A DNA stretch of 42,226 nt, from NCBI GenBank assembly GCA_022781925.1, contig JALESO010000047.1, positions 1-42,226 of the forward strand, written 5' to 3'. Shown here piece by piece: positions 1 to 42,226 of the stretch (its first letter is position 1; every line of letters starts with the position of its first letter). The translations under genes and the position numbers were made by a program. The notes under the pieces were generated by a model, which was given only the letters and a program-made list of their open reading frames with translations, did not search any database and was not told the DNA's origin. Origin of the DNA: Lachnospiraceae bacterium (lineage in GTDB: Bacteria > Bacillota > Clostridia > Lachnospirales > Lachnospiraceae).

Positions 1-855
1 CACATCCAGGTTACACGGTACGATACCCAGTTTGTCCCGGTTTTTCTTCTCCAGCACGACAACCGCATAGATATCTTTGCTCTTCAGGAACGGGAACGGC
101 TGTTTCTTTCCAATGATCTGCGGTGACAGCAGCGGACGTACTTCATGTTCAAAATAAGAATCCAGAAACTCCACATCCTGTTTTTCCAGTTCCGAATAAC
201 TGCAGATCTCCACACCATGTGTTTCCAACCCGCGTTTCAGTTCCGCATACGCTGCGTCTTTCCGCTGTGTCAGCAGTTTTACCTGATCAAAGATCGCAAA
301 TAACTGTTCCTGACAGGTCATATTTGTCTTGTTATCACGGATATCCTTGGATACCAGCATCTGATCATACAGTGAACCGACGCGCACCATAAAGAATTCA
401 TCCAGATTGCTCTGGAAAATAGATGCAAAAGATAACCGTTCACAAAACGGATTGGATGGATCTTCCGCTTCCTCCAAAACTCTGATATTAAACTTTAACC
501 ATGATAACTCTCTGTTGTCATAACATGAATGAACCATTTTCTCCCCACTCCTCATTATCTGCTCTGTTGTTACCTGTTCTCCTGTTTCATGCACAGTTAT
601 TTCTGATACGCCTGTTTCCTGTGCATTTTCCTCTGCCGTCTGCGCCTCTGCTGCCAGTGTATTATCCTTCTGCAATTCCATATCCGATACCTCTTTCCTT
701 ATTTTTTCTTCCACAGGTATCTTCTGAACCATTTTTTCAGGCTCCGGCTGTGCACTTTTTTTGCTGCCGGTCTGAGGTTGTTTCATACTGATTTTATGCT
801 GATCTGCGGGTTTTCTTCCAAATAATCCCCGTATCATATTTGCAATTCTGCCCAT
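1..855 (-). CDS. ppk: Polyphosphate kinase, N-terminal part (runs off the left edge)
   Basis: Reading the minus strand from an ATG at 855 gives 285 open codons to the window edge. From about residue 112 it shows the hallmark polyphosphate kinase start: RELSWLKFN, then RVLEEAEDPSNPF, then SNLDEFFMVRVG. Ppk1 enzymes move phosphate between ATP and polyphosphate in the cytoplasm. The catalytic histidines lie beyond the window. The first roughly 105 residues are an unusual extension rich in Glu, Gln, Lys and Thr with no recognisable fold. An in-frame ATG at 537, preceded by AGGAGTGGGGAG, would remove it and give a more usual Ppk1 N terminus. The upstream ATG has AGAGG at a loose spacing. Family assignment is secure; the start is not. 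Confidence 0.85.
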   Translation of the reverse strand, partial: MGRIANMIRGLFGRKPADQHKISMKQPQTGSKKSAQPEPEKMVQKIPVEEKIRKEVSDMELQKDNTLAAEAQTAEENAQETGVSEITVHETGEQVTTEQIMRSGEKMVHSCYDNRELSWLKFNIRVLEEAEDPSNPFCERLSFASIFQSNLDEFFMVRVGSLYDQMLVSKDIRDNKTNMTCQEQLFAIFDQVKLLTQRKDAAYAELKRGLETHGVEICSYSELEKQDVEFLDSYFEHEVRPLLSPQIIGKKQPFPFLKSKDIYAVVVLEKKNRDKLGIVPCNLDV

Positions 856-993
856 ATCTTATTTTATCCTCTTATGCTTTCTCTTATGCTCTGCAAAATC
901 CCTGCGTATCATTTATACTATATCTTTTGAAATTTTGCCGCTATCAGCATTTTATAAAATCTGTGTAAAATCAATGTAAAACATTCATTTTAC

Positions 994-1428
994 TTACGCT
1001 TCGACCATGACCAGTTCATCCCCGACTTTGATGGTTCCGCCTTCCAGCACTTTTGCAAACACACCCTCTCTTGGCATGATACAATCTCCCACCACTTTAT
1101 AAATCTCACAATGGCTGTGACATTCTTTGCCGATCTGTGTCATTTCAAGCAGTACATCATTGCACCGGAATCTCGTTCCCACCGGCAGGTTTCGAAAATC
1201 ATAACCGTCCACGATCAGATTTTCTCCAAATGCACCAAACTGCACATCCACACCTCTGGCACGGAATTCTTCTATTTTCTGCAGTGAAAGCAGGCTGACC
1301 TGGCGATGCCAGTGACCGGCATGCGCATCATTCTCAATCCCCCAGTCTGCATTGAGCTTCGCCTCTGAAACTTCATGCTTCTGTGTGCCTCTTTTTTCAC
1401 TGATACAGATTCCTTTGATCATTCCCAT
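994..1428 (-). CDS. MOSC domain-containing protein
   Basis: A 144-residue stand-alone MOSC (molybdenum cofactor sulfurase C-terminal) domain. Supporting features are the early GDAHAGHWHRQVS-like segment (here NDAHAGHWHRQVSLL), the central FGENLIVDG motif and the ECHSHC cysteine cluster. MOSC proteins bind or transfer sulfur, or act with molybdopterin; small clostridial ones are often next to molybdenum cofactor genes, but none is visible here. It starts at ATG 1428 with GGAG about 11 nt upstream. It lies downstream of tRNA-Tyr on the same strand but behind two terminator-like hairpins, so it probably has its own promoter. The exact reaction is unknown. Confidence 0.85.
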   Translation of the reverse strand: MGMIKGICISEKRGTQKHEVSEAKLNADWGIENDAHAGHWHRQVSLLSLQKIEEFRARGVDVQFGAFGENLIVDGYDFRNLPVGTRFRCNDVLLEMTQIGKECHSHCEIYKVVGDCIMPREGVFAKVLEGGTIKVGDELVMVEA

Positions 1429-1564
1429 TTTACTAATTACTCCTATCCCTATATTATCTCCATTTTACCATCTTTTGAGCAGAAAAAAAAGTAACTATTC
1501 CAGACAATGCTAATTTTTCTCTGTCCTGAATAATTACCAAAAATCTTTCTTCATAATGAACAAC

Positions 1565-1599
1565 AAAAAAAGGATTTCCAAAACCAGAAATCCTTTTTT
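1565..1599 (-). terminator. Rho-independent terminator-like hairpin
   Basis: Inverted repeat AAAGGATTTC / GAAATCCTTT with an 8-nt loop, flanked by A-runs on one side and T-runs on the other. On the minus strand it follows the truncated tRNA-Tyr copy at 1601-1625. It is one of two hairpins of the same design, each directly downstream of a tRNA-Tyr 3' end. Confidence 0.65.
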
Positions 1600-1600
1600 G

Positions 1601-1625
1601 TAATGGGCGGAGAAGGATTCGAACC
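1601..1625 (-). repeat. Duplicate of the tRNA-Tyr 3' end (partial tRNA)
   Basis: Positions 1601-1625 match 1695-1719 base for base. The copy covers the 3' acceptor strand, the T-stem and the start of the T-loop of tRNA-Tyr and stops abruptly at 1625. No anticodon arm or D-arm follows, so it cannot make a tRNA. The full gene lies 94 bp upstream on the same strand. A repeated tRNA 3' end is what integrases leave as attachment sites, but a partial tandem duplication of tRNA plus terminator explains it equally well. Confidence 0.8.
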
Positions 1626-1665
1626 GTTTTGGTTTCTTACCGAAGATTTCTTTTTTCTGTATACG

Positions 1666-1694
1666 AAAAAAAGACTTCCTAAAGAAGTCTTTTA
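1666..1694 (-). terminator. Terminator downstream of tRNA-Tyr
   Basis: AAGACTTC / GAAGTCTT hairpin with a 4-5 nt loop, followed on the minus strand by a run of Ts. It begins 4 nt after the 3' end of tRNA-Tyr and is its likely transcription stop. Confidence 0.75.
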
Positions 1695-1697
1695 TAA

Positions 1698-1779
1698 TGG
1701 GCGGAGAAGGATTCGAACCTTCGAAGGCATCGCCAGCAGATTTACAGTCTGTCCCCTTTGGCCACTCGGGAATCCACCC
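1698..1779 (-). tRNA. tRNA-Tyr (anticodon GTA)
   Basis: The 82-nt minus-strand sequence folds as a class II tRNA. The acceptor pair is GGGTGGA / TCCGCCC with discriminator A, the anticodon loop is CTGTAAA (GTA), there is a long variable arm, and the T-loop is TTCGAAT. CCA is not encoded. A partial copy of its 3' end follows at 1601-1625. Confidence 0.95.
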
Positions 1780-1841
1780 ATTTAACGAAATGAGACATTT
1801 CTGCACTCATTCCGTCATTTACTATATCACGTTCTCGGTTT

Positions 1842-2573
1842 TCATGCAAGCACTTTTTTCAGTGCTGCCTCATCTGCAACCAATGTGAAATCCGGATGCA
1901 GCTGAAGGATAGATGCAGGTACTTCCGGTGTTACCGGTCCGAAAAATGCTTTCTGCACTGCATCTGCTTTGTCTTCGCCGGATGCAACCATTACGACTTT
2001 CTTTGCCTGGATGATATCACAGATTCCCATGGTAAATGCCTGACGCGGTACATCATCTGCACTGGCAAAGAAACGTTTGTTTGCTTCAATGGTAGATTCA
2101 GCCAGATTTACACAATGTGTACCTTTGGTAAATACATGATCCGGCTCATTGAAACCGATATGTCCGTTGCGGCCGATTCCGAGAAGCTGCAGGTCGATGC
2201 CGCCCAGAGATGCAATCTGAGCATCATAGCGTGCGCACTCAGCAGCCACATCTGTATTTTTACCATTCGGGATAAAGGTATGGTCCTCGCGGATATTGAT
2301 AGAATCAAAGAAATTATGACGCATAAAGTATACATAACTCTGATCACTTGTGATATCCAGTCCCACATACTCATCCAAGTTTACAGAATAGCACTCGGAA
2401 AAATCAACATCCCCCTTGTTATACCAGTCGATCAGCTGACGGTAAGTACCCATCGGGCTGCTTCCAGTTGCCAGACCAAGTACACAGTCCGGTTTCATGA
2501 TTACCTGTGCGGAAATGATATTTGCTGCCTTTCTGCTCATCTGATCATAATCTTTTGCTTTAATAATTTTCAT
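1842..2573 (-). CDS. nagB: Glucosamine-6-phosphate deaminase
   Basis: Converts glucosamine-6-phosphate to fructose-6-phosphate and ammonia, the last step of amino-sugar catabolism. The 243 residues show the family signatures: LGLATGSSPMGTY near the N terminus (phosphate loop), VNLDEYVGL with the catalytic Asp, and GIGRNGHIGFNEP with the catalytic His and Glu. Length is normal for the family. ATG 2573 has a clear GAGGAGG site. It lies 109 bp downstream of nagA on the same strand, so the two are probably co-transcribed: NagA makes the substrate of NagB. Confidence 0.96.
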   Translation of the reverse strand: MKIIKAKDYDQMSRKAANIISAQVIMKPDCVLGLATGSSPMGTYRQLIDWYNKGDVDFSECYSVNLDEYVGLDITSDQSYVYFMRHNFFDSINIREDHTFIPNGKNTDVAAECARYDAQIASLGGIDLQLLGIGRNGHIGFNEPDHVFTKGTHCVNLAESTIEANKRFFASADDVPRQAFTMGICDIIQAKKVVMVASGEDKADAVQKAFFGPVTPEVPASILQLHPDFTLVADEAALKKVLA

Positions 2574-2682
2574 AAAAAAATCCTCCTCGTCTTATATCTG
2601 ATTGTTTCATGTGTTTCATCTATTGCCATACAAATTTTCACCTGTATCCCAATATCGTTTTCTGTCGGCTTCCATCCGTGCT

Positions 2683-3828
2683 CTACTGCCAGATCTGACC
2701 ACCGATAATGACCTTTTCCAATTCCAGATTCTCATCCAGGATCAGCAGATCTGCCCGGGCTCCTGTCCGGATACATCCAATCTCCTGCTCCATGCCGATG
2801 GACTGTGCCGGTGTCCGGGTAGCTGCCATTACCGCCTGCTCCAGTGGAACCCCAAAGGACACTGCATTTTTCAGTCCGTCCATCAGATGGATAGATGAAC
2901 CAGCCAGCGTTCCGTCTGCCAGCGTCGCTTTGCCTGCTTTCATCCATACCGGCTGACCGCCAAGCTCGTATTCTCCCTCCGGCATTCCCGCGCAACGCAT
3001 GGAATCTGAGATCAGATTCAGTCTGTCACCAAACAAAGCTGCCGTCATACGGACAACAGATGGATGGATATGAAAACCGTCACAGATCAGTTCTACCGTA
3101 GCTCCTGCATCGAAGGCTGCTCCGATAATCCCCGGCTTGCGATGATGAATCCCGTTCATACCGTTAAACATATGTGTCACATGAGTAGCGCCAGCTTCGA
3201 AAGCCGCCTGTGCCACTTCATAATCTGCCACGGAATGTCCCAGGGAAACTGTGCACATTTTGCTGGCCTGCCGGATAAAGGCGAAATCCTGATCTTCCTC
3301 CGGTGCCACGGTGATCATACGCACCAGACCGCCACAGGCTTCGTTTAATTTCTCCAGTTCCTCCATATTCGGTTTCTGCAGATACTGTGCGTTCTGGGCG
3401 CCACGTTTTTCATAACTCAAAAACGGTCCTTCCAGATGAACCCCCACACAGTGTGCGCCATCACTTTCAAAATCACGTACCGCATACATTGCTTTCAACA
3501 ATGCTTCTTCTGACAATGTCATGGTGGTCGGGCACCAGGATGTCACACCTTTCTGCGCATAATACCGTGACATCCGCCGCAGACCTTCTTCATCCCCGTC
3601 ACTGGCATCCGCGTTGACCGCACCATGTGTATGAATATCCACAAGCCCCGGAATCACATATTTCCCGGTCGCATCGATCACTTCTTCTTTTTCCAAAATA
3701 CCTGCAGTCTTTTTTTCCGCTGCATCGGTATCGCTGCCGGATATCGCAGTAATCCGTTCTTCACATGTAATGTCTGCTTTTTCAAATCTTCCATCCGGAA
3801 GAAAGACCTGTCCGTTTGTTATATACAT
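2683..3828 (-). CDS. nagA: N-acetylglucosamine-6-phosphate deacetylase
   Basis: Metal-dependent amidohydrolase that removes acetate from GlcNAc-6-phosphate. Visible motifs are DIHTHG (metal ligands), HLEGPFLS, GHSVADY, HMFNGMNGIHHR and the catalytic Asp in LISDSM. I start it at ATG 3828 (381 residues), which has AAGGAG 9 nt upstream; the longer frame from 3882 adds 18 residues without a ribosome site. It is first in a nagA-nagB unit and diverges from the nucleotidyltransferase-nahK pair at 4280, so GlcNAc-6-P breakdown and HexNAc-1-P handling face each other across a structured 450-bp spacer. Confidence 0.95.
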   Translation of the reverse strand: MYITNGQVFLPDGRFEKADITCEERITAISGSDTDAAEKKTAGILEKEEVIDATGKYVIPGLVDIHTHGAVNADASDGDEEGLRRMSRYYAQKGVTSWCPTTMTLSEEALLKAMYAVRDFESDGAHCVGVHLEGPFLSYEKRGAQNAQYLQKPNMEELEKLNEACGGLVRMITVAPEEDQDFAFIRQASKMCTVSLGHSVADYEVAQAAFEAGATHVTHMFNGMNGIHHRKPGIIGAAFDAGATVELICDGFHIHPSVVRMTAALFGDRLNLISDSMRCAGMPEGEYELGGQPVWMKAGKATLADGTLAGSSIHLMDGLKNAVSFGVPLEQAVMAATRTPAQSIGMEQEIGCIRTGARADLLILDENLELEKVIIGGQIWQ

Positions 3829-4093
3829 ATCTCCCATCTCCTTCGCTACGGATATCTTGCATCTTTTTTTCAGGAATTGCAAGCCTTTTTTTCAGCATTT
3901 TTTGTGCTTCTGTTTTGTCCATGTTTGCCCCCTGTTTTCTTCCGTTTTATCCGTTGCACGCCCCGAAAATAACACGTATAATAGGAAAGGTTAATATAGA
4001 ACACACAAAAGCAGTCCGGCATTTCTGCTGATCTTTCATTCAGTGGCATATGCCTGACTTCCATTCAAGTCAAACGCACGTGAGACTTGGTGC

Positions 4094-4246
4094 GTGATTC
4101 TTGTCAGCATAAGCTGACATATTCTTCTCAGAATCACTGCACTCTACACTTCGTTTCGGTCGGCGCAAAGCCATTGTCTCCCAGACAATGGCTTTGCGCC
4201 CTCGCGGAGCGTTTATCTCAGTCGGAGATTGAACTCAGACTGAGAT
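4094..4246 (+). promoter_or_regulatory. Three-hairpin structured leader between nagA and the nucleotidyltransferase gene
   Basis: The gap between the divergent genes (3829-4279) holds no convincing gene. It contains three successive dyads. The first is an 8-bp outer stem (4094-4101 with 4130-4137) enclosing a GTCAGC/GCTGAC stem. The second is an 18-bp perfect palindrome with a 3-nt loop (4162-4200). The third is a 9-bp stem ATCTCAGTC/GACTGAGAT (4215-4223 with 4238-4246). None is followed by a T-run on the plus strand. A TATACT sequence at 4249-4254 could be a -10 box downstream of the hairpins. On the minus strand, TATTAT at 3978-3983 is a weak -10 candidate for nagA. No known riboswitch class is recognised. 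Confidence 0.45.
4138..4210 (+). repeat. Dispersed palindromic repeat, copy A
   Basis: Centre of the structured spacer. It has an 18-bp perfect stem (4162-4179 with 4183-4200) and the loop CCC, preceded by TCTACACTTCGTTTCGGTC. A second copy at 27192-27256 shares the flank and the lower and upper parts of the stem. The stem differences between copies include a paired change (T-A to C-G), which indicates that pairing itself is conserved. Confidence 0.7.
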
Positions 4247-4279
4247 GAATATACTACAAAAACACAGGAGGATATGAAA

Positions 4280-5200
4280 ATGAAAAAACCGATATTAGTT
4301 GTTATGGCAGCCGGAATGGGCAGTCGTTACGGAGGATTAAAACAGATGGATCCGGTTGGCGGCCATGGAGAAGTAATTATGGACTATTCCCTGTATGATG
4401 CCCGCCGCGCCGGATTTGAGCGCGTGATCTTTATCATCAAACATTCCATCGAAGATGCGTTCAAAGAAGCCATCGGCGATCATATTGCAAAATATATGGA
4501 AGTGTCTTATGCATATCAGGATCTGGACGATCTGCCGGAAGGCTATTCCGTACCGGAAGGCCGTGAAAAACCATGGGGAACCTGCCATGCGATCCTTGCA
4601 GCAAGAGACCTCATCGATGCACCGTTTGCCGTGATCAATGCTGACGATTACTATGGAACTACCTGCTTTAAGATCATTTACGATTACCTGTCCACTCACA
4701 GTGATGATGACAAATATCGTTACTGCATGGTTGGCTATCAGTTAAAAAATACTGTTACCGAAAACGGCTCTGTTGCCCGTGGCGTATGCACCACAGATGC
4801 AGACTCCAATCTGGTCAGCGTTGTTGAGCATACACAGATTGAGCAGTACGAAGGCGGTATCCGTTTTACAGAGGATAAAGGCGAGACCTGGAATGACATC
4901 GACGGCGACACTATCGTATCCATGAATCTCTGGGGATTCAGCGAAAGCTTTATCAAAGAAGCAAAAGACCGCTTCCCTGCTTTCCTGGATGATGCCATGG
5001 TGACCAATCCGATGAAAGGGGAATACTTCCTTCCATCCGTTGTCAGCCAGCTTCTGGATGAGAACAAAGCTTCCGTAAAAGTATTACAGAGTCCGGATAA
5101 ATGGTATGGTGTTACTTACCGCGAAGACAAACCGGGTATCGTAAAAGCACTTGCAGACAAAGCTACCGACGGATTATATCCGACACCACTGTGGCAGTAG
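4280..5200 (+). CDS. Sugar-1-phosphate nucleotidyltransferase
   Basis: A 306-residue NTP_transferase-fold protein. The N-terminal nucleotide-binding motif is VVMAAGMGSRYGGLKQ, followed by the FAVINADDYYG segment with the metal-binding acidic residues. I start at ATG 4280 because AGGAGG (4266-4271) is 8 nt upstream; the ATG at 4274 would be only 2 nt away. Its stop is 28 bp before nahK, so both are almost certainly one transcript. NahK would make GlcNAc-1-P or GalNAc-1-P, and this enzyme would attach it to UTP (or another NTP) to give an NDP-sugar. The bifidobacterial pathway uses a GalT-type uridylyltransferase instead. The exact substrate is inferred from context. Confidence 0.85.
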   Translation: MKKPILVVMAAGMGSRYGGLKQMDPVGGHGEVIMDYSLYDARRAGFERVIFIIKHSIEDAFKEAIGDHIAKYMEVSYAYQDLDDLPEGYSVPEGREKPWGTCHAILAARDLIDAPFAVINADDYYGTTCFKIIYDYLSTHSDDDKYRYCMVGYQLKNTVTENGSVARGVCTTDADSNLVSVVEHTQIEQYEGGIRFTEDKGETWNDIDGDTIVSMNLWGFSESFIKEAKDRFPAFLDDAMVTNPMKGEYFLPSVVSQLLDENKASVKVLQSPDKWYGVTYREDKPGIVKALADKATDGLYPTPLWQ

Positions 5201-5228
5201 GCGTTATACAGATAAAGGAGAAGATATT

Positions 5229-6338
5229 ATGACACAGATTAAACCTGAGATTTTTCAGGAAGTTCTTTCCGCCTATGACCTGGGCGAAGGCACCATAACT
5301 CACAATGCCTATGGGGAAGGTCACATCAACAATACAAACCTGGTAACTGTTACCGGTGAGGAAACACACAGATTTATCCTGCAGCGTATCAACACAGATA
5401 TTTTTACGGATCCAAAGTCCCTGATGGAAAATATCTGCGGTGTTACTTCTTACCTGAAAGATATTATCGCAGAACGCGGCGGTGATACCGAACGTGAAAC
5501 CATGACCGTCGTATACACCCGTGACGGTCAGCCATACTACACCGACTCCACGCAGGGAGCATGGCGTATTTATAAATTTGTAGAACACACCATCTGCCTT
5601 CAGCAGTGCAGAAATACAGAGGATTTCTATACTTCCGCAAAAGCATTCGGACAGTTCCAGAAAAACCTCTCCGGCTACGACGCTTCCACACTGCACGAGA
5701 CCATTCCGGACTTCCACAACACCGCAGACCGTCTGCGCAAATTCAAAGAAGCTCTGGCTGCAGATGTGATGCACCGCGCCGCAGATATTCAGGAAGAGAT
5801 TGATTTTGTACTGAGCCACGAGGCAGACTGCTCTCATATGACAGACCTGCTGGCAGCCGGAAAGCTGCCGCTGCGTGTTACACACAATGATACAAAATTA
5901 AATAACATCCTTCTGGACGAAAAAACAAACGATGCACTGTGCATCATTGATCTGGATACCGTTATGCCGGGCCTTGCAGCCAACGACTACGGCGATTCCA
6001 TCCGTTTCGGTGCAAATCACAGCGCCGAGGATGAACCGGATCTGACAAAAGTAAATTTCTCTCTGGAACTTTTTGAAGCATATACAAAAGGATTTCTTGA
6101 GATTGCAGGAGATGCCCTGACACCATTGGAGATCGAGACACTTCCGTGGGGTGCAAAACTGATGACACTGGAGTGTGGTATGCGCTTCCTGACAGATTAT
6201 CTGGAAGGCGATCATTACTTCGCCGTACATCGTCCGGGACAGAACCTTGATCGTACCCGCACACAGTTCAAACTTGTCAAAGATATGGAAGAACACTGGG
6301 ATGAGATGAATGCCATCGTGTCTAAGTACGCCAAATAA
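5229..6338 (+). CDS. nahK: N-acetylhexosamine 1-kinase (APH-fold)
   Basis: ATP-dependent kinase of the aminoglycoside phosphotransferase fold that phosphorylates GlcNAc/GalNAc at C1. It resembles bifidobacterial NahK over its whole length as I recall that sequence: GEGHINNTNLVTV, RFILQRINTDIF, AWRIYKFVEHT, LRVTHNDTKLNNIL (catalytic Asp and metal Asn), IIDLDTVMPG (second metal Asp), GDSIRFGAN and LECGMRFLTDYLEGD. The 369 residues match the family length (about 360). The start is ATG 5229 with AAGGAG; the frame is open further upstream into the preceding gene. Together with the upstream nucleotidyltransferase and divergent nagA/nagB it suggests use of host glycan building blocks such as lacto-N-biose or mucin HexNAc. 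Confidence 0.9.
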   Translation: MTQIKPEIFQEVLSAYDLGEGTITHNAYGEGHINNTNLVTVTGEETHRFILQRINTDIFTDPKSLMENICGVTSYLKDIIAERGGDTERETMTVVYTRDGQPYYTDSTQGAWRIYKFVEHTICLQQCRNTEDFYTSAKAFGQFQKNLSGYDASTLHETIPDFHNTADRLRKFKEALAADVMHRAADIQEEIDFVLSHEADCSHMTDLLAAGKLPLRVTHNDTKLNNILLDEKTNDALCIIDLDTVMPGLAANDYGDSIRFGANHSAEDEPDLTKVNFSLELFEAYTKGFLEIAGDALTPLEIETLPWGAKLMTLECGMRFLTDYLEGDHYFAVHRPGQNLDRTRTQFKLVKDMEEHWDEMNAIVSKYAK

Positions 6339-6360
6339 GATTTTAATATATTTATAAAAC

Positions 6361-6531
6361 GAAATCAAAGGCTCCTTCTACAACCGCTAGTCGTGCGTTA
6401 CCCTCGTTTTGCTTCGGTTTTATCGCGCTCACTTCCAACTCCTATAAAAGCTGGTCGTTTCCCGCTCGCGCAAAACTCGCAAAACTCGGTCACTTACTAA
6501 ATCGCTTGTTGCAGAAGGAGTCTTCGATTTC
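6361..6531. repeat. 171-bp imperfect palindromic element
   Basis: Part of the 566-bp gene-free gap between nahK and pyk. The outer arms 6361-6384 and 6508-6531 match at 21 of 24 positions as an inverted repeat. Similarity continues inward: GTTACC..GTTTTGC..TTTTATCGCG on one side mirrors GTGACC..GTTTTGC..TTTTGCGCG on the other, towards a centre near 6446. It has no coding capacity. The design (long imperfect terminal-to-terminal palindrome, non-coding, intergenic) fits a miniature inverted-repeat element or a very long hairpin RNA. Confidence 0.6.
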
Positions 6532-6594
6532 GCCATTTACACAGTGAATTTTCTAAATTCCAAACATTTCTCGTGTCTACATATATTATTTTTG

Positions 6595-6633
6595 CGCGTG
6601 CAATAATTTGATTCAAGAAAGTAAATGCACGCG
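6595..6633. repeat. Small inverted repeat CGCGTGCA / TGCACGCG
   Basis: Perfect 8-bp arms at 6595-6602 and 6626-6633 separated by 23 bp of AT-rich sequence, between the two long palindromes. It could be a protein binding dyad or a weak hairpin. No gene or T-run is adjacent. Confidence 0.4.
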
Positions 6634-6685
6634 TGACATGTACAATGCCGTCGTGGTGAAAAATTTAATTTAACAATATTTTCAT

Positions 6686-6892
6686 GTAAATGGAACAAAA
6701 CAAAAAATAACTCCAAGCCATGGATCGTTGGAAAATTTTCGTCGTGACCGTCAGGCTAGCCCGTCCGCGGGAGTGTGTCTGAGGCTGCCGTTTTTGCAGC
6801 CGAGTTCGCGGGAGCGGACGGAAATAAGCGGCGCAACGGTCACAGAAAATTTTTCATGTCCATGCTGGAGTTATTTTTCGTTTGTTCCTTAC
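6686..6892. repeat. 207-bp imperfect palindrome downstream of pyk
   Basis: The outer arms at 6686-6715 and 6866-6892 are inverted copies with a few gaps (GTAAATGGAACAAAAC on one side, GTTTGTTCCTTAC on the other). Further in are GTGACCGT / ACGGTCAC, CCGTCCGC / GCGGACGG and finally GGCTGC / GCAGCC around a short T-rich loop. The whole stretch can fold into one rod. It ends 12 bp from the pyk stop codon, so it could end or stabilise the pyk transcript, or be a miniature mobile element. It differs in sequence from the 6361-6531 element. Confidence 0.6.
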
Positions 6893-6904
6893 ATAAAGAA
6901 GCTT

Positions 6905-8656
6905 TTAATTATTGCAGCTTACCACACCCTGCTTTGCATCCAGTGTCACGAAAGCCCCGGTTTTCAGAATCTGTGTCGCATTCACTGCGCCTGCCAGAAC
7001 CGGAATATCCAGGCTCAGCCCTGCAATGGCACCATGACTGTTCATGCTGTCATTCTCAAGGATCAGACCGGAAGCCAGACGGATCTGCTCCATCATCTCA
7101 TTGCAGGTATCTTTTGCAACGATGATATCTCCGGCTTTGAATTTCTCCTTCAGTTCTTCTGCCGAATTTACCACACACATATTTGCGGAGGTAACTTTGT
7201 CATTCAGTCCCTTTCCCTGCATCAGAATATGTCCTGCCACATGCACTTTGATCATATTGGTTGTACCGGAAATACCAAGTGGTACACCCGCTGTCAGGAC
7301 AACGATCTCACCCTGTTCGATAAGTCCCATCTCCTCTGCCTTATCCACAGCATGATCAAATAACTCATCGGAATTGTGTTTTAACTCTACCAGAAGCGGT
7401 GTAACACCCCAGGACATGTTCAATTTTCTGCATACATCTTCGTTTACGGAGCATCCGATGATCGGGCACGCCGGACGGTATTTGGATACCATACGTGCGG
7501 TACGGCCGGAATTGGATACGGTGATGATGGCAGATGCATTCAGATCCATGGCGGTGGTACAGGTCGCATGCGCAATGGCGTTGGTAATATCCGGATTGGT
7601 CAGGATACCACGTTTTTTCAGGCGGGACATGTAGTTGATGTCCTGCTCGGTACGGGATGCGATTTTTACCATTGTCTGCAGTGCTTCCACCGGATAATCA
7701 CCGGCAGCGGTCTCACCGGAAAGCATGATTGCACTGGTTCCGTCGTAGACAGCATTCGCTACGTCGGTTGCCTCCGCACGGGTCGGGCGCGGATGTTTCA
7801 TCATGGAATCCAGCATCTGTGTCGCTGTGATAACCTGTTTTCCTGCTTTATATACTTTTTCAATGAGGATCTTCTGGATCACCGGCACATCCTCCATCGG
7901 GATCTCGACACCCATGTCACCACGGGCTACCATGATACCGTCGGATACACGGATGATATCATCGATATTATCCACACCCTGCTTGTTCTCGATTTTTGCA
8001 ATGATATTGATGCTCTTGCAGTCATGCTCATCCAGAATCTTACGGATCTGCAGAATATCATCTGCGGTTCTGGTAAAGGAAGCCGCAATGAAGTCAAATC
8101 CATTCTCAATACCAAATACAATATCGCTGTAATCCGTCTCACTGATAAACGGCATGGAAAGCTCCACATTCGGCACATTGACACCTTTTTTATTGGAGAT
8201 CATACCGCCGTTGATCACTTCACAGACAATATCTGTACCATCCAGACGTACTACTTTCATCTCGATCAGACCGTCATCGATCAGAATACGGTCACCCACA
8301 TGCACATCGTTATGCAGATCTTCGTATGTGATGGCAACGCGGCTGGCGTCACCGACAAAATCTCCAAGTGCCAGTGTGAATAACTGTCCTTCCTTTAATT
8401 CCGCTTTGCCGCCCTTCAGCTCTTTCAGACGGATCTCCGGACCTTTGGTATCCAAAAGCGCTGCCACCGGAAGATTCAGTTCTTTTCGCAGTTCTACCAG
8501 TTTGTCCAGACGCGCTTTCTGTTCTTCATGGGAACCATGGGAAAAATTAAAACGTGCAACGTTCATTCCTTCCAGCATCAGCTGGCGGAGTACGTCACCT
8601 TTATCTGTGGATGGTCCAAGTGTGCAGACAACTTTAGTTTTACGGATTTCTTTCAT
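6905..8656 (-). CDS. pyk: Pyruvate kinase with extra C-terminal PEP-utiliser-like domain
   Basis: Last ATP-forming step of glycolysis (PEP to pyruvate). The 583 residues begin with RKTKVVCTLGPST and contain NVARFNFSHGSHE, the active-site segment IIAKIENKQGVDN, VARGDMGVEIP and TQMLDSMMKHPRPTRAE. Residues from about 480 form the additional domain found in Bacillus-type enzymes, with NDSMNSHGAIAGLSLDIPVLAG-type residues related to the mobile phosphohistidine domain of PEP-utilising enzymes. ATG 8656 has AAAGGA at a rather long spacing. It is monocistronic by spacing: a long palindrome follows it and a hairpin precedes it. Confidence 0.97.
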   Translation of the reverse strand: MKEIRKTKVVCTLGPSTDKGDVLRQLMLEGMNVARFNFSHGSHEEQKARLDKLVELRKELNLPVAALLDTKGPEIRLKELKGGKAELKEGQLFTLALGDFVGDASRVAITYEDLHNDVHVGDRILIDDGLIEMKVVRLDGTDIVCEVINGGMISNKKGVNVPNVELSMPFISETDYSDIVFGIENGFDFIAASFTRTADDILQIRKILDEHDCKSINIIAKIENKQGVDNIDDIIRVSDGIMVARGDMGVEIPMEDVPVIQKILIEKVYKAGKQVITATQMLDSMMKHPRPTRAEATDVANAVYDGTSAIMLSGETAAGDYPVEALQTMVKIASRTEQDINYMSRLKKRGILTNPDITNAIAHATCTTAMDLNASAIITVSNSGRTARMVSKYRPACPIIGCSVNEDVCRKLNMSWGVTPLLVELKHNSDELFDHAVDKAEEMGLIEQGEIVVLTAGVPLGISGTTNMIKVHVAGHILMQGKGLNDKVTSANMCVVNSAEELKEKFKAGDIIVAKDTCNEMMEQIRLASGLILENDSMNSHGAIAGLSLDIPVLAGAVNATQILKTGAFVTLDAKQGVVSCNN

Positions 8657-8741
8657 AAATATACGATTCCTTTCCTGTGACTTCTGAAAATCAAATGATT
8701 TTTCATGTATAGTAAATTTATGTCAACCTGAGATAAACTTT

Positions 8742-8783
8742 AAAAGGGATAATACACTCTCTGTCATGCATTATCCCCTTTTT
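8742..8783 (-). terminator. Terminator after carbamate kinase
   Basis: GGGATAAT / ATTATCCC inverted repeat around a loop of about 16 nt, flanked by A-rich sequence on one side and T7 on the other. It lies directly downstream of the arcC stop codon on the minus strand and before pyk. Confidence 0.65.
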
Positions 8784-8790
8784 TTCGATT

Positions 8791-9723
8791 TTATTTCTTA
8801 ATAATTGTTCCTGTCTGTCCAGCCATAGCTGCTTCAATGCTCCCCAGCTTTGTGATCAGCACTTTACGTGTTGCATAATCACCAATATATGAAATGGCAG
8901 TCTCGACTTTCGGAAGCATGGTTCCCTCTCCAAATTCTCCCTCAGCCATATATTTCTGCGCTTCTGCACAGGTCATCTCATGGATCGGCTCCTGTTTGTC
9001 CGTTCCGTAATTCTTATAGACACTCTCTTCACCGGTAAGGATAATCAGCATATCTGCCTCTACGCCGTCTGCCAGCAGTCCTGCAATAAGATCTTTCTCG
9101 ATGACTGCACTGGCGCCTTTTAAAACAGTGCCCTGCTCCAGTACCGGAATACCTCCGCCACCTGCTGCGATGACTACCTGATCCGCATTCATCAGCGCAT
9201 TGACTGCATCCAGCTCCACGATCTCATGTGGTGTCGGTGCTGCAACGATTCGACGGTAACCGTCTTCTGTCTTAACGACATGGTTTCCTTTTTTCTCTTC
9301 CTCGTCCGCTTCCTCTTCTGTCATGACACGGCCGATGATCTTGCTCGGTTTGTAAAAAGCCTCATCGTAAGGATCTACGATCACCTGTGTCAGAATCGTT
9401 GATACGGTACGATATACACCGCGGTTCATCAGTTCGGTGCGGATCGCATTCTGCAGATCGTATCCGATATATCCCTGGCTCATGGCAGAACATACAGACA
9501 TCGGTGTCGCCGTATACTCTGTATACAGTCTGTGGAACTCAGACATTGCAGTATGGATCATTCCAACCTGCGGTCCGTTGCTGTGTGTGATAACCACCTG
9601 GCAATCATCCTGTATTAAATCAGCAATCGCCTTTGCTGCACGGCGGGTTGCCTCTTTCTGCTCCGGAAGCGTTGTTCCCAGTGCATCATGTCCAAGTGCA
9701 ATTGCAATTCTTTTTTTCTTCAT
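8791..9723 (-). CDS. arcC: Carbamate kinase
   Basis: Amino-acid-kinase-fold enzyme that converts carbamoyl phosphate plus ADP to ATP, CO2 and ammonia. The start is ATG 9723 (310 residues), with GGAGG upstream; the frame upstream of it is open but lacks homology. Motifs are IAIALGHDALGTTLPEQ (usually GGNAL), THSNGPQVG, AMSQGYIGYDLQ, VIAAGGGGIPV and DADMLIILT-like ADMLIILTGEE. The family normally works with arginine deiminase and ornithine carbamoyltransferase (arcA/arcB) or with purine/oxamate catabolism; none of these is a neighbour, so its carbamoyl phosphate source lies elsewhere. It is flanked by terminators and probably transcribed alone. Confidence 0.93.
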   Translation of the reverse strand: MKKKRIAIALGHDALGTTLPEQKEATRRAAKAIADLIQDDCQVVITHSNGPQVGMIHTAMSEFHRLYTEYTATPMSVCSAMSQGYIGYDLQNAIRTELMNRGVYRTVSTILTQVIVDPYDEAFYKPSKIIGRVMTEEEADEEEKKGNHVVKTEDGYRRIVAAPTPHEIVELDAVNALMNADQVVIAAGGGGIPVLEQGTVLKGASAVIEKDLIAGLLADGVEADMLIILTGEESVYKNYGTDKQEPIHEMTCAEAQKYMAEGEFGEGTMLPKVETAISYIGDYATRKVLITKLGSIEAAMAGQTGTIIKK

Positions 9724-9800
9724 CTCAACTGCCTCCAATACTTCAAGATCTAAAAAATTCCGTTTTGTCCATTTTATCACAAGATACAGATAGCGTAAAG

Positions 9801-9850
9801 GAAAAAAGAAAGACGCATTGCGGGTTTTATTAATATCCCCACAATGCGTC
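9801..9850 (-). terminator. Terminator of htrA
   Basis: GACGCATTG-GGG / CCC-CAATGCGTC stem (9812-9824 with 9837-9850), followed on the minus strand by TTTCTTTTTTCC. It lies 48 bp after the htrA stop codon and just upstream of arcC. Confidence 0.8.
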
Positions 9851-9898
9851 ACCTTTCATAATAATCTATGGCAAAACAGATCCGCTGTTCTGTGCAGA

Positions 9899-11626
9899 CT
9901 ATCTCATACTGTTGAAGAAGTCCTCGATACTGCTGCTTCCATTACTGCTGCCGTCGCTGCCATATCCCGGAATGGTCTGCATGCCGCCGGACTGGGACTG
10001 ACTGCTGTTCTGGTTCGTAGTGGTACTGTTCTGCTGCTCAGATGCATTGTCCAGTATTACTTTCAGCACCTGCTCCTCATAGCCCTTGCCATCACTGTTT
10101 CTCTGGATCGTGATATCTACGGTCTCACCTGCCTGGTAATACTGCAGTTCCTCTTTCAGCTGAGAGATAGAGGTAATGGTAGTGTTACCCAGTTTTGTGA
10201 TAATGTCACCTCTCTGGATACCGGCGTTGGCTGCTGCACCACCGTCTGTGGTTCCGCTGACATAGACACCTTCCGGAACATTGTATTTTTCAGCTTCGTC
10301 GGAAGATACATCCTGTCCTGTGATATTTAAGAAACCATAGTCACTGGTTAGTTTGTCTCTTGTTTCCTGATTCATCAGGTTTTCAATAATGCTCTGTGCT
10401 TTTGCCATCGGAATTGCAAATCCCATACCCTCGACTTCATCGCTGGCATATTTTGCACTGTTGATACCGATGACTTCGCCTTTCATATTGAACAGGGCAC
10501 CGCCACTGTTACCAGGGTTGATGGCTGCATCTGTCTGTAACAGAGTTGCTGTTGTGTCATCAATGGTAACTTCACGGTCTACCGCACTGATAATACCGGT
10601 TGTAACAGACTGGCCAAAACCAAGTGCATTACCGATGGCAACGACCTGATCACCGACTTCCATCTGTGTGGAATCGCCCAGTGTTGCGATGGAAATACTG
10701 TTTAATACATCCTCGCTGATATCGGAAAGCTGGATAGCGATAACAGCCAGATCGTTATCGGAATCTGTTCCTTTGATTTTTGCATCAAATACGGCATCCT
10801 TATCATCATTGAAGCATACGGTTAAGGATTCTGCACCGGATACTACATGGTTGTTGGTTGCGATCAGAAGCTCTGTATCATTCTTTCCGATGATAACACC
10901 GGAACCACTGCCAGTACTCTGCTGCTGCATAGTTCCGAACATGGTCTGTACTTCCTGCACACTCTGATTTGTAATCGCTACGACCGAGGATTTACACTGT
11001 GATGCGATCTCTGCTACGGTGTAGGTTCCATCAGTGGAACCGGATGCATCAGTTTTCTTATTACCTGAGCTTGTGCTCAGTTTTGAAGCATTAGTCTCCA
11101 GATTTGCAGCTGCAACTGCTTTTGCTGAATTCTTTCCGATTGCGAAAGATCCAAGGATCATACCACCGGAAATTGCTCCAAATAAAATTGCACAACACAC
11201 TACTTTTGCATATACATTCATGCTGTGTCTGTGTTTTCTTCTCTGCTGCGGTGTCTCCTGATGATTACTGTTCCGGTCACCGCCAACGTGATCCTGTTTC
11301 TGATGATTCTTGATATAGGAATAACGGTACTGGGAAGCGCCCTCGGTTCCTTTGATATGATCCTCATCAGTCTGTGCTGCGCAATTCTGCGCCTGATCTG
11401 TCTCGGAAGTCTGAACGGTATCTGCCTGCGCAGCATCTACTGCCTCTTCCACATCCTGTGGAGGTGTCACAAAATCAGATTCCTCAAACATATCCTCGGT
11501 AGCTTTGTTCGTAGCAGAATCCTCTGCATCATTTTTTACAGTTTCTACATTTTCTATATTGCTTTCATTTTTTACTTCTGATTCATTATTTTCTGTATTC
11601 ATTTTGTTTTCTTCATTCTCAAGCAT
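9899..11626 (-). CDS. htrA: Membrane-anchored HtrA/DegP-type serine protease with PDZ domain
   Basis: Extracytoplasmic quality-control protease. I place the start at ATG 11626 (575 residues): it has GAGGAGG 9 nt upstream, and a good promoter (11653-11681) overlaps the more upstream in-frame ATG. Residues 1-135 are a long acidic, low-complexity cytoplasmic tail. One transmembrane helix follows at about 139-164, then a Ser/Thr-rich linker. The trypsin-like domain shows the triad: His in TNNHVV, Asp in DSDNDLAVI, Ser in GNSGGALFN. A PDZ domain (GVYVSGTTDGGAA..GDIITKLG) and a Gln/Ser/Gly-rich tail end the protein. The architecture is standard for Gram-positive HtrA apart from the very long N-terminal tail. 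Confidence 0.94.
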   Translation of the reverse strand: MLENEENKMNTENNESEVKNESNIENVETVKNDAEDSATNKATEDMFEESDFVTPPQDVEEAVDAAQADTVQTSETDQAQNCAAQTDEDHIKGTEGASQYRYSYIKNHQKQDHVGGDRNSNHQETPQQRRKHRHSMNVYAKVVCCAILFGAISGGMILGSFAIGKNSAKAVAAANLETNASKLSTSSGNKKTDASGSTDGTYTVAEIASQCKSSVVAITNQSVQEVQTMFGTMQQQSTGSGSGVIIGKNDTELLIATNNHVVSGAESLTVCFNDDKDAVFDAKIKGTDSDNDLAVIAIQLSDISEDVLNSISIATLGDSTQMEVGDQVVAIGNALGFGQSVTTGIISAVDREVTIDDTTATLLQTDAAINPGNSGGALFNMKGEVIGINSAKYASDEVEGMGFAIPMAKAQSIIENLMNQETRDKLTSDYGFLNITGQDVSSDEAEKYNVPEGVYVSGTTDGGAAANAGIQRGDIITKLGNTTITSISQLKEELQYYQAGETVDITIQRNSDGKGYEEQVLKVILDNASEQQNSTTTNQNSSQSQSGGMQTIPGYGSDGSSNGSSSIEDFFNSMR

Positions 11627-11652
11627 TTTTCTCTGCCTCCTCATCTTTGATG

Positions 11653-11681
11653 AGTATATCATACGAAACGATTGTAGTAAA
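11653..11681 (-). promoter_or_regulatory. htrA: SigA-type promoter of htrA
   Basis: Minus-strand TTTACT (11676-11681), 17-bp spacer, TATACT (11653-11658). The implied transcription start is about 20 nt before the chosen ATG, leaving room for the GAGGAGG site. This rules out the start at 11662. Confidence 0.6.
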
Positions 11682-11836
11682 ACTTTGTTGAGATTGTGAA
11701 AGAATTGTGAATTATGAATCGTTTTCGCTCCTGTAGCAATACTATGATTTGAATGGGAGTGATGTTCTTCATAATGATACAGATAATTGTTTCCTTCCTC
11801 TTTCTATTTACCCGAGTAAATTATCATTTTAATTTA

Positions 11837-12928
11837 TCATCCGAAAAAACGCTCCACTTCCACAATTCGATTTCCCCGTTTTTTCTTCCAGATCATCAGA
11901 TATACGTTATATTCCACGGAATCCTGCGCTGTTGTAAATGGTTCTTCCCGCACCAGTGTGACCTGCTTTCCCTGAGCTTCCAGTTCCATTTTACGCTGTA
12001 CTGCCTGCATCAGAATTTTCTCATATAACTGCTGTGATATTCCTCCGACTACAGATACAGTTCTCTGCTCTGATGCTTTTGTATCACATACTTCTCTTTT
12101 TTCAATTTCTTCCTTCTTGGATGCAGGGTTTTCTGATTTAAGCTTTTCTGTTTTATAGCTGCGTACCGGGTAACTTTCGCTTGCCCGCATCAGTTTTTCC
12201 ATTAGCAGATCCACCACGACTCCATGTCTGACATGGTGCAGCATCCATGCAAGCAATCTGCTCATTCTTTTTCCATGATGCTTCCGATAAAATGCCAGCC
12301 AACGGAGCAGACTGTGATCTCCGGCTTCCGATGCCAGTTCTTCCATGATTGAAATAGCCTGTCCCGTCGGCTCCCACACATCCACCATCGGCACGATATA
12401 TTTCGCCGGGACTGCCGGATAGCAGGCATAATTTAAAGGTGGAAAATGTACCAGTTCCGCCAGTTTTCGCTCTTCTTCGCTGGCAGCATCCGCCCCCAGA
12501 TACTCGCATTTTGTATGCAGAATTGCAATGCGGTACTCCAGTTGCCTCAGATATTCATAGCCCTTCACCCAGAAATGTCCCAGATCTCCGTAACGGTACA
12601 GGTGTGTTTCCACTTTTAACTTTTCAAAAAAAATTGTCACGACACTGTCACCCTGATGAACTATCAGTACATAGATACAGCCATCCTCCGTATCTTCCCT
12701 GCTTAATTCTGCTTCCAATTCCCCCTCATAATCCGGCTGATACTGGCCGGTCATTTTCGCATTGACAAAGACCAGAAAACTTTCCACTGCGTCATTCATC
12801 AGATAGACAAGACGGAGTTCTGACTGTTTTTCATTTTCCGGAAAAATCAATTCAAACTGATCCTGCCAGAGCAGTTCCTCCAGCATTTCAAAAGGATTCA
12901 ATTCTGTCCTCAAATCATTCTTTTCCAA
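11837..12928 (-). CDS. Uncharacterised Lachnospiraceae-type protein (DUF3878-like?)
   Basis: A 363-residue soluble protein without signal peptide or membrane helix. The start is TTG 12928 with GAGGA 8 nt upstream. Residues 1-245 are a mixed alpha/beta, acidic and aromatic-rich region (for example DLGHFWVKGYEYLRQLEYRIAILHTKCEYLG, split by conserved aromatics). A charged Lys/Glu linker (about 265-295) follows, then a C-terminal segment YEKILMQAVQRKMELE. The size and look recall the uncharacterised DUF3878 family, but I cannot confirm this without a profile search. It lies between htrA and the hydrogenase operon end with its own spacing; there is no functional clue from context. Confidence 0.6.
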   Translation of the reverse strand: MEKNDLRTELNPFEMLEELLWQDQFELIFPENEKQSELRLVYLMNDAVESFLVFVNAKMTGQYQPDYEGELEAELSREDTEDGCIYVLIVHQGDSVVTIFFEKLKVETHLYRYGDLGHFWVKGYEYLRQLEYRIAILHTKCEYLGADAASEEERKLAELVHFPPLNYACYPAVPAKYIVPMVDVWEPTGQAISIMEELASEAGDHSLLRWLAFYRKHHGKRMSRLLAWMLHHVRHGVVVDLLMEKLMRASESYPVRSYKTEKLKSENPASKKEEIEKREVCDTKASEQRTVSVVGGISQQLYEKILMQAVQRKMELEAQGKQVTLVREEPFTTAQDSVEYNVYLMIWKKKRGNRIVEVERFFG

Positions 12929-12992
12929 CGTATCTGTCCTCGTCTTCTTGTATTTCTTTTGATTTTATACTACCTCTTCCTAAAATGTAAAC

Positions 12993-13022
12993 AGGGATAC
13001 CTGTTTTTTGACAGATATCCCT
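12993..13022 (-). terminator. Terminator at the end of operon B
   Basis: AGGGATA-CTG / CAG-TATCCCT hairpin (12993-13003 with 13012-13022), followed on the minus strand by a T-containing but interrupted tail. It lies 65 bp after the hydrogenase stop codon and is the likely end of the 18194-13087 operon. Confidence 0.55.
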
Positions 13023-13086
13023 TATACAACCCTTTATTTTCTATTCATCCAGTATCTTTCCTTATTGGAACAAAGCGCACACTCTG

Positions 13087-14835
13087 CTATCTCATCTGAT
13101 AGCTTGTATGTAATAATTCATGTGCTTTTTCTGATCCCGGTTCACCCAAGAATGATTCATAAACTTCTTTCACTACCGGATTCTCATGAGATTTTCTGAT
13201 GGCACTACCTGCATCATTCCGGTATAACGCAGCGCCACGCATTTTCGGCACATCATTCAGCACTCTGGTTGCAGCATTCTGATGCGGCTGTCCGCCACCG
13301 TTTACACAGCCACCCGGGCAGGCCATTACTTCCACAAACTGATAATCTGCTGTACCATTTTTGATAGCTGTCAGCAGCTGGTTTGCATTTGCCAGACCGG
13401 ATACAACAGCTACTTTTACAGTTGTTCCATTTACGTCCACGGATGCCTCTTTGATTCCATTCATGCCACGCACATCTGTATATTCTAAAACAGTATCTTT
13501 TCCTGTCAGTTTTTCCACTGCAGTTCTCAGTGCTGCTTCCATAACACCACCGGTGACACCAAAGATAACAGCCGCTCCGGTACCAAATCCCAGCGGAAGA
13601 TCAAATTTCGCATTCGGGTTCATAGCCTCCAGCTGGATTTCTGCATCTTTCAGCATTTTGGCAAGCTCATTAGTGGTAATCACGATATCCACATCCGGAA
13701 CACCGGCTCCACACTCATCCTCACGGGTAATCTCAAATTTCTTTGCGGTACATGGCATTACAGATACCATAACGATGTTTTCTTTCGCAATATGCTCCTG
13801 ATTTGCCAGGTACGTTTTCACAATGGCACCCTGCATCTGATGCGGAGATTTGCAGGAGGAAATATTCTCCAGCATATCCGGATAAAAATGCTCGGCATAT
13901 TTGATCCAGCCCGGACAGCAGGATGTGATCAGCGGAAGTTCACCGTCATTATTCAGACGCTCGATCAGCTCGTTGGATTCTTCCATAATGGTCAGATCCG
14001 CACCAAATTTTGTATCAAATACTTTGTCAAATCCAAGACGGCGAAGTGCCTCAGCCATTCTGCCTTCTACATCTACACCGATTGGAAATTCGAATGCTTC
14101 ACCAAGTGCTGCTCTGACGGCCGGAGCCACCTGTACAACCACATATTTATCCGGATCTTCCAATGCCTCTTTTACCTGATCCATCTGTGTTTTTTCTGTC
14201 AATGCACCAACCGGGCAGACTGCCACACACTGACCACAGTTCACACAGCTTGCAGCTGCCAGTCCGGCCGGAGAAGCCGGTTCAATTTTTGCGTCCAGAC
14301 CGTCACCGGTACACGCAATAGCAGATACTGCCTGCATTTTTGCACAGACATTGATGCACCGTTTACATTTGATACATTTATTATTATCTCGAATTAATAC
14401 TTTGGAACTCAGATCCAGCTGCTCAAGGTTTGTCTTCGGCAGATCCGGCTCATCGGTAAATCCATATTCTTTCAACAGATCCTGCAATTCGCAGCTTGTG
14501 GAACGGAAACAGTACAGGCAGGATTTGTTATGTTTTTCCAGAATCTCTGCCAATGCTTTTTTTCTGGCTTCCATAATAGCCGGCGTGTGTGTCTGAATCT
14601 CCATTCCATCTTTGATTCTTGTCACAGATGCATTTACGATTTCACCATCCACCTCTGCGATACAGACACCGGACTGATCCACATCCTGCACACCTTTCAG
14701 ATAGTAAAGTGTTGGAATTGATTGCTGCATAAACTCACGCTGCATTTTTAATGTTTCAAAGGAAGCATCGAGAATGGTGATTCCTTTTTTCATGGTATAA
14801 TCATACCCATTGATTTTGATATTCACTGTACTCAC
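13087..14835 (-). CDS. hydA: [FeFe]-hydrogenase (monomeric, ferredoxin-type N terminus)
   Basis: Reversibly makes H2 from protons and low-potential electrons in the cytoplasm. The start is GTG 14835 with GGGGAGG 8 nt upstream; 582 residues. All three H-cluster motifs are intact: TSCCPGW (304-310), MPCTAKKFE (360-368) and EVMACPGGCVNGGGQP (502-517). Upstream are two [4Fe-4S] motifs, CIKCKRCINVC and CVNCGQCVAVCP, and a His-Cys3 cluster site (H102, C106, C109, C115). The N-terminal ferredoxin fold (residues 1-80) looks degenerate: three of the four expected [2Fe-2S] cysteines are Y44, S55 and S70, only C58 remains. It is the last gene of operon B, 15 bp after the flavoprotein, suggesting that the flavoprotein/ferredoxin pair and H2 share electrons. 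Confidence 0.93.
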   Translation of the reverse strand: MSTVNIKINGYDYTMKKGITILDASFETLKMQREFMQQSIPTLYYLKGVQDVDQSGVCIAEVDGEIVNASVTRIKDGMEIQTHTPAIMEARKKALAEILEKHNKSCLYCFRSTSCELQDLLKEYGFTDEPDLPKTNLEQLDLSSKVLIRDNNKCIKCKRCINVCAKMQAVSAIACTGDGLDAKIEPASPAGLAAASCVNCGQCVAVCPVGALTEKTQMDQVKEALEDPDKYVVVQVAPAVRAALGEAFEFPIGVDVEGRMAEALRRLGFDKVFDTKFGADLTIMEESNELIERLNNDGELPLITSCCPGWIKYAEHFYPDMLENISSCKSPHQMQGAIVKTYLANQEHIAKENIVMVSVMPCTAKKFEITREDECGAGVPDVDIVITTNELAKMLKDAEIQLEAMNPNAKFDLPLGFGTGAAVIFGVTGGVMEAALRTAVEKLTGKDTVLEYTDVRGMNGIKEASVDVNGTTVKVAVVSGLANANQLLTAIKNGTADYQFVEVMACPGGCVNGGGQPHQNAATRVLNDVPKMRGAALYRNDAGSAIRKSHENPVVKEVYESFLGEPGSEKAHELLHTSYQMR

Positions 14836-14850
14836 TCTTCGAACCTCCCC

Positions 14851-16623
14851 TTAACAGTTTGCATAAAATTCTGCTTCATCATATTCATCCGTATGTCCTT
14901 CCGGAATGATATAGCCCTGCGGACGCACCGGATATCTCCACATCGGAATATCTTCGGTAAATAATTCCATCTCACCATCTGCTCCCTGACGGATATTGAT
15001 CCATTTCAGCCAGTTCTGATTATCTGTCTGAGGATAGTCCGCGCGGTAATGCGGATACATGATACCACGGGTTTCTTTTCTCATTTCCGCAGAACGGAAG
15101 ATCATTTCCAGACAAAGGATCGTATCTGCTGCTTCCAGACATTTTGACAGAGAATGCGGATCATCAGCAGTCAGATGCGGTACGATTGCTTTCATCTTCT
15201 CGATATCAGCATACACTTTCCGAATCTCAGCCTCATCTTTCAGAATACATTTATGTACATCGAAAATATACGTCTCGATCATATCGTAAATCTCTTTGAA
15301 ATGATGGGTATCTTCTCTGTGTAATGGAGCATAAATTTTTTCTTTTAAAGCTGCCACCTGCTCCAGATCCAGTTCATCCCACTCTGCTTTTGCCGCATAT
15401 GGTGCAATGCTGTCGCCAGCCATCATACCAGTAGTGGAAGCATTTCCAAGTCCGTCACCGCGGGTCCAGCCAAAATATGCATTTCCCTGTGTGGTTACTT
15501 TTCCAGGTGCCCAAAGTCCTTCTACATCTGTTTTTATTTCTTTATCTACTTTGATCGGTTCCACCTGAATAACTGTCTTGATTGTAGTATCTACTACTTC
15601 GCCCATAACACCCAGATTTTCCTGTGTTTTACTGAATACCAGATGTTCCCATGCCATTTTGTCACGGAACATTCGCTGGGTAGACTCATCCATATCTGTT
15701 CCGCCGATCATCATGCGGACTTCATCCGGATGCGCCAGATCTACTGTCAGCGGACCATTTCCAGCCGCTACTTCTTTTACCATGGCGTCAACCAGTGCAG
15801 GTGTTACTTCCCACTCCTTATGACCGATATATTTATCTGTCAGGTTCTCACCATTTTTATTGCAGATCATGTTAAATCCACCATAAATCGGTGTATTTGT
15901 TTTCTTAAATACAACGTCTACCTGTGTAGAAAATTCTACGTTTCGCATTAATGCGCCAACACGGTACATAGCACCGACACCGGTTCCATATCCCATAAAT
16001 TCCAGACCGATTTTCTTAAAGTGACATCCCTGTGTTGCCATTGCCACTGCTTTTGCATGGAAGATCTTGCATTCCATATGATCCATATCAAAACCGATGG
16101 CTCCGATAACTTTTCCTTTTTTGTTGGTCAGAAGTTCAAAAATATTCACTCTGCTTAATAAACGAATGCCTAATTTCAATGCCATCTGACGCAACTGTGC
16201 ACATACATTGATGGAAACACCGCCCATATCCAGTGCATCCGGGATAAACGGAAGCGGAGTAGCTTCGCCCTCTTCATTACAAGATGTGATAACACCACAA
16301 TGTTTCATATAATCAATGTTATCTCTGTGATATACGAGATAATCTCTCAGGAACTCCTGGTCGTTTAAGAACGGGGTATGTGCATGCACCAGATATTCCA
16401 GTGCATTTTTTACACCATTCGGATGTTTGGATGTGGAACGGATTCCGTTTCCTGCTTTTGTAGCCTGTCCATTCCATCCGATAATACCTTTATCAATTAC
16501 AAGGATATCAAGTGTCGGGTCATTTTCCTTTGCACGGATGGCCGTTACAAGGCCTGCCATACCGCCGCCAACAACGAGTATATCCGAAGTATATAATTCA
16601 CCATAATCTTTGATATCTGCCAT
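14851..16623 (-). CDS. AprA/fumarate-reductase-like FAD oxidoreductase
   Basis: A 590-residue cytoplasmic flavoprotein of the succinate dehydrogenase/fumarate reductase/APS reductase alpha family. FAD binding is shown by ILVVGGGMAGLVTAIRA (about 15-31) and by GLWAPGKVTTQG plus TRGDGLGNASTTGMMAGDS in the C-terminal half of the FAD domain. The helical C-terminal domain carries EMIFRSAEMRKETRG..HYRADYP, typical of this family. There is no Tat or Sec signal. It starts 13 bp after the ferredoxin gene (16636), as AprA pairs with AprB. There are no sulfate-activation genes nearby, so APS reduction is unlikely. More likely it oxidises or reduces a C=C or C-OH/C=O bond in an imported acid, with electrons passing by ferredoxin to the hydrogenase. 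Substrate unknown. Confidence 0.82.
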   Translation of the reverse strand: MADIKDYGELYTSDILVVGGGMAGLVTAIRAKENDPTLDILVIDKGIIGWNGQATKAGNGIRSTSKHPNGVKNALEYLVHAHTPFLNDQEFLRDYLVYHRDNIDYMKHCGVITSCNEEGEATPLPFIPDALDMGGVSINVCAQLRQMALKLGIRLLSRVNIFELLTNKKGKVIGAIGFDMDHMECKIFHAKAVAMATQGCHFKKIGLEFMGYGTGVGAMYRVGALMRNVEFSTQVDVVFKKTNTPIYGGFNMICNKNGENLTDKYIGHKEWEVTPALVDAMVKEVAAGNGPLTVDLAHPDEVRMMIGGTDMDESTQRMFRDKMAWEHLVFSKTQENLGVMGEVVDTTIKTVIQVEPIKVDKEIKTDVEGLWAPGKVTTQGNAYFGWTRGDGLGNASTTGMMAGDSIAPYAAKAEWDELDLEQVAALKEKIYAPLHREDTHHFKEIYDMIETYIFDVHKCILKDEAEIRKVYADIEKMKAIVPHLTADDPHSLSKCLEAADTILCLEMIFRSAEMRKETRGIMYPHYRADYPQTDNQNWLKWINIRQGADGEMELFTEDIPMWRYPVRPQGYIIPEGHTDEYDEAEFYANC

Positions 16624-16635
16624 TATCTCTACCTC

Positions 16636-16917
16636 CTACTCGCCCTGCTTCTTCATCAGTTCCGCACTGTATTCCAACGGATCCACCTGAAGAGCGGAAA
16701 TAACCTGAATATCAATGACATTGTTCAGACAATCCATCTCACACTGATAACACAATACACATTCATCCGGATATTTCGGATAAGCATATTTTTTTTCTTC
16801 ATCCCACTGCCATACATTTTCCATACAACGGCGGATACATTTTTTACATCCACAGCAACGGTCTGTATCTATTACATAGCGGATACTCTGCTGCTGTCCC
16901 CTGTTCTCAACAATCAT
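16636..16917 (-). CDS. 2[4Fe-4S] ferredoxin, AprB-like partner of the flavoprotein
   Basis: A small iron-sulfur protein (93 residues from ATG 16917, which has GGAGG 7 nt upstream; the ATG at 16932 lacks a site). Two cluster motifs are visible, CCGCKKCIRRC and CVLCYQCEMDCLNN, the second without the usual Pro. A tail of about 25 residues may dock to the partner. The gene order transporter - ferredoxin - flavoprotein with gaps of 12-26 bp argues for a two-subunit enzyme in which this protein carries electrons between FAD and the cell's ferredoxin pool or HydA. Confidence 0.85.
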   Translation of the reverse strand: MIVENRGQQQSIRYVIDTDRCCGCKKCIRRCMENVWQWDEEKKYAYPKYPDECVLCYQCEMDCLNNVIDIQVISALQVDPLEYSAELMKKQGE

Positions 16918-16943
16918 TCGTTTTTCCTCCATTCTTCTGTTTC

Positions 16944-18194
16944 CTATCGTTTTCCGATAAATTTATCACTGGAAAGTACCATAAAGATCAATCCGATCAC
17001 CAGTACTACAATATCAAAGATATACATACCCATGATATTTGCAGCAAAGAATCCTGTCATCATAACACCGATACCAGCTCCGATTTCAAAAATTGTTCCA
17101 ATTACCTGATAACCTGCCGTATAATCCCAGCGTCCATATTTGCTGGCTACATAAGATGGCAGTAAATTACATAACGCACCCTGTGCAGCAAAAATAATAA
17201 CACCCGAAACCCAGCAGAATATCAGACCTTTTGGCATGCCGAGTAATGCCACAAATCCGATAATAATAAATACGAAATATGCCACAAATGCTTTTTTTGT
17301 TCCGATTTTCTGATCTATAATACCAAAGATAAAACTCCCGACAATTCCCATGATTCCTCCAACGGCGAAAATTGCAGATGCATGTGTATATGCGTATCCC
17401 ATGGCCAGCATTGCCGGAATTGCAGATGCAATATAACTCATAACAGCCATAAATGCGAGTGCTGATCCAAGACCGATAAACCATGTATTTTTATCTTTTA
17501 ATACTTTTCCAATTGTAAACGGACTCTTGTATTCTTTCATCATCTGTGCGATTTCAGCTCCGTTTACTGCATAGGTAGGATCTCCATCCGGATATTCTCC
17601 GGCTTCCTCCGGGTTATTTTTTACACATATTGCGGTAATAATTGCCACAATAATCAGAATCACTGCGATAACTGTCATTCCTCCGCCAAGACCAAGCTTG
17701 CCAAGCAGTTTCGGCATCATCGGTACATACAGGAAGTTCATTGCCACAATACCCATCGTTGTAAATCCAAGTACGATACCTTTCTTTGTCGGCCACCAGT
17801 TTGCTGTCAGTGTCATGCCACCGTTCTTCTCATAACCGCCGCCCAAGAATCCGATGATCAAAATGACAACCAGGAATAACGGTAAGCTCTTTGTCGTTCC
17901 AAATACGATCAGTAACAAAGCAGAAAGAATCAATGTCACTGTCGTAAGATTCTTAGCCCCTGTCTTTCTTACAACTCTTGCCAGAACCAATACACCGATT
18001 GCCTTTGCGATACAGGCTAAGCCGGATACTACGTTGATTACATTGACATCCCATCCTCTGATTTCTGAAAACATTGGGAATACCGTATTGTTATTTCCTC
18101 CGATAATACTTGTTCCGATCAGGAACAGGATTGCTGTGTAGATCATCATACCAATCTGTTTTGGACCGTGCCAACTGTGTTTTTTTGCTTCCAT
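16944..18194 (-). CDS. OFA-family MFS transporter (first gene of operon B)
   Basis: A 416-residue, about 12-helix major facilitator protein. The segment ANWWPTKKGIVLGFTTMG matches the loop signature of the oxalate:formate antiporter (OFA) family, whose members move small carboxylates. An inserted hydrophilic loop between helices 6 and 7 (NPEEAGEYPDGDP) is also typical. ATG 18194 has AGGAG 7 nt upstream. It is related to, but not a recent copy of, the transporter at 18440-19699. The promoter with the shared dyad lies at 18228-18305. The likely cargo is a carboxylic acid processed by the flavoprotein or its product. Confidence 0.87.
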   Translation of the reverse strand: MEAKKHSWHGPKQIGMMIYTAILFLIGTSIIGGNNNTVFPMFSEIRGWDVNVINVVSGLACIAKAIGVLVLARVVRKTGAKNLTTVTLILSALLLIVFGTTKSLPLFLVVILIIGFLGGGYEKNGGMTLTANWWPTKKGIVLGFTTMGIVAMNFLYVPMMPKLLGKLGLGGGMTVIAVILIIVAIITAICVKNNPEEAGEYPDGDPTYAVNGAEIAQMMKEYKSPFTIGKVLKDKNTWFIGLGSALAFMAVMSYIASAIPAMLAMGYAYTHASAIFAVGGIMGIVGSFIFGIIDQKIGTKKAFVAYFVFIIIGFVALLGMPKGLIFCWVSGVIIFAAQGALCNLLPSYVASKYGRWDYTAGYQVIGTIFEIGAGIGVMMTGFFAANIMGMYIFDIVVLVIGLIFMVLSSDKFIGKR

Positions 18195-18227
18195 ACCAAA
18201 TCTCCTTTTTCTTTTTTTGATACCTTT

Positions 18228-18305
18228 AGTATAGAGTTTTTTAACTGCCAGTATCTCATAGTATTCTGTTGAAAAAAATTGTCATTTTTCTACTCTAATA
18301 TAGAA
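18228..18305 (-). promoter_or_regulatory. Promoter and operator of operon B
   Basis: The dyad TTCTA-N8-TAGAA occupies 18288-18305. On the minus strand, exactly 54 bp separate its end from TATACT (18228-18233), the proposed -10. No good -35 is present, as expected for an activator-dependent promoter. The same dyad, with nearly the same surrounding bases and the same 54-bp distance, lies before operon A at 25465-25482. Confidence 0.65.
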
Positions 18306-18339
18306 AGGCTTTTCTGTATTCTCTTTTGAACTCGGAATA

Positions 18340-18373
18340 GAGAAAAACCGCCACTTTCGCGACGGTTTTTCTC
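18340..18373 (-). terminator. Terminator at the end of operon A
   Basis: Eleven-bp stem GAGAAAAACCG / CGGTTTTTCTC (18340-18350 with 18363-18373) with a 12-nt loop. It lies 67 bp after the stop codon of the transporter at 18440 and just before the operon B operator, so it separates the two operons. Confidence 0.8.
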
Positions 18374-18439
18374 TGACTTTAGGTATAGACTTGCAGAGAT
18401 GCACAAAAGAATATGTCATGCGCTGCATGACGTGCATCT

Positions 18440-19699
18440 CTATGCTTTCTTATATGGAATCAACATGATCAGTCCTGCTCCGATAATGTCTATTACAATA
18501 AATACAACATATGGCAGTGTAAAACTTCCTCCGGAAACTTTCAGTAGCATAGCCATCAGGATAAATGCCAGTGTACGCACAACGTTTGCCAGCGGGTAAA
18601 TGATACTGTTGGCAGACATAAACCCATCTCTTCCGAATACGGAAATGATCATAGAAGCCAGAAGGTTCAGAAGTCCTCCGATTCCAAGTCCGGCAAAAAT
18701 ACATCCAAGCCATACACATACAATGTTAAAGGATGTGATCAGCAATACCAGTGCAGCCACATAGGAAAATGCAAATACAATGGAAATGCTCTTTGTTCCG
18801 AATTTGGAATCGAGCCATCCCCAGAGATAACTTCCCGGAATTGCGATAATTGATGTAATGGACATAAATGTCAGTGCCTCGGCATTCGTATATCCCACAG
18901 ACATCATACGTGGTACAAACTGAGAAATAATTCCAACCAGTACCATCCATAAAAATCCATACCCAAAAACGATTAACCAGGTGTTTTTATTTTTCAGAAT
19001 GTTTCTGATGGAGTATTTTTCATTATCCACTACTACTTCCTGCGTAGAGACAGTTTCATCCAGTTCCATGTTGTCCGGAAGACAGTTTACATCCGCCGGC
19101 TCATTTTTTGCCCAGAAGAAAGTGACAATTCCTACGATAACTGCCAATACTCCAAAGATAACAAATGCTGTACGGATTCCTTTTGTTGCAAGCAATACAG
19201 CAAATCCGGCAACAAACGCACTGGAACTGATTGGTGCACCCATAGTCGCCCATCCAAGTGCAATTCCTTTTTTACGCGGAAACCAGTTTGCGATAAAAGC
19301 CGGACATGCTGCTGTACCGAATCCGGATGCAAAAAAGCAAATCAGCATCAGATCAATGGTATACAATGCCACCGACGGAACCATTCCGAGAAGTGCATAT
19401 AAAATACCGGTAATAATCAGTGTAACTGCAGACATATTTTTCGGTTTTGTCTTAATGACCAGACGACCGAATACAAATCCACCCACCAGACCTATGAGAC
19501 CTGCCGGTGTAGCCACTGAAAGTAACGTATTGGCATCCCAGCCGTGTGCCTCTGCAAATGCAGACGGGATCAGGTTCATACCATCCGTTGTAATTGCTGC
19601 GTAAAAGAAGTATAAGATCATTGTATAAAAGATCATACTCCATCCCCAGCCGCCAAAACGGTTATCTGTCAGGCTTTTTGATAATTTCTTTGTTTCCAT
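18440..19699 (-). CDS. OFA-family MFS transporter (last gene of operon A)
   Basis: A 419-residue, about 12-helix transporter. The OFA-type loop reads FIANWFPRKKGIALGWATMG, and the central hydrophilic insert carries NEPADVNCLPDN followed by an acidic stretch. ATG 19699 has AGGAG 7 nt upstream. It follows the thioesterase gene by 104 bp without an obvious terminator, so I place it in operon A. Two different OFA carriers under one regulator suggest separate substrate uptake and product export, or an exchange of both. Confidence 0.87.
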   Translation of the reverse strand: METKKLSKSLTDNRFGGWGWSMIFYTMILYFFYAAITTDGMNLIPSAFAEAHGWDANTLLSVATPAGLIGLVGGFVFGRLVIKTKPKNMSAVTLIITGILYALLGMVPSVALYTIDLMLICFFASGFGTAACPAFIANWFPRKKGIALGWATMGAPISSSAFVAGFAVLLATKGIRTAFVIFGVLAVIVGIVTFFWAKNEPADVNCLPDNMELDETVSTQEVVVDNEKYSIRNILKNKNTWLIVFGYGFLWMVLVGIISQFVPRMMSVGYTNAEALTFMSITSIIAIPGSYLWGWLDSKFGTKSISIVFAFSYVAALVLLITSFNIVCVWLGCIFAGLGIGGLLNLLASMIISVFGRDGFMSANSIIYPLANVVRTLAFILMAMLLKVSGGSFTLPYVVFIVIDIIGAGLIMLIPYKKA

Positions 19700-19803
19700 A
19701 GTTTCTCTCCTTCTTTTTTCGGCTTTTCAAATCTGCTCACAATTCTGTTGTTCACATACTGCGGACACATATGAAATCAACCGCTTTCCCTAATTACCTT
19801 GGA

Positions 19804-20559
19804 TTAAAATTCCATTTTAACCAGAAAAGAATCTTCTCCATTATGTATACCTCTTACATACATAACTTCATCTTCCCATGTATAACGTAATTTGGCAGTC
19901 TCTCCTTCACGCAATTCCTTTACATACTGTACCCAGATTGTTTTTGGTGTCTTCTCCGTATAAAAGTTACTATCCAACAGCTCTTCTACCCAGTCCAGAT
20001 ATTTTGAATTGTTTAAATGACCATTGTAATCGATTTCTTCTGTCGATACTGTCCGCTGCATCTGATTTCTGTAAACAGCCGGAAAACGCTGCTGCAATTT
20101 CGGAAGGTTCGGCTCTCCGCGAACAACAATCGGATTCAAAATTTTCATCTCTTCCGGCTGTGCAGCTACTGTTCTTGTATTCTGATCCATCAGTAAAAAC
20201 AGCGACGATGTCGCCATCAGTGGCTCTCCATCAGCTGTATACATTGCATAAATCCGTGAATACAGATTCACCTTGTTTTTGCCCGGCCAAATGCCCAGAA
20301 TCACCTGCTCCCCTTTCTCCGGTAAACGCAGCAGTTCAATATTCGTCCATGAAATCACCCAGCTTAATCCTTTGGCCAGCAACGCCTCCCCGGTAAGTCC
20401 TGCCTCCTGGTTAAAATGGCTTTCTGTAATGTGTTGCATCTGTCGTGCCAGAGCACCGATACTCATACGTCCGGTTTCATTGATCATATCTTCTGTAATT
20501 TCAAATGCAATCTGATAAACACCCTGCGGGCATTCTGTGGTAAAAAGTGGAACTCCCAT
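19804..20559 (-). CDS. Acyl-ACP thioesterase
   Basis: Double hot-dog thioesterase of the FatA/bacterial acyl-ACP type that frees a fatty or other acid from acyl carrier protein. ATG 20559 gives 251 residues and has GGGGAGG 8 nt upstream; a GTG 9 nt earlier is inside the site. The C-terminal hot-dog contains EIDYNGHLNNSKYLDW, matching the D-x-N-x-H-x-N-N-xx-Y catalytic region. Its partner carrier may be the two ACP-like domains encoded three genes upstream, rather than the general fatty acid ACP. Position: 86 bp after the butyrate kinase gene. Confidence 0.87.
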   Translation of the reverse strand: MGVPLFTTECPQGVYQIAFEITEDMINETGRMSIGALARQMQHITESHFNQEAGLTGEALLAKGLSWVISWTNIELLRLPEKGEQVILGIWPGKNKVNLYSRIYAMYTADGEPLMATSSLFLLMDQNTRTVAAQPEEMKILNPIVVRGEPNLPKLQQRFPAVYRNQMQRTVSTEEIDYNGHLNNSKYLDWVEELLDSNFYTEKTPKTIWVQYVKELREGETAKLRYTWEDEVMYVRGIHNGEDSFLVKMEF

Positions 20560-20645
20560 TTTGTTCACCTCCCCATAATCATTATTCTATAAATTTGTTA
20601 CTCACCGCTCATAAAGGCGGGACTCATCTCACATTTGATGTAAAT

Positions 20646-21755
20646 TTACTTGTCCCATGAAAAACCATCCCATACAGGTTTTCCGGTATAAGTCTTGGCT
20701 TCCTCCTCTCCCTTCAGGACACGGATTGCGCCAAATCCAAGTGCTTCTGTCTCGAAGCTTCCTGCATAGTTGTAAATTGGTGCGATCCAGGAAATATACT
20801 CTGCCAGTTTATCGCAAAGTTCCGTATCTCTTGCCATGCCACCTGTCAGAAGAATAGCATCTACTTTTCCTTTTAACGCACCTGCCATCATAGCTGTCCA
20901 TTTTCCCATGGAATAGATCATGGTATTGTATACAAGCTCCGCTTTTTTGTCACCATTTGCGATCATTGCTTTTACTTCGCGCAGGTCATCGGTGCCACAC
21001 CATGCAAGTAATCCACCTTTGCTGGAAGCATAATCTTTCGCTTCATCCGGTGAAATACCTTTTTTGATGCATTTGATGACATCATCAACACACAAGTCTC
21101 CGGAGCGATTCGGTGAGAGTGGTCCCTGACCGTCGCCTGCACGGTTTCCGTCAATCATTTTTCCTTTTTCGTGTGCAGTAATGCTGGTACCACCACCCAG
21201 ATGCAGGATGATATAATTGCAATCTTCATATTTTTTGCCCATCAGTTCACTGTGATGGATTGCCACCTGTTTCTGATTCAGCGGATGGGATTTTGCCGGA
21301 CGGTAAATCCCCGGTATACCAGTCACACGAGCCATGTCACAGAGTTCATCTGTCGGCATTGGATTTACAAAAAATGCCGGAATATTTAACTCCTGACCAA
21401 GTTTATAACTCATAATGATTCCAAGGCTGGCCGGATGGCGGATACCTCCTACATCATTTTTTGCATGTTCATAGGCAAGTTCATCAATTTTATATGTTCC
21501 TCCGGCACATGGATATAACCCGACGCCACGACCGGAAACAGCATCCAGATCAGAAAGGGCAATCCCTTCCTCCTCCAGTGCTTTGCGGATCATTGCCATA
21601 CGGATCGGTTCCTGATCTGCGAATGTTTTACACTCTGCAAAATCTTCTTTGTGATGATCTACCTCACGGTTTACAATCACTTTATCGCCTTTTACCACAC
21701 CCATTTTCGTACTGGATGAGCCTGGATTGATCGTTAATACAGTAAATTCTTTCAT
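20646..21755 (-). CDS. buk: Butyrate kinase
   Basis: ASKHA-fold kinase that converts acyl phosphate plus ADP into acid plus ATP, or the reverse to activate an acid. The start is ATG 21755 (369 residues) with AAGGAG 10 nt upstream; the ATG at 21764 would overlap the site. Motifs are LTINPGSSSTKMGV, GRGVGLYPCAGGTYKI, HPASLGIIMSYKL, LHLGGGTSITAHEKG, GDGQGPLSPNRSG and LTGGMARD. The pairing with the acyltransferase at 21856 is the classic Ptb-Buk arrangement. Here it sits in a thiolase/ACP operon rather than with butyryl-CoA synthesis genes, so the acyl group may not be butyryl. Confidence 0.94.
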   Translation of the reverse strand: MKEFTVLTINPGSSSTKMGVVKGDKVIVNREVDHHKEDFAECKTFADQEPIRMAMIRKALEEEGIALSDLDAVSGRGVGLYPCAGGTYKIDELAYEHAKNDVGGIRHPASLGIIMSYKLGQELNIPAFFVNPMPTDELCDMARVTGIPGIYRPAKSHPLNQKQVAIHHSELMGKKYEDCNYIILHLGGGTSITAHEKGKMIDGNRAGDGQGPLSPNRSGDLCVDDVIKCIKKGISPDEAKDYASSKGGLLAWCGTDDLREVKAMIANGDKKAELVYNTMIYSMGKWTAMMAGALKGKVDAILLTGGMARDTELCDKLAEYISWIAPIYNYAGSFETEALGFGAIRVLKGEEEAKTYTGKPVWDGFSWDK

Positions 21756-21855
21756 GAGTTGCATTCTCCTTTTCTGCTAATACTCCTATTTCAAACACCG
21801 GTTACTTCTCACAAATAATGAACCTCAATTTTCTACTTAAGATTGAGCGTTTTTC

Positions 21856-22863
21856 CTATTTTCCTGCCATAACTGCCAGCAATGCGATATTGTTATAAAG
21901 TTCCACATCTGTATCACTTCTGGAGCAGTCCAGAATCGGCAGACGGAATCCCTGATAAATTGGTCCATACACCTGCACATTATTTGCCAGACGCTGCACC
22001 AGTTTTGATCCGATATTGCATCCTGCTGCATCCGGGAAAATCAGTACATTAGCATGTCCTGCTACTGCACTTTCTCTTTTTACTTTTTTCTCTCCGACTC
22101 TCGCATCCACTGCTGCATCTGCCTGGAATTCTCCGTCAATTTTCAGGTCCGGTCTCAACTGCTGTGCCAGTGCAACAGCTTCACGCACTTTTTTTACAGG
22201 CTCACTTAATCCACCGGAACCATCGGTTGAGAAAGAAAGAAAGGCGCATTTTGCTTCGGTTCCAGTCAATGTCTCGAATGTCTCGCAGGAAGAAATTGCG
22301 ATTCCGGCATGCTGCTCAACTGTCGGCTGAATGCAGACTGCACCATCGGACATACCGATCAGATTTCCCTGATCTCCGGCAAATCCGTCAATCTCTTCAA
22401 TGAGAAGTCCGGAAGCTGTTGGACAGTTTGGCTGCATTCCGATGATACTTTTTGCTGCCAGTACAAACTCATATGTTGTTGTATCTACTCCGGCTAATGT
22501 TCCGTCTGCTTCTCCCACTGCCTGAAGCAAAGTTGCCAGATACAGTGGGTGATCGATTCTTTTCTTTACAAAACTTGTTGGCATAGCTTTATCCGGAGAA
22601 TTATTATATCTATCCAGTAATTCTTCTTTATAAACTGTATCATTCACATCTACCACACGGATTCCTGACACATCCACACCGGCTTTTCCGGCAGTTGCTG
22701 TTACATCTTCCGGATTTCCAACCAGAATGATATTTGCGATTCCGTCTGCTGTTGCTTTTGCTGCTGCTTTGATCATATATTCATTGGTTACTTCCGGAAT
22801 TGCAATGGTTTTTACATTTTTCTTTGCTTTATCATAAATAGAATTCATGAACTGAAATGCCAT
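21856..22863 (-). CDS. Phosphate acetyl/butyryltransferase family enzyme
   Basis: A 335-residue member of the PTA/PTB family that swaps CoA for phosphate on an acyl group. The middle and C terminus show VAGHANVLIFPDAAGCNIGSK-type residues (split: VAGHANVLIFPD, then GCNIGSKLVQRL), VYGPIYQGFRLP and the end SRSDTDVELYNNIALLAV. Length and centre are closer to phosphotransacetylase, while the C-terminal SRSD..LY segment recalls Ptb, so acyl preference cannot be read from sequence. ATG 22863 has AAGGAG. It lies between the ACP-fusion gene and buk with gaps of about 100 bp in one operon. Confidence 0.9.
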   Translation of the reverse strand: MAFQFMNSIYDKAKKNVKTIAIPEVTNEYMIKAAAKATADGIANIILVGNPEDVTATAGKAGVDVSGIRVVDVNDTVYKEELLDRYNNSPDKAMPTSFVKKRIDHPLYLATLLQAVGEADGTLAGVDTTTYEFVLAAKSIIGMQPNCPTASGLLIEEIDGFAGDQGNLIGMSDGAVCIQPTVEQHAGIAISSCETFETLTGTEAKCAFLSFSTDGSGGLSEPVKKVREAVALAQQLRPDLKIDGEFQADAAVDARVGEKKVKRESAVAGHANVLIFPDAAGCNIGSKLVQRLANNVQVYGPIYQGFRLPILDCSRSDTDVELYNNIALLAVMAGK

Positions 22864-22964
22864 TTTTACACTCTCCTTTTTTGAATTTGAAGAAAGTCAC
22901 CGTAGGATGCGGTAACTTTCTTCGGCTTTGGTTTAGGTATTAGATTTGGGTTTTGAAAATTTGC

Positions 22965-24035
22965 TTAAAGTCTTTCGCGTACCACAGATACAAAATCTCC
23001 AATCGTATTCAGGTTACTTGCTTCCTGAATTTCAATTGTTACATTCAGCTGATCCTCAATAGTGGAAATCATGACGATCATCTTCATGGATTCATTGGAT
23101 AAATCCTCTCGAATGTCGGTTGCCAGTGTAATGCCGGATGCATCTACACCGTAGGCATCTGCTGCTGCTTCGATAACAGTTTTTGCCACATCATCCAGTT
23201 CTTCGGATGACTGTGCTGCTGTCGCTGTAGCAGAATTATTTGCTGTCGGTGCATTCGAAGCAATTGTCTCTTCACCCAGACGTTCTTTTACTACATTTAC
23301 AAAATCAGCAATTGTATTCAGGTTACTTGCTTCCTGAATTTCAATTGTTACATTCAGCTGATCCTCAATGGTTGAGATCATGACGATCATCTTCATGGAT
23401 TCATTGGATAAATCCTCGCGGATATCTGTTGCAAGTGTAATAGATGCTACATCTACTCCATACGCATCTGCTGCCGCCTCAATAACGGTCTGTGTGGTTG
23501 CATCATTACTCAGATCTACCGCTGCAGTTGCTGTTGCAGTTTTTGTCTCTTCTTTCTTTGGTTCCGGTGCTTTAATTTCCGGAATCTTTTTAAATCCGTT
23601 ATCTTCCACCAGTTCCCAGGCTACAACTTTCATATCTTCATCCTGGAACAGTAACGGTTTTACTTCTACTTCATGCTCCTGAATATACTGATCAAATTCT
23701 TCGTATTTGTCATAATCTACATGCAGCAGACTTGCATTAAACGAATCCATACCAGGTACTTCAATCTCTACTGCAAAGTAATCTCCCTGTGTGTTACGGA
23801 ATTCCGGATCACCAAATGCACCTTTTGTCGGGAGTGCCTGCTTTACAATACCACGCATATTTGTCAGATCCACCCACTCGGTATCCAGACCTCCGCACTC
23901 GTTACAGCACAGATAAGGAGGAAACTCGATATGTCCGCATCTGGTACATTTTCTTCCCAGAATGGTTCCTTCTTCCAAAGCATCATAATAAGTTTTTACA
24001 ATTGGTTTTAAATCATATTTTGTCATTTTAACCAT
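22965..24035 (-). CDS. Zinc-ribbon/OB-fold (DUF35) protein fused to two ACP-like domains
   Basis: A 356-residue three-part protein. Residues 1-150 are a DUF35-type thiolase partner: rubredoxin-like zinc ribbon (C30-x2-C33 and C44-x2-C47) followed by an OB-fold ending in VVAWELVEDNGFKKI. A Lys/Glu/Pro/Ala/Thr linker leads to an ACP-like domain at about 178-253, a second linker, and an almost identical ACP-like domain at 281-356. The phosphopantetheine serine is conserved by alignment (S213 and S316), but the usual DSL is ESM in both. DUF35 proteins bridge acyl-CoA sites in SCP-x-like thiolase complexes; the partner thiolase ends 13 bp upstream. The tethered ACPs could receive or present the acyl chain and be emptied by the thioesterase. 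ATG 24035 has AGGAGG nearby; ATG 24026 is an alternative. I know of no described protein with this arrangement. Confidence 0.82.
   Translation of the reverse strand: MVKMTKYDLKPIVKTYYDALEEGTILGRKCTRCGHIEFPPYLCCNECGGLDTEWVDLTNMRGIVKQALPTKGAFGDPEFRNTQGDYFAVEIEVPGMDSFNASLLHVDYDKYEEFDQYIQEHEVEVKPLLFQDEDMKVVAWELVEDNGFKKIPEIKAPEPKKEETKTATATAAVDLSNDATTQTVIEAAADAYGVDVASITLATDIREDLSNESMKMIVMISTIEDQLNVTIEIQEASNLNTIADFVNVVKERLGEETIASNAPTANNSATATAAQSSEELDDVAKTVIEAAADAYGVDASGITLATDIREDLSNESMKMIVMISTIEDQLNVTIEIQEASNLNTIGDFVSVVRERL
22966..23492 (-). repeat. Internal tandem repeat encoding the two ACP domains
   Basis: Stretches 22966-23183 and 23275-23492 are near-identical at DNA level with a 309-bp (103-codon) offset. 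Runs of over 50 identical bases occur, including silent positions. This is a recent or gene-converted in-frame duplication. Confidence 0.85.
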
Positions 24036-24047
24036 CGTCCTCCTCTC

Positions 24048-25346
24048 CTACTTTCTCTCCATCATGATATTCAATACGTTCTGGCTTCCGCCAAATCCAC
24101 GGAGCATTGCGTGTTTTACATCATGATGAACCTGTGTTGCACCTGCATCTCCTCGCATCTGGTGAACTGCCTCATACACATCATGTAATCCAGAAGCACC
24201 TGCTGCATGACCATACTGGCAACGGCCACCGTTTGTATTGATCGGACGGTCTCCATCATAAGCAATACGGCCTTCTTTTGTATACTGCCAGCCTTCACCC
24301 TTCGGCAGATATTCACACATCTCGGCAGACAGGAATTCAGACTGATTGTAGAAATCATTTGCAAGGAAGATATCCATATCCGCACCTGTCAGTCCGGTCA
24401 GTTCTTTTACCTGACGATATGCATTCTGTGTTGCATACATCTCATTTCTCGGGTTTCCAGCCTCCACATTAGAATGACCGATACCAAGAATCTCAATCGG
24501 ATGATCGGTATATTTATAAGCCAGTTCTGTCGGGCATACAATAATTGCTGCTGCACCGTCACAACGCTGTTCAAAATGAGAACCTCTCATGTATTTTCCA
24601 ATTAATGGATTGAATTTGGAATGCAGATACTCATAAGCGGAATCCATACCATTTGCTGCTGCAAGTTCCTCATATGTATTATTGGTAATGGTACTCAGCG
24701 GATTTAATGCTGCTGCACGACGGCAGTTGACAGACAGATTTGTCATCATTGCATCGACATCCTCAGGGCTGATTCCATTCTCTTTCACGTAATAATCCAG
24801 CCATGATTCAGAGTTAAATGGCAGAGAACCACGGGTAAATAAGGTATAATCTCTGCACTGGGTAGAAGCCAGTACATCATGGAAAATCGCATCTGTACCG
24901 AAACGACGCTTTGTAACTACTCTGGTCGGATATGCGATGGAATACGGTGTCTCGATACAACCACTCAGAACCATGTCATACTCACCGGAAGCTACTAATG
25001 CAACCGCGGTCTCAACCCCCACATAACCGGTTGCACATGCTTCGCTGTGATGATAGGAGCCTTTTCCTTTCATTCCGATCCAGTTTGCCACATGCATGTT
25101 CGGTGTTGCCAGATTACTGGTCCAGCCCGGTCCGGCCTGTCCATGAATATAAAATTCCACATCACTGCCATCTACTCCGGCATCTTTCATAGCATCCCGC
25201 GCTGCATATGCAAAAAGCTCCTGCTCATTCATACCATCTACGGACGGATCATCCAAAATACGGACAAACGGAGTTGCACCCACGCCAATGATGGAAACGC
25301 TTCTTTTAAACGGTTTTAATTTCGGAAGATTATCATTAAAGCTCAT
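24048..25346 (-). CDS. SCP-x/archaeal-type thiolase family protein
   Basis: A 432-residue thiolase-superfamily enzyme, first gene of operon A. The nucleophilic Cys is C104 in SEACATGYVGVETA. The NDFYNQSEF segment aligns with the NEAF/HDxF loop, and NGGRCQYGHAAGASG holds the catalytic His. The C terminus (RGFGGSQNVLNIM) lacks the CxG second cysteine of biosynthetic thiolases, as in SCP-x-like and archaeal acetoacetyl-CoA thiolases, which work with DUF35 proteins like the next gene. It may split or form a C-C bond between two acyl thioesters, or C-acylate another acceptor as in PhlC. An acidic/aromatic insert around 200-280 is longer than I expect. ATG 25346 has AAGGAG 8 nt upstream. Confidence 0.85.
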   Translation of the reverse strand: MSFNDNLPKLKPFKRSVSIIGVGATPFVRILDDPSVDGMNEQELFAYAARDAMKDAGVDGSDVEFYIHGQAGPGWTSNLATPNMHVANWIGMKGKGSYHHSEACATGYVGVETAVALVASGEYDMVLSGCIETPYSIAYPTRVVTKRRFGTDAIFHDVLASTQCRDYTLFTRGSLPFNSESWLDYYVKENGISPEDVDAMMTNLSVNCRRAAALNPLSTITNNTYEELAAANGMDSAYEYLHSKFNPLIGKYMRGSHFEQRCDGAAAIIVCPTELAYKYTDHPIEILGIGHSNVEAGNPRNEMYATQNAYRQVKELTGLTGADMDIFLANDFYNQSEFLSAEMCEYLPKGEGWQYTKEGRIAYDGDRPINTNGGRCQYGHAAGASGLHDVYEAVHQMRGDAGATQVHHDVKHAMLRGFGGSQNVLNIMMERK

Positions 25347-25404
25347 TTTTCATTCTCCTTTTTATCAATTTTTACAGTTCACAATAACCATCTCTGCTGA
25401 TTAC

Positions 25405-25482
25405 ATTGTATAAAAAATATGTTTCACTTTTTTTGTATGATGTCTGCGAAATATACAAACATTTTTCTACACTAATATAGAA
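25405..25482 (-). promoter_or_regulatory. Promoter and operator of operon A
   Basis: TTCTA-N8-TAGAA dyad at 25465-25482, 54 bp before a minus-strand TACAAT (25405-25410), the proposed -10 for the thiolase operon. The context TTTTTCTAC-N-CTAATATAGAA is shared with the operon B operator at 18285-18305. The dyad is also 8 bp upstream of the -35 box of the divergent regulator gene. Confidence 0.65.
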
Positions 25483-25490
25483 TAAATGTT

Positions 25491-25519
25491 TTTACATTGC
25501 TTATTATTTCGTGTATAAT
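25491..25519 (+). promoter_or_regulatory. SigA-type promoter of the PucR-like regulator gene
   Basis: TTTACA (25491-25496), 17-bp spacer, TATAAT (25514-25519). It is a near-consensus promoter, about 20 nt before the ribosome site AGGAGG. The operator dyad ends 8 bp upstream of the -35, so a bound regulator could act on both directions. Confidence 0.8.
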
Positions 25520-25545
25520 AAACAACAGACAGAGGAGGAATGAAC

Positions 25546-27090
25546 ATGTACATAGGATTAAAACAAATTCAAAACCAACTGACGGATTACCCAACCCTGC
25601 TGACATCATCCGATGGCATACATGCACTGACCGGTTGGAGTAAACTTCAGGATGCCCCGCAACCACTGACTATCCATTTACTGTACACATGTGTCTATAC
25701 ACCGGAGCTGCTTTCTTATCCGTTTATCCCGGATATGCATCTTCTGTGTATTGTTCCTGATAATATCAATATGGATATGCTCAACCGCCGGTTCCCTGAT
25801 TTTGTAAGTATTTTATTTGTACAATGTAATCATCCGGAAGAACTCTATGCTCTCCTGCAAAATTATTACAACATCCAGTGCGGGGCCGGATATTACGGGG
25901 CCACACTGCTTGACTTTCTGGCTTTTGATGACGGGCTGCAGTCTGCGATTGATTATTCCTATCGGGTATTTGGAAATCCGGTTTTTGTATTTGATTCAAA
26001 TTACAATCTCATCGCAGCTCCATTTGAGAAACTGAAAGGTCAGAATTTCACGGATCGGACATTGGAAAAGAAAGGTTTTACGGATCAGGATTTCAAAATG
26101 GTCAGCCGCCAGAACAATATTCATGAACGTGTAAAACGCAGCGAAATACCACTCCGGGCTTTTAACAGCGAACTTGGTTATGAACAGCTCTACTGTTCCA
26201 TCAATACCAGTAAAGACCTCGGACACATCGTTGTGTCTGCTATTAATAAACCATTTGAACCAATCGATACAGAATTTCTGCTGACTTTGAAAAAATATAT
26301 CAATGAGCAGATTAAAAAAGATGCCTTTATCCAGAATGCCCGTGGATTTAATTATGAATATTTTATCCGGGATCTTCTGGATCACAAAGTGGCCGCAGAC
26401 CGGGCATCCATCACCCGAATGAATTATGTAAAAGATGATTTTAAGGGAAATAATTACTGTATTGTGATCGAGATTGCCAGAAGCCAGGAAACTATAAATG
26501 CCCGGCATGTCCGCAATATGCTGGAGAGCCGCATTCCATATCTGAAAACCATTATTTATAACGGACAGCTGATCGCCATTATCACGATTTCCAACAAACA
26601 ACTGTTGCCTCCGGAATATCTAAATGCCATGCAGAAGCTGTGTCAGGAAAATGGTCTGTATGCGGGCATGAGCAACTGTTTTCAGAATATTTTAAAAATC
26701 GAAGAATATTATAATCAGGCACTGCGCGCCATTGAACTTGGCATATGCAAAGATAATTCACCAAATCTGTTTGCTTACGAAAACTATTATCTGGAACACA
26801 TGATGAATGCGTTTACCTTAAACGAATCCAGCTGGACCTTCTGCCATCCGAAAATGCAGTTTCTGCTGGACTATGATAAAGAACATCATTCCGAGTTTGC
26901 CTATACACTGTACATGTATCTGACTCATGAACGAAACCTGGCTGCTACCTCAGAGGCCATGGATATGCACCGTACCTCTCTGGTCTATCGTTTCAAAAAA
27001 ATCAACAGCCTGATAGGGGAAGATTTTGACGACTATCGGGAGCGGATGTACCTGATTCTTTCGTATGAGATGAACCGTCCCACTGCATAA
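25546..27090 (+). CDS. PucR-family transcriptional regulator
   Basis: A 514-residue cytoplasmic regulator. I start at ATG 25546 because GAGGAGG is 7 nt upstream; the ATG at 25540 is almost inside the site. The N-terminal half resembles a GAF/PAS-like sensory region (residues about 130-260, for example FDSNYNLIAAPFEKLKG). A GGDEF-like CdaR middle part and the PucR C-terminal helix-turn-helix follow (LAATSEAMDMHRTSLVYRFKKI, split as LAATSEAMDMH and RTSLVYRFKKI, then FDDYRERMYLILSYE). Members usually activate catabolic genes when a substrate-derived ligand is present. It diverges from operon A, and both operons carry the same dyad, so it is the best candidate to bind it. Confidence 0.88.
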   Translation: MYIGLKQIQNQLTDYPTLLTSSDGIHALTGWSKLQDAPQPLTIHLLYTCVYTPELLSYPFIPDMHLLCIVPDNINMDMLNRRFPDFVSILFVQCNHPEELYALLQNYYNIQCGAGYYGATLLDFLAFDDGLQSAIDYSYRVFGNPVFVFDSNYNLIAAPFEKLKGQNFTDRTLEKKGFTDQDFKMVSRQNNIHERVKRSEIPLRAFNSELGYEQLYCSINTSKDLGHIVVSAINKPFEPIDTEFLLTLKKYINEQIKKDAFIQNARGFNYEYFIRDLLDHKVAADRASITRMNYVKDDFKGNNYCIVIEIARSQETINARHVRNMLESRIPYLKTIIYNGQLIAIITISNKQLLPPEYLNAMQKLCQENGLYAGMSNCFQNILKIEEYYNQALRAIELGICKDNSPNLFAYENYYLEHMMNAFTLNESSWTFCHPKMQFLLDYDKEHHSEFAYTLYMYLTHERNLAATSEAMDMHRTSLVYRFKKINSLIGEDFDDYRERMYLILSYEMNRPTA

Positions 27091-27191
27091 ATACTGGGTT
27101 GCAACCGAAAGTTGCGCAATCGCTCACGCTGATTGGTAGACATTTTCCGATGATTTTTTATACTAAAATCAGACAAATTCAAGAATGCCTC

Positions 27192-27256
27192 TGCAAGTCT
27201 ACACTCCGTTTCGGTCGGCGCAAAACCATTGTCCACCGGATAATGTGCGCCCTGCC
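27192..27256 (+). repeat. Dispersed palindromic repeat, copy B
   Basis: Second copy of the 4138-4210 element, in the 267-bp gap between the PucR gene and the XRE gene. It shares TCTACACTCCGTTTCGGTC, then GGCGCA (27217-27222) pairs with TGCGCC (27246-27251) and CATTGTCC pairs with GGATAATG around the loop ACC. The upper stem keeps pairing despite base changes relative to copy A. Confidence 0.65.
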
Positions 27257-27357
27257 GGAGGCTATATCACACACTACGTATTTTGCATTTCCGGAAAGCC
27301 ACACAACATCAGCTGGATTCTGTATGGAATCATCTTTTTTCCAGACGGAGGTTACTT

Positions 27358-28701
27358 ATGACATTAGGTGAAAAATTATATACATTACGAACAAAACAGA
27401 ATATGACCCAGGAACAGCTGGCTGAAAAACTTCAGGTCTCCCGCCAGTCTATTTCCAAATGGGAATCCGATGCCACACGTCCGGATCTTGGAAAATTAAA
27501 ATTCCTGGCAGAATTTTACCATATATCACTGGACGCATTATTAGATGAAAATGTGGATATTTTTGCTGATAAAACAATTTCTGCTTTGAATGAAAATACA
27601 GGCACTGCCTCAGATAAAAACGAGTCGGTGAAAGAAAGGTCCGCCACTGATTCTGCTTTTACAAATGATAACGGAAATCCCGGTACCGGTAACGCTGACA
27701 ATCATTCGTCATACAGCGTTTCTCCCGAAACCATCGATTGGATCACTTCTGAGATTCTGGATAAAAATCACAAACTCTGGAAACGGACAATCATCGGATT
27801 GGGTAGTGCGTGTCTGGCACTCACGGTTGCCCTGCTCGTGGTCGTAATAACTTTTTCCGGCAAATTAAGCACGCTTTCTGCTCAGATTACACAACAGCCA
27901 GCTCCTGTTTATGTAAACAATGATTCTGATTACACCACGGAACAGGATACTTATTTTCAAAGCTATCACACGATTGCAGATTCTGTTTCCGAAGATGGTA
28001 AAAAACTGCATGTCAAATTTACGGCTGTCTTAAAAAACTATCAGGATAACACGATTCTGACTATGCAGCTTCAGAATACTTCGGATCAGAGCAACATTCC
28101 GGTAACTTTCATCTGCGAAAACGGAACTTACACTGGTTTTGCTGATTTACCGATTAATACAGACACTTATAACGCAACCGCCTGTATCGATACGGACGGT
28201 TCCAAACAGACCGTAAATCTGAGTGAATACGAGACCTTATCCGTCCTTGGATTGACAGACTGGCAACCCACTGTTGAAATTACAGGAAATAGCTTCGATA
28301 ATCTTTCACGGACTAATTCCGGTGACCTGAATATAAGCTGTCAGCAGTCTGCATTTGTTTCCAATATCACAGATGCTGAATTTCAGGTTGTGTATAACGA
28401 TACGCTGTTGTATACACGTAGTCTGCCACACGATGATCTGGAATCGTTGTCAGAAGTATATGGGGAAAGCTATTTTCCATACAACTTTAAAGTTCCAAAA
28501 AACAGCAATGCCGAAGATTATATCATAAAGTTCCGTTGGTATAACTCTTTTTTGAAACAATATATTACTTACGAAACACAAAATAACTGGACATTTAACA
28601 GCACAGACTCAGAAAATGCCGCAAATATTCTGTTCAACTCCGACACAGATATTGACAGCGCTTCCCATCCGGAAAAGATCACATTTTCAACCGAACCGTA
28701 A
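27358..28701 (+). CDS. Membrane-anchored XRE-family regulator with large outer domain
   Basis: A 447-residue protein starting at ATG 27358 (GGAGG 6 nt upstream). Residues 1-65 are a classic XRE helix-turn-helix (TQEQLAEKLQVSRQSISKWE). A Ser/Asp/Asn-rich linker follows, with one transmembrane helix at about 144-166 (GSACLALTVALLVVVITF). Residues 190-447 are predicted outside the membrane and rich in beta-type and Asn/Thr/Ser sequence with no motif I recognise. Such one-protein receptors may pass an envelope signal directly to DNA. It has no partner gene; the repeat copy B lies in its upstream region. Confidence 0.82.
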   Translation: MTLGEKLYTLRTKQNMTQEQLAEKLQVSRQSISKWESDATRPDLGKLKFLAEFYHISLDALLDENVDIFADKTISALNENTGTASDKNESVKERSATDSAFTNDNGNPGTGNADNHSSYSVSPETIDWITSEILDKNHKLWKRTIIGLGSACLALTVALLVVVITFSGKLSTLSAQITQQPAPVYVNNDSDYTTEQDTYFQSYHTIADSVSEDGKKLHVKFTAVLKNYQDNTILTMQLQNTSDQSNIPVTFICENGTYTGFADLPINTDTYNATACIDTDGSKQTVNLSEYETLSVLGLTDWQPTVEITGNSFDNLSRTNSGDLNISCQQSAFVSNITDAEFQVVYNDTLLYTRSLPHDDLESLSEVYGESYFPYNFKVPKNSNAEDYIIKFRWYNSFLKQYITYETQNNWTFNSTDSENAANILFNSDTDIDSASHPEKITFSTEP

Positions 28702-28708
28702 ACAAACG

Positions 28709-28739
28709 AAAGGCGAACAGGTCATTCCTGCTCGCCTTT
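28709..28739. terminator. Bidirectional terminator between convergent genes
   Basis: Stem AAAGGCGA-CAGG / CCTG-TCGCCTTT with a 5-nt loop, T-rich on both outer sides. It serves the XRE gene (stop 28701) on the plus strand and the aldo/keto reductase gene (stop 28788) on the minus strand. Confidence 0.85.
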
Positions 28740-28787
28740 ATTTGCTTCTTTTATATTATTTTACAATTCTATCATGATACGCTGTCC

Positions 28788-29933
28788 TTACTCCTGTACA
28801 CGTCCCATCTTCTGTGCGAAACTGTGCAGTGCATCCGGAATCTGAATGGTCTGCGGACAGACTTTCTCACAGCTGTGACATCCGATACAGCATTCCGGCT
28901 GTTTATCCGCATCCACGGAAGACAGTGCCATCGGTGCGATAAATGCGCCGGAACCGGCCACCATTGCCTCATTGTATAATTTCAGCAGAAACGGGATATC
29001 CAGTCCTTTCGGGCAGTGGGAGACACAGTAATGACATCCGGTACAAGGTACGGTTGTCTTGCGGATCATGTCGTCAGCCACACCGAGGATCAGCTCCATC
29101 TCCTCTGCATTCAACGGTTTGTTTTCCTCATAAGTTGCGATATTGTCTTTTAACTGCTGCATGTTGGACATACCGGATAACGTCATAGTTACTTCCGGAA
29201 TTGCCTGCAGGAAGCGGAATGCCCATGCCGGTACTTTCTCATCCGGTCTTGCTGCTGTCAGTTTTGCTGTTGCTTCCTCAGAAAGTGTAGCAAGCTGGCC
29301 GCCGCGCACCGGCTCCATTACCCAGATCGGCAGATTCCATTTTTTCAGTAATTCTACTTTACCTTTTGCATCCTGGAATTTGTAGTCAAAATAGTTCAGC
29401 TCGATCTGACAGAACTCCATGTCTTTGCCGTATGCTTCCAGGAACTTTGTCATACACGCGATGTCGCCGTGTGCAGAAAAGCCCAGATGTTTGATACGGC
29501 CGTTTTTCTTCTGCTCCATCAGATAATCATAGATGCCATATTTCGGGTCCAGATAGGCATCCACGTTCATCTCACAGACATTGTGGAACATATAAAAATC
29601 AAAATACTCCACCTGACATTTTTTCAGCTGCTCCTCAAAAATCTCTTTTACCTTCGGCATATTGGTCAGGTCATAGCCCGGGAACTTGCTCGCCAGATAA
29701 AAACTGCTGCGGTCATATTTTTTCAGCAGTTCGCCAACCACCAGTTCAGATTTTCCACCATGATAGCCATACGCCGTATCATAGTAATTGATGCCGGATT
29801 CCATACAGTAAGCAAACATTTCCTCGGATGCTTTTACATCGATCTCCCTATCATTGCCCTCCAGCACCGGAAGTCTCATGTTTCCCATGCCCAGTGCAGA
29901 TAATTTCAGCCCCTGAAATTCATTATAAATCAT
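28788..29933 (-). CDS. Aldo/keto reductase with C-terminal [4Fe-4S] motifs
   Basis: A TIM-barrel aldo/keto reductase extended by a ferredoxin-like region; 381 residues from ATG 29933 (AAGGAG 8 nt upstream). The N-terminal barrel shows LSALGMGNMRLP, NYYDTAYGYHGGKSE (catalytic Asp/Tyr), SKFPGYD (Lys) and MFHNVCE (His). The end carries CTGCHYCVSHCPKGLDIP and CCIGCHSCEKVCPQTIQIP, two [4Fe-4S] sites. This family is common in clostridia. It likely links a carbonyl or flavin-like redox reaction to ferredoxin, but substrates are not established. It is monocistronic by spacing. Confidence 0.9.
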   Translation of the reverse strand: MIYNEFQGLKLSALGMGNMRLPVLEGNDREIDVKASEEMFAYCMESGINYYDTAYGYHGGKSELVVGELLKKYDRSSFYLASKFPGYDLTNMPKVKEIFEEQLKKCQVEYFDFYMFHNVCEMNVDAYLDPKYGIYDYLMEQKKNGRIKHLGFSAHGDIACMTKFLEAYGKDMEFCQIELNYFDYKFQDAKGKVELLKKWNLPIWVMEPVRGGQLATLSEEATAKLTAARPDEKVPAWAFRFLQAIPEVTMTLSGMSNMQQLKDNIATYEENKPLNAEEMELILGVADDMIRKTTVPCTGCHYCVSHCPKGLDIPFLLKLYNEAMVAGSGAFIAPMALSSVDADKQPECCIGCHSCEKVCPQTIQIPDALHSFAQKMGRVQE

Positions 29934-30069
29934 AAGTAAGTCTCCTTTCCTTGGGTCAACTGTCTCTTCATTCAAATTTCTATCCGTGTCATTATACCAG
30001 TTAGAGTCAACTCCAAGTCAAGTATTTTCATAACTTACATTTTAAACCACACAATTACAGCCGCCTCTT

Positions 30070-30858
30070 TCATCTCACCATGATCTCTTCTGCCTGCAGC
30101 GCATGCTCCGCAAACATCCGCTGTGCAAAAGCGTAACTTCCCAGTCCCGCCATAACGCAGGAAACCTCGATTCCACCACGTTCCAGAACATTTTTCCAGG
30201 AATCCTCATCTTCTCCTGCCATATCATTTCTGGCATGATCCCCAGCTACCAGCATCAATGGTGCCAGTACCGCTTTTTTGCAGGACAACTGCTCCAGCTT
30301 TTTCTTTACATTCGTAATCTCCGGATAGCCTTCCACGGTACCGATCCACACATTTGTAAATCCCTGCGCCTGCAGCTGATGTTCCAGTGCCGGATAGCAC
30401 GCATTTGCAAAATGACCGGTGCCATGTCCCATAAATACAAACGCATCGGAAGAATTTCTGAAGTCAAAGACTTCATTCAGTCCACAGATCAGCTCTTTAT
30501 AATCGGACTGCTGGTGGAGCAGCGGATGCCCCAGTCGCACAGACTCAAATTGATCCAGATATCCACACAGGATTTCCACCAGTTCATCGTATTCATAGCC
30601 ATGAATCACATAGGTAGGCTGCACGATCAGTTCCTTACATCCATCCGCAGCCAGTGCCTCCAGCGCCTCCGGAATCGTATCAATGCATATCCCGTCCCGC
30701 TCCTTCAGTTTTTTTATGATCCGGCGGCTGCCGTATGCCCGCCGCATCTCACAGTCCGGCAGTGCCGCTGCGATCGCCCGTTCCACCGGAATGATATTCT
30801 GCGCTTGTGCCTCCCGGTAAGAAGTTCCAAAGCTTACAATCAATACACCTTTTTTCAT
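30070..30858 (-). CDS. cbiK: Sirohydrochlorin cobaltochelatase (anaerobic, CbiK type)
   Basis: Inserts cobalt into sirohydrochlorin in the anaerobic vitamin B12 route. The 262 residues start with KKGVLIVSFGTSYREA and contain both metal-handling histidines of the family: H145 in FMGHGTGHFAN and H208 in LVAGDHARNDMAGED. PTYVIHGYEYDE is also typical. No signal peptide is seen, so it is cytoplasmic. No other cobalamin gene and no cobalamin riboswitch are seen around it, so it is an orphan in this locus. The start ATG 30858 has GGAG upstream. Confidence 0.92.
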   Translation of the reverse strand: MKKGVLIVSFGTSYREAQAQNIIPVERAIAAALPDCEMRRAYGSRRIIKKLKERDGICIDTIPEALEALAADGCKELIVQPTYVIHGYEYDELVEILCGYLDQFESVRLGHPLLHQQSDYKELICGLNEVFDFRNSSDAFVFMGHGTGHFANACYPALEHQLQAQGFTNVWIGTVEGYPEITNVKKKLEQLSCKKAVLAPLMLVAGDHARNDMAGEDEDSWKNVLERGGIEVSCVMAGLGSYAFAQRMFAEHALQAEEIMVR

Positions 30859-30968
30859 TTGTCTTACACTCCCATATTTCCACCCCTGCCATTCCTGCGT
30901 TTCTGAATCTGCTTTAAATGCAAAAATGACCCGGCATTCCTGCTGCTCTCAACCTATATAAGTGGAAA

Positions 30969-33761
30969 TCATCTCTCATCTGATATCTCTGCTGCCAGCA
31001 GCTGCATCATGCATGCCCGCAGTTTTTCCTGATCAATGGGTTTGGCAATGTGGGCATTCATGCCGGCTTTTACTGATTTCTCGATATCTTCTGCAAAAGC
31101 ATTCGCAGTCAGTGCAATGATCGGGATTGTCTTTGCATCCGGACGGTTCAGATTCCGGATCTGCATGCTTGCTGTGTAGCCATCCATCACCGGCATCATA
31201 ATATCCATCAGAATCAGATCAAAAGCTCCGACTTCCGACTGTGCAAAAGCATCCACTGCCTCCTGTCCATTTTTCACCAGCTGCAGATCTGCTCCCAGAT
31301 CTTCCAGCATATAGCTTAAGATCTCCCCGTTCAGGGTATTGTCCTCCGCTGCCAGGATGCGCTTTCCGGAAATATCCACCTGCATCATGGCAGTCTGCTT
31401 TTTCCGTTCTTTGTACTCCTTGTCAATGACAAAAGATAATATACAGGTAAACGTGGTTCCCACATCTGTCTTGCTTTTCACATCAATGGTCCCACCCATC
31501 TGATCTACGATCCGTTTTACAATGGACAGCCCCAGCCCGGTTCCTTTTGACTCACTGCGGGCATCTTCATGCTCCTGCGCAAAAGGTTCAAACATCCGCT
31601 TCTGAAACTGTTCACTCATGCCGATACCGGTATCCGCCACCACAAATCTGCAGGTTACCTGTTCTTCCGTTTCCTCGATTATATCTGCCGTCACCGTGAT
31701 CGTTCCATCCGGGCGATTGTATTTGATGGCATTGCTTACCAGATTCATAATGACCTGACGCAGATGCAGTTCGCTGGCAAATACCCGTGGTGGTTTAAAT
31801 GCCTTCAGCCCCGGCATCGTCAGCTGCAGGCCATGCTCAGCCGCCCGCGGTTCCAGAATATCCAGACATTTTTCCAGCATTTCTCTCAGATAAACTGATT
31901 CCTCCGTCAGTTTGATTTCTTCAAAATCAAGTTTATTCATATCCAGCACATCATTGATCAGCGCCAGCAGATACTCCGATGCGGTACGGATCTTATTGTG
32001 ACACGCTTTCACCGCCCTCTCATCTCCGATATGCCGGTCTGCGATATCCAGCATACCGACAATCCCGTTCATTGGTGTCCGGATATCATGGGACATCCTG
32101 GTAAGGAATTCACTCTTCGCCTGATTGGCGATCTCCAGCTCTACATTCTTGTTACCCATCTTTCTCGCATGGATCATCATGGAACAGGCCGTAATAACGA
32201 CAGCCGTCAACAGACAGAGTATAAGTGCCGCCTGCATCGGATGCCCGTAAAGGTAGCTCAGCAGGGTCGTCTTATGCGCATGCATCGTTCCCTCTTCCAG
32301 AAACATTGTTTTCTGCTGATCAGAAAGGCTGTAAATATAGTCATTCATCAGCCGGATAAATTCCAGGTCACTGTCCCTGTCAATCGCCACACAGATCGTC
32401 TGTGCCTCCCCGGAAATCAAACTGGTGGACAGCGTACTGTAAGAATCATAAATATAATACTCCAGACCCGAACGGTCTGCGATGGCATAATCTGCGTTAC
32501 CGGTTTTCACCGCAGCAATACAGGCCATTGCATTATCGCACAGTATGACTTTATCATAATCCGATGTATCTACGCTATTTTCCAGGCCAAACTGCACCGC
32601 CACAGTTTCCTTCTTTTCCTCACTGTTTCCATGCAGATATGCCAGATTAGCTTCCATGATGGATTTGCTGCGCACAAAACCGATCTGTGTACAGTAATCC
32701 GAGGTAAAAGGAAGACCGATCATCAGATCAAAATGTTCCGTCTTCAGCAATTCCTCTGCCTCTTCCCGATACTGGCAAAATGTATACTCCATGGTGATTC
32801 CCGTCTTTTCCCCGAAATCATCCAGGATCAATACTAGCATGCCTGCCGGTTTTCCGTCTCGCTGATATACATAAGGCGCATCATAATCCACGCAGAGCAC
32901 CTTCAGTGTTTTCAGGGAGTTCAGATATTCTTTCTGCTCATCTGTCGGTGAAAAGGTATACCGCGTGTCTCTGAAATGCCGGTTAAACAGCACATCCTGC
33001 ACGCTTGGCTGCACCTGATTTAAAATGTTGATTGCTTCATCCAGCTGCCGGATCAGCTCTTTATTTTCTAAGGAAGATGCAAAATAATACGGCCGTGGCG
33101 CAAACTTTTCAACAATCCGTGTTCCGGCAACCGGTGACAGTGATACAGAGGAAATAACATCCACTTCTCCACGCTTTAATGCGTCATACTGTTCCTCCTG
33201 GGATTGATAGTAAGAAATCTCATAATCAAAATGCTCGGCGTCCAGATAGGCAATCACTTCCTGACTCCGTGTCGTCGCCTGCTGCCACAGACCTACCCGC
33301 AGCGGATTCTGCCCTGCCGCATTATCTTCCCGGATATTACTGCTCTCCAGCGCACACAGCGTCGTATAGACCGTACCATAACTGTTATCCGGAAATGCCA
33401 GTATCTGCGCGGTCTGATCTGTTTTTAATATCGGTCCCATCAGATCGACCTCGCCGCTTTTCAGATCATCCAGTGCATTCTGGACATCTGTATTCATATC
33501 TCCGCTGTCATACGGTATATACTCGATTTTCCAGCCGGTATACTCCGCAATCTTCTGTAGATATGCATAGCTGTAACCATCCGGCGTGCCATCCTTATGA
33601 AAATAACTCATCCCGTCCTGCATCGGAAATGCCACCCGTATTGCACGCATCGTCTCTGTCTCCGGTGTCTGCGCACAGACAGAATAAGGACAGAGTAAGC
33701 ACATACATAACAGAATAAGCAAGCATCGGCGCAGGATTTTTACTGGTTTTCCTTGTCTCAT
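30969..33761 (-). CDS. Hybrid sensor histidine kinase with two solute-binding domains
   Basis: A 930-residue BvgS/EvgS-like sensor. A signal/transmembrane segment (about 8-30) is followed by two extracellular SBP_bac_3 domains (about 40-265 and 285-495), a transmembrane helix (508-530), a HisKA domain with H558 in RMSHDIRTP, an ATPase domain ([26 protein letters not shown]) and a receiver domain (800-925) with phospho-acceptor D853 in [12 protein letters not shown]. There is no HPt or DNA-binding output domain, and no response regulator gene is adjacent, so its output partner lies elsewhere. The ligand is probably a small polar solute such as an amino acid. It might serve the amino-acid cluster at 34-41 kb, but no link is shown. 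Confidence 0.92.
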
Positions 33762-33922
33762 TACTATTTCCCTGGTTTAACCAGTATCCCCCCGTATTTT
33801 TAATTAATCTGTCAGTATTATACTACTCTGTCCAATAGAGTGTCAATTTATCATTTTTATTGCACTTCGTTACAGTTCACACGCACCATTCGCAAAGCAC
33901 TCTTTCTTGAATCATTCTGCTT

Positions 33923-35332
33923 TTATCTCCAAATGCCACGGCGCTTCCGTATCTTGTAATACATGCTGTTTTCCATAGCCATAACCTTTTCCAGCGGCAC
34001 GCTCTTGAATACCGGCATCTTCATCTTAAACTTGATCCAGAAGAAAGAATATACCGCCAGTACCGCAAACGTAATACCTGTTACCAGCCAGATCATGTTG
34101 CGCTCCACCGGATCCGTGGAAATATTCAGGATCATATAGACGATTCCTGCAATTCCGATCACCGGAAGAACCGGTCCCAGAGGCACTTTGAAGGAACGCG
34201 GCGCCTTCGGCAGTCTGCGGCGCAGAATCAGGACGTCCATATGCGCCAGGATATAGGAAATCATCCAGAAGACCGAACCTACCAGGATCAGGAAAGAGAT
34301 CGCATCGGAAGATCCGTCACTTAATTTTGCAAATACAAAAATAAACACACTGACAAAAATAACGCCAAACCACGGAACGTTTCTCTTATTTGTTTTTGCA
34401 AATATCCGGGGCATCATATTCATCTTTGCCATACCCTGACAGATTTCACTCAGGCCGTTAACTGTCGAGTTCTGACTGCTGACCACCGCCAGTACAGAGA
34501 CAATGGTCATCCAGATTCTGCCGGCTTTGCCAAGCAGATTTTCCCCGTACAGCAGATGCGGTGCTGCGGAATTCAGCAGATCATCCCACGGGGTGTAATT
34601 GTGAAAACCAAGCACCATAATGGACTGAACCACGCAGATCAGAGCCAGTCCGATGATCATTCCCAGCGGAACATTCCGCTTTGCATTTTTCACATTTTTG
34701 GAAACCGGAATGACATATTCCGCACCGATGAACAGCCAGAAAGCAATGGCCACAGTAGGAATGACATCACTGAATTTTGTCGTCATATTATAAGGCTGTG
34801 TCACTACCTGTCCGGTTCCAAGCTTGAACATACCGATCAGTCCCAGTACCACCATGGAACCCACCAGAAGAAATGCTACCACATCCTGCAATTTTGCAAA
34901 CATATCCACACCAAACAGATTGGCGATCGTAACAATCGCTGTCATGATCAGCGTCCAGACAATACTTGGAATGGGAAGTGGTATCGTCGTTGCCATGGCA
35001 TAGGCAAAAATGGAAGCCTCCACGCCGGAGGACATGATATTGCAGATCAGATACCCGCCTACCATGGAGATCAGCGTCGGAAACGGTCCCATACAGGCCA
35101 GTGTATACTGCGCCAGCCCGCCGGTGGTATTCGGCATCAATGCATTTAATTCAGAAAGGGATGCGATCGTCGTCATATTCAGCAGACATGCCACGATCAT
35201 CGCCACGATAAAGATCACGCCGACACTTCCGGCGCCCTGTCCCAGGGAAACGAGACAGCTGGTGGCAATGACAAGTCCCACGGAAACAGATACCACGCTA
35301 TGTAATCCCAGTTTCTTTTCGTTCTCACTCAT
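33923..35332 (-). CDS. APC-superfamily amino acid permease
   Basis: A transporter of about 12 helices with 469 residues from ATG 35332; the longer frame to 35383 has no ribosome site. Helix 1 carries GLVIATSCLVSLGQGAG, the unwound ligand-binding part in APC carriers. Further support is GGLAQYTLACMGPFP and the FWLFIGAEYVIPVSKNVKNAKRNVP segment (split: FWLFIGAEYVIPVSKNV, then KNAKRNVPLGM), typical of helix 6 to loop 6-7. It is the last gene of the minus-strand cluster, 165 bp after the P-II gene. It likely imports the substrate of the dehydrogenase complex encoded upstream. Confidence 0.88.
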   Translation of the reverse strand: MSENEKKLGLHSVVSVSVGLVIATSCLVSLGQGAGSVGVIFIVAMIVACLLNMTTIASLSELNALMPNTTGGLAQYTLACMGPFPTLISMVGGYLICNIMSSGVEASIFAYAMATTIPLPIPSIVWTLIMTAIVTIANLFGVDMFAKLQDVVAFLLVGSMVVLGLIGMFKLGTGQVVTQPYNMTTKFSDVIPTVAIAFWLFIGAEYVIPVSKNVKNAKRNVPLGMIIGLALICVVQSIMVLGFHNYTPWDDLLNSAAPHLLYGENLLGKAGRIWMTIVSVLAVVSSQNSTVNGLSEICQGMAKMNMMPRIFAKTNKRNVPWFGVIFVSVFIFVFAKLSDGSSDAISFLILVGSVFWMISYILAHMDVLILRRRLPKAPRSFKVPLGPVLPVIGIAGIVYMILNISTDPVERNMIWLVTGITFAVLAVYSFFWIKFKMKMPVFKSVPLEKVMAMENSMYYKIRKRRGIWR

Positions 35333-35497
35333 ATTACTCTCAACTCTTTTCTCTCTGATCCTGTATTTCTGCTTGAATTTCATTGCATTTGCAAACAGAA
35401 ATCGGAATCCGATTTATTTCTTTTTATATCCTGTCTTAAAAACCCCCAACATTTTCTCTCAACCTCTATAAAACTGAAGTTCATCTTTCCTCTGCTG

Positions 35498-35842
35498 TTA
35501 CAGTGCATCGACGCCTTCGTCACCGGTACGGACCCGGATGACATTGGTAATATCATATACAAAAATCTTGCCGTCTCCGATGTGTCCTGTATACAGTTCT
35601 TGTTTGATAAGTTCCACGATCTCATCTACTTTTGACTTTTCTACCACCAGTGCGATCTGCTGTTTCGGAAGAAGCTCCATCTCATAGTTTTCATCTACTT
35701 CATACTCTTTTGTTCCCTTTTCGATTCCACAACCAAGCACCTGGGTCACGGTCATGCCCCGCACACCGGCTTTGCTCAGTGCTGCTTTCAATCCGTTAAA
35801 TTTTGACATTCCTGTAATAATTTCAATTCTTGCTAAGTCCAT
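35498..35842 (-). CDS. P-II family signalling protein with variant T-loop
   Basis: A 114-residue P-II protein (start ATG 35842, with AAGG 9 nt upstream; ATG 35851 is too close). The fold is clear from GMTVTQVLGCGIEKG, ELLPKQQIALVV and the C-terminal TGHIGDGKIFVYDI..VIRVRTGDEGVDAL (split), which holds the B-loop nucleotide-binding residues. In the T-loop, the position of Tyr51 (uridylylation in GlnB) is Glu by ungapped alignment. The neighbour is an APC permease rather than AmtB. It may gate that permease or act on another target by binding ATP/ADP and 2-oxoglutarate. This is inference. Confidence 0.9.
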   Translation of the reverse strand: MDLARIEIITGMSKFNGLKAALSKAGVRGMTVTQVLGCGIEKGTKEYEVDENYEMELLPKQQIALVVEKSKVDEIVELIKQELYTGHIGDGKIFVYDITNVIRVRTGDEGVDAL

Positions 35843-35929
35843 GATCGTCATCCTTTCTGCCGTTCGCTTTACGTTATTCTTGTTTCTTTTTCTTCTTCCA
35901 TTGCTGGTTATCTTATACTTTTCTGCACC

Positions 35930-36769
35930 TTATTCTTTCTCTTCACGGATCATTTTTTCTTTTTCCGTTGTTTTTTCTTTCAGAAGTTTCTTATATTTCT
36001 CCGGCGTCGTTCCTGCAAATACCCGGAAATCCTTCAGCATATGGGACTGGTCATAATATCCGCAGTTCAGTGCCAGTTCTTCGCTGTTCACCTGACCTGC
36101 TGCCCCGTGGATTGCATTTAAAAACGTCTGAAACCGAATAAAACGTTCAAATTCCTTGGGAGATATCCCATGAATCTGTTTGAAAATCCTGCGGATATAG
36201 CTTTCCGAATAACCGGTTTCCCTGCTCAGCATCTGTATGGAAATATTGCCATTGGTGGCATAGATCCGTTTCCGCATGTACTCCTCCAGCACATGGGCGG
36301 AATCCTTTGCCGGATCCTTCTGGTTCTCCGACAGATACTTCAGCAGAATCTCCGCCCGCTTCTTTACATTTCCGGCTTCTGCCAGCGCATCCGTCAGACC
36401 GGCACCGTATTCATTTTTATCTATCTCAAGGTCCTGATTGACGACTTCCTGAATGGTCAGTCCCGAAGGCAGGATATATTTTCCCGGGAAAAATCTGGCT
36501 CCGAAATAATATCTGCCATCCTCAAACTCCCAGTCCTTTGCCTTCAACACCGTTCCGCCAAGCAGCACCTTTACATCATGCTCGCCAATACCGAATACGA
36601 GATCTGTACTGTCATCCGGCACCGCCTTAAAATTCGCCGGTGCACCTTCCTGTACATGAAATTCATAAAAATTGGAAATTCCCATGCGTCGCGGAATAAT
36701 TTCCTTATAATCATCCGCGTCCAGTGACAAATATGGTTGTACGGGTACCAGTATCTCTTTCTCGTTCAT
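35930..36769 (-). CDS. AraC-family transcriptional regulator
   Basis: A 279-residue regulator. The C-terminal ~100 residues are a double helix-turn-helix: IQMLSRETGYSESYIRRIFK, then SPKEFERFIRFQTFL, then LALNCGYYDQSHMLKDFR with the GTTPEKYKK end. The N-terminal half (about 1-150) is a cupin-like sensory region with VPDDSTDLVFG and ARFFPGKYILP, resembling other AraC proteins that sense small organic ligands. It lies between the OCD-family gene (21 bp upstream) and the P-II gene, so it is co-transcribed with the genes it likely controls. ATG 36769 has AGGAG 8 nt upstream. Confidence 0.9.
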   Translation of the reverse strand: MNEKEILVPVQPYLSLDADDYKEIIPRRMGISNFYEFHVQEGAPANFKAVPDDSTDLVFGIGEHDVKVLLGGTVLKAKDWEFEDGRYYFGARFFPGKYILPSGLTIQEVVNQDLEIDKNEYGAGLTDALAEAGNVKKRAEILLKYLSENQKDPAKDSAHVLEEYMRKRIYATNGNISIQMLSRETGYSESYIRRIFKQIHGISPKEFERFIRFQTFLNAIHGAAGQVNSEELALNCGYYDQSHMLKDFRVFAGTTPEKYKKLLKEKTTEKEKMIREEKE

Positions 36770-36790
36770 CGTATCAGCTCCTGAATCTTT

Positions 36791-37921
36791 TTATGCCATT
36801 TCCGGTTTGTCCCAGAGTGGCAGTTTTATTCCAATTCCAAGCTTAACTGCGTTGCGGTAAACCATGCCACCCCATGCGATATCCTCTACCGGCATACCGC
36901 CGACGGAATATACGATGATGTCATCATCACTTTCCCGTCCCGGGTGTCTTCCTTCTATGATTTCGGTGATATCCACGATGTCCTCAGCCTTGATTTTTCC
37001 TTCATGTCTCAGATCCGTAAATTTGGTTCCAATGATCTGCATCTGCGGATACGTCGGATACGGATATTCCTCCTCCCATGCTTCATACAATTTGGAATTA
37101 TCCACCACCAGCTTGCAGTTGTTTACCAGAAATTCATCGTCAAATCTTGCCGCCGACGGCATACTGATCAGCGCGCCTTTCTTGATCCATTCCCCGTTGA
37201 TATACGGGAAGGAAGATACGTCATCACGAACCGTTGTGGTAAAACTGATGATATCGCTGTCCCGCACTGCTTCCTCCACGGTCTCACAGATCTGAATATC
37301 TTTGATCTGCGGCAGTTCCTCTTTGATAAAAGCAACGAAGGAATCCAGTGATTTCTTTCCTCGGCCTTTGATCTTCACCGTGTCAAGCTGCGGACACACA
37401 CTGACAAATGCGGCCAGTGACGTTTTTCCCATAACACCGGGGCCGATGACAGATGCGACTTTCGCATCTTTTCTGGCAAGATATTTTGCACCTACCCCCG
37501 GAATACCGCCGGTACGGTAAGCACTGACCAGATTCGCTGACATCAGTGCCAGCGGTGCGCCGGTATCTTTATCATTCAGCATCATCATGAGAATGGAACG
37601 CGGCAGCCCTTTTTTCTTATTTTCCACATTGGATCCATACCATTTCATACCGGCCATCTGGTATTTTCCACCCAGATATGCCGGCATTGCCATGAACCGC
37701 CGGTCGTCTGCGTTCTGCGGCATCCCCGGAAATTCCGGATGATCCGGAAACGTGATCATACAACCGTGGGAATTATGGTTCTGTCCACCCATCACATAGT
37801 CACCTTTGTAAAGCGTGATCAGCAGATCTTCCATCACATCCACACACTGTTTCATATCCTTTACTCCAGCTTTGATCATATCCGGTTCACTTAAATATAA
37901 AAAATCAATTTTTGAGTCCAT
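36791..37921 (-). CDS. Ornithine cyclodeaminase/mu-crystallin family protein
   Basis: A 376-residue Rossmann enzyme. Family signs are MAMPAYLGG..MAGMKWYGS near the substrate site, LMSANLVSAYRTGGIPGVGAKYLA, the NAD(P) motif VIGPGVMGKTSLAA, and SMPSAARFDDEF. The family includes ornithine cyclodeaminase (ornithine to proline), ketimine or pyrroline-2-carboxylate reductases and opine-type dehydrogenases. Sequence alone does not decide. Next to an HcnABC-like FAD dehydrogenase, the best fits are opine catabolism (as octopine oxidase plus OCD) or cyclic imino acid catabolism. ATG 37921 has GGGAG. A possible promoter lies in the 150-bp gap upstream. Confidence 0.87.
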   Translation of the reverse strand: MDSKIDFLYLSEPDMIKAGVKDMKQCVDVMEDLLITLYKGDYVMGGQNHNSHGCMITFPDHPEFPGMPQNADDRRFMAMPAYLGGKYQMAGMKWYGSNVENKKKGLPRSILMMMLNDKDTGAPLALMSANLVSAYRTGGIPGVGAKYLARKDAKVASVIGPGVMGKTSLAAFVSVCPQLDTVKIKGRGKKSLDSFVAFIKEELPQIKDIQICETVEEAVRDSDIISFTTTVRDDVSSFPYINGEWIKKGALISMPSAARFDDEFLVNNCKLVVDNSKLYEAWEEEYPYPTYPQMQIIGTKFTDLRHEGKIKAEDIVDITEIIEGRHPGRESDDDIIVYSVGGMPVEDIAWGGMVYRNAVKLGIGIKLPLWDKPEMA

Positions 37922-38033
37922 CTGATTTTCTCCCTTCTGCTGTATTCAAAAATGCCCTCCAGACCATTTTCATGGAGAAACATTATGGTATATACATCCG
38001 GGAGCAACGCATCAGCTGTCCTTGTTACGGACG

Positions 38034-38039
38034 AGTATA
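38034..38039 (-). promoter_or_regulatory. Possible extended -10 box for the OCD-family gene
   Basis: Minus-strand TGGTATACT has a TGn-extended -10 element. It lies about 110 bp before the OCD start codon, within the 150-bp gap after the FAD oxidase gene. A loose dyad TGGTATA (37986-37992) / TATACCA (38036-38042) includes it, so a regulator (perhaps the AraC protein) might act here. Confidence 0.35.
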
Positions 38040-38071
38040 CCATATTTTCATTAAAATTTGTACGACATCCA

Positions 38072-39199
38072 TTAGATCACTGCATGAAATCTGTCATAGC
38101 GGAACGCTGAGATATCCAGTGTCGTCGCTTCTTCCCTTGCCACCTCTGCCAGCAGTTTTCCGACGATCGGTGAGATACCAAATCCATGTCCGGTAAAGGC
38201 ACAGGCCGTGATCAGTCCCGGCACTTCATCAATGGCTCCCAGAACCGGAACACCGTCAATACATACATCCTCATATCCCGCCCAGGTACGGACGATCTTG
38301 GCATCCGCCAGCTTTGGAATATATTTCATGATTCCGCGGCAGATACACGGTGCCGTAATACTGGATGTCATGTTGTGTCCATTGTCCTTATTTACGGTTT
38401 CATATCCAGATGCTCCACCGAATACAAAAGAACCATGATCGGTCTGATGTCCGTAAAAATCAGCATCTGCGGTACCGAGCATCTGTGGGAACATCTGTGG
38501 CTCCGCCTCTGTCACCAGTGCCTCAATCAGGTCATTTGACATCGGGATGTCGATGCCTACCGTTCCGAGAATTGCCCGGCTGGCATAACCTGCCGCCACA
38601 ATGATCTTATCCCCTTCAAACACATTATTCCGGGTAACGACCCGTCTGGCCTTTCCGCGAACCATCTGCAGTTCCACCACTTCTTCTCCGGTGTAAAACT
38701 GTACGCCCCGTTTTCTCGCTTCCCGGTAATAACCAAGCGTTGTTACCAGCGGATTTGCATGGCCATCCGTCGGGCACCAGCTTGCACCGATGACTTCATC
38801 GCTCAGATACGGATTAATGGCCCGCACTTCTTTTCCGTCGATCATATGGACATCCAGACCACATGCAACTGCCCGGTCTGTCAGTCCCTGCAGGATTTCC
38901 ATGTGATGTTCGGTTTTTCCCAGTCTCAGATTTCCTTCTTTGTGATATTCCACGTCAATGCCAAGTTCTTCCGAAAGGTGCGGCCACAGATGCTCTACCG
39001 CATACATTGCCAGTGGAAGCTCCCTCGGATCACGACCGGACTGGCGGACACCGCCTCCGTTTCGGCTGGAACCTCCGTTTCCGATACTTTCATCTTTATC
39101 AAGAACGATGACTGAAGTTCCTTTCTTTGCCAGTTCGTAGGCTGTGGCACATCCGATCACACCGCTTCCTATGATAATTACGTCTGCCGTCTTACGCAT
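38072..39199 (-). CDS. DAO-type FAD dehydrogenase subunit (HcnC/SoxB-like)
   Basis: A 375-residue FAD enzyme of the D-amino acid oxidase/sarcosine oxidase beta fold. Motifs are DVIIIGSGVIGCATAYELA, SSRNGGGVRQSGRDPRE (the FAD-contacting Ser-rich loop), WCPTDGHANP, and the C-terminal TWAGYEDVCIDGVPVLG..FTGHGFGISP. The start at ATG 39199 overlaps the stop of the preceding gene (ATGCGTAA), implying translational coupling. With the BFD-like protein, the pyridine-nucleotide oxidoreductase and the [2Fe-2S] protein it matches the make-up of hydrogen cyanide synthase, octopine/nopaline oxidase, dye-linked L-proline dehydrogenase and D-hydroxyproline dehydrogenase. It is the substrate-oxidising subunit. 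Confidence 0.88.
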   Translation of the reverse strand: MRKTADVIIIGSGVIGCATAYELAKKGTSVIVLDKDESIGNGGSSRNGGGVRQSGRDPRELPLAMYAVEHLWPHLSEELGIDVEYHKEGNLRLGKTEHHMEILQGLTDRAVACGLDVHMIDGKEVRAINPYLSDEVIGASWCPTDGHANPLVTTLGYYREARKRGVQFYTGEEVVELQMVRGKARRVVTRNNVFEGDKIIVAAGYASRAILGTVGIDIPMSNDLIEALVTEAEPQMFPQMLGTADADFYGHQTDHGSFVFGGASGYETVNKDNGHNMTSSITAPCICRGIMKYIPKLADAKIVRTWAGYEDVCIDGVPVLGAIDEVPGLITACAFTGHGFGISPIVGKLLAEVAREEATTLDISAFRYDRFHAVI

Positions 39200-39521
39200 C
39201 CTGCTCACCTTCCTTTGCAAAAATCTTCATTTCCAGAGGTCTCATCGGAGCTCTGGATGTGGCCGGTTCCAGCACCGCCGGTGATACCCCAAGTTCTCTC
39301 GCCACAATACCTTTTACCAGCTTCGCACAGGTCTGTCCCTGACAAAGCCCCATGCCACAGCGCAGGTATCTTCGGATTTCTGTAATGGTATACATACCAT
39401 CATGTACCGCCCTACGTATCTCACCTTTTGTTACCTCTTCACATCTGCAGATGATCCGGTCATCATCCGGCTGCGGAACAAATTCCCCCAGCGCATCGAT
39501 TCTGTCATATATATTTTCCAT
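39192..39521 (-). CDS. BFD-like [2Fe-2S]-binding protein
   Basis: A small 109-residue protein (start ATG 39521 with GAGG 8 nt upstream). The BFD-type cluster motif is ICRCEEVTKGEI followed by RCGMGLCQGQTC, four cysteines in the order C-x-C ... C-x4/5-C. In HcnABC-like dehydrogenases this domain is often fused to the end of the large FAD/NAD subunit; here it is a separate gene. It probably relays electrons between the two FAD subunits. Confidence 0.87.
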   Translation of the reverse strand: MENIYDRIDALGEFVPQPDDDRIICRCEEVTKGEIRRAVHDGMYTITEIRRYLRCGMGLCQGQTCAKLVKGIVARELGVSPAVLEPATSRAPMRPLEMKIFAKEGEQDA

Positions 39522-39680
39522 CCTTGTGTCCTCTCTTTTCTGCCTTCTACCGATCTGTTCATTTCTATTCATTCAACGAAATACATTTCAGTTGTTCTGT
39601 AATCTGTTTTCGGCATATCTATACTTTCCCTTCCGCCAGCGTTCCTCTCAGACTGAGTTAAGCTCTGTTATTTTCCTGAT

Positions 39681-41255
39681 TTATGCTTGATAAAATCGTG
39701 CTTTCATAGCCATATCCGCCGGAACCTTTATCGTCAGCAGATTGGTATGATCAAAGGCCTTCGCAGTTTTGACATCCACTACCTCTGCCTCACATATCTT
39801 TCTTCCATCACGGCCAAGTCCGTATCCTTTTTCTCCTTTTTCCGGAAGCGGAAGGAACTCATACGGAATGGTAACGGTTGCAAATCCCGGTTCATACGTC
39901 TCATTTACCAGGAAAATCGCCTGACCGGAACAGGATGCCACACACATGCCACAGCCGATGCAGGCCGCCGTTTCATCCACCGCTGGAAGTGCGGTAATAT
40001 GATCCCCGATGCGGATACAATGCTTCGGACATGCATCCTGACACGGATTACACGGGATATTCTGTGTGCACTCCATCACCGGATGAACACCAACCTGATG
40101 TGTCACACCCGGAAACCGCTCGATCTCATCATCTGCCACAAATCCTTTTGTCAGCAGATTCATGGATATATCAATTCCCTCTTCCGTTTTTTCAATGAGT
40201 TTTCCACGGTTTTTCGGTGCAAACATTCCCTGCCGCAGTCCGTCAAGTGCCTTTTCATTTGCGGCAACACCTTCCTGCATTTCAGCCTCATCCATATAGC
40301 CCAGATATTTCGCTGCTGTGATTCCTGCAATCCTTCCTTCGATCATCGCAGAGCTTGCTTCCTCGATACCGGATACATCACCTGCCACAAAAATTCCTTT
40401 GATGGATGTCTCACCGTACTCATCCACCACTGGAACCTGACCGCCCCGTTTCGGATCATCTACCATATCGCAGCCTGCCATTTTCAGCAACTGTGACATC
40501 GGAGACAAACCGACTGCCAGACAGATCGTATCCACATCAAAATGTTTTTCCGTTCCCGGTATAAACTGGAAATGACTGTCTACCTCAGCAATGGTAACAC
40601 CGGTCACATGATCCTCACCTTCCGCTTTTACAATTGTGTGTGACAGATAAAATGGAACCCCGGTTCTTGCAACTTTTGCTGCATGCACACCATAACCACC
40701 GATTCTTGGTGCCGCATCCACCAGTGCAACCACTTCACATCCACACTGCTCTAACTGAAAGCTGACTACCAGGCCAACATTTCCGCTTCCAAGCATCAGG
40801 ATTTTATTTCCCGGTTTTACCCCATGCAGATTCATCATCGTCTGCGCTGCACCTGCACCAATCACCCCGGGAAGTGTCCATCCTTCAAAAGTAACCATGT
40901 TTTCCGCAGCACCGGTTGCAACGATAATGGCATCTCCTTTATAATGAAAAATCTCATCCCCCTGCCGCACGGTAATCTCTTTATCCTGATACATACCAAC
41001 AACCGTGGAATTCAATGCTACTTCTACACCTGCTTTTGCCGCCTCTGCCAGAAGTTCTTCTCCGATCACAAATCCTCTGACCTTTGCTTTGTGCTCTTTG
41101 GAACCGAAGAATTTGTGAATCTGCTTGAACAGCTGACCACCCGGTCTGTCATTTTCATCAAATACGATTACCTTCATTCCCTTTTTTGCTGCTTCTATGG
41201 CTGCGGATAATCCCGAAGGACCGGCTCCAACAACAATCAAATCATATCGTTTCAT
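39681..41255 (-). CDS. FAD/NAD(P) oxidoreductase subunit with Fe-S motifs (HcnB/OoxA-like)
   Basis: A 524-residue pyridine nucleotide-disulfide-type oxidoreductase. It has an FAD motif (LIVVGAGPSGLSAAIEA), a second dinucleotide motif (ILMLGSGNVGLVVS) and GIFVAGDVSGIEEAS. The C-terminal part adds ferredoxin-like cysteines CTQNIPCNPCQDACPKHC and CIGCGMCVASCSG, which classic HcnB lacks. This suggests electron transfer to ferredoxin rather than to a quinone, in line with anaerobic life. ATG 41255 has AGGAG about 10 nt upstream. It is second in the cluster, 45 bp after the [2Fe-2S] subunit. Confidence 0.88.
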   Translation of the reverse strand: MKRYDLIVVGAGPSGLSAAIEAAKKGMKVIVFDENDRPGGQLFKQIHKFFGSKEHKAKVRGFVIGEELLAEAAKAGVEVALNSTVVGMYQDKEITVRQGDEIFHYKGDAIIVATGAAENMVTFEGWTLPGVIGAGAAQTMMNLHGVKPGNKILMLGSGNVGLVVSFQLEQCGCEVVALVDAAPRIGGYGVHAAKVARTGVPFYLSHTIVKAEGEDHVTGVTIAEVDSHFQFIPGTEKHFDVDTICLAVGLSPMSQLLKMAGCDMVDDPKRGGQVPVVDEYGETSIKGIFVAGDVSGIEEASSAMIEGRIAGITAAKYLGYMDEAEMQEGVAANEKALDGLRQGMFAPKNRGKLIEKTEEGIDISMNLLTKGFVADDEIERFPGVTHQVGVHPVMECTQNIPCNPCQDACPKHCIRIGDHITALPAVDETAACIGCGMCVASCSGQAIFLVNETYEPGFATVTIPYEFLPLPEKGEKGYGLGRDGRKICEAEVVDVKTAKAFDHTNLLTIKVPADMAMKARFYQA

Positions 41256-41300
41256 TTCTACGTCTCTCCTTTTCTCTTTTCAAAAGTATCTGATCTGCTT

Positions 41301-41618
41301 TTAAAAAGGCTCTGCCGATACACCGTACTGCGTCTGTATTTTCATGCCTTCCTGTAATGGTGTCACGCAGGTTCTCACATTCGGGACTCCGTCCACTACC
41401 ATGACACAATCCGTACATCTTCCTATCGCACAAAAGATTCCCCTTGGCTTATGCTCTTTTTTTGTATATCTGTGGATCATGATCCCGGCTGCTTTCAATG
41501 CCGCTGCAATCGGTTCTCCCTCATATCCCTGAAGTTTCTGTCCATCGTAGGTGAAGCTGACAAGTTTTCCTTTTTCCGGTACGCCTAAAATCGGATGCTC
41601 TGTAATTCGAGTTCCCAT
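41301..41618 (-). CDS. [2Fe-2S]-binding subunit (HcnA/SoxA N-terminal-like)
   Basis: A 105-residue plant-type ferredoxin fold (start ATG 41618, GAGGG 8 nt upstream). The cluster motif is FCAIGRCTDCVMVVDG..RTC: C-x4-C-x2-C and a fourth Cys 11 residues later. VSFTYDGQKLQGYEGEPIAAAL (split: VSFTYDGQKL, EGEPIAAAL) is typical of the HcnA/SoxA N-terminal domain. It is the first gene of the dehydrogenase cluster, about 40 bp after a terminator, so a promoter should lie in 41619-41652. Confidence 0.87.
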   Translation of the reverse strand: MGTRITEHPILGVPEKGKLVSFTYDGQKLQGYEGEPIAAALKAAGIMIHRYTKKEHKPRGIFCAIGRCTDCVMVVDGVPNVRTCVTPLQEGMKIQTQYGVSAEPF

Positions 41619-41652
41619 ACTCATTACCCTCTTTCTGTAAAAATCAAGAAAA

Positions 41653-41684
41653 CAAAAAAGATGCCTGCGGCTGCAGACATCTTT
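41653..41684 (-). terminator. Terminator upstream of the dehydrogenase cluster
   Basis: AAAGATG-CTGC / GCAG-CATCTTT stem with GGCT loop. On the minus strand it is followed by TTTTTTGTTTTC. It shields the cluster from the tRNA operon transcript. Confidence 0.8.
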
Positions 41685-41829
41685 GACTGGTTTTATTTTC
41701 TCTATTTTGTTTGCTGTTTTTTATTTGCACTTATCATAATCACTGAAATAGCATTTGTATTGTAAAAAACGATACAACACAGAATGAAAAATGTAACAGC
41801 CTGGAATACAACACATCCCTTTTTCAATG

Positions 41830-41870
41830 AAAAAAAATACCGCAAACCTTTGTAAATCAAAAGTTTGCGA
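41830..41870 (-). terminator. Terminator of the tRNA cluster
   Basis: CGCAAAC / GTTTGCG stem (41842-41848 with 41864-41870), followed on the minus strand by GTATTTTTTTT. It starts 12 nt after the 3' end of tRNA-Arg. Confidence 0.8.
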
Positions 41871-41882
41871 TACTTTACGGTA

Positions 41883-41956
41883 CGTGCGTGAGAGGATTCG
41901 AACCCCCGACACCTTGGTCCGTAGCCAAGTGCTCTATCCAGCTGAGCTACACACAC
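41883..41956 (-). tRNA. tRNA-Arg (anticodon ACG)
   Basis: 74 nt. The acceptor pair is GTGTGTG / CACGCAC with discriminator G. The anticodon loop is CTACGGA (ACG, read as ICG after editing) in a TTGG/CCAA stem. The T-loop is TTCGAAT. No encoded CCA. It is the last gene of the minus-strand tRNA cluster. Confidence 0.95.
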
Positions 41957-41985
41957 ATATTTTATAAAATTAACTCGAAAGCTAA

Positions 41986-42069
41986 TGCCGGCGACCGGAA
42001 TCGAACCGGTACGATGTCGCCACCACAGGATTTTAAGTCCTGCGCGTCTGCCAGTTCCGCCACGCCGGC
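41986..42069 (-). tRNA. tRNA-Leu (anticodon TAA)
   Basis: 84 nt with long variable arm. The acceptor pair is GCCGGCG / CGCCGGC with discriminator A. The anticodon loop is CTTAAAA (TAA) and the T-loop TTCGATT. No encoded CCA. Confidence 0.95.
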
Positions 42070-42087
42070 ATGATGCTTTAGCATCGA

Positions 42088-42160
42088 TGGGACCTACAGG
42101 GCTCGAACCTGTGACCCTCTGCTTGTAAGGCAGATGCTCTCCCAGCTGAGCTAAGATCCC
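42088..42160 (-). tRNA. tRNA-Val (anticodon TAC)
   Basis: 73 nt. The acceptor pair is GGGATCT / AGGTCCC with discriminator A. The anticodon loop is CTTACAA (TAC) in a CTGC/GCAG stem, and the T-loop is TTCGAGC. No encoded CCA. Confidence 0.95.
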
Positions 42161-42209
42161 ATTTGAAATACATTGCATTTCGAGTAATCAATATTAAATT
42201 AATTACAAA

Positions 42210-42226
42210 CGACCCGGATCGGGTTC
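42210..42226 (-). tRNA. Probable 3' end of another tRNA, cut by the window edge
   Basis: The last 17 bases fit the geometry of the neighbouring tRNAs: one discriminator base (G on the minus strand), a 7-nt acceptor strand, a 5-nt T-stem strand and the first four T-loop bases (GAAC read on the minus strand). The identity cannot be read; discriminator G would suit tRNA-Asp among others. Confidence 0.5.

Follow-up and report, generated by a model that had tools for sequence, protein, structure and literature searches.

The window, that is the whole stretch of 42,226 nucleotides analysed here, contained ten same-strand genes arranged in two operons (THL, DUF35-ACP-ACP, PTA, BUK, TE and MFS1 in operon 1; MFS2, FDX, FLAV and HYDA in operon 2) and a divergent gene for a PucR-type regulator (Table 1). 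This layout had been proposed in the initial annotation and was confirmed here: all eleven genes were open reading frames at the positions listed and fell into the superfamilies claimed. Intergenic gaps measured 12, 101, 91, 77 and 104 bp in operon 1 and 11, 12 and 15 bp in operon 2. The operons were spaced by 245 bp, with two terminator-like hairpins between them (18431-18415 and 18363-18347). The only RNA elements of the window were four tRNAs. A plasmid origin was set aside (439 of 72,556 plasmid records matched, all at less than 60 % identity).

Table 1. Genes and sites of the two operons and their regulator
Feature	Position	Strand	Model match
HYDA, [FeFe] hydrogenase group A	13087..14835	-	TIGR02512
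FLAV, AprA/FrdA-superfamily flavoprotein	14851..16623	-	PF00890, PF02910
FDX, AprB-like ferredoxin, two 4Fe-4S motifs	16636..16932	-	
MFS2 carrier	16944..18194	-	PF07690
Operator copy 2, upstream of operon 2	18283..18304	-	
Terminator-like hairpin between operons	18347..18363	-	
MFS1, monocarboxylate-type MFS	18440..19699	-	PF07690
TE, acyl-ACP thioesterase, accessory	19804..20568	-	PF01643, PF20791
BUK, butyrate-kinase-family acid kinase	20646..21764	-	TIGR02707, 357.3 bits
PTA, phosphate acyltransferase	21856..22863	-	PF01515, 3e-74
DUF35 zinc ribbon and two ACP domains	22965..24035	-	PF12172, PF00550 twice
THL, SCP-x/SCP2-type thiolase	24048..25346	-	PF22691, 8e-24
Operator copy 1, between pucR and thl	25460..25481	-	
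PucR-type regulator, divergent	25540..27090	+	PF13556, PF17853

Each operon was preceded by a copy of a 22-bp operator-like site, TCTATATTAG[T/A]GTAGAAAAATG (25460-25481 and 18283-18304). Allowing up to three mismatches, no further copy was encountered in the rest of the window, in 100 shuffles or elsewhere in the genome (2.93 Mb, 91 % complete). The common operator noted earlier is thus real and, at this tolerance, confined genome-wide to these two promoters, which supports a reading of both operons as one putatively co-regulated unit.

Relatives were gathered by a contig scan, and the best 80 of 156 yielded 78 loci (33 close ones and 45 of a sister clade), a sample in which distant relatives are under-represented. 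Genes were counted by their best tblastn match above a fixed bit score; locus counts are not independent, several contigs coming from the same or near-identical genomes. All locus counts given here and below refer to these best 80 of 156 relatives. All 21 close loci with a length of 15 kb or more had DUF35 and ACP; PTA and FDX were present in 19 of them, BUK, FLAV and HYDA in 18 and PucR in 17, and FLAV, HYDA, PTA and BUK were found jointly in 14. FLAV was missing from three of these loci. In 14 of the other 18 it was more than 45 % identical to the FLAV of the window, and in four just 30-31 %. Gene order was shuffled while the set was retained, HYDA lying immediately before THL in six loci (L027, L029-L032 and L041). 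Close loci also occurred in Flavonifractor sp. An82, Pseudoflavonifractor and Slackia exigua; the sister clade included Catenibacillus scindens and Faecalicatena contorta. FDX, FLAV and HYDA were missing from sister-clade THL loci: their FLAV-like matches were 24-27 % identical, and FLAV itself failed even E 1e-5. The distribution of THL was patchy (six of 61 relatives, eight of 250 genomes of the family). Co-occurrence of the two operons in related genomes, on which the initial annotation had made its proposal depend, was thus observed, and so was that of the DUF35-ACP-ACP protein with FLAV and HYDA (ACP in 21, FLAV and HYDA each in 18 of the 21 long close loci). These results support the proposal of one co-inherited acyl/redox system, unlike ordinary butyrate or fatty acid metabolism.

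THL displayed the catalytic cysteine and histidine of PhlC-type enzymes (C104 and H380 were the residues compared), and Cys104 and His380 were invariant in 29 of 29 aligned homologues. Its fold resembled P. furiosus thiolase, acetoacetyl-CoA thiolase, BbsB and PhlC, and was also similar to the PhlC and MucABC chains; PhlC was among its matches in PDB searches. In sequence as in fold, THL was closer to CoA thiolases than to PhlC. The nearest named THL among the best 80 of 156 relatives was that of E. ramulus 21 (99 %). Adjacency of thl and duf35, with a 12-bp gap, was that of a BbsAB-like thiolase/DUF35 pair, BbsA being the DUF35 partner of the BbsAB thiolase. No PhlA (HMGS/KASIII-like) subunit was found among the ten open reading frames of the set or the 20 others of the window scanned with Pfam. 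In PHROGs, THL had no match, and the DUF35-ACP-ACP protein matched two families, one of ACPs and one without assigned function.

DUF35 was present in 77 of the 78 loci. In the window protein its zinc ribbon motif (CxxC...CxxC) started at residue 30; the OB half escaped Pfam detection there and was detected, below cut-off, in one sister-clade partner. The two ACP domains were mutually identical at 65 of 72 residues. In total 89 ACP domains were detected, two in the window and 87 spread over 70 of the 78 loci, and each kept the phosphopantetheine serine; in the other eight loci no ACP domain was found. Genes for phosphopantetheinyl transferases lay near seven of the 33 close and 11 of the 45 sister-clade loci, which may reflect chance or housekeeping. 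ACP rather than CoA would, we infer, be the acyl acceptor of THL.

PTA was nearer to Pta than to Ptb, as which it had been listed jointly, but fell below both cut-offs (211.6 bits against 311.2 for TIGR00651; 57 bits against 410.5 for TIGR02706); judged by these scores, it is diverged from Pta and Ptb alike. It is homologous to CoA-using enzymes. BUK exceeded the cut-off of TIGR02707 (357.3 bits against 289.1). Both genes were present in 21 of the 45 sister-clade loci each. Two MFS carriers were indeed encoded, but their designation as OFA carriers did not hold: TIGR00890 gave 50.7 and 43.6 bits (cut-off 374.85), less than the best NCBIfam model, the L-lactate carrier SfMCT, which was itself below its cut-off of 320 (84.9 bits for MFS1 and 86.4 for MFS2). 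TE is a dispensable member of the set: it was found in 17 of the 33 close loci (11 of the 21 of at least 15 kb), was not found in the other 16, some of which are incomplete, and was absent from 45 of 45 sister-clade loci. No CoA ligase or CoA-transferase lay within the gene set.

FLAV displayed an AprA/FrdA-like fold, as had been announced, but scored far below the AprA cut-off (TIGR02061, 52.6 bits against 641.75). Its nearest fold was PAPS/APS reductase, at about 15-20 % identity in fold matches. Fumarate reduction by FLAV was set aside because the FLAV fold was closer to PAPS/APS reductase and its scores missed the curated Frd and Sdh cut-offs, although active-site residues were compared by eye only. 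HYDA exceeded the cut-off of TIGR02512 (510.8 bits against 405.95), displayed all three H-cluster motifs (TSCCP, MPCTAKK and EVMACPGGC) and fell one bit short of the NADH-dependent A6 model NF040763 (764 against 765); no HydB or HydC partner was found among the 30 window open reading frames scanned with Pfam.

The genomic neighbourhood supplied a link to polyphenols which was absent from the initial annotation and is added here. The host, a gut bacterium, is a near relative of the flavonoid degrader Eubacterium ramulus. Within the genus, 19 of 20 genomes had PF18089 (phloretin hydrolase/PhlG), against none of 41 others. Five of the 33 close loci carried such genes, four of them distinct (L037 and L046 showed one and the same gene), and in L053 the PhlG-type gene was contiguous with thl-duf35-pta-buk. 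Since a PhlG-type hydrolase and THL share a locus in these five cases, they are not simple alternatives, and a simple exchange of phloretin hydrolase for THL is weakened. Seventeen of 30 FLAV relatives lay within 3 kb of a PhlG-type gene, against 0.4 expected under random placement; those near PhlG genes were mostly about 30 % identical to FLAV and therefore may catalyse another reaction. In 250 genomes sampled evenly from the family, THL occurred in eight, PF18089 in 12 and both in four (Fisher p 2e-4). When the window genome was left out, PF18089 was found in three of seven THL carriers (p 0.002); for carriers of the sister-clade type alone, the figure was one of five, with no significant link (p about 0.2). 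A homologue of FLR (9), OYE (9) or FMN_bind-FAD reductase (12), families named on examples, was present in 25 of the 45 sister-clade loci; none of the three was found in the other 20. As far as gene content can tell, this neighbourhood points to polyphenol catabolism and away from butyrate or fatty acid metabolism.

The nearest known systems are PhlABC, BbsAB, butyrate and TAL routes. In PhlABC (PpATase), the PhlC cysteine takes the acetyl group of acetylphloroglucinol reversibly and without CoA (PMC6392133); the present set shares with it a thiolase-fold subunit with a nucleophilic cysteine and a zinc-ribbon DUF35 partner, but lacks the HMGS-like PhlA, bears ACPs on the DUF35 partner, is coupled to PTA/BUK, and has a thiolase closer to CoA thiolases. 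BbsAB, a benzoylsuccinyl-CoA thiolase, and the archaeal acetoacetyl-CoA thiolase/DUF35 pair are alike in that pairing and in thiolase sequence and fold. They act on CoA esters, whereas here two ACPs are fused to DUF35 and a CoA-activating gene is lacking. Phloretin hydrolase/PhlG shares the neighbourhood and, presumably, the retro-Claisen bond class; it differs in being hydrolytic, without thioester or ATP, and in belonging to another protein family. In the TAL phloroglucinol route (TAL being a beta-keto acid cleavage enzyme), PMC10470551 describes retro-Claisen cleavage feeding a phosphotransacylase and a kinase, as would happen here. That route uses a BKACE enzyme, and the BKACE genes of this genome (C45, in a cluster with PTA-family and kinase genes, and C57) stand outside the set. 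APS/PAPS reductase and fumarate reductase resemble FLAV in fold, with FDX as an AprB-like partner, and differ by the low identity and missed AprA, Sdh and Frd cut-offs given above. No description of the gene set was found among the matches listed, by titles and abstract openings, in open-licence PubMed Central literature.

THL probably breaks a polyphenol C-C bond with the help of a carrier protein, with possible recovery of ATP. A polyphenol-derived substrate would be imported via one MFS carrier; FLAV and FDX would carry out one redox step, most likely an H2-driven reduction of a C=C bond or enone, exchanging electrons with H2 through HYDA, and flavin ene-reductases could do the same kind of step beside some sister-clade thiolases. 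In the product, containing a 1,3-dicarbonyl or acyl-phenol C-C bond, Cys104 of THL would attack the carbonyl (retro-Claisen) and release the aromatic or enolate half, the acyl group passing to the phosphopantetheine arm of DUF35-ACP-ACP or to CoA. PTA would convert the acyl thioester to acyl phosphate and BUK the latter to ATP and a free aryl-alkyl acid, which would leave by the second MFS carrier; TE would remove stuck acyl-ACP. Bond energy given up by phloretin hydrolase would be conserved as ATP. Gene content, the operator-like site, co-inheritance, the conserved active-site and ACP residues and the polyphenol neighbourhood were observed directly; direction, step order, acyl acceptor and substrate are what we infer for this scheme. 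Points against it are the homology of PTA to CoA-using enzymes, the closeness of THL to CoA thiolases, the co-residence of PhlG-type genes and THL, the lack of FLAV in three long close loci and its low identity in four more, the occurrence of FDX-FLAV-HYDA apart from THL and, in the sister clade, the non-significant link to PF18089, the frequent lack of PTA and BUK and the 20 loci with none of the three reductase types. The energy-recovering direction, which had been mentioned in brackets behind acid activation by Buk, is favoured because TE is dispensable while PTA and BUK are kept in 19 and 18, respectively, of the 21 long close loci (though in just 21 of the 45 sister-clade loci each), and because the neighbourhood is one of polyphenol breakdown. 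As a whole, a dedicated, horizontally moving and ATP-recovering catabolic module of gut polyphenol degraders stands at slightly less than an even chance. More tentatively, it may represent a second, thioclastic route of flavonoid breakdown, directed at the acyl-phenol bond or at that of a ring-derived 1,3-dione, in which THL with DUF35-ACP-ACP, ATP formation by PTA/BUK and H2-linked reduction by FLAV-FDX-HYDA would yield energy and consume H2.

Ring fission was also considered: FLAV, supplied by H2/ferredoxin, would reduce a substituted phloroglucinol or resorcinol ring and a PhlG/CocE-type hydrolase or THL would open the 1,3-dione. Hydrolase and thiolase do share a locus, FDX-FLAV is adjoined by CocE- or PhlG-type hydrolases, electron input is linked to H2 and the sequence of events would parallel the PGR-DPGC-TAL route; but a hydrolase is missing from the gene set of the window, we found no precedent for a FLAV-type protein reducing a ring, and BKACE genes already exist in the genome, so that we regard it as unlikely, though the best of the alternatives. 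In its later steps THL would cut the open-chain diketo acid to an aryl-alkyl-acyl thioester, from which PTA/BUK would make ATP. Flavonifractor removes the A-ring from flavan-3-ols, a loss for which ring fission could account.

Somewhat less probable are two independent units under one regulator, an acyl-thioester operon 1 and an unrelated flavoprotein-hydrogenase operon 2. FDX-FLAV-HYDA do stand without THL, beside a CocE-type hydrolase, in G003 (C23) and at G000:C5, and sister-clade THL loci lack these genes. Against this reading, the common operator is absent from the rest of the genome, the set stays together despite reordering (the HYDA-THL arrangements cited above) and just three of the 21 long close loci are without FLAV. 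The reverse direction, in which BUK/PTA would spend ATP on an imported acid, the thiolase complex would C-acylate an acceptor on ACP and TE would free the product, was the scheme first proposed and is improbable in our view. The chemistry is reversible, the THL fold is akin to PhlC and MucABC chains and TE does occur in 17 of 33 close loci, but the HMGS/KASIII-like third subunit is missing from the window set, TE was not found in the remaining close loci (some incomplete) or in any sister-clade locus, and some THL loci carry catabolic PhlG, CGD or FLR homologues. Such a pathway would be detoxifying or biosynthetic, like the PhlABC or MucABC acyltransferases. Ordinary butyrate, lactate or fatty acid metabolism is most improbable despite the BUK equivalog score and the lactate-type, sub-cut-off MFS carriers, given that Crt, Hbd, Bcd, CoA-transferase and fatty acid synthase were absent from the 30 window open reading frames scanned with Pfam, that THL is patchily distributed, and that other parts of the genome hold separate Pta (C40) and AckA (C64) genes along with more of the Pta/Buk family; the notion that every gene has a separate central role was likewise not upheld.

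If the polyphenol-cleaving scheme is true, an energy-conserving C-C cleavage would be added to anaerobic polyphenol metabolism, whose known cleaving enzyme only hydrolyses. The set would also provide candidate genes for cleavage steps without known enzyme, such as that of alphitonin, whose enzyme is described as unknown in PMC12203004. In our judgement it would be unusual for a catabolic thiolase to use an ACP arm as acceptor, and equally so for a polyphenol operon to have a hydrogenase of its own; both would be relevant to the H2 economy of gut and rumen. Carriers other than metagenome bins, namely E. ramulus 21, Flavonifractor sp. An82 and Slackia exigua ATCC 700122, allow direct testing.

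The initial annotation had proposed ten same-strand genes in two operons, a divergent PucR-type regulator and an operator shared by the operons, and all three were confirmed here. Gaps were 11 to 104 bp within operons and 245 bp between them, the latter stretch containing terminator-like hairpins. The window, 42,226 bp long, is contig C16 of a 2.93 Mb genome assembled in 85 contigs (91% complete). A 22-bp element occurred twice in the window and in none of 100 shuffles; with up to three mismatches allowed, the whole genome displayed these two sites only. Its core, the inverted repeat TCTAYA-N4-TRTAGA, had 10 copies across the 33 loci of close relatives (550,354 bp), distributed over nine of them, and none across those of the sister clade (720,652 bp); the search pattern was based on the window itself and on its nearest relatives. 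As judged from sequence, the natural reading is that of a putative PucR operator.

Features of the window (plain positions) and of related thiolase loci (L-numbers)
Feature	Coordinates	Strand	Content
Ten-gene set	25346 down to 13087	minus	operons 1 and 2
Operon 1		minus	in order: SCP-x/SCP2-type thiolase (THL), zinc ribbon with two acyl carrier protein domains (DUF35-ACP-ACP), phosphate acyltransferase (PTA), butyrate-kinase-family kinase (BUK), acyl-ACP thioesterase (TE), MFS carrier
Operon 2		minus	in order: MFS carrier, two-cluster ferredoxin (FDX), AprA/FrdA-superfamily flavoprotein (FLAV), [FeFe] hydrogenase (HYDA)
DUF35-ACP-ACP	22965-24035	minus	
Operator copy	18283-18304		misses the stricter TCTAYA-N4-TRTAGA form
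PucR-type gene	25540-27090		divergent from the ten minus-strand genes
Another apparent catabolic cluster	33923-41255		amino acid permease, AraC regulator, ornithine-cyclodeaminase-like gene, three-part FAD/Fe-S amine dehydrogenase (DAO; BFD/SO_alpha_A3; Pyr_redox with Fer4)
FLAV-MFS2 junction of congener G007	L018:8333-8689; L034:6463-6820		same contig
URO-D/MtaA-like genes (examples)	L028:13549-14577; L046:5829-6854		

Among 61 compared genomes, THL and DUF35-ACP-ACP were present in the same six, all from the window's genus (20 genomes), where the same genes were clustered in other orders and some clusters were cut by contig ends. Scanning 84,980 species genomes yielded 156 relatives, of which the best 80 were kept, making up 78 loci. 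A quick tree of their THL and that of the window had two sides, clade A (33 loci and the window) and its sister clade B (45 loci), each with an SH-aLRT support of 100, without bootstrap. Twenty-one clade A loci were at least 15 kb long; they displayed DUF35 (21), ACP (21), PTA (19), FDX (19), BUK (18), FLAV (18) and HYDA (18), along with PucR (17), an MFS carrier (16), TE (11), a phosphopantetheinyl transferase (7) and a PhlG-type hydrolase (4). FLAV, HYDA, PTA and BUK occurred together in 14 of the 21, locus counts being non-independent (one genome or contig is shared by L028/L036, by the overlapping L037/L046 and by L035/L057; THL is identical in L030-L032). FLAV was more than 45% identical to that of the window in 14 of 18 long loci and 30-31% identical in four, which indicates that its place is filled by a paralogous flavoprotein in some loci. 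Slackia exigua (Actinomycetota), with THL, DUF35-ACP, PTA, BUK, FDX, FLAV and HYDA, fell inside clade A, and this nesting suggests inter-phylum transfer. Clade B loci displayed DUF35 (44/45), ACP (37), PTA (21) and BUK (21) with THL, and FLAV, FDX and HYDA above threshold in none of the 45.

The catalytic cysteine (C104) and histidine (H380) of THL were kept in all 29 sequences. Among solved structures, both its sequence and its predicted fold (pLDDT 85.6) were nearest to an archaeal thiolase, the acetoacetyl-CoA thiolase of the HMGS/DUF35 complex, SCP2 thiolases and BbsB, followed by PhlC-type subunits and DUF35-linked aldolases. According to PMC6392133, the cysteine of PhlC, within a three-subunit complex, accepts the acetyl group of acetylphloroglucinol reversibly and without CoA. 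The ACP serine was present in all 89 domains found, no ACP domain being found in eight of the 78 loci. Both ACP domains of the window are identical at 65 of 72 residues; fused relatives (ORFs over 200 aa) carried one ACP in 14 cases and two in 15, so that copy number changes often. Phosphopantetheinyl transferase genes lay near 7/33 clade A and 11/45 clade B loci. PTA- and BUK-type enzymes interconvert thioester, acyl phosphate and, with ATP, the acid. Since the genome encodes Pta (C40), AckA (C64), a cluster of a beta-keto acid cleavage enzyme with PTA-family and kinase-family genes (C45) and a further kinase-family gene (C9) elsewhere, the PTA/BUK pair looks dedicated. The predicted FLAV fold (pLDDT 83.6) resembles PAPS/APS reductase and fumarate reductase, its partner FDX is AprB-like, and the H-cluster motifs of HYDA are complete.

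Within the window's genus, 19 of 20 genomes carried PF18089, the DAPG/phloretin hydrolase (PhlG-type) family, and none of the 41 others did; the window genome had six matches (two weak). Such genes are expanded genus-wide, up to 12 matches per genome (for instance G000:C5, C74 and C77), and many of them recur in a block that also holds an enoyl-reductase/NMO-type (FabK-like) flavoprotein, a ferredoxin and a FLAV paralogue. Five of the 33 close loci harbored a PhlG-type hydrolase, representing four distinct genes: in the congeneric L028 it lies inside the locus and best matches phloretin hydrolase 5xe5 in the PDB, and L053 has TE, the hydrolase, THL, DUF35-ACP, PTA and BUK in one contiguous run. 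The 61 genomes contained 30 FLAV relatives; four were within 10 kb of THL, and 17 had a PF18089 match no more than 3 kb away, the 70 stronger of 107 matches being considered, against about 0.4 expected for random placement. FDX-FLAV-HYDA also stood beside a CocE/S15-type hydrolase in G003:C23 (on which the CocE model was tested), G000:C5 and G013:C18. Clade B loci displayed homologues of flavone reductase (9), OYE-type reductases (9) and FMN_bind-FAD reductases (12), at least one type in 25/45, and C-glycoside deglycosidase in 5/45; OYE and deglycosidase reached 4/33 and 1/33 in clade A. These families were named from single examples: the L102 product matches PDB 7d38, identified as FLR in PMC7862272, and the Streptococcus ovis reductase is closest to a vinyl phenol reductase model, below cut-off. 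URO-D/MtaA-like proteins, so labelled from models below cut-off, adjoined 9/33 clade A and 0/45 clade B loci; corrinoid-linked O-demethylation of methoxylated phenols is possible.

In a sample of 250 genomes spread evenly over the family (249 genera), eight carried THL (E 1e-60), 12 carried PF18089 (E 1e-20) and four had both (one-sided Fisher p 2e-4, all such values ignoring shared ancestry among genera). Without the window's genome, PF18089 was found in three of seven THL carriers (p 0.002); among the five clade-B-like carriers, one only 41% identical, it was found in one (p about 0.2). The tie of THL to phloretin-hydrolase-type genes is therefore well supported in clade A but unproven in clade B.

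The most economical account of the gene set is catabolic: a redox step by FLAV/FDX/HYDA would precede thiolytic retro-Claisen cleavage by THL onto the ACP arm, whose acyl thioester would be converted to acyl phosphate and yield ATP. This direction is favoured because PTA and BUK, unlike TE, are nearly always present in clade A, because polyphenol-catabolic genes are common to the loci, and because the window contains no PhlA-like subunit or synthase. Cleavage may occur either between the acyl and aryl parts of a dihydrochalcone-like ketone or within a 1,3-dione that derives from a reduced ring. THL as a plain replacement of the PhlG-type hydrolase is disfavoured, as both occur in some loci, which speaks for two successive cleavages or two substrates.

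No component is a new fold, and the set belongs with the thiolase/DUF35 retro-Claisen enzymes, a known kind, from which it would differ in its unusual carrier (ACP), energy coupling and dedicated hydrogenase. No description of the set was found among the open-licence papers searched, which include few from subscription journals.

Among the 78 loci kept from the 156 relatives, the closest named THL was that of Eubacterium ramulus strain 21 (99% identity), of which the window's species is a congener. Nucleotide identity of 11800-27000 to this strain (L014) was mosaic: 98.5-100% over FLAV/FDX (15.0-17.0 kb), 97.8-99.5% over ACP/THL (23.0-24.6 kb), 75% for TE and 79.5-85% for pucR, alignment being lost left of the DUF3878 gene. 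Operon parts were likely exchanged recently between species. In congener G007, FLAV ends after about 22 residues and its reading frame continues into the final quarter of MFS2, the carrier of operon 2, as would result from a deletion that removed FLAV, HYDA and most of MFS2 but spared FDX, PTA, BUK, TE, THL and DUF35-ACP; the junction could be an assembly error. Downstream of this copy (L018:16075-20000 and L019), the starts of several ORFs resemble NifH/ChlL-type ATPases and nitrogenase-like subunits.
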